Shown piece by piece: positions 1 to 41,315 of a stretch of 41,315 bases of DNA. A program made the translations under genes and the position numbers. Origin of the DNA: Actinomycetes bacterium (GTDB lineage: Bacteria > Actinomycetota > Actinomycetes > Propionibacteriales > Nocardioidaceae); contig JAUILS010000005.1 in the NCBI GenBank assembly GCA_030432975.1, positions 1 through 41,315 of the forward strand, in the 5' to 3' direction. The notes beneath the pieces were generated by a model. That model saw nothing but the letters and a program-made list of their open reading frames with translations. It ran no database searches and was not told the origin of the DNA. The number at the start of each line of letters is the position of its first letter. The first letter of the stretch is position 1.

Positions 1-2
1 TC

Positions 3-1103
3 TACGAGCGGCTGGTCGACGCCCTGCTCGCTGCGGGCATCACGCCGTGGCCGACGCTCTACCACTGGGACCTGCCGCAGCCGCTGGAGGACGCCGGCGG
101 CTGGCCGGTGCGCGACACGGCCCACCGCTTCGCGGAGTACGCCGCCACGGTGGCCGACCGGCTCGCCGACCGGGTGGAGACGTGGACGACGCTCAACGAG
201 CCGTGGTGCTCGGCGTTCCTCGGCTACACCGGCGGCCAGCACGCGCCCGGCCGGATGGAGGGGGCGGCCGGGCTGCGGGCCGCGCACCACCTGCTGCTCG
301 GCCACGGCCTGGCGACCCAGGCGCTGCGAGCCGCCGGCGCCCGCCGCGTCGGCATCGCGCTCAACACCACGCTGGTCAGCCCGCACGACCCCGCCGACCC
401 GGCCGACGTGGACGCGGCGGCACAGGTGACGGCGCTGCGCAACGGCGTCTTCCTCGACCCGCTCTTCCGGGGGCGCTACCCCGAGCGGCTCACCGCGCGC
501 GGCGACTGGACCGACGTGGTCCTCGACGGCGACCTCGAGCTGATCGCCCAGCCGCTCGACGCGCTGGGCGTGAACTACTACCACGACGAGGTCGTGTCGA
601 CCCGCGACGTCGGGAAGCCGGTGCGGGCGGTGGCGCCGCCGCGGCCGACCCGGACGCCGTACCTCGACTGCGACCACCTGCACTTCCCGGCCCGTGCCGT
701 GCCCGTGACCGGCATGGGTTGGGAAATCCACGCCGACGGGCTGCGCGACATGCTCGTCGGGATGGCGTCGGACTACGCGCTGCCACCGGTCTACGTCACC
801 GAGAACGGCGCGGCCTTCGACGACGACCACGCGAGCCCGCGCCCCGACCCCGAGCGGGTCGACTACCTCGCGGCGCATCTGCGCGCGCTCGCGGCCGCGC
901 GCGACGCCGGCGTCGACGTGCGCGGCTACTTCTGCTGGTCGCTGCTGGACAACTTCGAGTGGGCGCTCGGCTACAGCCAGCGCTTCGGTCTGGTGCACGT
1001 CGACTACGCCACCCAGCGCCGTACGCCGCGCACCAGCGCGCGGTGGTATGCCGACGTGTGCCGCACCGGGAGGGTCGGGAGCGCAGTAGCCTCGTCGCCG
1101 TGA
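3..1103 (+). CDS. GH1 beta-glucosidase (5' partial)
   Basis: C-terminal part of a glycoside hydrolase family 1 enzyme that hydrolyses beta-glucosides by a retaining mechanism; the reading frame is already open at the window edge, so about the first quarter of the protein is missing. Visible family motifs are TLYHWDLPQ near the start, TLNEP with the acid/base Glu at 198-200, and VTENG with the nucleophile Glu at 801-803, followed by the late WSLLDNFEW motif of the glucose subsite. No signal peptide can be judged. Its stop codon overlaps the GTG of the LacI gene by four bases (GTGA), so the two are co-translated, and the regulator probably controls this enzyme in response to a plant-derived beta-glucoside such as cellobiose (inference). 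Both catalytic residues are present, so it is likely active. Confidence 0.95.
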   Translation, partial: YERLVDALLAAGITPWPTLYHWDLPQPLEDAGGWPVRDTAHRFAEYAATVADRLADRVETWTTLNEPWCSAFLGYTGGQHAPGRMEGAAGLRAAHHLLLGHGLATQALRAAGARRVGIALNTTLVSPHDPADPADVDAAAQVTALRNGVFLDPLFRGRYPERLTARGDWTDVVLDGDLELIAQPLDALGVNYYHDEVVSTRDVGKPVRAVAPPRPTRTPYLDCDHLHFPARAVPVTGMGWEIHADGLRDMLVGMASDYALPPVYVTENGAAFDDDHASPRPDPERVDYLAAHLRALAAARDAGVDVRGYFCWSLLDNFEWALGYSQRFGLVHVDYATQRRTPRTSARWYADVCRTGRVGSAVASSP

Positions 1104-2131
1104 CCACGACCGACCCGCCCGCGGGGCAGCTCCCCACGCTGGAGCAGGTGGCCGCCCTGGCGGGCGTCTCCCGCGCGACGGCGTCGCGGGCGATCAACGG
1201 CGGGCAGCGGGTCAGCCCGCAGGCGCAGGCGGCGGTCGACGCCGCCGTCCGCCGGCTCGGCTACCAGCCCAACCGGGCCGCACGCAGCCTGGTGACCCGG
1301 CGCACCAACTCGATGGCCGTGGTGGTGCCCGAGCCCGACGAGCGGGTCTTCACCGACCCCTTCTTCGCCGGCACGCTGCGCGGCGTCTCGCGGGTCCTGG
1401 ACGCCGCCGACCAGCAGCTGGTGCTGCTGATCGCGCGGCCGGGCCAGTCCCGCGACCGCACCCTGCGCTATCTCTCCAGCCGTCACGTCGACGGGGCGAT
1501 CGTCACCTCCCACCACCGCGAGGACCGCCTGGCCGAGCGGCTCGCCGAGATCGGGCTGCCCTGCGTCTTCGTCGGCCGACCGCAGATCGGCGCCGACGCG
1601 GTCACCTATGTCGACGTCGACAACGAGGCCGGCGGCCGGATGGCGACCGAGCTGCTGATCGAGCGCGGCTGCCGCCGGATCGGCACCATCGCCGGCCCGG
1701 CCGACATGGCCGCGGCCGTCGACCGGCTCGAGGGCTGGCGGCAGGCGCTGCGGGCGGCCGGCCTGCCCCACGACGCCTGGGTGCACGACGACTTCACCGA
1801 GCCCGGCGGCGAGGCGGCCGCGCGCGAGCTGCTCGCCCGGCACCCCGACCTCGACGGCCTGTTCGCCGCCTCCGACCTGATGGCGGTCGGCGCGCTCAAG
1901 GCGCTCGGCGACGCCGGGCGGCGGGTGCCCGACGACCTCGCGCTCGTGGGCTACGACAACTTCCAGGTCGCCGAGCGCGCCGAGCCACCGCTCACCACGA
2001 TGCACAACCCGATCATCGAGATGGCCGAGCGCGCCGCGTCGATGCTGCTGGAGCAGATTGAGCGGGGCGGCCCGGGTGAGCCGATGCGGGTCGTCTATCC
2101 CGCCCGCCTGGTGCGGCGGGAGAGCGCCTGA
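1100..2131 (+). CDS. LacI-family transcriptional regulator
   Basis: A 343-residue LacI/GalR repressor. The N-terminal helix-turn-helix spans about residues 13-35 (TLEQVAALAGVSRATASRA), followed by the hinge and a periplasmic-binding-protein-like sugar-sensing domain with typical late motifs (DGLFAASDLMAVGAL, LALVGYDNF, PLTTMHNP). Start chosen at GTG 1100 because it overlaps the upstream stop by four bases and puts the HTH at the usual distance from the N-terminus; an upstream extension in the same frame is only the shadow of the GH1 gene. The natural expectation is that it represses the GH1 gene and any upstream sugar transporter genes outside the window. Effector unknown. Confidence 0.93.
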   Translation: MTTTDPPAGQLPTLEQVAALAGVSRATASRAINGGQRVSPQAQAAVDAAVRRLGYQPNRAARSLVTRRTNSMAVVVPEPDERVFTDPFFAGTLRGVSRVLDAADQQLVLLIARPGQSRDRTLRYLSSRHVDGAIVTSHHREDRLAERLAEIGLPCVFVGRPQIGADAVTYVDVDNEAGGRMATELLIERGCRRIGTIAGPADMAAAVDRLEGWRQALRAAGLPHDAWVHDDFTEPGGEAAARELLARHPDLDGLFAASDLMAVGALKALGDAGRRVPDDLALVGYDNFQVAERAEPPLTTMHNPIIEMAERAASMLLEQIERGGPGEPMRVVYPARLVRRESA

Positions 2132-2168
2132 GCCCGGCCGAGCCCGGCTCCTCCTATGCCTCCCGTGG

Positions 2169-3002
2169 TCATGACGACTCGTCGCCCCATCGGCTCGCGC
2201 CGGCTGCGTCCTGACCGTGCTCGCTCAGAGCCGCGCCGAGGAAGCGGAAGGTCCACTCCTGAGCCAGGGCACGGTTCTCGGCGAACACGACCGGGACGCT
2301 CGGGTGCCGCACCTGACACTCGCCGAGCATGTCCGCGACCAGCCCGGGACGGACGTGGTCGAGCTTGAAGACCGACGAGTAGCGATCCTCCACGACCACG
2401 GCGGAGCGCGGCACCTCGGCCAGCTCCGCGAGCCGGTAGCCGAGGCGACCCGTGGTCAGGCTGGAGGCGAGGTCGCCGAGCGACTTGCGCTCGACCACGG
2501 CGAGGAGCTCGCCGTCGGCCTCGACGCCGTAGTCGCCGACGGGCAGGGCGCGACGCTCGGTCGACGCCTGCTGGTGGGAGAACTTCCAGGCGTAGCGCTC
2601 GCGCGTGTCGACCACGATGACGAGGCCCTCCATCCCCGACGCGCGGGCGGTGGGAAGCGCCACCTGAGGTCGCGCGGCCTTGGAGGTGCGCGCGGACTGC
2701 CAGAAGATCATCTCGCGGCCGCGCGCCCGGGCGATCACGAACTGCGAGCGACGCTCTCGCCGCCGGTCGACCACGATGTCGATCGCGGCACCCCGGCGCT
2801 GGCAGGTCACCAAGGGGACCTCCTCGACGATCTCCGCGTCGGCCGGCCAGCCCTCGTCGTGACGGTGGCAGTAGACCTTGCTGGCGCGCGGCCAGGTCTC
2901 CCGGGTGCGCAGCACGATGCCGTCCCCGAGCGGGATCCGGACGAGGTAGGGAAGGCTCGAGTCGGGGTCGGGGTTGCGGGCGATGAGCAGGACGTCGTCC
3001 AC
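2169..3002 (-). CDS. ERCC4-domain nuclease-like protein
   Basis: A 277-residue protein whose C-terminal half (about residues 127-262) is an ERCC4/XPF-type nuclease domain: VDTRER at 131-136, GDY at 156-158 and ERKSLGD at 171-177 form the GDX(n)ERKX3D metal-binding active site known from XPF/Mus81-type nucleases. The first 120 residues are a separate domain rich in Arg with a CHRHDEGW stretch and a Cys at about 67; I do not recognise it. No helicase or helix-hairpin-helix domain is attached. Start taken at GTG 3002; the open frame continues upstream but there overlaps the divergent GNAT gene. It probably acts on branched DNA, but neither substrate nor partner can be read from the neighbours, which are unrelated. 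Confidence 0.85.
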   Translation of the reverse strand: MDDVLLIARNPDPDSSLPYLVRIPLGDGIVLRTRETWPRASKVYCHRHDEGWPADAEIVEEVPLVTCQRRGAAIDIVVDRRRERRSQFVIARARGREMIFWQSARTSKAARPQVALPTARASGMEGLVIVVDTRERYAWKFSHQQASTERRALPVGDYGVEADGELLAVVERKSLGDLASSLTTGRLGYRLAELAEVPRSAVVVEDRYSSVFKLDHVRPGLVADMLGECQVRHPSVPVVFAENRALAQEWTFRFLGAALSEHGQDAAGASRWGDESS

Positions 3003-3056
3003 GCAGGCAGCGTACGCCGCCGGGGGCGCCGGGACGGGCCTGGAAGACTGGGCCCC

Positions 3057-4097
3057 GTGACGACGACCTCGCCGGGCCTGGCCGGCCTGCCGCCCGGCTG
3101 GGTGGCGCGGACGCCGGTGCGCGACGACGTACCCGCCCTGGCCGCGCTCACCACCGCCGTCCGCCGCACCGCCCACGACGCCGCGAGCGTCGACGAGGAG
3201 GCGGTGGAGGCGCTGGTGGTCGGGCCGGGGTCGTGGACGCGGCGCCAGCTGGTGGTCGACGACGCCGAGGACACCGTGCAGGCGTGGGTGAGCGTGCACG
3301 ACCGGGCCGCCGGTCGCACCATGGTGGACCTGGTGGTCGCCCCCGACCTCCCCGAGGGCGACGCGCTCGCGTCCGTGCTGCTCGCCTGGGTCCGCTCGGT
3401 GGCGCGCGAGATGGCGGCGCTGCGACTGCTGCCGAGCACCCAGCTCGACGCGAGCCCGTACGCCGACCAGCCGAGGCTGAAGCGATGGCTGACCGCCGAT
3501 GGCTACGCGAAGACGCGCACCTGGCTGCACCTCACCCGGCCGGTGCGCGACGCGGAGGAGCTGCCGCCGCCGCGCGAGGGCGTGCACCTGCGGCGGGTCG
3601 CGATGCACGAGGGCGACGACGGCGACGGCGACACCGGGATGCCCGTCGCCGAGGACATCCGGCTGGTGCACCTGATGCTGGAGGAGTCGTTCGCCGACCA
3701 CTTCAACAGCTATCGCGAGAGCTTCCCGGAGTTCGTGCAGCGGCTGCGCGAGGACCCGGGCCACCGCTGGGACCACTGGTGGATCGCGGAGGTCGACACC
3801 GACGACGGCCGGCTGCCCGGCGGCGCCCTGGTGTCCTCGCGGCTGACGCCCGACGACTCGGGGCGCGCGGGCAGTTATGTCGACTACATCGGCGTGCACC
3901 GCCGGGCTCGCGGCCGCGGCGTCGCCAAGGCGCTGCTGCACGCCGTCATCCGCGACGCCCACGACCGCGGCCGCGGCCGGGTCGACCTCGAGGTCGACGC
4001 CGACTCCCCGACCGGCGCCGACGGGCTCTACCGCTCGATGGGCTGGACCCTCGACCACGTCACGGAGTCCTGGCACGCCGACTGCCCCGTCGGCTGA
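3057..4097 (+). CDS. GNAT-family N-acetyltransferase (tandem GNAT)
   Basis: A 346-residue protein of the double-GNAT type. The C-terminal GNAT half contains YVDYIGVHRRARGRGVAKALL, in which RxxGxG/A binds the pyrophosphate of acetyl-CoA, and ends with YRSMGW typical of the last GNAT strands. The N-terminal half (residues about 10-160) has the fold length of a degenerate second GNAT domain. GTG 3057 is 54 bases from the divergent ERCC4 gene start, leaving a short shared promoter region. Substrate unknown; similar architecture occurs in mycothiol synthase MshD, but this protein lacks enough recognisable features to call it that. Confidence 0.85.
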   Translation: MTTTSPGLAGLPPGWVARTPVRDDVPALAALTTAVRRTAHDAASVDEEAVEALVVGPGSWTRRQLVVDDAEDTVQAWVSVHDRAAGRTMVDLVVAPDLPEGDALASVLLAWVRSVAREMAALRLLPSTQLDASPYADQPRLKRWLTADGYAKTRTWLHLTRPVRDAEELPPPREGVHLRRVAMHEGDDGDGDTGMPVAEDIRLVHLMLEESFADHFNSYRESFPEFVQRLREDPGHRWDHWWIAEVDTDDGRLPGGALVSSRLTPDDSGRAGSYVDYIGVHRRARGRGVAKALLHAVIRDAHDRGRGRVDLEVDADSPTGADGLYRSMGWTLDHVTESWHADCPVG

Positions 4098-4103
4098 GAC
4101 TCC

Positions 4104-4139
4104 GGCGGGGGCGCCGGCGGGGGCGCCGGCGGGGCCGGC
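4104..4139 (+). repeat. Three tandem 12-base GC-only units next to palindrome A1
   Basis: Two exact copies of GGCGGGGGCGCC (4104-4115, 4116-4127) and a degenerate third (4128-4139) lie directly after the GNAT stop and run into the left arm of palindrome A1. A different 12-base unit, also in three copies, abuts palindrome A3 at 13785-13820. Confidence 0.85.
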
Positions 4140-4183
4140 TACTGGTGCGTACGACGCACCAGGCGCGTCGTACGCACCAGTAG
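4139..4183. repeat. Palindromic repeat A, copy 1
   Basis: Perfect 19-bp inverted repeat, arm CTACTGGTGCGTACGACGC at 4139-4157, 7-base loop at 4158-4164, complementary arm at 4165-4183. It sits between the converging GNAT and membrane-protein genes, so it could act as a bidirectional terminator, although there is no T-run on either side. The same arms recur at 8412-8460 and 13739-13783 with different loops. Confidence 0.92.
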
Positions 4184-4202
4184 AGGGAGACCTGGGCGGC
4201 GG

Positions 4203-5057
4203 TCAGCCGCCGTCGTCGGTCCGCATGCCGTCGTCCCAGAGCTCGACGGACTGCAGCACCCAGAAGACGGCGAAGAGCACGATCAGCGTCAGCTCGATCC
4301 AGAAGACCCCGTTGTCGAGCCACCCTCGCCAGGTGGCGACACCGAGGACCACGCCCGCGAGCACCATGGCGAACGCCAGCTGCCCGTAGCGCGTGCGCCC
4401 GGCCCCTCGCACCTGCTCGCCGGCGACGCCCCAGGCGTTCCAGGCGACGACGGCAATGATGAAGACGAACATCACGATGGCGGCGGTGAAGTGCGCGCCG
4501 CACTCGAACGACGAGCGGCCGAGGAAGAACCACAGGCCGCCGGCCACCAGCAGCCCGGCCGAGATCAGCAGGCCGCCGCCGCGGGCGTGGTGGGGGTCGG
4601 CGGCGGCGGGCGCCTGCCGCCCGATGAGATAGGTCGCCAGCAGGCCGACGACGCCGACGAACAGGAGCGCCCACACGTTGTTGGCGATGTTGGCGCGCAC
4701 GTCGTCGGGCATGCCGGACGGACCGCAGCTGCCGGCGTACGGCGTCGGCACGAAGGCGACGACCGGTGCCAGCATCCCGGCCAGGTTGAGGAACGTGTCC
4801 TCCCAGGGAGTGTTGCCCTTGATCACGACCATGCACACGCCGATCGCGACCAGCGAGCTGACGAACACCGCACGGACCGGCGTGTAGTAGTAGTCGCTGA
4901 TCGAGGGCAGCAGATCGCCCCCGTCGGCCACCAGCTGCCGCCCGACCGACGCGCCCAGGAGCACGACCAGGCCCACCATCCCCACCCGGAGGTAGCGGTA
5001 GGTCTTGGTGAAGCGGTCGAGCCGCTCGGCCTGGGTGACGGGTGTGCTGGCGTTCAT
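4203..5057 (-). CDS. Polytopic membrane protein, function unknown
   Basis: A 284-residue integral membrane protein with about seven hydrophobic helices: RVGMVGLVVLLGASVG, a helix around AVFVSSLVAIGVCMVVI, one around LNLAGMLAPVVAFV, VWALLFVGVVGLLATYLIG, GGLLISAGLLVAGGLWFFLG, FTAAIVMFVFIIAVVAW and two C-terminal helices. Between helices 1 and 2 is a SISDYYYTPVR stretch. The ATG at 5057 is preceded by GGAGG at a good spacing, which fixes the start. It resembles DUF998-like actinobacterial membrane proteins but I cannot assign a family with certainty. It has its own promoter region and converges on the GNAT gene across palindrome A1. Confidence 0.8.
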   Translation of the reverse strand: MNASTPVTQAERLDRFTKTYRYLRVGMVGLVVLLGASVGRQLVADGGDLLPSISDYYYTPVRAVFVSSLVAIGVCMVVIKGNTPWEDTFLNLAGMLAPVVAFVPTPYAGSCGPSGMPDDVRANIANNVWALLFVGVVGLLATYLIGRQAPAAADPHHARGGGLLISAGLLVAGGLWFFLGRSSFECGAHFTAAIVMFVFIIAVVAWNAWGVAGEQVRGAGRTRYGQLAFAMVLAGVVLGVATWRGWLDNGVFWIELTLIVLFAVFWVLQSVELWDDGMRTDDGG

Positions 5058-5113
5058 GGTTCCTCCCGTGGGAGAGGAGGGGCGCCGCTCGCCGGGGATA
5101 CGTCGCCGCGACG

Positions 5114-5701
5114 TCAGCGCGGGTCGGCGCGCCCGCAGTGGGCGAGCAGCAGCGCCGCGGGGTCGCGGCGGACGACGGGGAGCACCGGGCCGAAGCGCGT
5201 GGGGCGGTCGGCGGCGGTGACGTGGCGCAGCGCCGGAGGGAGCAGCCCGGCGGCCAGCTCCGGAGGCAGGCCCCGCTCCGGAGCACAGACCTGGGCCACG
5301 TCCCAGCCGTGCACGGCGATCTCGAGGGCGGCGGCCTCGAGCAGCGTCTCGGCCGGCAGCGGCATCAGGCCGAGCAGGCACTCGTCGCGCCCGTCCGACC
5401 AGCCGCCGAGGACCCCGCAGCCGAGGTCGAGCAGGTGACCCGCCAGCAGCGCCGGGTCGCGCGGCAGGCCGGTGCGCGGCTCGGCCGGCACCACCCCGGC
5501 GGCCGCCTGGACGAACGCGGTGAACCCGTCGACCATGTGGCCGAGCAGGTCGCCGAGGTCCCAGGCGGAGCAGGGCGTCGACAGGTCGGGGGCGTGACCC
5601 GGCACGGCCGCCAGCACCGGGCGTGAGTAGGACAGCGCCCGCTCCAGCAGCTCGAGGGGTCGCTCGGTGGGTCGCGGCAGGGCCGCGGACGCGGCGTCCA
5701 C
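5114..5701 (-). CDS. DinB-like TIGR03086-type protein (mycothiol maleylpyruvate isomerase fold)
   Basis: A 195-residue protein of the DinB/mycothiol-dependent maleylpyruvate isomerase superfamily common in actinobacteria. It shows the characteristic early motif TPCSAWDLGDLLGHMVDG (residues about 37-55, with the metal-ligand type His in GHM) and the later EIAVHGWDVAQ motif. Such proteins are four-helix bundles that bind a divalent metal and in some cases use mycothiol as thiol cofactor. GTG 5701 lies six bases after the stop of the upstream sigma factor, so both are in one operon; sigma-factor/DinB pairs of this kind are frequent and the enzyme may be a direct target or helper of the sigma factor (inference). 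Substrate unknown. Confidence 0.85.
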   Translation of the reverse strand: MDAASAALPRPTERPLELLERALSYSRPVLAAVPGHAPDLSTPCSAWDLGDLLGHMVDGFTAFVQAAAGVVPAEPRTGLPRDPALLAGHLLDLGCGVLGGWSDGRDECLLGLMPLPAETLLEAAALEIAVHGWDVAQVCAPERGLPPELAAGLLPPALRHVTAADRPTRFGPVLPVVRRDPAALLLAHCGRADPR

Positions 5702-5706
5702 GACGC

Positions 5707-6750
<1,044 letters not shown>

Positions 6751-6902
6751 CGTGTCCTCCGGAGGTCGAGCCTAGGTCCCTGTCGCGAGTGCTGACCCAC
6801 CGCAGGCCCGAAAATCATCGCGCGCGGCTCGATGAGTCACCGATACGGTCCCGGTCGGAATGGAAGGACGGCGCCCGCCGTTCTCTTCCGTCAGGAGAAC
6901 CC

Positions 6903-8405
6903 ATGACCGCCACCCTCGGTGACTCACCCGTCGCCCCTCGCCCTGCCGGCCGCGTCCGCGGCACGGCGGCGCAGCCCTACCCGGTGCTGCGCTGGCTGAC
7001 CCTCGCCACGTTCGTGGTGATCCTCAACGAGACGCTGATGGTCAACGCCATCCCGCGGCTGATGACCCAGTTCGACGTCACGGCGCGCACCGGGCAGTGG
7101 CTGTCGACGGCGTTCATGCTGACCATGGCCGTGGTCATCCCGGTGACCGGGTGGTTCCTGCAGCGGGTCACCACCCGGCAGGCGTTCGCGCTGGCGATGG
7201 GGGTCTTCGTGGCGGGCACGCTGCTGGCCGCCGTGGCACCGGCGTTCTGGGTGCTCGTCGTCGCGAGGGTCGTGCAGGCCAGCGGCACCGCGGTGATGCT
7301 GCCGCTGCTGATGACCACGCTGATGACGATCGTCCCCGTGCACGACCGCGGTCGGGTGATGGGCAACGTCACGCTCGCCATCTCCGTCGCGCCGGCCCTG
7401 GGGCCGACCGCGGCCGGCGTCGTGCTGCAGGTCGCCAGCTGGCGCTGGCTGTTCTTGGTGATGCTGCCGATCGCGGGCGGGGTCGCGCTGGCGGCCCTGC
7501 GCCGCCTCGAGAACGTGGGCGAGCAGCGGTCCGGTTCCGTCGACGTGCTCTCCGTCGTGCTGGCGGGGCTGGGCTTCGGCTCCCTGGTCTACGGCCTCAG
7601 CGGCTTCGGCGCCCCCGAGGCGCCGGCGGTGTCGCCGTGGGCGCTGGTCGGGGGCGGCGCCGCCGTGGTCGCCCTCTTCGTGCTGCGTCAGCGACGGCTG
7701 CAGCGCCGGCCCGCCGGCCCGCTGCTCGACCTGCGCACCCTCGGCCACCGCACCTACGCCGTGGCCCTGGTCCTCCAGGCCGTCGCGTTCCTGACGATGA
7801 TGGGCGCGATGATCCTGGTGCCCCTCTATCTCCAGGGGCTGCGCGAGCTCACCCCGCTCCAGACCGGGCTGCTGGTCGCCCCCGGCGGGTTGGCGATGGG
7901 GTTGGCCGGCCCCCGGGTCGGCCGGGTCTTCGACCGGGTCGGCGGCCGCCCGCTGGTCATCCCCGGCACGCTCCTCGTCGTCACGGGCCTGGGCGGGCTC
8001 GGCTTCGTCGGTGTCGCGACGCCGTACGCCGTGCTGGTGGGGCTGCACCTGCTGCTGATGCTCGGCCTCGCGCTGGTGATGACGCCGACGTTCACGATCA
8101 GCCTCGGCTCGCTGCCGATGCACCTCTACTCCCACGGCAGCTCGCTGCTCGGCACCGCCCAGCAGGTCGCCGCCGCCGTCGGCACCGCGCTCTCGGTCAC
8201 GGTGCTGTCCGCCCGGTCCGCCTCGCTGGCCGCCGCCGGGGTCGACCCGGTGGAGGCGTTCGTCGGCGGCTTCCGCGCGGCCTTCCTGGTGGCCGCCGGG
8301 CTGGGCCTGGTCACGGTGGCGCTCGCCTGCGTGCTGCCCGGCCGGCCCACGCCTCCCGAGGTCGAGGGCGAGCGCGGCTCCTCCGAGGAGCCGACCGCCG
8401 GGTGA
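6903..8405 (+). CDS. DHA2-family MFS multidrug efflux transporter
   Basis: A 500-residue, roughly 14-helix major facilitator of the drug:H+ antiporter 2 (EmrB/LmrB) type. Motifs: LNETLMVNAIPRLM in helix 1, the DHA family motif around TARTGQWLSTAFMLTMAV in helix 2, GTAVMLPLLMTTLM in helix 4 and the antiporter motif C-like ALGPTAAGVVLQVASWRWLF in helix 5. ATG 6903 has AGGAG at 6892-6896. It is divergent from the sigma factor with 152 bases between the starts, so the sigma factor may drive it. Substrate unknown. Followed by palindrome A2. Confidence 0.93.
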   Translation: MTATLGDSPVAPRPAGRVRGTAAQPYPVLRWLTLATFVVILNETLMVNAIPRLMTQFDVTARTGQWLSTAFMLTMAVVIPVTGWFLQRVTTRQAFALAMGVFVAGTLLAAVAPAFWVLVVARVVQASGTAVMLPLLMTTLMTIVPVHDRGRVMGNVTLAISVAPALGPTAAGVVLQVASWRWLFLVMLPIAGGVALAALRRLENVGEQRSGSVDVLSVVLAGLGFGSLVYGLSGFGAPEAPAVSPWALVGGGAAVVALFVLRQRRLQRRPAGPLLDLRTLGHRTYAVALVLQAVAFLTMMGAMILVPLYLQGLRELTPLQTGLLVAPGGLAMGLAGPRVGRVFDRVGGRPLVIPGTLLVVTGLGGLGFVGVATPYAVLVGLHLLLMLGLALVMTPTFTISLGSLPMHLYSHGSSLLGTAQQVAAAVGTALSVTVLSARSASLAAAGVDPVEAFVGGFRAAFLVAAGLGLVTVALACVLPGRPTPPEVEGERGSSEEPTAG

Positions 8406-8411
8406 GGGAAC

Positions 8412-8460
8412 GTCTACTGGTGCGTACGACGCGCCGGATGCGTCGGACGCACCAGTAGAC
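8412..8460. repeat. Palindromic repeat A, copy 2
   Basis: Arms of 21 bases at 8412-8432 and 8440-8460 with one A/G mismatch and a 7-base loop at 8433-8439. The core of the left arm is identical to copies A1 and A3. It begins seven bases after the stop of the MFS gene and could end its transcript. Confidence 0.9.
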
Positions 8461-8538
8461 ATCGGGCGGGCGGCGCGAGCGCCTCCCGGATCGCGGACGG
8501 CCGATTTGCGTTCACCCGGGGCGCTCCACCAGGGTGTG

Positions 8539-8557
8539 TCGTGACCGTTTCGTGACC
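8539..8557. promoter_or_regulatory. Direct repeat upstream of the lysozyme-like gene
   Basis: Two copies of TCGTGACC at 8539-8546 and 8550-8557, centre-to-centre 11 bases. Direct repeats with one helical turn spacing are the usual target form of OmpR-type response regulators; MtrA, which controls cell-wall hydrolase genes in actinobacteria, is a reasonable candidate. The assignment is inference, the repeat is seen. Confidence 0.5.
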
Positions 8558-8628
8558 TCGGCTCTCATCGGACGCGGTCGGCGCCCACCCCCCGAGCACC
8601 ACCAGCGCCCGCAGGAGCACCCACCCCC

Positions 8629-9390
8629 GTGTCGAAGCACCAGGCCGCGCGCCACCGCGGCGCGCCCGCCCGAGCGCGCGCGAGCGCGCCCGCACGCGCG
8701 ACGTCGCCGGCCGCGACCGGCGGCAGCCATCGCGCCACCGCGCCGGCGCGCCCGCCCCGTCGCACGGCGGCGCTGACCGGGCTGGCCGTCGCCGCCACCG
8801 GCGTCGTGGTGACCGGCGGCGTGCTCGCCACCGCGTCGCAGCCGCTCCCTCCGGTCGAGGCCGCCTCGTCCGCCAGCACCGCGACGTCGGTCGCGGGAGC
8901 AGGCACCCCCGGCGGCGACATCGACGAGACCGCGCTCGCCGAGCAGCTGGCCGCCCGCGAGAGTGACCCGGTCTCCCGCTCCGACCGCCGCGACGAGCTC
9001 GACCGGCGCGCCGTCGTCGACCCCACCAAGGCAGCGGCCCTCGACACCGCCGACACCCCGGCCGAGGCCGGCGCGCAGGACCTCTCCGACGCCGACCCGC
9101 GCGACATCGCCCGCGCGCTGCTGCCGGAGTTCGGCTTCGGCGCCGACCAGTTCTCCTGCCTCGACGCGCTCTACGTCAGCGAGAGCAACTGGCGGGTCGA
9201 CGCCGACAACCCGACGTCGTCGGCGTACGGCATCCCCCAGGCGCTGCCCGGCTCCAAGATGGCCTCGGCCGGCGCCGACTGGGCGACCAACCCGGAGACG
9301 CAGATCCGCTGGGGGCTCGGCTACATCAAGGCGCGCTACGGCACTCCCTGCAGCGCCTGGTCCTTCAAGCAGGGCCACAACTGGTACTGA
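8629..9390 (+). CDS. Secreted lysozyme-like (transglycosylase-type) protein
   Basis: A 253-residue exported protein. The first 45 residues are Arg/Ala/Pro rich and cytoplasmic, then a signal-anchor helix (LTGLAVAATGVVVTGGVLA), a low-complexity linker, and a C-terminal lysozyme-superfamily domain of about 80 residues starting ARALLPEFGFGADQFSCL. That domain has the SESNWRVDADNP motif with the likely catalytic Glu, YGIPQALPG, and the end WSFKQGHNWY, as in Rpf-like/aggregation-promoting-factor C-terminal domains that cleave peptidoglycan. Two Cys (FSCL and TPCSAW) probably pair. GTG 8629 with GCAGGAG about 11 bases upstream. Expected role: cell-wall remodelling during growth or separation. Confidence 0.88.
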   Translation: MSKHQAARHRGAPARARASAPARATSPAATGGSHRATAPARPPRRTAALTGLAVAATGVVVTGGVLATASQPLPPVEAASSASTATSVAGAGTPGGDIDETALAEQLAARESDPVSRSDRRDELDRRAVVDPTKAAALDTADTPAEAGAQDLSDADPRDIARALLPEFGFGADQFSCLDALYVSESNWRVDADNPTSSAYGIPQALPGSKMASAGADWATNPETQIRWGLGYIKARYGTPCSAWSFKQGHNWY

Positions 9391-9408
9391 CGTGCGGCCG
9401 ACCCGCGG

Positions 9409-9885
9409 TCAGCGCCCGCGGTTGCGGCGCCGGACCGGCCGCGGCGGCTTGCCACCGAGGTACGACGCCCCGGGGTCGACCAGGAACCCCTGGGCCAGCG
9501 CCTCGCGGCCGACCAGCATCCGGAACCCCATCTTGTCGCGGTTGGTGAGCGTCACCTCGGCCGGCACGGTGCGCCCCACGAGGGTGACGTCCATCGCGAC
9601 GACGTAGCGCTTCTGCGCGTGCCCCGACGAGCTGCGCACCCGCCGTCGGTCGAGCACCGGCGCGGACCACTCCACCGGGTCGCCGTCGTTGGTCTGCCAG
9701 GGGTGGATCCAGAACCGCACCCAGGTCTGCCCGTCGCGCTCCTCCTCGACGAGGTCGAAGGCGTGCAGCGCCGAGGTCGTCGCGCCGGTGTCGATCTTGG
9801 CCTTGATCCAGCCGACCCCGGCGTCGGGCAGACCGACCCACTCGCGCCACCCGACCAGCGTCGGCTCCTCGGCGTCCTGGGCCAC
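9409..9885 (-). CDS. RimB/RimK-associated retropepsin-like protease
   Basis: A 158-residue protein of the ATP-dependent zinc protease / RimB family (PF05618-type). IKAKIDTGATTSALHAF near residues 27-43 carries the Asp-Thr-Gly of a retropepsin-like aspartic protease, and FRMLVGREAL is the family's second conserved block. In bacteria with RimK, such proteins trim or regulate polyglutamate tails added by RimK. GTG 9885 is preferred because longer versions read into low-complexity sequence and the divergent promoter region. It faces the RimK gene head-to-head with 122 bases between, which supports a joint role. Basic C-terminal tail (RPVRRRNRGR). Confidence 0.85.
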   Translation of the reverse strand: MAQDAEEPTLVGWREWVGLPDAGVGWIKAKIDTGATTSALHAFDLVEEERDGQTWVRFWIHPWQTNDGDPVEWSAPVLDRRRVRSSSGHAQKRYVVAMDVTLVGRTVPAEVTLTNRDKMGFRMLVGREALAQGFLVDPGASYLGGKPPRPVRRRNRGR

Positions 9886-9889
9886 GGCG

Positions 9890-9974
9890 CCATCCAACCA
9901 CGCGCCCCACCCTCGAGGACGCCGGCCCGGCCAGTGGCGGCCCGTCGAGCGGCGGACCGAGGATGGTTGGATGG
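9890..9974. promoter_or_regulatory. Divergent rimB-like/rimK control region with an 11-bp inverted repeat
   Basis: CCATCCAACCA at 9890-9900 and its exact complement TGGTTGGATGG at 9964-9974 lie symmetrically just upstream of the two divergent genes, 63 bases apart. This would suit a dimeric regulator bridging both promoters, or mirrored promoter elements. Confidence 0.5.
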
Positions 9975-10007
9975 GCCAGTCGGCCACCCCACCAGGCAAG
10001 GACGCCC

Positions 10008-11198
10008 ATGAAGCTCGCCATCCTGTCGCGCGCGCCCCGCGCGTACAGCACCCAACGGCTGCGCAGCGCGGCGGTGGAGCGGGGCCACGACGTCAAGGTG
10101 CTCAACACCCTGCGGTTCGCCATCGACCTGTCCGGCGACGAGCCGGACCTGCAGTTCCGCGGCAAGCCGCTGTCGGACTACGACGCGATCCTGCCCCGGA
10201 TCGGCAACTCCATCACCTACTTCGGCACCGCCGTGGTGCGGCAGTTCGAGCAGATGGACGTCTACACCCCCAACCCGTCGTACGGCATCGCCAACTCCCG
10301 CGACAAGCTGCGCGCGACCCAGATCCTGTCCCGCCACGGCATCGGGATGCCGGCCACGACGTTCGTCCGCGACCGGGCCGACGTGATCCCCGGCATCAAG
10401 CGGGTCGGCGGGGCGCCGGTCGTGATCAAGCTGATCGAGGGCACCCAGGGGATCGGGGTGATCCTGGCCCCGACGATGAAGGTCGCCGAGGCGATCATCG
10501 AGACGCTGCAGAGCACCAGCCAGCAGGTGCTGATCCAGCGGTTCGTCGAGGAGAGCCGCGGCCGCGACGTGCGCGCCCTGGTCGTCGGCGACCGCGTGGT
10601 CGCGGCGATGCGGCGGGTGGCGAAGGGCGACGAGTTCCGCTCCAACGTCCACCGCGGCGGCAGCGTCGAGCGGGTCGACCTCGACGAGGACTACCAGCAG
10701 GCCGCGGTCCGCTCCGCCCAGATCATGGGCCTCAAGGTGGCCGGCGTCGACATGCTCGAGGGCAACGACGGCCCGCTGGTGATGGAGGTCAACTCCTCGC
10801 CCGGCCTGCAGGGCATCGAGGAGGCCACCAACCTCGACGTGGCCGGCGCGATCATCGACTACATCGCCAACCAGGTCGCCTTCCCCGAGATCGACGTGCG
10901 GCAGCGGCTGTCGGTCTCCACCGGGTACGGCGTCGCGGAGCTCTTCGTCCACGCCGGCGCGGAGCTCGTGGGCCAGACGATCGCGGAGTCGGGGCTGAGC
11001 GATCGCGACATCACGGTGCTGACCCTCAACCGCGGCACCCGGGTGATCCCCAACCCGCGGGCCAGCCACCGCCTGGAAGCGGAGGACCGGCTGCTGTGCT
11101 TCGGCAAGCTCGAGGAGATGCGGTCGATGATCCCCACCCGCAAGAAGCGGCGGGCGCGGGTCAAGAAGCTGCCCGACCAGCCGATCCTGGAGGACTGA
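10008..11198 (+). CDS. rimK: RimK-family alpha-L-glutamate ligase with C-terminal RCK_C/TrkA_C domain
   Basis: A 396-residue ATP-grasp ligase. Residues 1-290 correspond to the whole length of ordinary RimK (about 300 residues): N-terminal domain, ATP-grasp from about 95 with VVIKLIEGTQGIGV (138-151), IQRFVEES (176-183), and VMEVNSSPGLQGIE (258-271) carrying Mg-ligands Glu and Asn. RimK adds glutamates to the C-terminus of ribosomal protein S6 in E. coli. Residues about 303-375 form an extra domain (GYGVAELFVHAGAELVGQTI ... DRLLCFGKLEEM) that looks like the TrkA_C/RCK_C ligand-binding domain of K+ channels and transporters, followed by a basic tail. This suggests ligand control, for example by a nucleotide. 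ATG 10008 with AAGGA at 9998-10002. Its 3' end overlaps the converging gene by 38 bases. Confidence 0.9.
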   Translation: MKLAILSRAPRAYSTQRLRSAAVERGHDVKVLNTLRFAIDLSGDEPDLQFRGKPLSDYDAILPRIGNSITYFGTAVVRQFEQMDVYTPNPSYGIANSRDKLRATQILSRHGIGMPATTFVRDRADVIPGIKRVGGAPVVIKLIEGTQGIGVILAPTMKVAEAIIETLQSTSQQVLIQRFVEESRGRDVRALVVGDRVVAAMRRVAKGDEFRSNVHRGGSVERVDLDEDYQQAAVRSAQIMGLKVAGVDMLEGNDGPLVMEVNSSPGLQGIEEATNLDVAGAIIDYIANQVAFPEIDVRQRLSVSTGYGVAELFVHAGAELVGQTIAESGLSDRDITVLTLNRGTRVIPNPRASHRLEAEDRLLCFGKLEEMRSMIPTRKKRRARVKKLPDQPILED

Positions 11199-11949
11199 GC
11201 CGACGGCGGTCGGTCGCGGCCACCACGTCGGCGGCGCGCCGACGCCGCAGGGCCACGTCGACGCCCCAGAGCACGGCGGCCACGAGGAAGCCGAAGAGCA
11301 GGATCATCGCGAGCGTGGTGAACACCGGCCCGTAGCCGCGGTCGACGACGTTGACGAAGTCGTAGGGGTAGGCGTCGATCACCGCGCCCCGCGCCAGCAT
11401 CCAGCCGATCCAGAGCAGCGGGACGACCAGGGCCAGCGGCACCAGCCGGCCGGTGACCCAGCCGCGCGGCCCCCACACCAGCCAGACCAGCAGCGTCAGC
11501 AGCGGCGTGACGACGTGCAGGATCGGGTCGGTGAGCCGCGACCAGCCGGTGACGACGGCGGTCGGCGCCAGCAGCAGCTGGTAGACGATCGCGGTCACCG
11601 TGATCATCAGCAGCCCGTCGAGGCGCAGCACCCGGCGCACCAGGGTGGGCCGCAGCGGCCGGGCGAGGAGCAGGGTCACCGACACCGCCACCGCGACGTT
11701 GGACCAGATCGTGAAGTAGGAGAACGTGTCGAGCACCCGCGCGGCGGCGCCCGCCGCGCCCTCCGGGTGACCGCCGTAGAGGCCCGGCTCGACCGGCAGC
11801 ACGTCGTACCACCCCATGCCGGAGAGGAAGGCCGTCAGCACCACGCCGCCCCAGGCGACCACCGCGTTGACGGCGTACGCCGCGCGGGCGGCGGGGCTGG
11901 GCGTGAGCGCGTCGGCGGCGGCGGCGGTGGCGTCGGCTGCGGCGGTCAT
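11161..11949 (-). CDS. Pr6Pr-family membrane protein
   Basis: A 262-residue membrane protein with about six helices (AVVAWGGVVLTAFLSGMG, TFSYFTIWSNVAVAVSVTLLL, LLMITVTAIVYQLLLAPTAV, LLTLLVWLVWGPRG and two more). The TFSYFTIWSN motif, the HVVTPLLTLLVWL helix and AYPYDFVNV are typical of the actinobacterial Pr6Pr membrane proteins, whose function is unknown. ATG 11949 follows a short divergent region shared with the SHOCT gene. The last 38 bases overlap the end of rimK tail-to-tail. Poly-Ala N-terminus is low complexity. Confidence 0.85.
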   Translation of the reverse strand: MTAAADATAAAADALTPSPAARAAYAVNAVVAWGGVVLTAFLSGMGWYDVLPVEPGLYGGHPEGAAGAAARVLDTFSYFTIWSNVAVAVSVTLLLARPLRPTLVRRVLRLDGLLMITVTAIVYQLLLAPTAVVTGWSRLTDPILHVVTPLLTLLVWLVWGPRGWVTGRLVPLALVVPLLWIGWMLARGAVIDAYPYDFVNVVDRGYGPVFTTLAMILLFGFLVAAVLWGVDVALRRRRAADVVAATDRRRLSPPGSAGRAAS

Positions 11950-12017
11950 CGGGGGAGTATGACGCGGCCGGTGCGAATCCGTCGACCGGCGCCGGCGCGC
12001 CGACCTACAGTTCTCCC

Positions 12018-12593
12018 ATGACGGGGGATCTGGGGACGGCTGCGACGGGGCTACATCCGGGCGCGCTCGCCATGACGGGCGGCGGTGGGCCCAACGACCC
12101 GCCGGACTGGTGCTTCGAGCCCCAGCAGGACGGCTTCATGCCGGAGTGCGCCTACGTCGACGGCGAGTGGATCGGCGGCGACGGCGGGGGCTTCGGCGCG
12201 GGCTTCGGGTCGGGCGTCGACGAGACGGCCGGCGTGATGGGCGGCTTCGCGGTCTTCTTCGTGCTGGTCCTGCTGCTGGCGATCGGCGGCGCCGTGTGGC
12301 GGGTGACGACCGCTCGCCGGCTGGCCCGCAACGCCGGCATGGACGAGGGCGACGCCACGGCCATGACCCTGCTGACCGACAACGGCCTGGAGTCGACCTA
12401 CCTCGCCGCCAACCTGCGGCCGCCGGCCTCCCCGGCGCCGGCACCCTCCGCCCCCGCCGCCCCGGCCGAGGCGCCCGAGCCGCCGCGCAGCAGCGCCGAC
12501 CGGCTCCGCGAGCTCCAGGACCTGCTCGCCGCCGGCCTGGTCACCCAGGAGGAGTACGACGCCCGGCGCCGGGCGATCCTCGACTCGCTGTAG
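12018..12593 (+). CDS. Membrane-anchored SHOCT-domain protein
   Basis: A 191-residue protein with an N-terminal, Gly/Asp-rich segment containing two Cys (about 33 and 44), one transmembrane helix (GGFAVFFVLVLLLAIGGAVW), a cytoplasmic middle part, an Ala/Pro linker and a C-terminal SHOCT motif (DRLRELQDLLAAGLVTQEEYDARR). SHOCT is a short oligomerisation module found at the ends of many membrane proteins. A later start at ATG 12072 is possible. Function unknown. Followed by a perfect palindrome at 12609-12628. Confidence 0.8.
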   Translation: MTGDLGTAATGLHPGALAMTGGGGPNDPPDWCFEPQQDGFMPECAYVDGEWIGGDGGGFGAGFGSGVDETAGVMGGFAVFFVLVLLLAIGGAVWRVTTARRLARNAGMDEGDATAMTLLTDNGLESTYLAANLRPPASPAPAPSAPAAPAEAPEPPRSSADRLRELQDLLAAGLVTQEEYDARRRAILDSL

Positions 12594-12608
12594 GCGCGCC
12601 CCGACGTT

Positions 12609-12628
12609 CCGTCCGGACGTCCGGACGG
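12609..12628. terminator. Perfect 20-bp GC-rich palindrome after the SHOCT gene
   Basis: CCGTCCGGACGTCCGGACGG reads the same on both strands and begins 16 bases after the SHOCT stop. It can form a short hairpin or bind a dimeric protein. There is no T-run, so a terminator role is only likely, not shown. Confidence 0.5.
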
Positions 12629-12695
12629 CGTCCGGTCGGCCGCTCGCCCGAAAACCCGATGCGCCCGAGGGCGCGGCGGCGTACGGTTCTGCGCT

Positions 12696-12827
12696 GGTGA
12701 GATCAGTGGCAGGGCCGGTGTTCCGGCCCGGTCCCACGCGTCGTACCTCACCACCGCAACCTCTGCGACAGGTAGCGGGGAGCCCTTCACTCCCTTGTCG
12801 GTTCGACTCCGACTCCTCGCGGTGGTG
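12696..12827 (+). ncRNA. Candidate structured RNA with a tRNA-like acceptor/T-arm element
   Basis: Stem 1: GGTGAG (12696-12701) with CTCACC (12747-12752), enclosing GTGG/CCAC (12706-12709/12734-12737) and a 7-bp GGGCCGG-tgtt-CCGGCCC hairpin (12712-12729). Downstream, GCGGGGA (12775-12781) pairs with TCCTCGC (12814-12820; one G-U), stacked on GTCGG-TTCGACT-CCGAC (12797-12813), which is a canonical tRNA T-arm; D and anticodon arms are replaced by 15 bases. CACCACCGC (12749-12757) can instead pair with GCGGTGGTG (12819-12827), which excludes both stem 1 and the end of the acceptor-like helix, giving a switch-like layout upstream of the SPFH gene. Not a known family to me. Confidence 0.45.
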
Positions 12828-13008
12828 ACCGGTGGCGACTCGCGGCGCCGTGCCCTGCGGCGGTCCCGGTCAGCACGACGGGCCCAGCCCCGCGCGGCGT
12901 CGTGGCCACCCGTCACCACCGCCCCCGACCCCACCGCCCCTGACCCCTGCCATCCACCCGCCCACCAGCCACCCCGCTTCGGCGCGACGACCAGAAGGAG
13001 GAGCCGAG

Positions 13009-13701
13009 ATGACCCCGACGATCCTGCGACTGCGGACGACCCGTGTGCAGCCCTGGCAGCTCTGCCTGGAGCGGGTGCCCGGCCGGCCCACCGTGGTGCT
13101 CGGCCCAGGCAAGCACCGCCGGCGCCGGGCCGCGACCTACCAGCTGCTCGACGCGCGCGAGCAGGTGCTCACGGTCGCGCCCCAGGAGGTGCTCACCGCC
13201 GACGGTGTGACGGTGCGCGTCACGGCGGTCGCCCGGTGGACGGTCGGCGACGCGGTGGCCTTCACCGAGAAGGTCACCGACCCGCTCGGCCAGGTCTACC
13301 TGGCGATCCAGCTGGCGCTGCGGGAGGCACTCGCGACCCGCGACGCCGAGGCGCTGGTGCGGGCCCCGCGGGCCCCGCGGGCGACGCTGACCGACGAGAC
13401 CGTCGAGCAGCTGCGCGTGGCCGCGACCGGGGTGGGCGTCCGGCTGGTCGAGGTCCTGGTCAAGGACGTCGTCCTGCCGGCGGACCTGCGGGCGGCGTAC
13501 GCCGAGCTCGTCGTCGGCCGCCAGCGCGCCCAGGCGCAGCTGGAGGCCGCGCGGGCCGAGACCGCCGCGCTGCGGTCGATGGCCAACGCCGCCACGCTGC
13601 TCGACGAGCACCCCGCGCTGGCTCGGCTCCGGCTGGTCCAGGCACTGCCCGTCGGCTCGCGCGTCGAGCTGGTCCACGACTCCGGCGACCGGCCCGACTG
13701 A
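13009..13701 (+). CDS. SPFH/band 7 domain protein (slipin-like)
   Basis: A 230-residue protein with an SPFH (stomatin/prohibitin) domain: TVAPQEVLTADGVTVRVTAVARWTV (about 45-75) is the classic band 7 strand pair, followed by VYLAIQLALREALATRDAEAL and the VRLVEVLVKDVVLPADLRAAYAELV helix leading into a short Ala/Glu-rich coiled coil (residues about 165-200). There is no N-terminal transmembrane hairpin, so membrane attachment would have to be peripheral or by a partner. ATG 13009 with a perfect AGGAGG site. Slipins scaffold membrane microdomains and often pair with an NfeD protease partner; none is seen here. Its unusual 5' leader carries the structured RNA candidate. Confidence 0.85.
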   Translation: MTPTILRLRTTRVQPWQLCLERVPGRPTVVLGPGKHRRRRAATYQLLDAREQVLTVAPQEVLTADGVTVRVTAVARWTVGDAVAFTEKVTDPLGQVYLAIQLALREALATRDAEALVRAPRAPRATLTDETVEQLRVAATGVGVRLVEVLVKDVVLPADLRAAYAELVVGRQRAQAQLEAARAETAALRSMANAATLLDEHPALARLRLVQALPVGSRVELVHDSGDRPD

Positions 13702-13738
13702 GGGGGCAGCGTCCCCCGGGAGGCCTGGGGGGAGATGT

Positions 13739-13783
13739 CTACTGGTGCGTACGACGCACCCAGTGCGTCGTACGCACCAGTAG
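13739..13783. repeat. Palindromic repeat A, copy 3
   Basis: Arms 13739-13757 and 13765-13783 are identical in sequence to those of copy A1. Here the stem can extend by two pairs to 21 bp with a three-base loop. It lies between the SPFH gene and the small secreted protein, both on the plus strand. Confidence 0.92.
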
Positions 13784-13784
13784 C

Positions 13785-13820
13785 CGCGTCGGGGCGCGCG
13801 TCGGGGCGCGCGTCGGGGCG
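13785..13820 (+). repeat. Three tandem 12-base units next to palindrome A3
   Basis: CGCGTCGGGGCG occurs at 13785-13796, 13797-13808 and 13809-13820 without a mismatch, directly after palindrome A3. Copy number and unit length equal the repeat at A1, but the sequence differs. Confidence 0.88.
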
Positions 13821-13860
13821 CGCGCGGGAACCGCCGCTCCGCACCGGCCGTCCCACCCAC

Positions 13861-14277
13861 ATGCGACGACTGCTGCTGCCCGCCCTTCTCCTCGGCCTCG
13901 CGGTGGCGCCCTTCCCGCAGCAGCCGGCATCGGCGGACTGCGGAGGGCCGACGATCCTCGCCGAGGGCCTCGACCTGCGTCGGGGTGAGGAGGTCACCGT
14001 CGGCGGCCGGTCGTTCGTCGACGGCTGCCGGGACATGATGACCTGCAGTGGGGTGCTCGGCTGCTCGCGGTGTGAATACACCGACCCACCGCCGGCCCCG
14101 ATGCGGGACGTGGAGCTCCGGCTGGAGCAGGGGCGCCGGTCGTGGTCGCTCGGCACGGCGGACGCCGACGACGCCGGCGAGGCGACCTGGGTGGTCAACG
14201 TCCCCGAGGACGCCCGGCGCGGCCCGGCCCGGCTCGTGGTCGACGACTACCCGAAGGAGAGAGTGCGCATCCGCTGA
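13861..14277 (+). CDS. Small secreted Cys-rich protein
   Basis: A 138-residue exported protein. Signal peptide MRRLLLPALLLGLAVAPF with cleavage probably after ASA (about residue 25). The mature part has five to six Cys in a row of short spacings (DCGG, DGCRD, TCSG, GCSRC) and then a beta-rich region of about 70 residues (MRDVELRLEQGRRSW, ATWVVNVPEDARRGPARLVV) resembling an Ig-like or beta-sandwich half. I recognise no family. The Cys cluster suggests disulfides or a bound metal. ATG 13861; no strong ribosome binding site (the 12-base repeats lie just upstream). Confidence 0.75.
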   Translation: MRRLLLPALLLGLAVAPFPQQPASADCGGPTILAEGLDLRRGEEVTVGGRSFVDGCRDMMTCSGVLGCSRCEYTDPPPAPMRDVELRLEQGRRSWSLGTADADDAGEATWVVNVPEDARRGPARLVVDDYPKERVRIR

Positions 14278-14297
14278 GGCGACGCTCCGTGTGTCAG

Positions 14298-14338
14298 CGG
14301 GGAGGGCTTCCGTCACCCCATGACGGCAACCCTCCCCG
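14298..14338 (+). terminator. Hairpin terminator after the secreted protein gene
   Basis: CGGGGAGGG (14298-14306) pairs with CCCTCCCCG (14330-14338), and inside it CCGTC pairs with GACGG, giving a strong stem with an internal loop 20 bases after the stop codon. No T-run, as usual in high-GC actinobacteria. Confidence 0.7.
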
Positions 14339-14416
14339 ATCCTCACCCGCGCTCCCGATCTGCGATCCCCACCCACGCCGAGTGCGCCGCCCGGCCGTCG
14401 GCCCTAGGCTCACCTC

Positions 14417-14938
14417 ATGGCCACCCTCGTGCTGACCCTGCTGGGCACCGACCGGGCGGGACTCGTCTCCGCCGTGTCCGGGGTGATCTCGGAGCACGGA
14501 GGCAGCTGGGAGCGCAGCCAGATGGCGCACCTGGCGGGGACCTTCGCCGGAGTTGTCGAGGTCGCGGTGCCGACGACCGGGGTCGACGCCCTGGTCGCCG
14601 CCGTCGAGGGACTGGGCGCCCAGGGCCTACGGGTGACCGTCGAGCGCACCGCCGACGAGCCCGAGCGCGACGAGGGCTCCCGGCTGGCGCTTCATCTGGT
14701 CGGCGCCGACCGGCCCGGCATCGTCGCGGAGATCTCCTCGCTGCTCGCCGAGCACGGCGTCAACGTCGAGGAGCTCAGCACCGACGTGAGCGACGCCCCG
14801 ATGGCGGGCGGCACTCTCTTCGAGGCCGACGCCGTCGTCGTGGTCCCCGCGGGCGCCGACACCGCTGCGCTCCGGGCCGGCCTCGAGGCGCTCGCCGACG
14901 AGCTGATGGTCGACCTCGACCTGCACGACACTGACTGA
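14417..14938 (+). CDS. Double ACT-domain protein (GcvR-like)
   Basis: A 173-residue protein of two ACT domains. The first starts VLTLLGTDRAGLVSAVSGVISEHG, the second LHLVGADRPGIVAEISSLLAEHG; both show the D-R-x-G-x-V ligand loop of ACT domains. This matches the GcvR-like group of stand-alone ACT proteins, which bind amino acids (glycine for GcvR of E. coli) and regulate by protein contact. No gcv gene is nearby, so the target is unknown. ATG 14417. Followed directly by hairpin B1. Confidence 0.87.
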   Translation: MATLVLTLLGTDRAGLVSAVSGVISEHGGSWERSQMAHLAGTFAGVVEVAVPTTGVDALVAAVEGLGAQGLRVTVERTADEPERDEGSRLALHLVGADRPGIVAEISSLLAEHGVNVEELSTDVSDAPMAGGTLFEADAVVVVPAGADTAALRAGLEALADELMVDLDLHDTD

Positions 14939-14946
14939 CTCCCGGC

Positions 14947-14997
14947 GGGTCGCGTGCCTGAGCCGTCCCAGCCCCCGCGGGGCGGGGCACACGACCC
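14947..14997. repeat. Hairpin repeat B, copy 1
   Basis: Arms GGGTCGCGTGCC (14947-14958) and GGCACACGACCC (14986-14997) pair with one mismatch; inside lies CCCCGCGGGG. The element is 51 bases, same length as copy B2, with about 46 of 51 positions equal. It starts nine bases after the ACT gene and may terminate it. Confidence 0.87.
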
Positions 14998-15057
14998 CCC
15001 AGCCCGGTCCGAAAACCGCGCGACGCCCCCCGAGCGAGCCTGAGACACTCGGCCGCG

Positions 15058-16470
15058 ATGACTGCCACGACCGCCCCGCGCCGCTTCCGCGCGCCCAGCC
15101 CGCTGGCGGGTCGGCTGGCCAGGCAGTCGCTGCTGTTCGCGCTCGGCGAGGGCACGTTCATGACCGGGTCGGCGGTGTTCTTCACCCAGATCGTCGGGCT
15201 CACCGCCGCCCAGGTCGGGCTGGGGCTGACCATCGCGGGGGCGGCGGCGTTCGTCGCGGCCCTCCCGGCCGGCAAGCTGGTCGACCGCTTCGGCCCGAAG
15301 CGGATGTGGGCGCTCAGCGCCGTGGGCCAGTCCGCCCTGTTCGTCGTGTGGCCGTTCATCGAGTCCTTCGGTGGCTACGTCGCCATGGCCGTCGTGATGG
15401 AGGTCGTCGGCTCGCTCGGCGGGGCGGCGTACGGCGCCTACACGATCGACGTCCTGCCCCCCGACGAGCGGGTGCGCTCCCGCGCCTTCATGTACTCCGC
15501 CCTCAACGTCGGGTTCACGCTCGGCTCGATGCTCGGCGGCATCGCCCTGGCCTTCGACTCCAACGACGTGCTGCACGCGCTGCCGTGGTTCACCAGCCTC
15601 GCGTTCCTGGTCAACGCGGTCGCCATCATCCGCCTGCCCAACGCGCCCCATGACGACAAGTCGGTCGCCGACCGCAAGGTGAAGGCGCCCGGCCCCGGCC
15701 CGCTGCGCAACCTCGGGTGGATGGCCACGACGTTCTTCGGTGGCGTGCTGTGGACCAACCAGGTGCTGCTCCACCTGGTGATCCCGCTCTGGCTGGTCGA
15801 GCGCACCGACGCGCCGCGGGTGCTGCTGGCCTTCCTGTTCGGCACCAACACCGTGATGTGCATCTTCCTGCCGATGGCCGCGGCCCGCGGGGTCAAGGAC
15901 GTCACCACCGCGCTCCGCGCCGTGCGGGTGTCGGCGGTCTTCTTCGTGGTCTCGTGCGTGATCACGCTGGTCACCCACGACACCGTGGGGTGGCTGACGA
16001 TCGCCCTGGTCTGGCTTGGCCACGTGACGGTGACCGGCGCCGAGCTCTATCTGTCGGCGGCCAGCTGGTCCTTCGAGGCCGAGCTGATGGACCCGCGCCG
16101 CCGCGGCGAGTACCAAGGCGCCGCCGAGGTCGGCGGCACGCTCGGCCGGGTCTGGGCGCCGGCGGTCTTCACCTTCCTCGCGATGGGCTGGGGCGCCGCC
16201 GGCTGGCTGCTGATCGCGGGGATCATCGTGTTCGCCACCGCCGGGCTGCATCCGGCGACCCGGATGGCGCAGCGCTTCCTCGACCGCCACGGCCCACCTC
16301 CCGACGACCCGTCGTGGGGGCGCGGACCCGGCCCCGCCGGCGAGCTCGCCGACGGCGACGTCGGCACGGAGCCGCCCCCCGTCCCGCCGCCGTCCTGGCT
16401 GGAGGACCCGCCGATGTCGCCAGCCGGCGACGGGTTCGGGCCGCCGACGGTGAAGGGCACGGGGGACTGA
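15058..16470 (+). CDS. MFS transporter
   Basis: A 470-residue, 12-helix major facilitator. The loop 2-3 motif appears as GKLVDRFGPKRMW, and there is a long cytoplasmic loop in the middle around PNAPHDDKSVADRK. The last 75 residues are hydrophilic and Pro/Gly rich, probably cytoplasmic. Helix 1 (LFALGEGTFMTGSAVFF) resembles actinobacterial MFS proteins found beside peptide or natural-product genes, but no such genes are here. Substrate unknown. ATG 15058 sits 60 bases after hairpin B1. The stop lies inside the first unit of the tandem repeat at 16458-16520. Confidence 0.9.
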   Translation: MTATTAPRRFRAPSPLAGRLARQSLLFALGEGTFMTGSAVFFTQIVGLTAAQVGLGLTIAGAAAFVAALPAGKLVDRFGPKRMWALSAVGQSALFVVWPFIESFGGYVAMAVVMEVVGSLGGAAYGAYTIDVLPPDERVRSRAFMYSALNVGFTLGSMLGGIALAFDSNDVLHALPWFTSLAFLVNAVAIIRLPNAPHDDKSVADRKVKAPGPGPLRNLGWMATTFFGGVLWTNQVLLHLVIPLWLVERTDAPRVLLAFLFGTNTVMCIFLPMAAARGVKDVTTALRAVRVSAVFFVVSCVITLVTHDTVGWLTIALVWLGHVTVTGAELYLSAASWSFEAELMDPRRRGEYQGAAEVGGTLGRVWAPAVFTFLAMGWGAAGWLLIAGIIVFATAGLHPATRMAQRFLDRHGPPPDDPSWGRGPGPAGELADGDVGTEPPPVPPPSWLEDPPMSPAGDGFGPPTVKGTGD

Positions 16471-16520
16471 CGCGGGGGACTGACACGGGGGACTGGCCCG
16501 GGGACTGACCCGGGGACTGG
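16458..16520 (+). repeat. Five tandem 12-13 base repeats across a stop codon
   Basis: Units of the form CACGGGGGACTGA/G at 16458-16470, 16471-16483, 16484-16496 (13 bases each), 16497-16508 and 16509-16520 (12 bases each). The MFS stop TGA is in unit 1, and the array fills the gap to the converging BCCT gene. Confidence 0.85.
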
Positions 16521-16536
16521 CCGGAGGCGGAGCGGG

Positions 16537-18597
16537 TCACCCCATCCGCAGGAACTCCAGATGGCGTTCGTACTGGTCCAGGCAGTCGTGGATCACCTGG
16601 TCGGCGGAGTAGCCCATGATGTCGTAGTCCTGGCCGCCGCCGACCGTGTGCACCTCCAGTCGTGCGTACTCGTCGCGCGCCCCGATCATCCGGCCGCCGT
16701 ACGTCGGCACCGGCGACTCGCTCACCTGCACGCGATAGACGAACCGGTCGTCGTCGGCCACCGAGCGCAGCTCGACCCACGGGAGCCCGGCATCCTCGTC
16801 CTCGGGGGCGGCGATGCCGTCGGCCAGCTCGGCCGGCAGACCGCGCTCGCGCAGCTCGTCGGCCACCTCGGCGAGCGCGGGCCGCACCACCTCCTGGAGG
16901 TACGCCGTCGCGGAGTCCACGCTGACGAAGTTAACCGCCCGGGCCAGCCGTGCCCGCCAGGAGCCGCCGACGTCCGGACCGGCGCCGTCCCGCCCGGAGA
17001 ACATGTGCGGCAGGCTGTGCCTGCCGGAGTCGGTGCGCCGCGCCTCGACGCGGAGCGCCTTGAGCAGGCCCAGCATCACCAGCAGGACCACGAAAGCGAA
17101 CGGCAGCCCGAAGATCACGGTGGCGTACTGCAGGGCATAGATCCCGCCGACCGCGAGCACCGCGATGGTGAGCAGCCCCGTGGTGGCCGCCCACACGATG
17201 CGCAGCCAGGGAGCGGCGTCGTCCTGCACCGACCGCAGGTGTGACGACAGGTTGCCCATCACCAGGGCTCCCGAGTCGGCCGAGGTGACGTAGAACAGCA
17301 GGCCGACGAACACCGACAGGGCGATCACCGCGCCGGAGAGCGGGTAGTCCTCGAGCAGGGTGTAGAAGCCGCTCGCCGGGTCCTCCAGCGCCGCCTGGCC
17401 GAAGGCGTCGTCACCGGAGCGGATCCGCTCCAGCGCGGCGTTGCCGAAGATCGAGATCCACATGACGACGTAGGTGAACGGGATGATCATCGTGCCCGCG
17501 ACGAACTGTCGGATGGTGCGGCCGCGGGAGATCCGCGCCAGGAACAGCCCCACGAAGGACGCCCAGGCGATCCACCAGGCCCAGAAGAAGAGCGTCCACA
17601 GCGACATCCACTCCGTGGCGCCCTCGAAGGCGAAGGTCTCCATGGTCTTGCGCGCGAAGGTCTGCGCGTAGTCGCCGAGGTTCATCACCACGGCGTTGAG
17701 GATGAAGCCCGTGCGACCGGTGAGCAGCACCCAGGCGGCGAGCCCCAGCGCCAGGATCACGTTGAGCTGGGAGAGGAACCGGATGCCCTTGTCGACGCCG
17801 GTGGTGGCCGACACCGCCGCCATCAGGACGGCGAGCACCACGAGCCCGATCTGGGCGCCGAGCCCGACGGGCACCCCGAAGAGGATGTTGAGCCCCTGGT
17901 TGAGGAACACCACACCGATGCCCAGGCTGGTGGCCACCCCGAAGATCGTGCCGAGCACGGCCGCGGTGTCCACCGCGTGGCCCAGCGGGCCGTCGATGCG
18001 CCGGCCGAAGATCGGATAGAGCGCGGAGCGTACGGCGAGGGGCAGGTTGGCGCGGTAGGTGAAGTAGCCCAGCGCCATGCCCATCAGGGCGTAGAGGCCC
18101 CAGCCGGAGATCCCGTAGTGGAACAGGGTCCAGACCGTCGCCTCCCGTGCGGCCGCCGTGGTCTCGGGGTCGCCGACCGGTGGGGCGAGGTACTGGCTGA
18201 CCGGCTCCGCGACGGCGTAGAACATCACGTCCGTCCCGATCCCGGCGGCGAAGAGCATCGACGCCCAGGCGAAGGTGGAGAACTGCGGCTTGGAGTGGTC
18301 GGGCCCGAGCTTCACCGAGCCGTAGCGCGACAGGGCGAGGAAGAGCACGAACAGCAGCACCGCCGTGGTGAGGACGACGTAGAACCAGCCGAACCAGTCG
18401 ACGACGTAGCCGACGGCCTCCCCGATCACCGACTCGGCCTGCTCGGGCGCCGCGATCGCCCAGACCGCCATCGCCAGCACCCCGACCACCGACGACACGA
18501 ACACCGGCGTCCGGACCCGCGGTCCCGCGGTGAGGAAGCCGGCCCGTCCGGGGTCCGGCTCCTGTGTCTCGCTGGGCTGGTCGACGGTCGTGCTCAT
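16537..18597 (-). CDS. betT: BCCT-family betaine/choline transporter, BetT-like
   Basis: A 686-residue secondary transporter of the betaine-choline-carnitine family with 12 helices. The family signature is clear in GATEWMSLWTLFFWAWWIAWASFVGLFLARIS (helix 8 region, given in part: FFWAWWIAWASFVG), and FGVATSLGIGVVFLNQGLN is the substrate-helix region. After the last helix about 160 residues of soluble C-terminal domain follow, ending near YDIMGYSADQVIHDCLDQYE; this long tail is shared with E. coli BetT (about 677 residues), a proton-driven choline importer whose tail senses osmolarity. ATG 18597 is preferred to GTG 18603 because GGAGG is six bases before it. Role: choline or betaine uptake under osmotic stress; substrate not proven. 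Confidence 0.9.
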   Translation of the reverse strand: MSTTVDQPSETQEPDPGRAGFLTAGPRVRTPVFVSSVVGVLAMAVWAIAAPEQAESVIGEAVGYVVDWFGWFYVVLTTAVLLFVLFLALSRYGSVKLGPDHSKPQFSTFAWASMLFAAGIGTDVMFYAVAEPVSQYLAPPVGDPETTAAAREATVWTLFHYGISGWGLYALMGMALGYFTYRANLPLAVRSALYPIFGRRIDGPLGHAVDTAAVLGTIFGVATSLGIGVVFLNQGLNILFGVPVGLGAQIGLVVLAVLMAAVSATTGVDKGIRFLSQLNVILALGLAAWVLLTGRTGFILNAVVMNLGDYAQTFARKTMETFAFEGATEWMSLWTLFFWAWWIAWASFVGLFLARISRGRTIRQFVAGTMIIPFTYVVMWISIFGNAALERIRSGDDAFGQAALEDPASGFYTLLEDYPLSGAVIALSVFVGLLFYVTSADSGALVMGNLSSHLRSVQDDAAPWLRIVWAATTGLLTIAVLAVGGIYALQYATVIFGLPFAFVVLLVMLGLLKALRVEARRTDSGRHSLPHMFSGRDGAGPDVGGSWRARLARAVNFVSVDSATAYLQEVVRPALAEVADELRERGLPAELADGIAAPEDEDAGLPWVELRSVADDDRFVYRVQVSESPVPTYGGRMIGARDEYARLEVHTVGGGQDYDIMGYSADQVIHDCLDQYERHLEFLRMG

Positions 18598-18610
18598 GGG
18601 CACCTCCAGG

Positions 18611-18638
18611 CAGGGACGTGCCCCTCATCATGTCCCTG
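18611..18638. promoter_or_regulatory. Inverted repeat in the BCCT / lipoprotein divergent region
   Basis: CAGGGAC (18611-18617) and its complement GTCCCTG (18632-18638), 14 bases upstream of the BCCT start. Could be an operator or a leader hairpin of the BCCT mRNA. Confidence 0.4.
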
Positions 18639-18754
18639 TCCTGTGTCCAGGGCCAGGGTGCATCCCTCACAGACGACGCACAGGCTCCTGCCACCTCGCG
18701 CCGGGGTCCGCCGGCCACGGTGGTGTCTCGACCTCTTCGACTCAGGAGCTTCCC

Positions 18755-19333
18755 ATGCGTATCCGCACCACCCTCGCCGGCCTCGTCGCCGTTGCCGCCC
18801 TGACGGGCGTCGCCGCCTGCAGCACGACCACCGACGACACCGCCACCACCTCGTCCGGCACCACCTCCAGCACGACGACCGACTCCTCGTCCGGCCGGAC
18901 CGACACCGACAACCGCGGAGCCGGCGGCCCCGGGGCCGTCGACGTCTCCTCCGTCACCACCGAGGACCAGCTGGTCGCCCTGATCCAGGAGGCGTACGGC
19001 GACGCGTCGCTCGGCCTGCACCGCGGGCACCAGCCCGTCGAGTCCACCCTGATCGAGGTGCTCGGCATCAGCCACGACGAGATGCACGTCCGGATGGAGG
19101 AGCAGGGCCAGAACCTCGCCGCCATCGCGGAGGACCTCGGCATCGACCCGCAGACGCTGATCGACGCGCTCGTCGACTCGTGGAGCCCGGCGATCGACAA
19201 CGCCCTGGCGGCGGGCTCGATCACCGAGGCCCAGGCCGGGGCCTACCACGAGGCGCTCGTCGACGCCTTCACGTACCGGGTCACCTGGGACGGCCAGGAG
19301 GCCACCCCTACGGCCACGGCGATCGATGCCTGA
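18755..19333 (+). CDS. Lipoprotein of unknown function
   Basis: A 192-residue lipoprotein: signal peptide MRIRTTLAGLVAVAALTG followed by lipobox VAAC (Cys at about 22), a Thr/Ser/Asp linker to about residue 60, then a helical soluble domain (EDQLVALIQEAYGDASLGLHRGH ... LAAIAEDLGIDPQTLIDALVDSW). The helical repeats with ITEAQAGAYHEAL resemble the short repeats of other actinobacterial exported proteins, but I know no family function. His residues in LHRGHQP could bind a metal. ATG 18755 with CAGGAG. Its end overlaps the HupE start by eight bases, so it is translated together with HupE and probably delivers or senses the same ligand (inference). Confidence 0.8.
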   Translation: MRIRTTLAGLVAVAALTGVAACSTTTDDTATTSSGTTSSTTTDSSSGRTDTDNRGAGGPGAVDVSSVTTEDQLVALIQEAYGDASLGLHRGHQPVESTLIEVLGISHDEMHVRMEEQGQNLAAIAEDLGIDPQTLIDALVDSWSPAIDNALAAGSITEAQAGAYHEALVDAFTYRVTWDGQEATPTATAIDA

Positions 19334-20636
19334 CGTTCGCCGCCGGGGCGGAGTGCGCCGGCTGGCGACGGGCGCCGTGCTCGCCGTCGCCGGAGTGCTC
19401 GCCCTGGGGGTGAGTCCGGCGGCGGCCCACAGCCTCGACAGCTCCACGGTCTCGGTCCACGTCAGCGCCGAGCAGGCCGACGCGACGATCACGCTGCCCA
19501 CCGAGACGCTGGTGGAGGCGATCGGCACCGACCAGCTCGACGACGCGACCGTGCTCGCCTACCTGGCCGACCACCTCACCGTCACTGGGGCCGACGGCGC
19601 GACCTGGGCGGAGACCTTCTCGACCCCGACCACGCAGACCATCGAGGGCATCGAGTCCCTGGTCGTCGACGTCACCTTCGACAGCGCGGGCGCGTCGGCG
19701 GAGGACTTCACGCTCGCCTACGACGCGATCATCGCGGACGTGCCCGGCCACGAGGCTGTCGTCGTCCTGACCGACGCCGCCGGGCAGGTCTCGACGGCCG
19801 GCGTCCTCTCCACGGCCAGTGACTCCGTGGCCGTCGGTGACGTCTCGGCCACGTCGACCGGACTCGTCGACATGGTCGGCTACGGACTGACCCACGTGCT
19901 CGAGGGCGCCGACCACCTGCTGTTCCTCACGGTGCTGCTGCTCCCCGCGCCCCTGCTGGTGGTGGCCCACCGATGGGGTGGACGCCGCGCCCTGCTGCCG
20001 TCGCTGCGCCAGGTGCTCGCCGTCGCCACCGCGTTCACCGCCGGCCACTCGGTCACCCTGGTGGCGGCCGGGCTGGGCCTGGTGCGGGTGCCGTCCCGCC
20101 CGGTCGAGGTGCTGGTCGCGCTGTCCGTCGCGGCCGGGGCCGTCCACGCCTGGCGGCCGCTGGTACGACGGGGCGAGGTGCTGATCGCCGGAGGGTTCGG
20201 GCTGGTCCACGGCCTGGCCTTCGCCGGCATCCTCGCCGACCTGGGCCTGGGCGGCGGCGCGGCGGTCGCCCCGCTGCTGGCCTTCAACGTGGGCGTCGAG
20301 CTGGCCCAGCTGCTGGTGATCCTCGCCGTCTTCCCTTCCCTCTTCCTGCTGTCGCGCACCCGCTTCCACGGGCGCGTGCGTCGGGTGGGCGCGATGGCGG
20401 CGCTGACGGCCGCCTCGGCCTGGGTGCTCGACCGGCTGGGGCTGCTGGCCAACCCGTTGTCGCCCTTGGAGGACTGGGCGGTCGCCCACCTCTGGTGGGT
20501 CGCCGCCGCCCTGGCCGCCCTCGCGACCACGCTGTGGTGGGTCGAGCAGCGGCTCGGAGCCGACGTACCCGAGGGTGAGGAGTCGGCGGCCCGCGCGCCG
20601 GACAGGGTTGCCGCGACCCCCATGATGGAGGCATGA
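19326..20636 (+). CDS. HupE/UreJ-family membrane protein
   Basis: A 436-residue protein with a signal peptide (LATGAVLAVAGVLALGVSPAAA), an extracellular beta-rich domain of about 150 residues (SLDSSTVSVHVSAEQADATI...) and a C-terminal membrane part of the HupE/UreJ type. The conserved His motifs are present: GLTHVLEGADHLLFL, AFTAGHSVTLV and LVHGLAFAGIL. HupE/UreJ proteins are nickel or cobalt permeases next to hydrogenase or urease genes; HupE_UreJ_2 members with such an ectodomain occur widely and their metal is usually unknown. No nickel enzyme is nearby. Start ATG 19326 overlaps the lipoprotein; its stop overlaps the hemerythrin start by four bases (ATGA). Confidence 0.87.
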   Translation: MPDVRRRGGVRRLATGAVLAVAGVLALGVSPAAAHSLDSSTVSVHVSAEQADATITLPTETLVEAIGTDQLDDATVLAYLADHLTVTGADGATWAETFSTPTTQTIEGIESLVVDVTFDSAGASAEDFTLAYDAIIADVPGHEAVVVLTDAAGQVSTAGVLSTASDSVAVGDVSATSTGLVDMVGYGLTHVLEGADHLLFLTVLLLPAPLLVVAHRWGGRRALLPSLRQVLAVATAFTAGHSVTLVAAGLGLVRVPSRPVEVLVALSVAAGAVHAWRPLVRRGEVLIAGGFGLVHGLAFAGILADLGLGGGAAVAPLLAFNVGVELAQLLVILAVFPSLFLLSRTRFHGRVRRVGAMAALTAASAWVLDRLGLLANPLSPLEDWAVAHLWWVAAALAALATTLWWVEQRLGADVPEGEESAARAPDRVAATPMMEA

Positions 20637-21190
20637 GCACCCCGATCGACCTGCACCGGCCCGTCCAGGGCGACGTCATCGAGCTGATCCTCGCCGACCA
20701 CGACCTCTTCGAGGACCTGCTGCGGCGGATGCGCAACAGCCACGAGGAGCGCGCGGCGCTGCGCGAGGCGTTCGCGACGCTGCACGTCGCGCACGCGCGT
20801 GCGGAGGAGCTGCACGTCCTGCCGGCGTTCAGGCGGCGGGCCGACTCGGTCGGCGCCCACGAGGTCGAGCACGGCGAGGAGGAGCACGCCGAGGGCCACG
20901 AGGCGCTGCTGGCGCTGATGGAGCTCAAGGGCACCGACACCCAGGCGTTCGACGACGCGCTCGAGGAGCTGTCGGCGGTGGTCAGCCACCACCTCGTGGA
21001 GGAGGAGCTGACGCTGCTCAACCCCGCCCGCGACGAGCTCGGCGAGCGCCAGCGCGGCGACATCGGGGCGGCGTTCGCGGCCGAGCGCAACGCACGCATC
21101 GATGCCGGGCCGGTCACCCTCGACCAGCTGCGCGAGATCGTCGACGAGGCCCGCGAGGAGGGCAAGCTCGACGACGACGAGGAGGAGTGA
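20633..21190 (+). CDS. Hemerythrin-like HHE domain protein
   Basis: A 185-residue cytosolic protein of the hemerythrin superfamily. Iron-ligand candidates: ADHDLFEDLL (about 22-31), HVAHARAEELHVLP (E and H in helix 2), EVEHGEEEHAEGHEALL and SHHLVEEELTLLNPA in the last helix. Such HHE proteins carry a di-iron site and bind O2 or NO or serve in iron and redox stress. The C-terminal 35 residues are acidic (EEGKLDDDEEE) and resemble a Rho-N/SAP-like or simple acidic tail. Third gene of the lipoprotein-HupE-hemerythrin operon, which suggests that the HupE protein handles iron or another redox metal (inference). Confidence 0.9.
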   Translation: MSTPIDLHRPVQGDVIELILADHDLFEDLLRRMRNSHEERAALREAFATLHVAHARAEELHVLPAFRRRADSVGAHEVEHGEEEHAEGHEALLALMELKGTDTQAFDDALEELSAVVSHHLVEEELTLLNPARDELGERQRGDIGAAFAAERNARIDAGPVTLDQLREIVDEAREEGKLDDDEEE

Positions 21191-21274
21191 GCACCGCGAC
21201 CCTCCGGGGCACCCGATGAGTTCGGGCGCCGCCGGCGGTCGTCACCATCGACACCCGATCCCGAGGAGCACCAC

Positions 21275-21847
21275 GTGGGCACCCTGACCGTCACCGAGTT
21301 CATGTCCCTGGACGGCGTCGTCGACTCCCCCGGCGGCGGCGACCATCCGCGCGCGGGCTGGAGCTTCCAGGAGGTGCCGTTCGACGAGGCGGCCTACGAG
21401 CTCAAGGGCCGCGAGCAGGAGGAGGCGGCCGCGCTGCTCGTGGGGCGCGTCAGCTGGCAGGACTTCCACCCGGTCTGGCCGACGATGCCGGAGTTCGAGC
21501 GCTACAACGCGATCCCGAAGTACGTCGTCTCGACGACGCTGACCGACGCCGAGGTCGCCGCGAGCGACTGGCAGCCGATGACCCTGCTCCGGTCGCTGGA
21601 GGACGTCGCGCTGCTGAAGGATCGGATGGGCGGCGAGATCCAGGTGCACGGCAGCCCGACGCTCGCGCAGGGCCTGGCCGCCGCCGGGCTGGTCGACCGC
21701 TACCACCTGCTGGTGTTCCCGCTGGTGCTCGGTGGGGGCAAGCGGCTCTTCGCCGCCGACGGGGCCGACTTCGCCCGGCTCGACCTGGTCGACCAGGCGT
21801 CGTACGCCAACGGCATCCAGAAGCTCTGCTACGACGTGGTCCGCTGA
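21275..21847 (+). CDS. RibD C-terminal / dihydrofolate reductase-like protein
   Basis: A 190-residue protein of the RibD_C reductase family (DHFR fold). Motifs: LTVTEFMSLDGVVDSPGG at the N-terminus, LLVGRVSWQDF, ERYNAIPKYVVSTTL and VHGSPTLAQGLAAAGLVDRYHLLVFPLVLGGGKRLF, which binds NADPH. Stand-alone members are common in actinobacteria, with largely unknown substrates; they are not the riboflavin enzyme itself. GTG 21275 with GAGGAG just upstream. Followed by hairpin B2. Confidence 0.9.
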   Translation: MGTLTVTEFMSLDGVVDSPGGGDHPRAGWSFQEVPFDEAAYELKGREQEEAAALLVGRVSWQDFHPVWPTMPEFERYNAIPKYVVSTTLTDAEVAASDWQPMTLLRSLEDVALLKDRMGGEIQVHGSPTLAQGLAAAGLVDRYHLLVFPLVLGGGKRLFAADGADFARLDLVDQASYANGIQKLCYDVVR

Positions 21848-21860
21848 CCGCCGCGGCGAC

Positions 21861-21911
21861 GGGTCGTGTGCCTCAGCCGTCCCACTCCCCGCGGGGCCGG
21901 GCACACGACCC
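21861..21911. repeat. Hairpin repeat B, copy 2
   Basis: Arms GGGTCGTGTGCC (21861-21872) and GGCACACGACCC (21900-21911) pair perfectly over 12 bp, with the self-complementary CCCCGCGGGG at 21887-21896 inside. Lies 13 bases after the RibD-C stop. Homologous along its whole length to B1. Confidence 0.9.
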
Positions 21912-21955
21912 GCCGGGCACCGGCCGGTAACGTGCCGAGCAGGAGGCGATGACGG

Positions 21956-22795
21956 ATGAAGGTCCGCGGCAAGGTCTGGGTGGTCACCGGAGGCGGCAGC
22001 GGCATGGGGCGGGAGCTCGTGCTGCAGCTGCTCGACAGGGGCGCACGCGTCGCGGCGGTCGACGTGCGACCCGAGGGGCTCGACGAGACGGCGCGCATGG
22101 TCAGCGCCGGCGACCGGCTGTCGACCCACGTCGTCGACGTCAGCGACGCCGGTGCCGTCGCCGCGCTCCCCGCGGCCGTCGTCGACGCGCACGGCCAGGT
22201 CGACGGGCTGCTCAACAACGCCGGCATCATCCAGCCCTTCGTGCCGGTCGACCAGCTCGACGACGCCGCGATCCAGCGGGTGCTCGACGTCAACTGGGCC
22301 GGCACCCTCGCGATGTGCCGCGCGTTCCTGCCGCTGCTCCGCGAGCGGCCGGAGGCCCACATCGCCAACGTCTCCAGCATGGGCGGGTTCTTCCCGTTCC
22401 CGGGGCAGACGATCTATGGCGCCAGCAAGGCCGCGGTCAAGCTGCTCACCGAGGGGCTCTACGCCGAGCTGCGCGACACCGACGTCCGGGTCTCGGTGAT
22501 CATGCCCGGCGCCGTGCAGACCTCGATCGGCGAGAACTCCGGCGTGGCCACCCCCGCCGCGCCGGAGGCCGAGAGCCGGATGCCGGTCACCCACGCCGAC
22601 GAGGCGGCGCGGATCATGATCGACGGCATCGAGCGCGACCGCCTGCACATCTACGTCGGCAAGGACGCGCTCCTGATGAGCATCGCGATCCGGGTGATGC
22701 CCCGCCGCGCCATCGACCTGGTGCAGCAGCAGATGAAGAAGATGCTGGGCGACCAGCTCGCCCCGTCCGACGGCGGGGTGCGGGAGACCCGGTGA
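21956..22795 (+). CDS. Short-chain dehydrogenase/reductase
   Basis: A 279-residue classical SDR. Cofactor motif VTGGGSGMGRE (about 9-19), NNAGI, VSSMGG with the catalytic Ser, and YGASKAAVK with Tyr and Lys. After the catalytic part there is a longer C-terminal region (IERDRLHIYVGKDALLMSIAIRVMPRRAIDLVQQQMKK) with an amphipathic helix, as in SDRs acting on lipids or steroids. Substrate unknown. Its stop overlaps the GTG of the GNAT gene by four bases. Confidence 0.92.
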   Translation: MKVRGKVWVVTGGGSGMGRELVLQLLDRGARVAAVDVRPEGLDETARMVSAGDRLSTHVVDVSDAGAVAALPAAVVDAHGQVDGLLNNAGIIQPFVPVDQLDDAAIQRVLDVNWAGTLAMCRAFLPLLRERPEAHIANVSSMGGFFPFPGQTIYGASKAAVKLLTEGLYAELRDTDVRVSVIMPGAVQTSIGENSGVATPAAPEAESRMPVTHADEAARIMIDGIERDRLHIYVGKDALLMSIAIRVMPRRAIDLVQQQMKKMLGDQLAPSDGGVRETR

Positions 22796-23268
22796 CGGAC
22801 GACGACGGGCCGGAGCTCCGCGAGGCCGGCCCCGACGAGGCCGACGTCGTGGGGCAGCTGCTCCACGACTTCAACACCGAGTTCGAGGCACCGACGCCGA
22901 CCGCGGCGGAGTTCGCCGCGCGCTTCGCGACGCTGCTCGACCGCGACGACGTGCTGGTGCTGCTCGCCGGCCCGGCCGGGGCGCCCACCGGCTTCGCCTA
23001 CGCCACGCTCCGCCCGACGCCCTACTGGGACGGGCCGCTGGCGCAGCTCGAGGAGCTCTACGTCCGCCCCGACCTCCGCGACCAGGGCATCGGCGGCGCC
23101 CTGCTGGAGGAGGTCATGCACTGGGCGCGGCACCAGGGCGCCGAGGAGATGCACATCAACGTCGACGAGATCGACACCGACACCCGGCGGTTCTACGAGG
23201 CCCACGGCTTCACCAACGTCGAACCGGGCGAGGACTATCGGATGTTGTTCTACCTCGCCGTGCTGTGA
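22792..23268 (+). CDS. GNAT-family N-acetyltransferase
   Basis: A 158-residue single-domain GNAT. LEELYVRPDLRDQGIGGALLEEVMHWAR contains the R/QxxGxG acetyl-CoA motif, followed by INVDEIDTDTRRFYEAHGF. Start GTG 22792 overlaps the SDR stop (GTGA), so the two are translationally coupled. The protein substrate or small molecule is unknown. The next gene, DDAH, begins 17 bases later and likely belongs to the same transcript. Confidence 0.9.
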   Translation: MTDDDGPELREAGPDEADVVGQLLHDFNTEFEAPTPTAAEFAARFATLLDRDDVLVLLAGPAGAPTGFAYATLRPTPYWDGPLAQLEELYVRPDLRDQGIGGALLEEVMHWARHQGAEEMHINVDEIDTDTRRFYEAHGFTNVEPGEDYRMLFYLAVL

Positions 23269-23284
23269 GCCCGATACTGGTGCC

Positions 23285-24058
23285 ATGAACTCCCGTCGCG
23301 CGCTGGTCCGCCAGCCCTCCCCCCGGCTGGCCGAGGGCCTGGTCACCCACATCGAGCGCAGCGACGACGTCGACGCCGAGCTCGCCCGGCAGCAGTGGGA
23401 GGCCTACGTCGGCGCGCTCGCCGACGCCGGCTGGGCGACGCAGGAGGTGGCGCCCGCCGCGGACTGCCCCGACTCGGCCTTCATCGAGGACACCATGGTC
23501 GTCTACGGCGACCTGGCCGTCATCGCCCGCCCGGGCGCGGTCGAGCGGCGCCCGGAGACGACGGCGGCCGAGGAGGCGGTGCGCGCCGAGGGCTACCGGA
23601 TCGCCCACATCGAGGCGCCCGGCACCCTCGACGGCGGCGACGTGCTCAAGCACGGCGGCACCGTCTGGGTCGGCCAGGGCGGCCGCACCAACGCCGAGGG
23701 CGTCCTCCAGCTGCGCCAGCTGCTGGCGCCGCTGGGCGCCGACGTGGTCGGCGTACCCGTCGAGAAGGTGCTCCACCTCAAGTCCGCCGTCACCGCGCTT
23801 CCCGACGGCACCGTGATCGGCTACGAGCCGCTCGTCGACGACCCGTCGGTCTGGGGCGAGCGCTTCCTCGCGGTGCCCGAGGAGAGCGGCGCCCACGTCG
23901 TGCTGCTGGGCGACGACCACGTGCTGATGGCGACCTCCGCGCCGCGCACGGCCGCCCTGCTGCACCGCCGCGGGCTGCGCGTCACCCGCGTCGACATCTC
24001 CGAGTTCGAGAAGCTCGAGGGCTGCGTGACCTGCCTGTCCGTGCGGCTGCGCCGCTGA
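23285..24058 (+). CDS. ddaH: Dimethylarginine dimethylaminohydrolase
   Basis: A 257-residue guanidino-group-modifying enzyme that hydrolyses N-omega-methylated arginines to citrulline and methylamines. Family landmarks: DSAFIEDTMVVYGD (substrate-binding Asp/Glu), GTLDGGDVL, the VLHLKSAVT block with the active-site His, and near the end EGCVTCLSV with the nucleophilic Cys at about 250, as in Pseudomonas DDAH (about 254 residues). All key residues are present. Follows SDR and GNAT genes in one likely operon. ATG 23285. Confidence 0.92.
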   Translation: MNSRRALVRQPSPRLAEGLVTHIERSDDVDAELARQQWEAYVGALADAGWATQEVAPAADCPDSAFIEDTMVVYGDLAVIARPGAVERRPETTAAEEAVRAEGYRIAHIEAPGTLDGGDVLKHGGTVWVGQGGRTNAEGVLQLRQLLAPLGADVVGVPVEKVLHLKSAVTALPDGTVIGYEPLVDDPSVWGERFLAVPEESGAHVVLLGDDHVLMATSAPRTAALLHRRGLRVTRVDISEFEKLEGCVTCLSVRLRR

Positions 24059-24070
24059 GCTCGGGCCGCG

Positions 24071-24245
24071 CCTCCCGAGTCGTCTAGATCACACGCCCGG
24101 GAGGGCTCCGCGAATCGTCTCGGAGGCTTGTCGGGACGTACCGTTTTCCTTGGCGATTCCAACGAGAGGTACGACTTCACCAGGCCCTGAACCGGGGCGA
24201 AGTACGACGGCATCTGGGGGCCCGCGACAGCCGCTGTAGGCGGCT
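24071..24245. ncRNA. Candidate structured intergenic element (several hairpins)
   Basis: Between ddaH and the PQ-loop gene is a stretch of lower GC content with successive stems: CCTCCCG/CGGGAGG (24071-24077/24098-24104), CGTACC/GGTACG (24137-24142/24168-24173) enclosing TTGG/CCAA (24150-24153/24159-24162), ACTTC/GAAGT with GCCC/GGGC inside (24074... type pairing at 24174-24178/24199-24203 and 24184-24187/24195-24198), and AGCCGC/GCGGCT (24229-24234/24240-24245). GTACGAC occurs twice (24169 and 24202), allowing exclusive pairings with CGTAC at 24137. The first stem may simply terminate ddaH. Strand undecided; no known family recognised. Minus-strand frames are open here but do not resemble a protein I know. 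Confidence 0.4.
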
Positions 24246-24321
24246 CGAGCAGGCCGCGTCGCCACCCGTTTGTCATCCACTTCGACCGGTGCCGGCCCCG
24301 TCAGGCCGGCTCGTGCCTGCC

Positions 24322-24993
24322 ATGTCTCCCTTCCTCGACGCTGCCCTGTCGGCGCTCCTCCTCGTCACCCTCACCGTCTCCAGCGTGGTGCTCTGCGTGC
24401 CCCAGCTGGTACGCCTGATCCGGGTCGGCCACCCCGCCGGTCTGTCCGGCACCGCGCTGCTCTTCGGCAGCGTCAACTACACCGCCTGGAGCGGCTACCT
24501 CTACTGGGAGGAGGCCTGGGGGCTGCTCCTCGCCAACCTGGTCGCCTCGCTGGTGTGGTACGCCGTCGCCGCGCTGGCGCTGCCGCAGCTCGCCCCGACG
24601 CGGGCGTGGTGGCTGCCGGTGGGCTGGGCCGGCGCCCTGGGCGTCCTGGGCATGGTCGACCCGCACCTGCTCGGGCCGGTGCTCGGCCTGGGCTCGCTGC
24701 TGACCTTCACCCCGCAGGCGGTCGGCGTCTGGCGCGTGCTCTCGCTGGCCGCCGTCTCCCCGATGACCTGGTGGCTCACCATGGTCGAGGGCTTCAGCTG
24801 GCTGCTGCAGAGCGTCAAGGACCAGCTCGCGGGCGGTGTCCTGTCCGGGGGCATCGCCACCGCCGCGGCGGTCAGCGTGCTGACCGCGCTGCTGGTCCGC
24901 GGCGCCGCGCTCGCCACCGACGGCGAGGACGACGCTCCCGGGGAGCCCGGGCCGGAGCCGGCCGACGAGGACGAGCTGACCCTCGCCGCCTAG
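24322..24993 (+). CDS. PQ-loop repeat membrane protein
   Basis: A 223-residue membrane protein with seven hydrophobic helices and two PQ-loop motifs, VPQLVRLIRVG (about 23) and TPQAVGVWRVL (about 131), the hallmark of SWEET/PQ-loop transporters. The first helix is ALSALLLVTLTVSSVVLC. The internal repeat of two three-helix units linked by a central helix is what is expected for a full-length member. Substrate (sugar or cationic amino acid) unknown. ATG 24322 is chosen so that the first helix begins soon after the start; GTG 24289 or 24313 are alternatives and none has a strong ribosome binding site. The stop overlaps the converging SDR by four bases. Confidence 0.8.
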   Translation: MSPFLDAALSALLLVTLTVSSVVLCVPQLVRLIRVGHPAGLSGTALLFGSVNYTAWSGYLYWEEAWGLLLANLVASLVWYAVAALALPQLAPTRAWWLPVGWAGALGVLGMVDPHLLGPVLGLGSLLTFTPQAVGVWRVLSLAAVSPMTWWLTMVEGFSWLLQSVKDQLAGGVLSGGIATAAAVSVLTALLVRGAALATDGEDDAPGEPGPEPADEDELTLAA

Positions 24994-25697
24994 CGGACCA
25001 CCAGTCCGGCCCCGCGGTCGACGACGACCTCGGTCGCGTCGCCGGCGACGGCCTCGAGCACCGCGTCGACCACCCTGCTCGCGGGCATCGGCTCGGGCAG
25101 CCGCGGCGGCTCGCCTCCGAGTGCCCGCTGGTCGAGTCCGGTGTCGAGGTGCGGCGGGCGGACGTCGACCACGCGGAACCTCCGGCGGTTCTCGCGACGC
25201 AGCACCTCGAGCCAGGTCGCGAGGGCGGTCTTGGCCGCCGAGTAGTCGGCCATCCCGGCCGTCGGGAGGTCGGCGAGGATCGCCGACAGCACGACCACCG
25301 TGCCGCCGTCGGCGAGGTGCGGCACCGCGGCGCGCACCAGCGACATCGGCCCCAGCACGTTGACCGCGAACAGCTCCTCGCTCAGCTCGGCGGGGGTCTC
25401 CAGTGCCGGACCGAACCCGGCCGCCCCGACCGTGACCACGACGAGGTCGAGGCCGCCCAGCTGAGCGGCGGCCGCGTCTGCCGCGGCGCGACAGGAGTCG
25501 ACGTCGACCGCGTCGAAGCGGACGCCCTCCGTCCCGCAGCGGCGCGCGACCTCGGCCAGCCGCCGCTCGTCCCGTCCTCCGGGCACCACCCGGGCACCCC
25601 GCTCCAGCAGGGCGTCGGCGATCCCACCGCCGAGGGCGCCGGTCGCCCCGGCCACGAAGGCGCGGCTGTCGGACAGGTCGTGGCTTGCTGTGCTCAT
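24990..25697 (-). CDS. Short-chain dehydrogenase/reductase
   Basis: A 235-residue SDR with VAGATGALGGGIADAL as the dinucleotide-binding motif, NVLGPMSLVRAA, VVLSAI with the catalytic Ser and DYSAAKTAL with Tyr and Lys. The usual NNAG motif is replaced by VGAAG. The C-terminal PEPMPASRVVDAVLEA matches small SDRs of unknown substrate. ATG 25697 region; the gene stands alone on the minus strand upstream of nothing related. Confidence 0.9.
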   Translation of the reverse strand: MSTASHDLSDSRAFVAGATGALGGGIADALLERGARVVPGGRDERRLAEVARRCGTEGVRFDAVDVDSCRAAADAAAAQLGGLDLVVVTVGAAGFGPALETPAELSEELFAVNVLGPMSLVRAAVPHLADGGTVVVLSAILADLPTAGMADYSAAKTALATWLEVLRRENRRRFRVVDVRPPHLDTGLDQRALGGEPPRLPEPMPASRVVDAVLEAVAGDATEVVVDRGAGLVVR

Positions 25698-25758
25698 GAC
25701 CGTCCTTCGTCGCCCGGGGCTGGCGCGGATGCAGGAGGCGTTGGCCGGGCCAGGCAGG

Positions 25759-27828
25759 TCAGCGAATGATCGTCACCGTCATGGTGCCCGCAGAAGCACC
25801 CGATCCCGACAGCAGCAGTCCGTTGGGGCCGGGCACGGAGGTGTTGACCGCCCGCGTGCTCGAGTCCAGCCAGGAGTAGCCGTAGCCCACGTCGACCGGG
25901 CGGACGGAGACGCCGCTGTTGGAGACGGTGCCGGGATCGAGCACCAGGCGATAGCTCCGGCCCGGTGGCAGGTCGACTCTGGCGAAGACCTGGTCCCCTG
26001 AACCCGAGAGGGTGAGGGGGACCTCGGTGGTCTCGGCGGGATACGTGGTGATCTCCGGTGTGCTGGCCGCGATCTGCCCGGACCAGGGTTGACGAGATGC
26101 GACCGTGCCCTCGGTCACCACGATCTGGTACTCGCCGTCGGCCGGGACCCGGTACGTGTGGGGCGCGATGGGGGCGAAGTCCGGGCCTCCAGCGGCCTGC
26201 AGGAGCGAGACCTGCATCTGACCCGACGAGTCGGCGAGTCGGATGATCTGACCGGCCGTCGCGGTCACGGAACCCCGAAAGACTGCGCAGCTGCGGTCGT
26301 CAGCATGAAGGGCGACGGAGGGGCCGTCGACCGTCAGTTCGAACATCGGGGTGGAGACGAACCCGAGCTCTCCCGTCGCCAGGTCGCCTCGCGGAGTGAC
26401 GCTGAAGACAACGTCACCGTCCTTCGTTGGCCACACATCCAGAGGCAGCCCATAGGCACCCGGGTCCACCTGCCGAAGCTGGTACCCCTCCGGTCGGCAC
26501 CCGGAGGGCGGCGCGAACGTGAATCCTTGTCCGGCCTTGGCGCCGACGACGACCAGGTTGTACTCGGTGAGGTCGAGGGACACAGCTGGGCCGTCGATGG
26601 TGGCGCGTTGCCACGGAACTTCTCGAAGGTCGAAACCAGCCGGGTAGCCCATGTCGCCGTGGACGTCGTAGAAACGGAGCGTGTAGGTGCCGGTGACCGG
26701 CAAGCGGTAGATCGTCGGCTGACCCGCTCCCTCGACCGTCGGTGCCAGAAACCCCTCGTCGGGTCCGAGCAGGGTGGAGAGGTAGAGGTCACCGGTCACG
26801 AACTGACCGGCCTCCCCGCGGAACTGGAGATCGACGAACTGGCCGGGCACGTCGCGCAGCAGACCCTCTTGCGGCGTCCCGATCCTCGCCTCGTAGACCT
26901 TCGGCGTCGAGGCGTAGAGAACGCCATACCCGGCCGGCACCTGACGCACCCGGTAGGTCCCGGCCATGGACGTGGTGATGGTGTAGCTGCCGTACTGACC
27001 GGTCAGCGGTACCCGACGCCCGGCCGGGTCGGTGACGACGCTGTCGTCCTCGAGGCCAGGCGCGGTGAGGGTGACGGTCGTGTCGGCCGGCAGGTCGATG
27101 ACCGCATCGGCGTAACCCGTCAACACAGGATCACCGGTTCCGGTCGGGTCATTGAGCGCCAGCCTCACCGGCTCCACCGGCGGCACGACCACGAGGGCTG
27201 AGGACTCTTGACGCGCGACTCCATCACCACGAAGCCAGACCCGCCAGCGGTGCGTCGTGTCGACGGCTCCGGCGATGGAAAAGGCTCCCCGGTGGATCTC
27301 GGCCCAGCTGGACAGCGACCACTCGCCGGGGCGAACCCGGTACTGCACTTGCAGGGAGTACCGCCCCGAGCCGGCATAGGAGGTGTGGCCCTGGAGCAGG
27401 GGGTACCTCGCTCCGTTCGGTGCGGTCTGCCAGGTGACCTCTGCCGTCATCTCGGGCGTCCAACGCACGACGAGAGTGGTCGCCTTCTCCACGTGCCGGC
27501 CGTCGCGGTCGGTGACGGAGACGCGGAACTGCTGCTCGCCGTGCGGCGGCGTCACGCGGAACTGGAAGTCGTGGGAGGCTTTCAGGACCTTGGTCTGCCG
27601 GGGCACCCATTCACCGCGGCGCCACCGGTCGAGCTGGATCTCGCTCCCCCTCGGGAAGCCGCGGACGTGACCGCGCAGCAGTGTGCTCTGCCCCTCGTCG
27701 ATGCGCGGCTGGACGGCGCGCAGGCTGATGCTCGAGCCGAGCGCGGCCGAGCCGTGCGCGTTGGTGGCGACGAGTGTCGGCGCCAGCGCGGCGACGAGTA
27801 CGCCGGCCACGAGCGCGCGGATCCGCAT
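25759..27828 (-). CDS. Large secreted beta-rich protein
   Basis: A 689-residue exported protein. Signal peptide MRIRALVAGVLVAALAPTLV with cleavage near ATNAHGS. The rest is a series of beta-sandwich-like modules without helices: an opening Ig-like part (SSISLRAVQPRIDEGQSTLLRGHVRG), a region with TVTLTAPG, and several modules ending in YRLPVTGTYTLRFYD / YRVPADGEYQIVVTE, which resemble pre-peptidase C-terminal (PPC) modules. No LPXTG or membrane anchor at the C-terminus, which simply ends in TMTVTIIR. ATG 27828 has an AGGGGG site. Base composition is a little lower in G+C than in the neighbours. Likely a surface or extracellular binding protein; function unknown. Confidence 0.82.
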   Translation of the reverse strand: MRIRALVAGVLVAALAPTLVATNAHGSAALGSSISLRAVQPRIDEGQSTLLRGHVRGFPRGSEIQLDRWRRGEWVPRQTKVLKASHDFQFRVTPPHGEQQFRVSVTDRDGRHVEKATTLVVRWTPEMTAEVTWQTAPNGARYPLLQGHTSYAGSGRYSLQVQYRVRPGEWSLSSWAEIHRGAFSIAGAVDTTHRWRVWLRGDGVARQESSALVVVPPVEPVRLALNDPTGTGDPVLTGYADAVIDLPADTTVTLTAPGLEDDSVVTDPAGRRVPLTGQYGSYTITTSMAGTYRVRQVPAGYGVLYASTPKVYEARIGTPQEGLLRDVPGQFVDLQFRGEAGQFVTGDLYLSTLLGPDEGFLAPTVEGAGQPTIYRLPVTGTYTLRFYDVHGDMGYPAGFDLREVPWQRATIDGPAVSLDLTEYNLVVVGAKAGQGFTFAPPSGCRPEGYQLRQVDPGAYGLPLDVWPTKDGDVVFSVTPRGDLATGELGFVSTPMFELTVDGPSVALHADDRSCAVFRGSVTATAGQIIRLADSSGQMQVSLLQAAGGPDFAPIAPHTYRVPADGEYQIVVTEGTVASRQPWSGQIAASTPEITTYPAETTEVPLTLSGSGDQVFARVDLPPGRSYRLVLDPGTVSNSGVSVRPVDVGYGYSWLDSSTRAVNTSVPGPNGLLLSGSGASAGTMTVTIIR

Positions 27829-27945
27829 GAGTGCCCCCTGGTCTGGTCCGGCGACATCATCGAGGCGGCCGGCCACCGGTGTCCTGGGAACGCGAAAACT
27901 GGCCGGAAGCGGCCTCCGCCAGCGGCCGGGCGGGGGCGAGACCGG

Positions 27946-30435
27946 TCAGTCGGCGTGCGGGACCGTGGAGGAGATGGCGGTGCCGTCGGCGCGGACGGTG
28001 CCGGCCGGGTTGGGAGGGCGGCCGTCGATGCGGGGGCCCTGGTCGGGCAGGGCGACGGTGACCGGCTCGCCCGGCGCGACGACGACCTCCTCGTCGCGGA
28101 CGACGAGCGTGAGCGGGCCGGGGCCGTCCTCGATCTCGAAGCGGATCTGGTCGCGGGTGAGCTCGACGCCCAGCCGCGTGCCGTGCAGGTTGAGCCGGAA
28201 GTCGAGGCCCTCCCAGTCGTCGGGGAGGCGCGGGTCGAAGGCCCAGCACTGCTGGCCCTTCGCGCGGAAGCCGCCGAAGCCGTTGACCAGGGCACACCAG
28301 ACGCCGCCCACCGAGGCGACGTGCACCCCGTCGGCGGTGTTGGCGTGCAGGTCGGTGAGGTCGACGTACAACGCCTGGAGGAAGTACTGCAGCGCGAGCT
28401 CGTGGTAGCCCACCTCGGCGGCCATGATCGACTGCACCATCGCCGACAGCGTGGAGTCGCCGGTGGTGATCGGGTCGTAGTAGCGGAAGTCGGCGAGCTT
28501 CTCCTCCAGCGAGAACTCCTCGCTCTGCAAGAACAGCGCCAGCACCACGTCGGCCTGCTTGAGCACCTGGAAGCGGTAGATCACCAGCGGGTGGTGGTGG
28601 AGCAGCAGCGGCCGCGACGACACCGGGGTGTTCTCGAGGTCCCACATCTCGCGGTCGAGGAAGCGGGAGTCCTGCGGGTGGATGCCGACCTTCTTGTCGA
28701 ACGGGATCGACATGCCGCGGGCGGCGTCGGCCCACTCCTCGACCTCGTCGTCGGTCAGGCCGGTGCGCCGCACCAGGTCGTCGTAGGCGTCGGGGTCCTC
28801 CGAGCGGATCTCGTGCACCGCCTCGGCCGCCCGCCGCAGGTTGAAGCGAGCCAGGGTGTTGGTGAACATGTTGTCGTTGACGACGGTGGTGTACTCGTCG
28901 GGCCCCGTGACGCTGTGGATGTGGAAGCTCGAGGTGCCGTTGTCGCGGCGCCAGAAGCCGAGGTCGGCCCAGAGCCGCGCGGTCTCGACGAGGATGTCGA
29001 CACCCTCGCGCCACAGGAAGTCGGTGTCGCCGGTGGCGTCGACGTACTGGCTGATCGCGTAGGCGATGTCGGCGTCGATGTGGTACTGCGCCGTGCCCGC
29101 GGCGTAGTAGGCCGACGCCTCGTGGCCGTTGATGGTGCGCCATGGGAACAGCGCGCCCTTCTGCGAGACCTCGCGGGCGCGGCGCCGGGCATGGGGGAGG
29201 AGCTGGTAGCGGAACCGCAGCGCGTTGCGGGCGGCGTACGGCGAGGTGTAGGTGAGGAAGGGCAGGACGTAGATCTCGGTGTCCCAGAAGTAGTGGCCGC
29301 CGTAGCCCGACCCGGTGACGCCCTTGGCCGCGATGCCCTGGTTCTCCGCTCGCGCGGCGGCCTGCATCACCTGCAGCAGGTTCCACCGGACGGCCTGCTG
29401 GAGCTCCGGCTGCCGGTGGATCCGCACGTCGGCGCGCTTCCAGAACGCCGCCAGCCACTCGCGCTGGTCGGCCTGCAGCCGGGCCAGGCCGTCCTCGCCG
29501 ACCCGGTCGAGGGTGCGCTCGCACCGGTCGAGCAGCTCACGGGCGGGCACCCGGTGGGCGGTGTGATAGCTGACCAGCTTGGTGAGGCGCAGCGTCTGAC
29601 CGGCCTCCAGATGCGTGCGGTAGATGATCTTGGTGAGGTCGTCCTCGCAGTGCAGCTGCGTCGAGACCTCCGCCGGGGCCTCCAGCGTGTGGTCGGCCGA
29701 GACGCCGAGCGTCATCCCGCTCTCGGCGCAGCGATAGCCGAGGCGCATCCGGCCGGTGGTCTCACCGATCTCGGACACCTCGGGAAGCAGCACGCGCCGG
29801 CCCAGGCGCTCGGCCTTGCGCGGGTCGGCGATGGTGCCCGACGGCGTCTCGATGGCCGGGTGCTCCAGGTCGCGGTCCTGGCGGTTGAGCAGCTGGGAGG
29901 AGATCTGCACGGGGGCCCGGCCGTCGAGCAGCGTCACCGCGAACTCGATGGAGGCCACGTGCTTCTGGGTGAACGACACCATCCGCCGGGTGGAGATCTT
30001 GACCCGCTTGCCGCTCGGGGTCCGCCACACCAGCTCGCGGGTGAGCACGCCCGTGCGGAAGTCGAGGCGGCGTTCGTACTCCAGCAGGTCGGCGCTCGAC
30101 AGCTCCAGCGGCTCGTCGTCGACGTAGAGCCGGATCACCTTGGCGTCGGGGACGTTGACGATGCTCTGCCCGACGCGGGCGAGCCCGAAGGCCTCCTCGG
30201 CGTGCAGGATCGGCCAGGTCTCGTGGAAGCCGTTGATGAAGGTGCCGTCGACGTGGGCGTCTCGGCTCTCGGAGTAGTTGCCGCGCAGCCCGAGGTAGCC
30301 GTTGCCGATGCTGAACAGCGACTCGGTGACGCCGAGGTCGTCGGCGCTGAAGCGGGTCTCGATGAGCGCCCACTCGTCGACCGGGAAGCGGCTGCGGTCG
30401 ATCGGGTCGCCGGTGATCGGCGCGAACGGCCTCAC
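27946..30435 (-). CDS. Glycoside hydrolase family 65 disaccharide phosphorylase
   Basis: An 829-residue GH65 enzyme (maltose, trehalose or kojibiose phosphorylase type), which splits an alpha-linked disaccharide with phosphate, releasing beta-glucose 1-phosphate by inversion. N-terminal beta-sandwich with SLFSIGNGYLGLRGNY, central (alpha/alpha)6 barrel with GYGGHYFWDTEIYVLPFL and VTGPDEYTTVVNDN, in which the Glu of GPDEY (near residue 512) is the general acid, and a C-terminal beta part. GTG 30435 overlaps the stop of the beta-phosphoglucomutase-like gene by four bases, so both are co-translated: the phosphorylase makes beta-glucose 1-phosphate and the mutase turns it into glucose 6-phosphate. 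The exact disaccharide cannot be read from the sequence. Confidence 0.93.
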   Translation of the reverse strand: MRPFAPITGDPIDRSRFPVDEWALIETRFSADDLGVTESLFSIGNGYLGLRGNYSESRDAHVDGTFINGFHETWPILHAEEAFGLARVGQSIVNVPDAKVIRLYVDDEPLELSSADLLEYERRLDFRTGVLTRELVWRTPSGKRVKISTRRMVSFTQKHVASIEFAVTLLDGRAPVQISSQLLNRQDRDLEHPAIETPSGTIADPRKAERLGRRVLLPEVSEIGETTGRMRLGYRCAESGMTLGVSADHTLEAPAEVSTQLHCEDDLTKIIYRTHLEAGQTLRLTKLVSYHTAHRVPARELLDRCERTLDRVGEDGLARLQADQREWLAAFWKRADVRIHRQPELQQAVRWNLLQVMQAAARAENQGIAAKGVTGSGYGGHYFWDTEIYVLPFLTYTSPYAARNALRFRYQLLPHARRRAREVSQKGALFPWRTINGHEASAYYAAGTAQYHIDADIAYAISQYVDATGDTDFLWREGVDILVETARLWADLGFWRRDNGTSSFHIHSVTGPDEYTTVVNDNMFTNTLARFNLRRAAEAVHEIRSEDPDAYDDLVRRTGLTDDEVEEWADAARGMSIPFDKKVGIHPQDSRFLDREMWDLENTPVSSRPLLLHHHPLVIYRFQVLKQADVVLALFLQSEEFSLEEKLADFRYYDPITTGDSTLSAMVQSIMAAEVGYHELALQYFLQALYVDLTDLHANTADGVHVASVGGVWCALVNGFGGFRAKGQQCWAFDPRLPDDWEGLDFRLNLHGTRLGVELTRDQIRFEIEDGPGPLTLVVRDEEVVVAPGEPVTVALPDQGPRIDGRPPNPAGTVRADGTAISSTVPHAD

Positions 30436-31142
30436 AGCAGGCTGCCCAGGTCGGTGACGACGACGTCGGCCCCGGCGTCGGTGAGGGCGTCGGCGCCGAC
30501 CCCGCGGTCGACGCCGATCACGAGTCCGAAGTCGCCGGCGCGGCCGGCGGCCACCCCGCTGAGCGCGTCCTCGAGGACGACGGACTCCGCGGCGCTGGCG
30601 CCCAGCTCGGCCGCGGCGGCGAGGAAGGTGTCGGGGGCCGGCTTGCCGGCCAGGCCGCGCTGCGAGGCCACCTGACCGTCCATGACGGTGTCGAAGTACG
30701 ACGCCACGCCGGCGACGTCGAGCACCTCGGGGGCGTTGCGGGAGGAGGACACGATCGCCATCGGCAGGCCCCGCTCGCGGAGCGCGTCGAGCAGCCGCAG
30801 CGACCCGGGGTAGGGCGCCACGCCCTCGCCGTGGAGCACCTCGCGGAACGCGTCGTTCTTGCGGTTGCCCAGCCCGCAGACCGTCTCCTGGTCGGGGCTG
30901 TCGGACGGGTCGCCGTGGGGGAGGTCGATCCCCCGGGACTCCAGGAACGACGCCACGCCGTCGTAGCGCGGCTTGCCGTCGACGTAGGCGAAGTAGTCGG
31001 CCTCGGTGTAGGGCTGCTGGCCGGGGTGGCCCTCCAGGAAGCCGTTGAACATCACGTCCCAGGCGCGCATGTGCACGTCGGCGGTCGGCGTGACGACGCC
31101 GTCGAGGTCGAACAGCGCCGCGGCGTACTGGCTCCAGTCCAT
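30432..31142 (-). CDS. Beta-phosphoglucomutase-like HAD phosphatase
   Basis: A 236-residue HAD-superfamily protein. FDLDGVVT (DxD nucleophile motif, about residues 11-18) followed by the helical cap, IVSSSRN (motif II Ser), GKPAPDTFL (motif III Lys) and VLEDALSGVAAGRAG (motif IV). The E-D of the last motif and the cap with RYDGVASFL and GNRKND match beta-phosphoglucomutases that work with GH65 phosphorylases. ATG 31142 with TATCGT about 10 bases upstream, so the mRNA may be nearly leaderless. First gene of the two-gene operon with the GH65 enzyme. Confidence 0.92.
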   Translation of the reverse strand: MDWSQYAAALFDLDGVVTPTADVHMRAWDVMFNGFLEGHPGQQPYTEADYFAYVDGKPRYDGVASFLESRGIDLPHGDPSDSPDQETVCGLGNRKNDAFREVLHGEGVAPYPGSLRLLDALRERGLPMAIVSSSRNAPEVLDVAGVASYFDTVMDGQVASQRGLAGKPAPDTFLAAAAELGASAAESVVLEDALSGVAAGRAGDFGLVIGVDRGVGADALTDAGADVVVTDLGSLL

Positions 31143-31212
31143 GGCCCGACACGATAGGCCCTTCCCGGGCCCCGTGCTGTCGGGTTGGTCACCCGGTGGG
31201 CGGCGAGGGCCC

Positions 31213-32409
31213 TCACCCCACCAGGGCCGCCCGGCCGCGCTTGGTGAGCTGGTCGGCGACGATCACCCGCTGCAGCTCGGAGGCGCCCTCCCAGATCCGC
31301 TCGACGCGGAGCTCTCGGGAGAAGCGCTCGGCGACGTTCTCCCGCATGTAGCCGCGACCGCCGAAGACCTGCACGGCGCGGTCGGCGACCCGGCCGGCCA
31401 TCTCGGAGGAGTAGAGCTTGGCCATGGAGCAGCGGCCGTGGGCGACCTTGCGGGCCTCCTCGGCCTCGGCGCCGGACAGCACGGCCGCCACGTCGAGGCC
31501 GCGGGCCACCTCGTAGACCAGCGAGCGCGCGGCGAACAGCTCGGTGAGCGAGTCGGCGAGCATCCCCTGGACGAGCTGCTTGGCGGCGAGCGGCTCGCCG
31601 CCGACGACGCGGGAGGCCGCGAACGCCGACATCTCGTCGACCAGCCGCTCGGCCGCGCCGACGCAGCGCGCGGCCACCATCAGCCGCTCGAAGCGGAACC
31701 ACTCGTAGGAGAAGCGCATCCCGTCGCCCTCCGCGCCGACCAGGTGCGTCGCCGGCACCCGGACCCCGTCGAACCGGACGATGGGGTGCTCGTGCGCGAA
31801 CGTGTGGGAGTACGCCGGCGTGCGCACGACCTCCATGCCGGGCGTCGGCTTGTCGACGACGAGCAGCACGTGGTCGCCGGCGTTGTCCCCGCCGACGAGC
31901 ACCGCCTGCACGAAGACGTAGTCAGCCTCGTTGTAGGACGTGACGTGCCACTTCTCGCCGTCCACGACGTAGTCGTCACCGTCGCGTCGCGCGGTCGTCT
32001 GCAGGTCGGACACGTCGGAGCCGGCGTGCTCCTCGGTGATGGCATAGCACTCGGCCTTCTCCCCGCGCACCGTCGGCCCCAGCCAGCGGTCGCGCGCGAG
32101 GTCGGAGGCGACCTCCGGCCACCACGCGGGCGGCGTCGCGAGCACCCAGGCGAGCGCGTTGGTCACCCGCCCTCCCTGCTCCTGCACCAGCACCTGCTGC
32201 AGCGAGGTCGCGCCGGTGCCGCCGTGCTCGACGGGGAGGTTGGTGGCGAAGAGGCCGTCGGCGATGGCTCGCTTGCGGTGCTGCTCGGCCACCCCGTCGG
32301 GCAGGTGGCCGCCGTGCGCCTCGGCGTACTCCTCGTGGGGGATGAGGTCGTCGGCGAAGGCGCGGGCCGTGGCCTGGAGGGCGAGATCGGCGGCGGTCAA
32401 GCCGTACAT
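31213..32409 (-). CDS. Acyl-CoA dehydrogenase
   Basis: A 398-residue flavoprotein that oxidises an acyl-CoA to the 2-enoyl-CoA. Motifs: CYAITEEHAGSDVSDLQTTA and DGEKWHVTSYNEADYVFV in the FAD/substrate middle domain, and VQVFGGRGYMRENVAERFSRELRVERIWEGASELQ in the C-terminal domain, which is the usual ending of this family; the Glu in IWEGASE is in the position of the catalytic base of many members. The first stretch is the alpha-helical N-terminal domain. ATG 32409, divergent from the FAD oxidase gene; an operator-like palindrome (32440-32457) is shared between them. Confidence 0.94.
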   Translation of the reverse strand: MYGLTAADLALQATARAFADDLIPHEEYAEAHGGHLPDGVAEQHRKRAIADGLFATNLPVEHGGTGATSLQQVLVQEQGGRVTNALAWVLATPPAWWPEVASDLARDRWLGPTVRGEKAECYAITEEHAGSDVSDLQTTARRDGDDYVVDGEKWHVTSYNEADYVFVQAVLVGGDNAGDHVLLVVDKPTPGMEVVRTPAYSHTFAHEHPIVRFDGVRVPATHLVGAEGDGMRFSYEWFRFERLMVAARCVGAAERLVDEMSAFAASRVVGGEPLAAKQLVQGMLADSLTELFAARSLVYEVARGLDVAAVLSGAEAEEARKVAHGRCSMAKLYSSEMAGRVADRAVQVFGGRGYMRENVAERFSRELRVERIWEGASELQRVIVADQLTKRGRAALVG

Positions 32410-32439
32410 GGGCGCTCCCGGTCGGTGGTACGGACACGA

Positions 32440-32458
32440 TTGACTGGCCGTTCAGTCT
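32440..32458. promoter_or_regulatory. TetR operator-like site O1
   Basis: TTGACTGGCCGTTCAGTC, a dyad with 5-bp arms GACTG/CAGTC, in the 67-base gap between the divergent acyl-CoA dehydrogenase and FAD oxidase genes. Fourteen bases (TGACTGGCCGTTCA) recur exactly at 35704-35717 next to the TetR gene. Confidence 0.65.
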
Positions 32459-32476
32459 AGGCCTACCGTCGGGCTC

Positions 32477-33673
32477 GTGACGAGCGCCGATGGCGTCGAT
32501 GTCGTCGTCGTGGGCGGGGGCACGATCGGCGGATGGGCGGCCTGCTTCCTGCGGGAGGCGGGCCTGTCGGTGCTGCTGGTCGAGGCCGGCACGCTCGGCT
32601 GCGGCGCCAGCTCGCGCGCCGCGGGCATGGTGCGTGCGCAGGGCGGCACCGAGGCGGCGGTGCGGCTGGGCGTCTGGTCGCAGGCGTTCTATCGCGGACA
32701 GCGGGAGAGGTACGGCGTCGACTCGGGCTTCGTCGAGACCGGCTACTACATGCCGTGCTTCTCCGAGGCCGACGTCGCGACCGCGCGCGACCGGATCGCC
32801 CGGCAGCGCGAGTGGGGCCTGGCCGCCGAGTGGGTCGACCCCGACGACGTCGACGCGCGCAACCCGGCGATGGCGCCGGGGCGCACGTGGGGTGCGTCGT
32901 ACTACGCCGGCGACGGGTGGGTCGACCCGCCGCGCAACGTGCTGGCCTACGCGACGGTGCTCGCGACCAGCGGCGTGAGGGTCTGGGAGCGGACGGCGTT
33001 CACCGGGCTGGTCACCGCCGGCGGCCGGGTCACGGGGGTCGAGACGTCTCGGGGCGAGGTGGGGTGCTCGTCGGTCGTGCTGACCGGCGGGCCGAGGCTG
33101 GCCGCGGTGGGGGCGGCCGCGGGGGCGCAGCGGATCTGGTCCGGAGGGACCCGCCACCAGGTGGTGGTGACCGCTGCGCACCCTGGCCTCGCCGCCGACC
33201 GGCTGCCGATGGTCTTCGACGTCGCGTCGGGGATCTACTGGCGGCCCGAGGACGGCGGCCTGCTCTGGGGGATGTCGAACCCGGACGAGCCGCCGGGGGA
33301 GGCGGTCGACTTCGACCAGGGGTACTTCGCGCGGATGCGGGCCCGGATGGCCGCGCTGGTGCCGGTGACGGCCGGCCTCGGGCTGCGGAGGCAGTGGGCG
33401 GCCACCATCGACTACACCCCCGACCACCTGCCGATCCTCGGCCCGCTGCTGGCGGCCGACGGCTCACCGGTGGCCGGTGCGTGGGTGGCCGCGGCCGGGG
33501 GCCACGGGATGATGTGGGGGCCGGGGGTCTCGCGGGCAGCCGCCGACCTGGCCCTCGCTGGGACGACCGAGGTCGTCGACGTCACCGATCTCGGGATGGA
33601 CCGCTTCGACTCCTCCGGCCGGTCACGGCTGGCCGCCGACCCGATCGCGCTGCCGTTCCCGGCGCAGGCCTGA
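32477..33673 (+). CDS. FAD-dependent amine/amino acid oxidase (DAO family)
   Basis: A 398-residue flavoprotein of the D-amino-acid-oxidase/sarcosine-oxidase family. The Rossmann motif VVVVGGGTIGGWAACFLREAG is at about residues 8-28, followed by the ADP-binding Glu and GCGASSRAAGMVRAQ. The later RQWAATIDYTPDHLPILGPL and AAGGHGMMWGPG are typical of sarcosine/glycine oxidase beta-type subunits. It would oxidise a secondary or primary amine to an imine with H2O2 or a coupled acceptor. GTG 32477. Operator-like site O1 lies at its promoter, and the acyl-CoA dehydrogenase is divergent. Actual substrate unknown. Confidence 0.9.
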   Translation: MTSADGVDVVVVGGGTIGGWAACFLREAGLSVLLVEAGTLGCGASSRAAGMVRAQGGTEAAVRLGVWSQAFYRGQRERYGVDSGFVETGYYMPCFSEADVATARDRIARQREWGLAAEWVDPDDVDARNPAMAPGRTWGASYYAGDGWVDPPRNVLAYATVLATSGVRVWERTAFTGLVTAGGRVTGVETSRGEVGCSSVVLTGGPRLAAVGAAAGAQRIWSGGTRHQVVVTAAHPGLAADRLPMVFDVASGIYWRPEDGGLLWGMSNPDEPPGEAVDFDQGYFARMRARMAALVPVTAGLGLRRQWAATIDYTPDHLPILGPLLAADGSPVAGAWVAAAGGHGMMWGPGVSRAAADLALAGTTEVVDVTDLGMDRFDSSGRSRLAADPIALPFPAQA

Positions 33674-33676
33674 GCG

Positions 33677-35677
33677 TCACTCCACGAGGGCGTCGACGGC
33701 GACCAGCCGGCCGGCGGTGAACAGCAGCGGGTTGACGTCGAGTGCCGTGAGCGAGCCGGCGTGGTCCAGGGCCAGCCGGGCCACCGCGGCGGCGGCCTCC
33801 GCCAGGGGGGCCCGCGCCTCGTCGAGGACGCCCGGGAGCCCGGCGACGACGCGGCCCGGGTCGGCCAGCACCGCCTCGGGCAGCGCGACCACCCGGGAGG
33901 CCACCTCCTCGATCCGCGAGCCGCCGTGCGCCACCAGCACCAGCGGACCGAGCTGGGGGTCGGTGACGACGCCGAGGGCGTACTCCGCCGCGCCGGCCAG
34001 CTGCGGCTGCACGACCACGCGCGGGCCCAGCCCGCCCAGCTGTGCGTACGCCGTCCGCACGGCGTCGTCGTCGGCGACGTCGAGCAGCACCCCGCCGACC
34101 CGCGCCCGGTGGTCGACCCCGGGCTCGTCGGTCTTCACCACCACGGGGTAGCCGACCTCGCGGGCGGCCGCCACCGCCGCCTCCACGTCGCTCGCCGGGC
34201 GGGTCGCCACGACGGCCAGGCCGTAGTCCGCGAGCAGCGCCAGGCTCGCCACGGCGTCGTGCCACCCCGCCGCCAGGGCGCGCGACAGCCCCGCCTCCAT
34301 CACGGGCAGCGGCGGCGGGTCGGCCTGCGCCCGGAGGTGGCCGAGGGCCCGCAGCCCGGACCGGACGCCCTCCAGCACCGGGATGCCCCGCGCCCGCAGC
34401 GGGCCGGCCTGGGCCTGGTCGATGGCGGCCGGCACCGAGGAGAGCACGAGCACCGGCTTGTCGGTGGCGTCGTGGGTGCGCTCGACGGCGCGGAGGTAGG
34501 ACTCGTCGCCGTCGTACTCCTCGACCAGGTCGACCGCCAGCGCCACCGCCTCGACGCCGCCGTCGGCGGCCACCGCGTCGAGGCAGGCGGTGAAGAGCCC
34601 CTCGGTGTCGGCGCCGCGCCCCCAGACGTCGAGGGGGTTGGTGGCGTGCAGCCCGTCGTCGAGGAGCGGGTCGAGGACGGCGGTGGTGGCGTCGGCCAGC
34701 GGCGCGAACGGCACCCCCTCGGCCTCGGCGATGTCGGCGACCAGCGTGCGCTCGGCGCCGGAGTCGTGGACGGTGGCGATGCCGCCCACCTGCCCGTCGG
34801 CGCGGCGGGGGATCCGGCGGCCGACCGCGAACAGCTCGAGGGTGTCGACCAGCTCCTCCAGGTCGCGGGTGCGGTGCACGCCGTACGCCGCGAACAGCGC
34901 CTCCCAGCCGGCGTCGTCGCCCGCGATCGCGCCCGAGTGGGCGGTCACCAGCGCCCGCCCGGCCGCCGAGGAGCCGACGGTCAGCGCGACGACCGGCACG
35001 TCGCGCTCCCGCGCGACGGCGAGGCCGCGCCGCAGCGTCGCGGCGTCGCGGACGGTCTCGAGGAACAGCCCGACGACCTGCGTCTCGGGGCGGTCCAGCG
35101 CCCAGCAGAGGTAGTCGCCGGCGGTCAGGCCGAGCTCCTGGCCGGAGGAGACGGCGAGGGCGTACTCCAGGCGGCGGTGCGTGCGCAGCAGCGCCGAGAA
35201 CAACGACCCCGAGTGGGTGACCAGCGCGATCGGGCCGGCCGGGATGTCGTGGCGCTCGAGGTAGCCCAGCGCCCGCACCCCGGCGACCGGGTTGACGAAG
35301 CCCATGCAGCCGCCGCCGACGAGGGCCATCCCGCCGGCCGCCGCGCGGACCTCGTCGTGCAGCCCGGGCACGCTGCCGAACACCACCGCCCCGCCCGCGC
35401 CCATGGCCGCGGCGGCGGCCAGCTGCTCGGTGACCAGCCGGTCGGGGACGCCCATCAGCACCAGGTCGGGCGCCTCGTCGAGGTCGGCCAGCGTGGGCGT
35501 CGTACGCCGGCCCTGCACGTCGGCGTGCTCGGGGTGCACGAGGTCGACCCGCTGCACCCCGGGGCTGCGCAGCGCCTCGATGGCCAGCCGCTCGCCGAAC
35601 GACCCCGGCCGCGCGGACGCGCCGACCACCGCGACGGAGGTGGGGGTGAGCAGCCGGTCGAGCGGCGTACGCGTCAT
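33677..35677 (-). CDS. NDP-forming acyl-CoA synthetase (acetate-CoA ligase type)
   Basis: A 666-residue acyl-CoA synthetase of the ADP-forming kind, related to succinyl-CoA synthetase. N-terminal CoA-binding domain (SVAVVGASARPGSFGERLA), ligase domain with VTAHSGAIAGDD, whose His is the phosphorylated residue, and C-terminal ATP-grasp domain (LADYGLAVVATRPAS ... VGYPVVVKTDEPGVDHRA ... TALDVNPLLF). It converts a carboxylate, ATP and CoA to the acyl-CoA and ADP. Here it would activate the acid formed after removal of an amino group. ATG 35677, divergent from TetR over operator O2. Converges tail-to-tail on the FAD oxidase with three bases between. Confidence 0.92.
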   Translation of the reverse strand: MTRTPLDRLLTPTSVAVVGASARPGSFGERLAIEALRSPGVQRVDLVHPEHADVQGRRTTPTLADLDEAPDLVLMGVPDRLVTEQLAAAAAMGAGGAVVFGSVPGLHDEVRAAAGGMALVGGGCMGFVNPVAGVRALGYLERHDIPAGPIALVTHSGSLFSALLRTHRRLEYALAVSSGQELGLTAGDYLCWALDRPETQVVGLFLETVRDAATLRRGLAVARERDVPVVALTVGSSAAGRALVTAHSGAIAGDDAGWEALFAAYGVHRTRDLEELVDTLELFAVGRRIPRRADGQVGGIATVHDSGAERTLVADIAEAEGVPFAPLADATTAVLDPLLDDGLHATNPLDVWGRGADTEGLFTACLDAVAADGGVEAVALAVDLVEEYDGDESYLRAVERTHDATDKPVLVLSSVPAAIDQAQAGPLRARGIPVLEGVRSGLRALGHLRAQADPPPLPVMEAGLSRALAAGWHDAVASLALLADYGLAVVATRPASDVEAAVAAAREVGYPVVVKTDEPGVDHRARVGGVLLDVADDDAVRTAYAQLGGLGPRVVVQPQLAGAAEYALGVVTDPQLGPLVLVAHGGSRIEEVASRVVALPEAVLADPGRVVAGLPGVLDEARAPLAEAAAAVARLALDHAGSLTALDVNPLLFTAGRLVAVDALVE

Positions 35678-35703
35678 CGTGAGATCCTGACTGCCCAAGG
35701 TCC

Positions 35704-35720
35704 TGACTGGCCGTTCAATC
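35704..35720. promoter_or_regulatory. TetR operator-like site O2
   Basis: TGACTGGCCGTTCAATC between the acyl-CoA synthetase start (35677) and the TetR start (35774). Identical to O1 over 14 bases. Position would allow TetR to control both its own gene and the synthetase. Confidence 0.65.
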
Positions 35721-35773
35721 GGCCACGGCGAGTACCGTAGCGCCACATCGTGCCCCCCGACGAGCGAGGAACC

Positions 35774-36427
35774 ATGGCCGAGGCCACCGAGCAGGCCGAC
35801 CAGATCACCGAGCCGGCCACCGAGTCGGCCACCGAGCAGGGCGACTCCCGCCGCGCGCAGATGCTCGAGGCGGCGGCCGAGCTGATCGCCGAGCGCGGCC
35901 TGGCCCGCACCCGGATCGCCGACGTCGCCGCGCGGGTGGGGATCAGCCCGGCGCTGGTCGTCTACTACTTCCAGACCAAGGAGGCGCTGCTGATCGCGGC
36001 GCTGCGCGAGTCGGAGACCGGCTTCTATGCCTCCGCCGAGGACCTGCTGCGCGCCCGGCGGTCGCTGCGCGACCGGGTCGAGACGCTGGTCGAGCTGACC
36101 TTCACCGAGGAGAGCAAGGGCGAGGTCCAGGGCCAGTGGGGGCTGTGGTTCGACCTCTGGAACGAGGCCTTCCGGCATCCGGAGGTGGCCGCCGACCGGC
36201 GCGCGCTCGACGAGCAGTGGCGCGGCCTGATCGCCCGGATCGTGCGCGCCGGCATCGAGGACGGCGAGGTGCCGGCCGACCTCGACGTCGAGACCTTCGC
36301 GATGACCTGGGCGGCGCTGCTCGACGGGCTGTCGGTGCAGGTGGCGCTGCACGACCCCGTCGTCACCAGAGCCCGGGCCGAGGCGATCGCGCTCGACTTC
36401 GCCCGCCGGGAGCTCGGGCTGGCCTGA
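35774..36427 (+). CDS. TetR-family transcriptional regulator
   Basis: A 217-residue TetR repressor. A Glu/Thr-rich N-terminal stretch of 25 residues precedes the HTH: QMLEAAAELIAERGLARTRIADVAARVGISPALVVYYFQTKEALLIAAL (in part: ADVAARVGISPALVVYYF, about residues 50-67). The C-terminal nine-helix ligand domain is of the TetR_C type seen in regulators of amine and fatty acid catabolism, with QGQWGLWFDLWNEAFRHPEV. ATG 35774 has GAGGA before it; GTG 35750 is a possible longer start. It is the only regulator in the 31-39 kb block and three matching sites sit in that block's promoters, so it is the probable regulator of all of them (inference). Confidence 0.92.
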   Translation: MAEATEQADQITEPATESATEQGDSRRAQMLEAAAELIAERGLARTRIADVAARVGISPALVVYYFQTKEALLIAALRESETGFYASAEDLLRARRSLRDRVETLVELTFTEESKGEVQGQWGLWFDLWNEAFRHPEVAADRRALDEQWRGLIARIVRAGIEDGEVPADLDVETFAMTWAALLDGLSVQVALHDPVVTRARAEAIALDFARRELGLA

Positions 36428-36467
36428 GGCCGGCCGACCGTCCGGTCGCCGGTGGGTCGCCGGCGTT

Positions 36468-36547
36468 TGCCCACTCCCGCGCCCTGGCGGTGACTCATGT
36501 GTGTCCCGGGAGGCGCGGAGGTCACCGCTCGCGCGCGGGAGTGGGCA
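36468..36547. terminator. 80-base compound hairpin between converging genes
   Basis: Perfect 15-bp outer stem TGCCCACTCCCGCGC (36468-36482) with its complement at 36533-36547, and an inner 8-bp stem GCGGTGAC/GTCACCGC (36487-36494/36521-36528). It lies between the TetR gene and the oppositely oriented ABC ATPase, so it can work as a bidirectional terminator. No T-run. Differs from repeat families A and B. Confidence 0.75.
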
Positions 36548-36586
36548 CGAGACAGTGACCCGGCACCTCGCCGGCGGGCGGCAACC

Positions 36587-37699
36587 TCAGCGGTCGAGCA
36601 CGCGCAGCGCGGTGGAGGAGATCCGCAGGCACACCGGCTGACCGGCGACCAGCCAGGCGGGGGCGGCGCCGTGCATGTTGGGCACCTCGGCCTCGACGGC
36701 CATGGCTCCGGCGCGCACCCGCACGGAGGTCTGGGCGCCCTGGTAGGTCATCGACTCGACCGTCGCGGCGAACACGTTGACGCCGTCGAGCGGGGTCGCC
36801 GCGGCGGCGAGCTCGACCCGCTCGGGGCGCACCATCAGCTGCACCGGGTCGCCGGTGGCGGGTGGCCCGTCGACGAAGAGCGTCTGCTCGCCGACGGCGT
36901 ACGCCGCCAGGCCGGGCTCGGGGCCCGCCCCGGCCGGGACGCCCTCCAGCAGCGTCGCCGACCCGAGGAAGGTCGCGACGTAGGCGCTGGCCGGCTCGGC
37001 GTAGACCTCCGACGGCGTGCCGACCTGCTCGGCCCTGCCGTCGACGATCACGGCCAGGCGGTCGCTCATGGTGAGCGCCTCCTCCTGGTCGTGGGTGACG
37101 TAGATGAACGTCGTCCCGACCCGGTCGTGCAGCGCCCGCAGCTCGCGCTGCAGCGCCTTGCGCAACCGCGCGTCCAGCGCCCCGAGCGGCTCGTCGAGCA
37201 GCAGCACCCGCGGCTCCAGCACCAGGGCCCGCGCGAGCGCGACGCGCTGCTGCTGGCCGCCCGACAGCTGGTGCGGCTTGCGCTTGCCCAGCTTCTCGAG
37301 CTCGACCAGCTCCAGTGCCGCGGCCACCCGCGCGGCCTCCTCGGCGCGGGTCGGCTTCTGGTAGCGCAGCCCGAACGCGACGTTCTCGGCGACCGTCATG
37401 AACGGGAACAGGGCATAGGACTGGAAGACCGTGTTGACGGGCCGCTTGTGGGCGGGGACGGCGGTCAGGTCGGCGTCGTCAAGCAGGATCTCGCCCGCGT
37501 CGGGGTCCTCGAAGCCCGCGACCATGCGCAGCGTCGTGGTCTTGCCGCAGCCCGACTCGCCCAGCAGGGAGAAGAACTCGCCGGCGCCGATGTCGAGGGA
37601 GAGCCCGTCGACGGCGCGCACGTCGTCGTACTCCTTGACCAGGCCGCGCAGGGTGACCGCACCGCCCCGGGCTGCCGCAGGCGCGGCTGCCGCGGTCAA
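36587..37699 (-). CDS. ABC transporter ATP-binding protein, PotA/TOBE type
   Basis: A 370-residue ABC ATPase of the spermidine/putrescine or related importer kind. Walker A GESGCGKTT, Q-loop VFQSYALFPFMTV, signature LSGGQQQRVALARAL, Walker B VLLLDEPLGALD, H-loop YVTHDQEEAL, and a C-terminal TOBE domain (about 275-365, LMVRPERVEL ... VCLRISSTALRVL). It should energise uptake of a polyamine or another amine. No permease or binding protein gene lies in the window, which is unusual. TTG 37699 follows the aminotransferase stop by four bases; the start is not well marked but the domain begins at VTLRGLVKEYDDV, so little can be missing. Second gene of the aminotransferase operon. Confidence 0.92.
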   Translation of the reverse strand: MTAAAAPAAARGGAVTLRGLVKEYDDVRAVDGLSLDIGAGEFFSLLGESGCGKTTTLRMVAGFEDPDAGEILLDDADLTAVPAHKRPVNTVFQSYALFPFMTVAENVAFGLRYQKPTRAEEAARVAAALELVELEKLGKRKPHQLSGGQQQRVALARALVLEPRVLLLDEPLGALDARLRKALQRELRALHDRVGTTFIYVTHDQEEALTMSDRLAVIVDGRAEQVGTPSEVYAEPASAYVATFLGSATLLEGVPAGAGPEPGLAAYAVGEQTLFVDGPPATGDPVQLMVRPERVELAAAATPLDGVNVFAATVESMTYQGAQTSVRVRAGAMAVEAEVPNMHGAAPAWLVAGQPVCLRISSTALRVLDR

Positions 37700-37703
37700 C
37701 GGC

Positions 37704-39047
37704 TCACCGGCCCACCGCGGTCGCCAGCGTGGCGACGTTGTCGACGAAGCGGTCGACGTCGGCCTCGGTGTGCTGCACCGACATCAGCCACTGCTCGATC
37801 TTGCCCCATGGCGGCAGGAACACCCCTCCGTTGTGCTGGACCAGCCAGTGCGCCTGCCCGAGCCTGGAGTCGACGCCGAGGAAGTCACGGTAGTGGTGGA
37901 TGGGGTCGCGGCGGAAGGCGATGCAGCCCTTGGCGCCGGCCGTGACGACGTGCCACGGCAGGTCGCGCTCGGCGATGATCTCCTCGATGCCCGCGCGGAT
38001 CCGGGCGGTCAGCGCGTCGAGGTGCTCGTACGCCGCCGGGGTGGCCACCTCGGTCAGCATCGCCCGGGCGGCCGCCATCGCCAGCGGGTTGCCGTTGAAG
38101 GTGCCGACCTGCTCGTAGGTGCCGTCGGCGATTAGGCCCATCAGCTCGGCGGTCCCGCCGATGGCCGCGGTCGAGACGCCGCCGCCGATCGCCTTGGCCA
38201 GCGCCACCAGGTCAGGGGTGACGCCGGACAGCGCGGTGACCCCACCGGGCCCGACGGTGAGCCCGGTCTTGACCTCGTCGAAGGCGAGGAGCGCGTCGTG
38301 CTCGTGCAGCAGCTCCTTGAGGCCTGCGAGGTAGCCGGGCTGCGGGTGGATGATGCCGGCGTTCATCATGATCGGCTCGAGGATCATCCCCGCCACCTCG
38401 CCCCGGCGCTCCTCCAGCACCCGGCGGACGGCGTCGAGGTCGTTGAACGGCACCACGTCGACCAGGTCGACCACGGCCTGCGGGATCGCCGCCCCCTCGC
38501 CGACGCTGTGCGGCCGCTCCGCCGGGCCGATGTCCTCCGGCTCGGGCAGCACCGACACCTCGAGCGAGTCGTGGTGGCCGTGGTAGCAGCCCTCGACCTT
38601 GAGGATCCGCATCCGGCCGGTCGCCGCGCGCATCAGGTGGACGACGTCCATCGTCGCCTCGGTGCCGGAGTTGCTGTAGCGCCACAGCGGCAGCCCCCAA
38701 CGCCGCTGCAGCTCCTCGGCGACGGCGATGGCGTCCTCGGTGGGCTGTGCGAAGTGGGTCCCCTTGGTCACCCGGTCCTGCACCGCCCGGACGATGGCCG
38801 GGTGGGCGTGCCCGGCCAGCCCGACGCCGTACCCGCCGTGGAAGTCGGCGTACGCCGTCCCGTCGACGTCGTAGAGCTGCGAGCCGGCGCCGTGGCTGAT
38901 CCACACCGCCTGCGGGTCGGCGATCTGCCAGTTGGACGTGGCGCCTCCCGCCAGCACCCGGGCCGACCGGTCGATCATCGCGGCCGACGCCGGCTGGCGC
39001 TCGAGGAAGATCTCGCTCTGCTCGTCGATCAGGGCATCCAGGTCCAT
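37704..39047 (-). CDS. Class III aminotransferase (HemL-like fold)
   Basis: A 447-residue PLP enzyme of class III aminotransferases, close to the glutamate-1-semialdehyde aminomutase branch. HFAQPTEDAIAVAEEL, YSNSGTEATMDVVHLMRAAT (phosphate binding), LAFDEVKTGL with the PLP-binding Asp, and LVALAKAIGGG with the PLP Lys. The long N-terminal part with ATSNWQIADPQAVWISHGAGSQLYDVDG is as in transaminases acting on amines, beta-amino or omega-amino acids, not in the heme enzyme; no other heme gene is near. Operator-like site O3 is 17 bases before ATG 39047. The ABC ATPase follows four bases after its stop. Confidence 0.92.
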   Translation of the reverse strand: MDLDALIDEQSEIFLERQPASAAMIDRSARVLAGGATSNWQIADPQAVWISHGAGSQLYDVDGTAYADFHGGYGVGLAGHAHPAIVRAVQDRVTKGTHFAQPTEDAIAVAEELQRRWGLPLWRYSNSGTEATMDVVHLMRAATGRMRILKVEGCYHGHHDSLEVSVLPEPEDIGPAERPHSVGEGAAIPQAVVDLVDVVPFNDLDAVRRVLEERRGEVAGMILEPIMMNAGIIHPQPGYLAGLKELLHEHDALLAFDEVKTGLTVGPGGVTALSGVTPDLVALAKAIGGGVSTAAIGGTAELMGLIADGTYEQVGTFNGNPLAMAAARAMLTEVATPAAYEHLDALTARIRAGIEEIIAERDLPWHVVTAGAKGCIAFRRDPIHHYRDFLGVDSRLGQAHWLVQHNGGVFLPPWGKIEQWLMSVQHTEADVDRFVDNVATLATAVGR

Positions 39048-39063
39048 GCGCGTCAGTGAAGCA

Positions 39064-39079
39064 TTGAATGACGGTTCAG
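39064..39079. promoter_or_regulatory. TetR operator-like site O3
   Basis: TTGAATGACGGTTCAG, matching O1 at 13 of 16 positions, with TGAA/TTCA arms. It is just upstream of the aminotransferase ATG and inside the gap to the Nudix gene. Confidence 0.55.
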
Positions 39080-39100
39080 GTCCAGCGTCGTACGCGGTGG

Positions 39101-39568
39101 TCAGGGGAGCTTGGTGATGTCGAAGGGCACGAGTGTCGGGTTCCGGCTACATGCCAGTGAGGCTTCGCGCCGCACTGGCCCTGGTGCGGCTCCGCTGCAC
39201 CAGAGCGCGCGGCGAACCTCGAAGTGATCTCCAACGACGGGCGGAATTTCGGACGGAGCGTCCGCGACAAAAACGGCGTCGATGTGACGAAAACCCGGCT
39301 GAATGTAGGCGTCAACTAGGCGGAGCGCAATGCCAAGACGATCGCAGTCGAGACCTACTTCTTGACGAACCTCGCGCTTGGCGCATGCCTCAAAGGGCTC
39401 GTCGCCGACGACGGTTCCGCCAGGGAAACCCCACTTCCCTTCTCCGTGGACCTGTTCGACGAACAGGACCGACCCGCCCGAGCGTAGGATCACCATGGAT
39501 CCTGCGGTGAATTTGCGTGAGCGCGCGTAAACGCCCGCGCGCAGTAGACGTTGCGGAATCGTCAACAC
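39101..39568 (-). CDS. Nudix hydrolase
   Basis: A 155-residue Nudix protein. The box spans residues about 51-73: GTVVGDE, then REVRQEVGL, i.e. GX5EX7REUXEEXGU with Gln in the place of the first Glu of the EE pair; E66 and E70 remain. Such enzymes cleave a nucleoside diphosphate linked to another moiety. The substrate cannot be told. GTG 39568 starts six bases after the stop of the 95-residue gene, so it is the last gene of the lower-GC operon. The last third of the protein (from about residue 122) is encoded by two strong hairpins and reads as Ala/Arg-rich non-family sequence, so the C-terminus may have been altered by an insertion. Confidence 0.85.
   Translation of the reverse strand: MLTIPQRLLRAGVYARSRKFTAGSMVILRSGGSVLFVEQVHGEGKWGFPGGTVVGDEPFEACAKREVRQEVGLDCDRLGIALRLVDAYIQPGFRHIDAVFVADAPSEIPPVVGDHFEVRRALWCSGAAPGPVRREASLACSRNPTLVPFDITKLP
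39154..39203. repeat. Twin hairpins in the 3' part of the Nudix gene
   Basis: First stem CCAGTGAGGC/GCCGCACTGG (39154-39163/39169-39178, one mismatch, 5-base loop); second stem CTGGTGCGGC/GCTGCACCAG (39181-39190/39194-39203, one G-T, 3-base loop), two bases apart. Pairs of similar hairpins are typical of REP/BIME-like elements. Confidence 0.7.
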
Positions 39569-39574
39569 GAAAGG

Positions 39575-39862
39575 TCAGTGCCTCTCTCTTCCAATGCTGC
39601 TAGGCCAATCCTGGGGAGACAGGAGCTTAATCGTTGGAGCAGTCTGTTTGCGTTTGATCGGAAAGGACCGCCGAGATCTACGAGTCTTTACTGCGGCTAC
39701 GGAGTCGTCAGAGTGGAGCTTCTCGGTGGCTAGCGCGTCGAACCAGTCGTCCAGCGCGACGTGGGACTCTTCTTCCGCGTCGGCGCGCTGCCGCTCAATT
39801 TCCGCCTGATACTCCATGTCGACGTCGGGCTCATTCTTCCATGCTCCCGGATCTACGCTCAT
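39575..39862 (-). CDS. Small charged protein of unknown function
   Basis: A 95-residue hydrophilic protein. The N-terminal half is acidic and helical (YQAEIERQRADAEEESHVALDDWFDALATEKL), the C-terminal half basic (KTRRSRRSFPIKRKQ). No family recognised. ATG 39862 overlaps the stop of the large membrane protein (ATGA) and has a strong GAGGGGGAG ribosome site, so it is translationally coupled to it and probably works with it, for instance as a cytosolic partner. G+C content here is about half to 60 percent, clearly below the rest of the window. Confidence 0.6.
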   Translation of the reverse strand: MSVDPGAWKNEPDVDMEYQAEIERQRADAEEESHVALDDWFDALATEKLHSDDSVAAVKTRRSRRSFPIKRKQTAPTIKLLSPQDWPSSIGRERH

Positions 39863-41313
39863 TGCTCCCCCTCGAGGCTACCCTGGGCCAATTCGTCAGT
39901 ATGGTCAAGTTTTTGGAGAACCCGGTTCCATAGGTGCGCCCGTTTGAACCACGCGTATGTCATGCCCACGGCATTCACGATTGCGACCACTATGATCCAA
40001 CTCCAAGTCCAGTCGGAGTCGAACCTCAGGAGAGCGCGCTCGGGCGTGCCCAAGAGAAACTGAACAGATCCAATGACACAAAGAGCAAGGGTGATCGATG
40101 CACTGACTCGGGCTGCCAGAGTGCCCGCGATGGTGGCCTCGGTGCGCTCGAACCCGGACCATCCAGCCACCGTGCCGGGCACGGCCAGAAGAAGCGCAAC
40201 GACGTCAGCGCCCGGGTCAATAACGCCGGCACCACGCAATCGCCAGGCAACAGCAAGGAGCAGGAGGGCAACGACAGCTGAGATCGCGCTCGGAGCAATT
40301 GTTCCGGGGGGTCGTTCAAAGAACCAGGCGCTGACGACGGGCTGGAAGCGAGTGGACTGTGTCCGCTTCCACTCCGCTTGGTCTTCCAGTTCGTCAAGTT
40401 GCCGTGCGTAAAAGTGCAAATATCGCTGGCCTCGTCGACGGCGAGAGCGTCTATACCCATGAGAGGTTTGACTCGCAGGAGGATTGAAGTCGTGTTTGGC
40501 GAGGTATGTACCGAGTGGCCCTAGAATCTCTAGGTGGTAGCTGGCGCAGCGGTAGGCCTTGGAAATCGAGTAGTCAACCCGCGCAGTGCGCACGCCATAG
40601 AGTTTCCTCCACCAAGCGGCAACTTTGACGAGCATAGAGGGCTCTAGGCTGTGAGAAAGGACCACTCGCTCGGTGGTAGTCACGGTGATTCGCCGGGTGC
40701 CGTTGGAGGCCACCTCATCAAGATTCGCAATGATCACGTATGAATCCGCAAGACGCCTGACCACCTGGATAAGGAGGATTCTAACGGCGCCCTCGGGAAC
40801 TATGGCCGCTATCTCGCGGGAGATGCGACGGCCGTACTCGCGCATCGCAGCCGAGTTTGCGCGACGAGACGCCAGCAAGCCAAGGATCATGCCCTCGATC
40901 TCAGCGTAGCGCTGCAGAACCTCTTTGTCGCCGTGAAATTCCTCGATTACTACTCTGAGGCAACTTCCGATGAGTCCTATCGATTCATGGAAGGTCAGGG
41001 TCGGTATCTCGGCCCCGGCATGTTCTACCTTCAGGTTGTCATGCAATCTGCCCTTGAGGCTTAGCGTGATCGGTAGATAGATTGGCCCCGAAAGCCTCTT
41101 CTTTGCTGGTGGTGATAGGCGGATGGTGTATAGGGTGCTTACGGAAACGGCCCGGGTTAGCGGTGTGACAGTTTCCTTGATCCTGCCATACGTGTTTTGG
41201 GGGTCTGATATCGCCCGAAGGACCGTGTATGCCTGGTATAGGTTAATGTTTGGCGTCAATGTAAGGGTCTGCAGTTCGCCGTAATCCACTCGAGAAGGCT
41301 TGCCGGAGTCGAA
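39859..41313 (-). CDS. Unrecognised membrane protein, four C-terminal helices (5' partial)
   Basis: At least 484 residues; the frame is open to the window edge (upstream residues FDSGKPSR are in frame before the GTG at 41289), so the true start may be outside. The N-terminal 330 residues form a soluble, mixed alpha/beta part (LTLKGRLHDNL, LTFHESIGLIGSCLRVVIEEFH, VTTTERVVLSHSLEPSMLVKVAAWW) with an Arg-rich turn SHGYRRSRRRRGQRY. The last third has four transmembrane helices: ISAVVALLLLAVAWRL, VVALLLAVPGTVAGW, ASITLALCVIGSVQFLL and WIIVVAIVNAVGMTYAW. No motif of a known enzyme, channel or toxin that I recognise. First visible gene of a lower-GC operon with a small charged protein and a Nudix hydrolase. 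Confidence 0.7.
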   Translation of the reverse strand, partial: FDSGKPSRVDYGELQTLTLTPNINLYQAYTVLRAISDPQNTYGRIKETVTPLTRAVSVSTLYTIRLSPPAKKRLSGPIYLPITLSLKGRLHDNLKVEHAGAEIPTLTFHESIGLIGSCLRVVIEEFHGDKEVLQRYAEIEGMILGLLASRRANSAAMREYGRRISREIAAIVPEGAVRILLIQVVRRLADSYVIIANLDEVASNGTRRITVTTTERVVLSHSLEPSMLVKVAAWWRKLYGVRTARVDYSISKAYRCASYHLEILGPLGTYLAKHDFNPPASQTSHGYRRSRRRRGQRYLHFYARQLDELEDQAEWKRTQSTRFQPVVSAWFFERPPGTIAPSAISAVVALLLLAVAWRLRGAGVIDPGADVVALLLAVPGTVAGWSGFERTEATIAGTLAARVSASITLALCVIGSVQFLLGTPERALLRFDSDWTWSWIIVVAIVNAVGMTYAWFKRAHLWNRVLQKLDHTDELAQGSLEGEQ

Positions 41314-41315
41314 CT

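What the first reader, a model, noticed from the sequence alone, without database searches (positions are those of the whole stretch)
4139..13783. Dispersed palindrome family A with near-invariant 19-bp stem
Three copies within 10 kb (4139-4183, 8412-8460, 13739-13783). The arms CTACTGGTGCGTACGACGC are identical in two copies and differ by one base pair in the third, while the 7-base loops differ completely. All lie just after stop codons. Conserved stem with free loop argues for a duplicated element or a selected double-strand/hairpin signal (REP-like element, terminator family, or protein-binding dyad), not chance.
Basis: seen in the sequence. Interest (0 to 1): 0.7.

Follow-up and report, generated by a model that had tools for sequence, protein, structure and literature searches.

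The report
Gene-end palindromes paired with nuclease gene
The three palindromes belong to a family of about 40 copies found in one bacterial species, nearly always between genes, and they appear to be tied to a nuclease-like gene that keeps its own palindrome beside it, much as known REP repeats do with a different enzyme.

Summary
The window's genome (Nocardioides, inferred) holds 86 arm hits and 38-39 palindromes of "family A". Of 32 clusters, 31 are centred outside called genes, 28 of these beside at least one gene 3' end; one lies inside a kinase gene. No comparable family is in the other 214 genus genomes searched.

It behaves like a REP family, but the REP enzyme (Y1 transposase) was not found. 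Instead, palindrome families in this genome sit beside genes for an AbiEi-type DNA-binding protein fused to a Vsr/I-Bth0305I-like nuclease domain. Of six such genes, five adjoin palindromes of five different families, four on both sides; A lies on the 5' side only. In 30 of 80 named actinobacterial loci the same palindrome stands on both flanks, against 32 of 2000 cross-pairs and 2 of 247 control genes. In another species such a palindrome has 8 copies, two flanking the gene.

I infer a REP-like system served by a different nuclease; nuclease-driven copying is not shown. The link of A to its particular gene is the weakest step. Operator or terminator roles remain possible.

The parts
4139..4183 (.). 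family A palindrome, copy 1 (19-bp arms, perfect), between convergent genes 2217-4097(+) and 4203-5381(-)
8412..8460 (.). family A palindrome, copy 2 (21-bp arms, one mismatch), starting 8 bp (19-bp arm) after the stop of an MFS transporter gene (6789-8405)
13739..13783 (.). family A palindrome, copy 3 (21-bp arms, perfect), 37 bp after the stop of a Band_7/SPFH gene (12832-13701)
14298..14338 (.). palindrome of family W, the family that flanks a second AbiEi-nuclease gene (contigs C99/C198) on both sides
14947..14997 (.). palindrome of family V, the family that flanks an AbiEi-like remnant on contig C122
21857..21915 (.). second family V palindrome in the window

Best explanation
Family A is a species-specific, REP-like family of about 40 mostly extragenic palindromes. 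Its dedicated partner is most likely the 335-aa gene on contig C9 of the same genome, which belongs to a family of proteins with an AbiEi-type DNA-binding module (residues 1-195 of the modelled relative) fused to a Vsr/I-Bth0305I-like (EDxHD, PD-(D/E)XK fold) nuclease domain (about 199-302). Many members of this actinobacterial family keep a palindrome of their own beside them. Proposed working: the AbiEi part binds the palindrome (inferred; AbiEi proteins bind pairs of 23-bp inverted repeats), the nuclease part nicks or cuts DNA (inferred from the fold and invariant residues), and palindrome copies spread to gene ends within that genome and are kept alike there (dispersal and within-genome likeness are seen in the sequences; the nuclease as the cause is inferred). 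It works like REP/RAYT with an unrelated enzyme. The step A-to-C9-gene is itself inferred, from proximity on one side, shared anatomy and the rule seen in the other families.
For: (1) Dispersal: 86 arm hits, 38 complete palindromes read, 39 in the whole genome; of the other 214 genomes of the genus, 9 have one match each, all at 3 mismatches, 205 none. (2) Location: of 31 clusters centred outside called genes, 9 are convergent, 19 tandem, 3 divergent (p = 0.011 for the shortage of divergent). (3) Own genome: six AbiEi-nuclease genes, five adjoining palindromes of five families: C9 with A (two tandem copies ending 246 bp upstream of the start I chose), C132 with T, C284/C293 with S, the C122 remnant with V, C99/C198 with W (about 50 identical nt on both sides). 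(4) Flank test, palindromes sharing 10 nt or more on both sides: 30 of the 80 best of 203 named relatives, in Nocardioides, Mycolicibacterium/Mycobacterium, Gordonia, Mumia, Humibacillus, Terrabacter; among the 30 best loci of each kind in genus genomes, A-type 15 and T-type 22 (the two A-type sets overlap). Controls: 1/400 random windows, 32/2000 cross-pairs, 2/247 genes of like length. (5) In genome G188 the gene-flanking palindrome has 8 copies, 2 flanking the gene, 0 in 10 other genomes. (6) T inner arms: 0.83 identity within genomes against 0.51 between, 0 of 1000 permutations. (7) Family A resembles A-type rather than T-type flank palindromes: length 45, where 49/60 and 22/30 A-type ones measure 39-49 and 42/44 T-type ones 57 or more; CCWGG centre in 15/38 A, 15/60 and 11/30 A-type, 1/44 T-type. 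(8) Model of the relative L334, pLDDT 94: 199-302 matches I-Bth0305I (Z 11.2) and Vsr (Z 9.6), 1-195 matches AbiEi 6Y8Q (Z 9.7); E203, D235, E244, D246, H251 invariant in 56 of 56 aligned relatives and their counterparts in 26 of 26 including the C9 protein.
Against: The C9 gene has A only on its 5' side; the next A is 1.1 kb downstream, beyond an AP-endonuclease gene and inside the 3' part of a kinase gene, so this locus fails the both-flank test (L225). Chance alone would put an A cluster beside one of 3-6 such genes perhaps 5-10% of the time (my estimate). 15 of 30 A-type, 8 of 30 T-type and 50 of 80 named loci fail the flank test. In tandem gaps A is nearer the stop than the next start in only 13 of 19. 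In 7 of 16 aligned T-type proteins, all of the TAGTCCAGTG clade, Leu replaces the presumed catalytic Glu although the palindromes persist there, so cutting may not be needed. The T-type gene keeps one chromosomal place (167 of 171 pairs among 19 of the 30 loci share a neighbour gene), so it is not itself hopping. T arms of G017 and G012 are nearly as alike between (0.72) as within G017 (0.75). C324 has no palindrome and family B (28 palindromes) no partner gene. The Foldseek E-value of the nuclease match is only 0.53. A-type and T-type profiles are weakly alike (probability 46%). No insertion or empty site was seen. Nothing biochemical is shown.
Confidence: 0.65

Rival explanations
1. The palindromes are binding sites only: the AbiEi-type protein acts as a repressor or chromosome-organising protein, first on its own operator, and the dispersed copies form a network of sites. 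Copying came about by ordinary recombination, not by the nuclease.
For: AbiEi and Rv2827c bind 23-bp inverted repeats upstream of their own genes (PMC7319586, passages), close in size to the half sites of A. Rv2827c and AbiEi are the top Foldseek matches. A stands only upstream of the C9 gene. The presumed catalytic Glu is lost in 7 of 16 T-type rows.
Against: Divergent (promoter-bearing) gaps are poor in A copies (3 of 31). The same palindrome also stands downstream of the gene in many loci. Presumed catalytic residues are invariant in the A-type.
Confidence: 0.23
2. The palindromes are transcription terminators or mRNA-end hairpins selected for structure; repeats arise by local copying.
For: Strong hairpins, location near gene ends, and other palindromes at the same orthologous 3' end in relatives: 7 of 16 with palindrome score 12 or more within 160 nt (no control was run for this count).
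Against: None of the three is among the terminator-like sites. 11 changed stem pairs of 570, none compensated, 9 broken, 2 G-U. It does not explain the species-specific sequence or the gene association.
Confidence: 0.1
3. Family A is an ordinary MITE or REP of an unseen transposase and lies beside the C9 gene by chance.
For: A is one-sided at C9. The assembly is 92% complete in 358 contigs, so a transposase could be missing. One A copy lies inside a kinase gene, as a mobile element might.
Against: Four other families in the same genome flank such genes on both sides, and A shares length and centre motif with palindromes of the same gene subfamily elsewhere. No Y1 transposase was found; other transposase families were not searched.
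Confidence: 0.14

Closest known systems
REP/RAYT and BIME (REP-associated tyrosine transposases; PMC2817692, passages read)
   Same: Short extragenic palindromes with a mismatched part in the stem, species-specific, many copies, and a dedicated gene flanked by its own palindromes.
   Different: No Y1 transposase found in the genome; the candidate partner is an AbiEi-Vsr-type protein; no GTAG head before the hairpin; tandem arrays are direct, judged by eye, not alternating; about 40 copies, fewer than the usual >100 named in the abstract.
AbiEi/AbiE type IV toxin-antitoxin operators, including Rv2827c (PMC7319586, passages)
   Same: N-terminal half has the AbiEi fold (6Y8Q Z 9.7; PADLOC AbiEi E down to 4e-15); AbiEi binds long inverted repeats next to its gene.
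   Different: Extra nuclease domain; no AbiEii match among the Pfam results of 10 neighbour genes of 6 loci; palindromes also downstream and dispersed over the genome.
EDxHD homing endonucleases such as I-Bth0305I, and Vsr (PMC3943268, passages)
   Same: Catalytic-domain fold (Z 11.2 and 9.6); a long target of nearly 60 bp bound by a dimer is described for I-Bth0305I.
   Different: Not seen in an intron or intein; fused to an AbiEi module; associated with dispersed palindromes.
DUF559 / MTES_1575 REase families (Pfam)
   Same: Weak matches of the C-terminal part of the C9 protein (E 0.13 and 0.054, below the curated cut-offs).
   Different: No palindrome association is known to me for these families; the five T-type proteins scanned match nothing in Pfam at E 1.

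Membership tests
REP/RAYT | short extragenic palindrome in many copies | tested here: met
   86 arm hits, 38-39 palindromes; 31 of 32 clusters centred outside called genes, 1 inside a kinase gene
REP/RAYT | Y1 tyrosine transposase (PF01797) in the genome | tested here: not met
   0 matches in the own genome; 5 of 14 control genomes ring; assembly 92% complete
REP/RAYT | dedicated gene flanked by two copies of the palindrome | tested here: inconclusive
   seen for T, S, V, W beside AbiEi-nuclease genes but A is only on the 5' side of the C9 gene
REP/RAYT | GT(A/G)G head at the 5' side of the hairpin | tested here: not met
   A begins CTAC and ends GTAG; no conserved GTAG before the hairpin
BIME | regularly spaced palindromes in alternating orientation | tested here: not met
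   arrays regular (period about 72 for A, 62-63 or 73 for B) but asymmetric copies point the same way, judged by eye
AbiE toxin-antitoxin | AbiEi antitoxin fold | tested here: met
   PADLOC AbiEi models for two A-type relatives and one T-type protein; 6Y8Q Z 9.7 for the model of L334
AbiE toxin-antitoxin | adjacent AbiEii nucleotidyltransferase toxin gene | tested here: not met
   10 neighbour genes of 6 loci: 9 match unrelated Pfam families, 1 matches none; two ORFs downstream of the C9 gene are AP endonuclease-like and kinase
EDxHD/Vsr nuclease fold | catalytic-domain fold with conserved acidic/His residues | tested here: met
   I-Bth0305I Z 11.2 over 94 residues, Vsr Z 9.6 over 97; E203, D235, E244, D246, H251 (numbering of L334) invariant in 56 of 56; their catalytic role is inferred
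homing endonuclease | cuts an empty target and copies its own element into it | not testable with these tools
   no empty site seen; needs biochemistry
intrinsic terminator | hairpin followed by T-run | tested here: not met
   none of the three palindromes among the sites found in window 1-16000

The most novel reading that the evidence does not exclude
Actinobacteria carry a second, independent kind of REP system: AbiEi-Vsr/EDxHD nucleases, each with its own co-diverging palindrome that the nuclease spreads by a homing-like copying reaction to gene ends. One genome can host at least five such nuclease-palindrome pairs side by side without mixing, and family A of this window is one of them.
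Probability: 0.4. Interest if true: 0.9.

Novelty: new variant of a known kind. Interest (0 to 1): 0.8.

Why it matters
REP palindromes have, as far as I know, one described dedicated enzyme, the Y1 transposase RAYT, which its describers placed in gammaproteobacteria for want of homologs in other major lineages (PMC2817692, passage). A large actinobacterial family with an unrelated nuclease would suggest that this kind of element arose more than once. It would also point to a function for abundant unannotated AbiEi/DUF559-like genes (the A-type query matched 173 of 209 genomes), and it offers many cognate protein-palindrome pairs to compare at once. That makes the old question of how REPs spread, and why hosts keep the gene, directly testable.

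Tried and rejected
Rfam at gathering threshold: no family on the window and only a tmRNA on 140 kb of loci with palindromes. Y1 transposase: none; no other transposase family was searched. Solved structures by sequence: none at E 1. PHROGs: none for three proteins at E 0.1. NCBIfam: none for three proteins. Plasmids: no match; phages: one partial match, 41% of the query (one A-type protein as query). C324, a sixth AbiEi-nuclease-like gene of the genome, has no palindrome of score 11 or more in its locus. Family B: no partner gene; a motif search of the fetched own-genome loci gave none beside B. Empty sites could not be read: the nearest relatives are 73-77% identical in the gene compared. A scan of genome contigs for the A core gave nothing, but records of the own genome may be left out there. 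Single-arm search of 57 relatives: six have one match each with up to 1 mismatch, one of them, G055 of another family, exact; none has a pair. Odd palindrome length, at first taken as an A-type mark, is shared by T-type ones (39 of 44 odd) and was dropped. Mitoribosomal, TnsA and other rows are taken as shared fold only.

Rows left out: 26 of 30 A-type proteins were aligned, 14 of 30 T-type plus two own-genome proteins, 56 of 80 named loci, 19 of 30 T-type loci; T elements of 5 of 6 genomes, those in fetched loci. One search set aside 1 of 32 clusters for want of a neighbour; one search shows that it lies in a kinase gene. By the overlap rule six A clusters touch a called ORF.

Papers: none held DUF559 + palindromic + repetitive, and none extragenic palindromic + Actinobacteria + RAYT. 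The listings show no title about an AbiEi or Vsr-like gene flanked by dispersed palindromes, but several were cut (15 of 4,689, 10 of 72, 15 of 36, 6 of 13). Seen: passages of PMC2817692, PMC7319586, PMC3943268; other papers only as listings. That DUF559 proteins are Vsr-like and that AbiEi paralogues abound was recalled before the calls that bear on it.
Full report
Check of the observation. The three palindromes are present as described apart from the loops. Copies 1 and 3 have perfect 19-bp arms; copy 2 has one changed base. They stand 41, 8 and 37 bp after stop codons. Loops are not free: over 38 genome copies they follow RCCWGGY, so the palindrome runs almost to its centre.

The family in its genome. 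The window is contig C288 of a 3.43-Mb genome in 358 contigs, 92% complete. The arm has 45 + 41 hits with up to 3 mismatches, against 1 + 0 for the reversed pattern. I read 38 complete palindromes. Fifteen stem positions are nearly invariant. Next to them is a two-base bubble: both sides AC in 12 copies, GA against AC on one side or the other in 16, other combinations in 10, never GA on both. Some copies stand in direct tandem arrays of period about 72 bp, and some are joined at 28-29 bp to a second palindrome family, B. Of 32 clusters, 31 are centred outside genes called by my own simple caller (4 of them overlap an ORF edge by 26-86 nt): 9 between convergent, 19 between tandem and 3 between divergent genes; in tandem gaps 13 of 19 are nearer the stop. 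The one left, C9:3812-3856, lies in frame near the 3' end of a protein kinase gene, in the stretch before a last hydrophobic segment. About 90% of the sampled genome is coding. Of 570 stem pairs, 11 are changed, none on both sides, 9 broken and 2 G-U: the copies decay without compensation, as spread DNA copies would.

Species range. Of 215 genomes of the genus searched, counting its own, only the own genome has the family (39 palindromes); 9 others have one match each, at 3 mismatches. Single arms with up to 1 mismatch occur once each in six of 57 other genomes, once exactly.

Other families. A de novo palindrome scan of 400 kb from each of two relatives and 292 kb of the own genome gave 29, 39 and 15 palindromes of score 14 or more, 0 in resampled sequence. 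One family, T (TAGTCCAGTG ... CACTGGACTA), has exact-arm copies in 6 of 58 genomes: 23 in the own genome, 18, 17, 8, 22 and 18 in five others. Its inner arms are alike within genomes (0.83) and less so between (0.51), 0 of 1000 permutations (42 elements of 5 genomes); the pair G017-G012 is an exception (0.72).

The partner gene. In four genomes T palindromes directly flank a gene for a protein of about 345 aa without a Pfam match. The own genome has three T-type genes: C132 (T on both sides), C284/C293 (two pieces at contig ends, family S on both sides) and C324 (none). Beside the tandem A pair on C9 is a 335-aa gene of a related kind, with an AbiEi_4 match (E 5.6e-5, just under the cut-off) and weak REase matches. 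Its own-genome relatives are C99/C198 (two pieces), flanked on both sides by about 50 identical nucleotides holding a family W palindrome, and a remnant on C122 flanked by family V. W and V also occur in the window, at 14298-14338, 14947-14997 and 21857-21915. So five of six such genes adjoin palindromes of five different families.

Survey. A-type relatives were found in 173 of 209 and T-type in 177 of 209 genus genomes (limit E 1e-10). Of the 30 best loci of each, 15 A-type and 22 T-type have palindromes on both flanks (400 bp) sharing 10 nt or more; random windows gave 1 of 400. None of the 60 reading frames has an internal stop; one runs to a contig end. In named genomes, 30 of the 80 A-type loci kept (of 203 found) pass, in Nocardioides, Mycolicibacterium/Mycobacterium, Gordonia, Mumia, Humibacillus and Terrabacter; cross-paired flanks give 32 of 2000, and genes of 250-420 aa give 2 of 247. 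The two A-type sets overlap. In G188 the gene-flanking palindrome has 8 copies; 2 flank the gene, the loci of the other 6 show no such gene within 1.5 kb, and 10 other genomes have none. A-type flank palindromes are mostly 39-49 long (49 of 60; 22 of 30), T-type ones 57 or more (42 of 44); a CCWGG centre is in 15 of 60, 11 of 30 and 1 of 44, and in 15 of 38 of family A. Family A, 45 long, goes with the A-type.

The protein. An AlphaFold2 model of the A-type relative L334 (56 aligned sequences) has pLDDT 94. Residues 1-195 match AbiEi antitoxin (Z 9.7, rmsd 4.0, 183 aligned), 199-302 match the I-Bth0305I homing endonuclease domain (Z 11.2, rmsd 2.2, 94 aligned) and Vsr (Z 9.6, rmsd 2.3, 97 aligned); by Foldseek the AbiEi and Rv2827c matches are significant (E 5e-4 to 7e-4) and the I-Bth0305I match is not (E 0.53). 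The presumed active-site residues are invariant in 56 of 56. In the T-type, 7 of 16 aligned proteins have lost the Glu. AbiEi proteins bind pairs of 23-bp inverted repeats at their own promoters (PMC7319586), much the size of A. Of ten neighbour genes of six A-type loci, nine match unrelated Pfam families and one none; no toxin. The T-type gene keeps one chromosomal place (167 of 171 pairs of 19 loci share a neighbour), the A-type less so (97 of 435 pairs of 30 loci), and the C9 gene shares a neighbour with none of the other 29.

How it most likely works. Shown: dispersal, location near gene ends, within-genome likeness, one gene kind beside many palindrome families, and the two-domain fold. 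Inferred: binding by the AbiEi part, cutting by the nuclease part, and copying of palindromes as a result. The pairing of A with the C9 gene rests on proximity on one side, shared anatomy and the rule seen in the other families.

Against known systems. It works like REP/RAYT, but the Y1 transposase, the GTAG head and alternating BIME order were tested and not met. It is therefore not filed as REP/RAYT. The nearest reading is a REP-like system with a different enzyme.

Noticed in passing
own genome, e.g. C329:2444-2613, C236:3408-3677, C240:27794-27900 (loci L092, L042, L089): A second palindrome family B (RCGTCATACG NNN CGNNCG n6 CGNCCG NNN CGTATGACGY, 28 copies of one size in the loci read), in direct tandem arrays of period 62-63 or 73, often joined to A at 28-29 bp; no partner gene found.
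   Followed up: partly
own genome C9:3812-3856 (L095): One A copy lies in frame inside the 3' part of a protein kinase gene and is translated as a linker before a final hydrophobic segment, recalling palindromic elements that insert in reading frames.
   Followed up: partly
window 12832-13701 3' end and its relatives L111-L126: At the orthologous gene end relatives carry other palindromes (7 of 16 with score 12 or more within 160 nt, no control), as if this gene end were a repeated target or needed some hairpin.
   Followed up: partly
L265-L283 (T-type loci): The T-type gene keeps one chromosomal place across species while the outer arms of its palindromes differ between species (TAGTCCAGTG, TAGTCCACCG, TAGTCCGGTG).
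   Followed up: partly
L265, L266, L268, L272, L274, L276, L278: These T-type proteins have Leu in place of the presumed catalytic Glu, so they may bind without cutting.
   Followed up: no
C99 end, C198 start, C293 start, C284 end: Two of the AbiEi-nuclease genes are split exactly at contig ends of the assembly.
   Followed up: no
own genome L184:15859-15923 and L177:6555-6611: A further repeated palindrome, TGTTTGGGTCCAAACGTCAAC...GACGTTTGGACCCAAACA, seen twice in the sampled part of the own genome.
   Followed up: no
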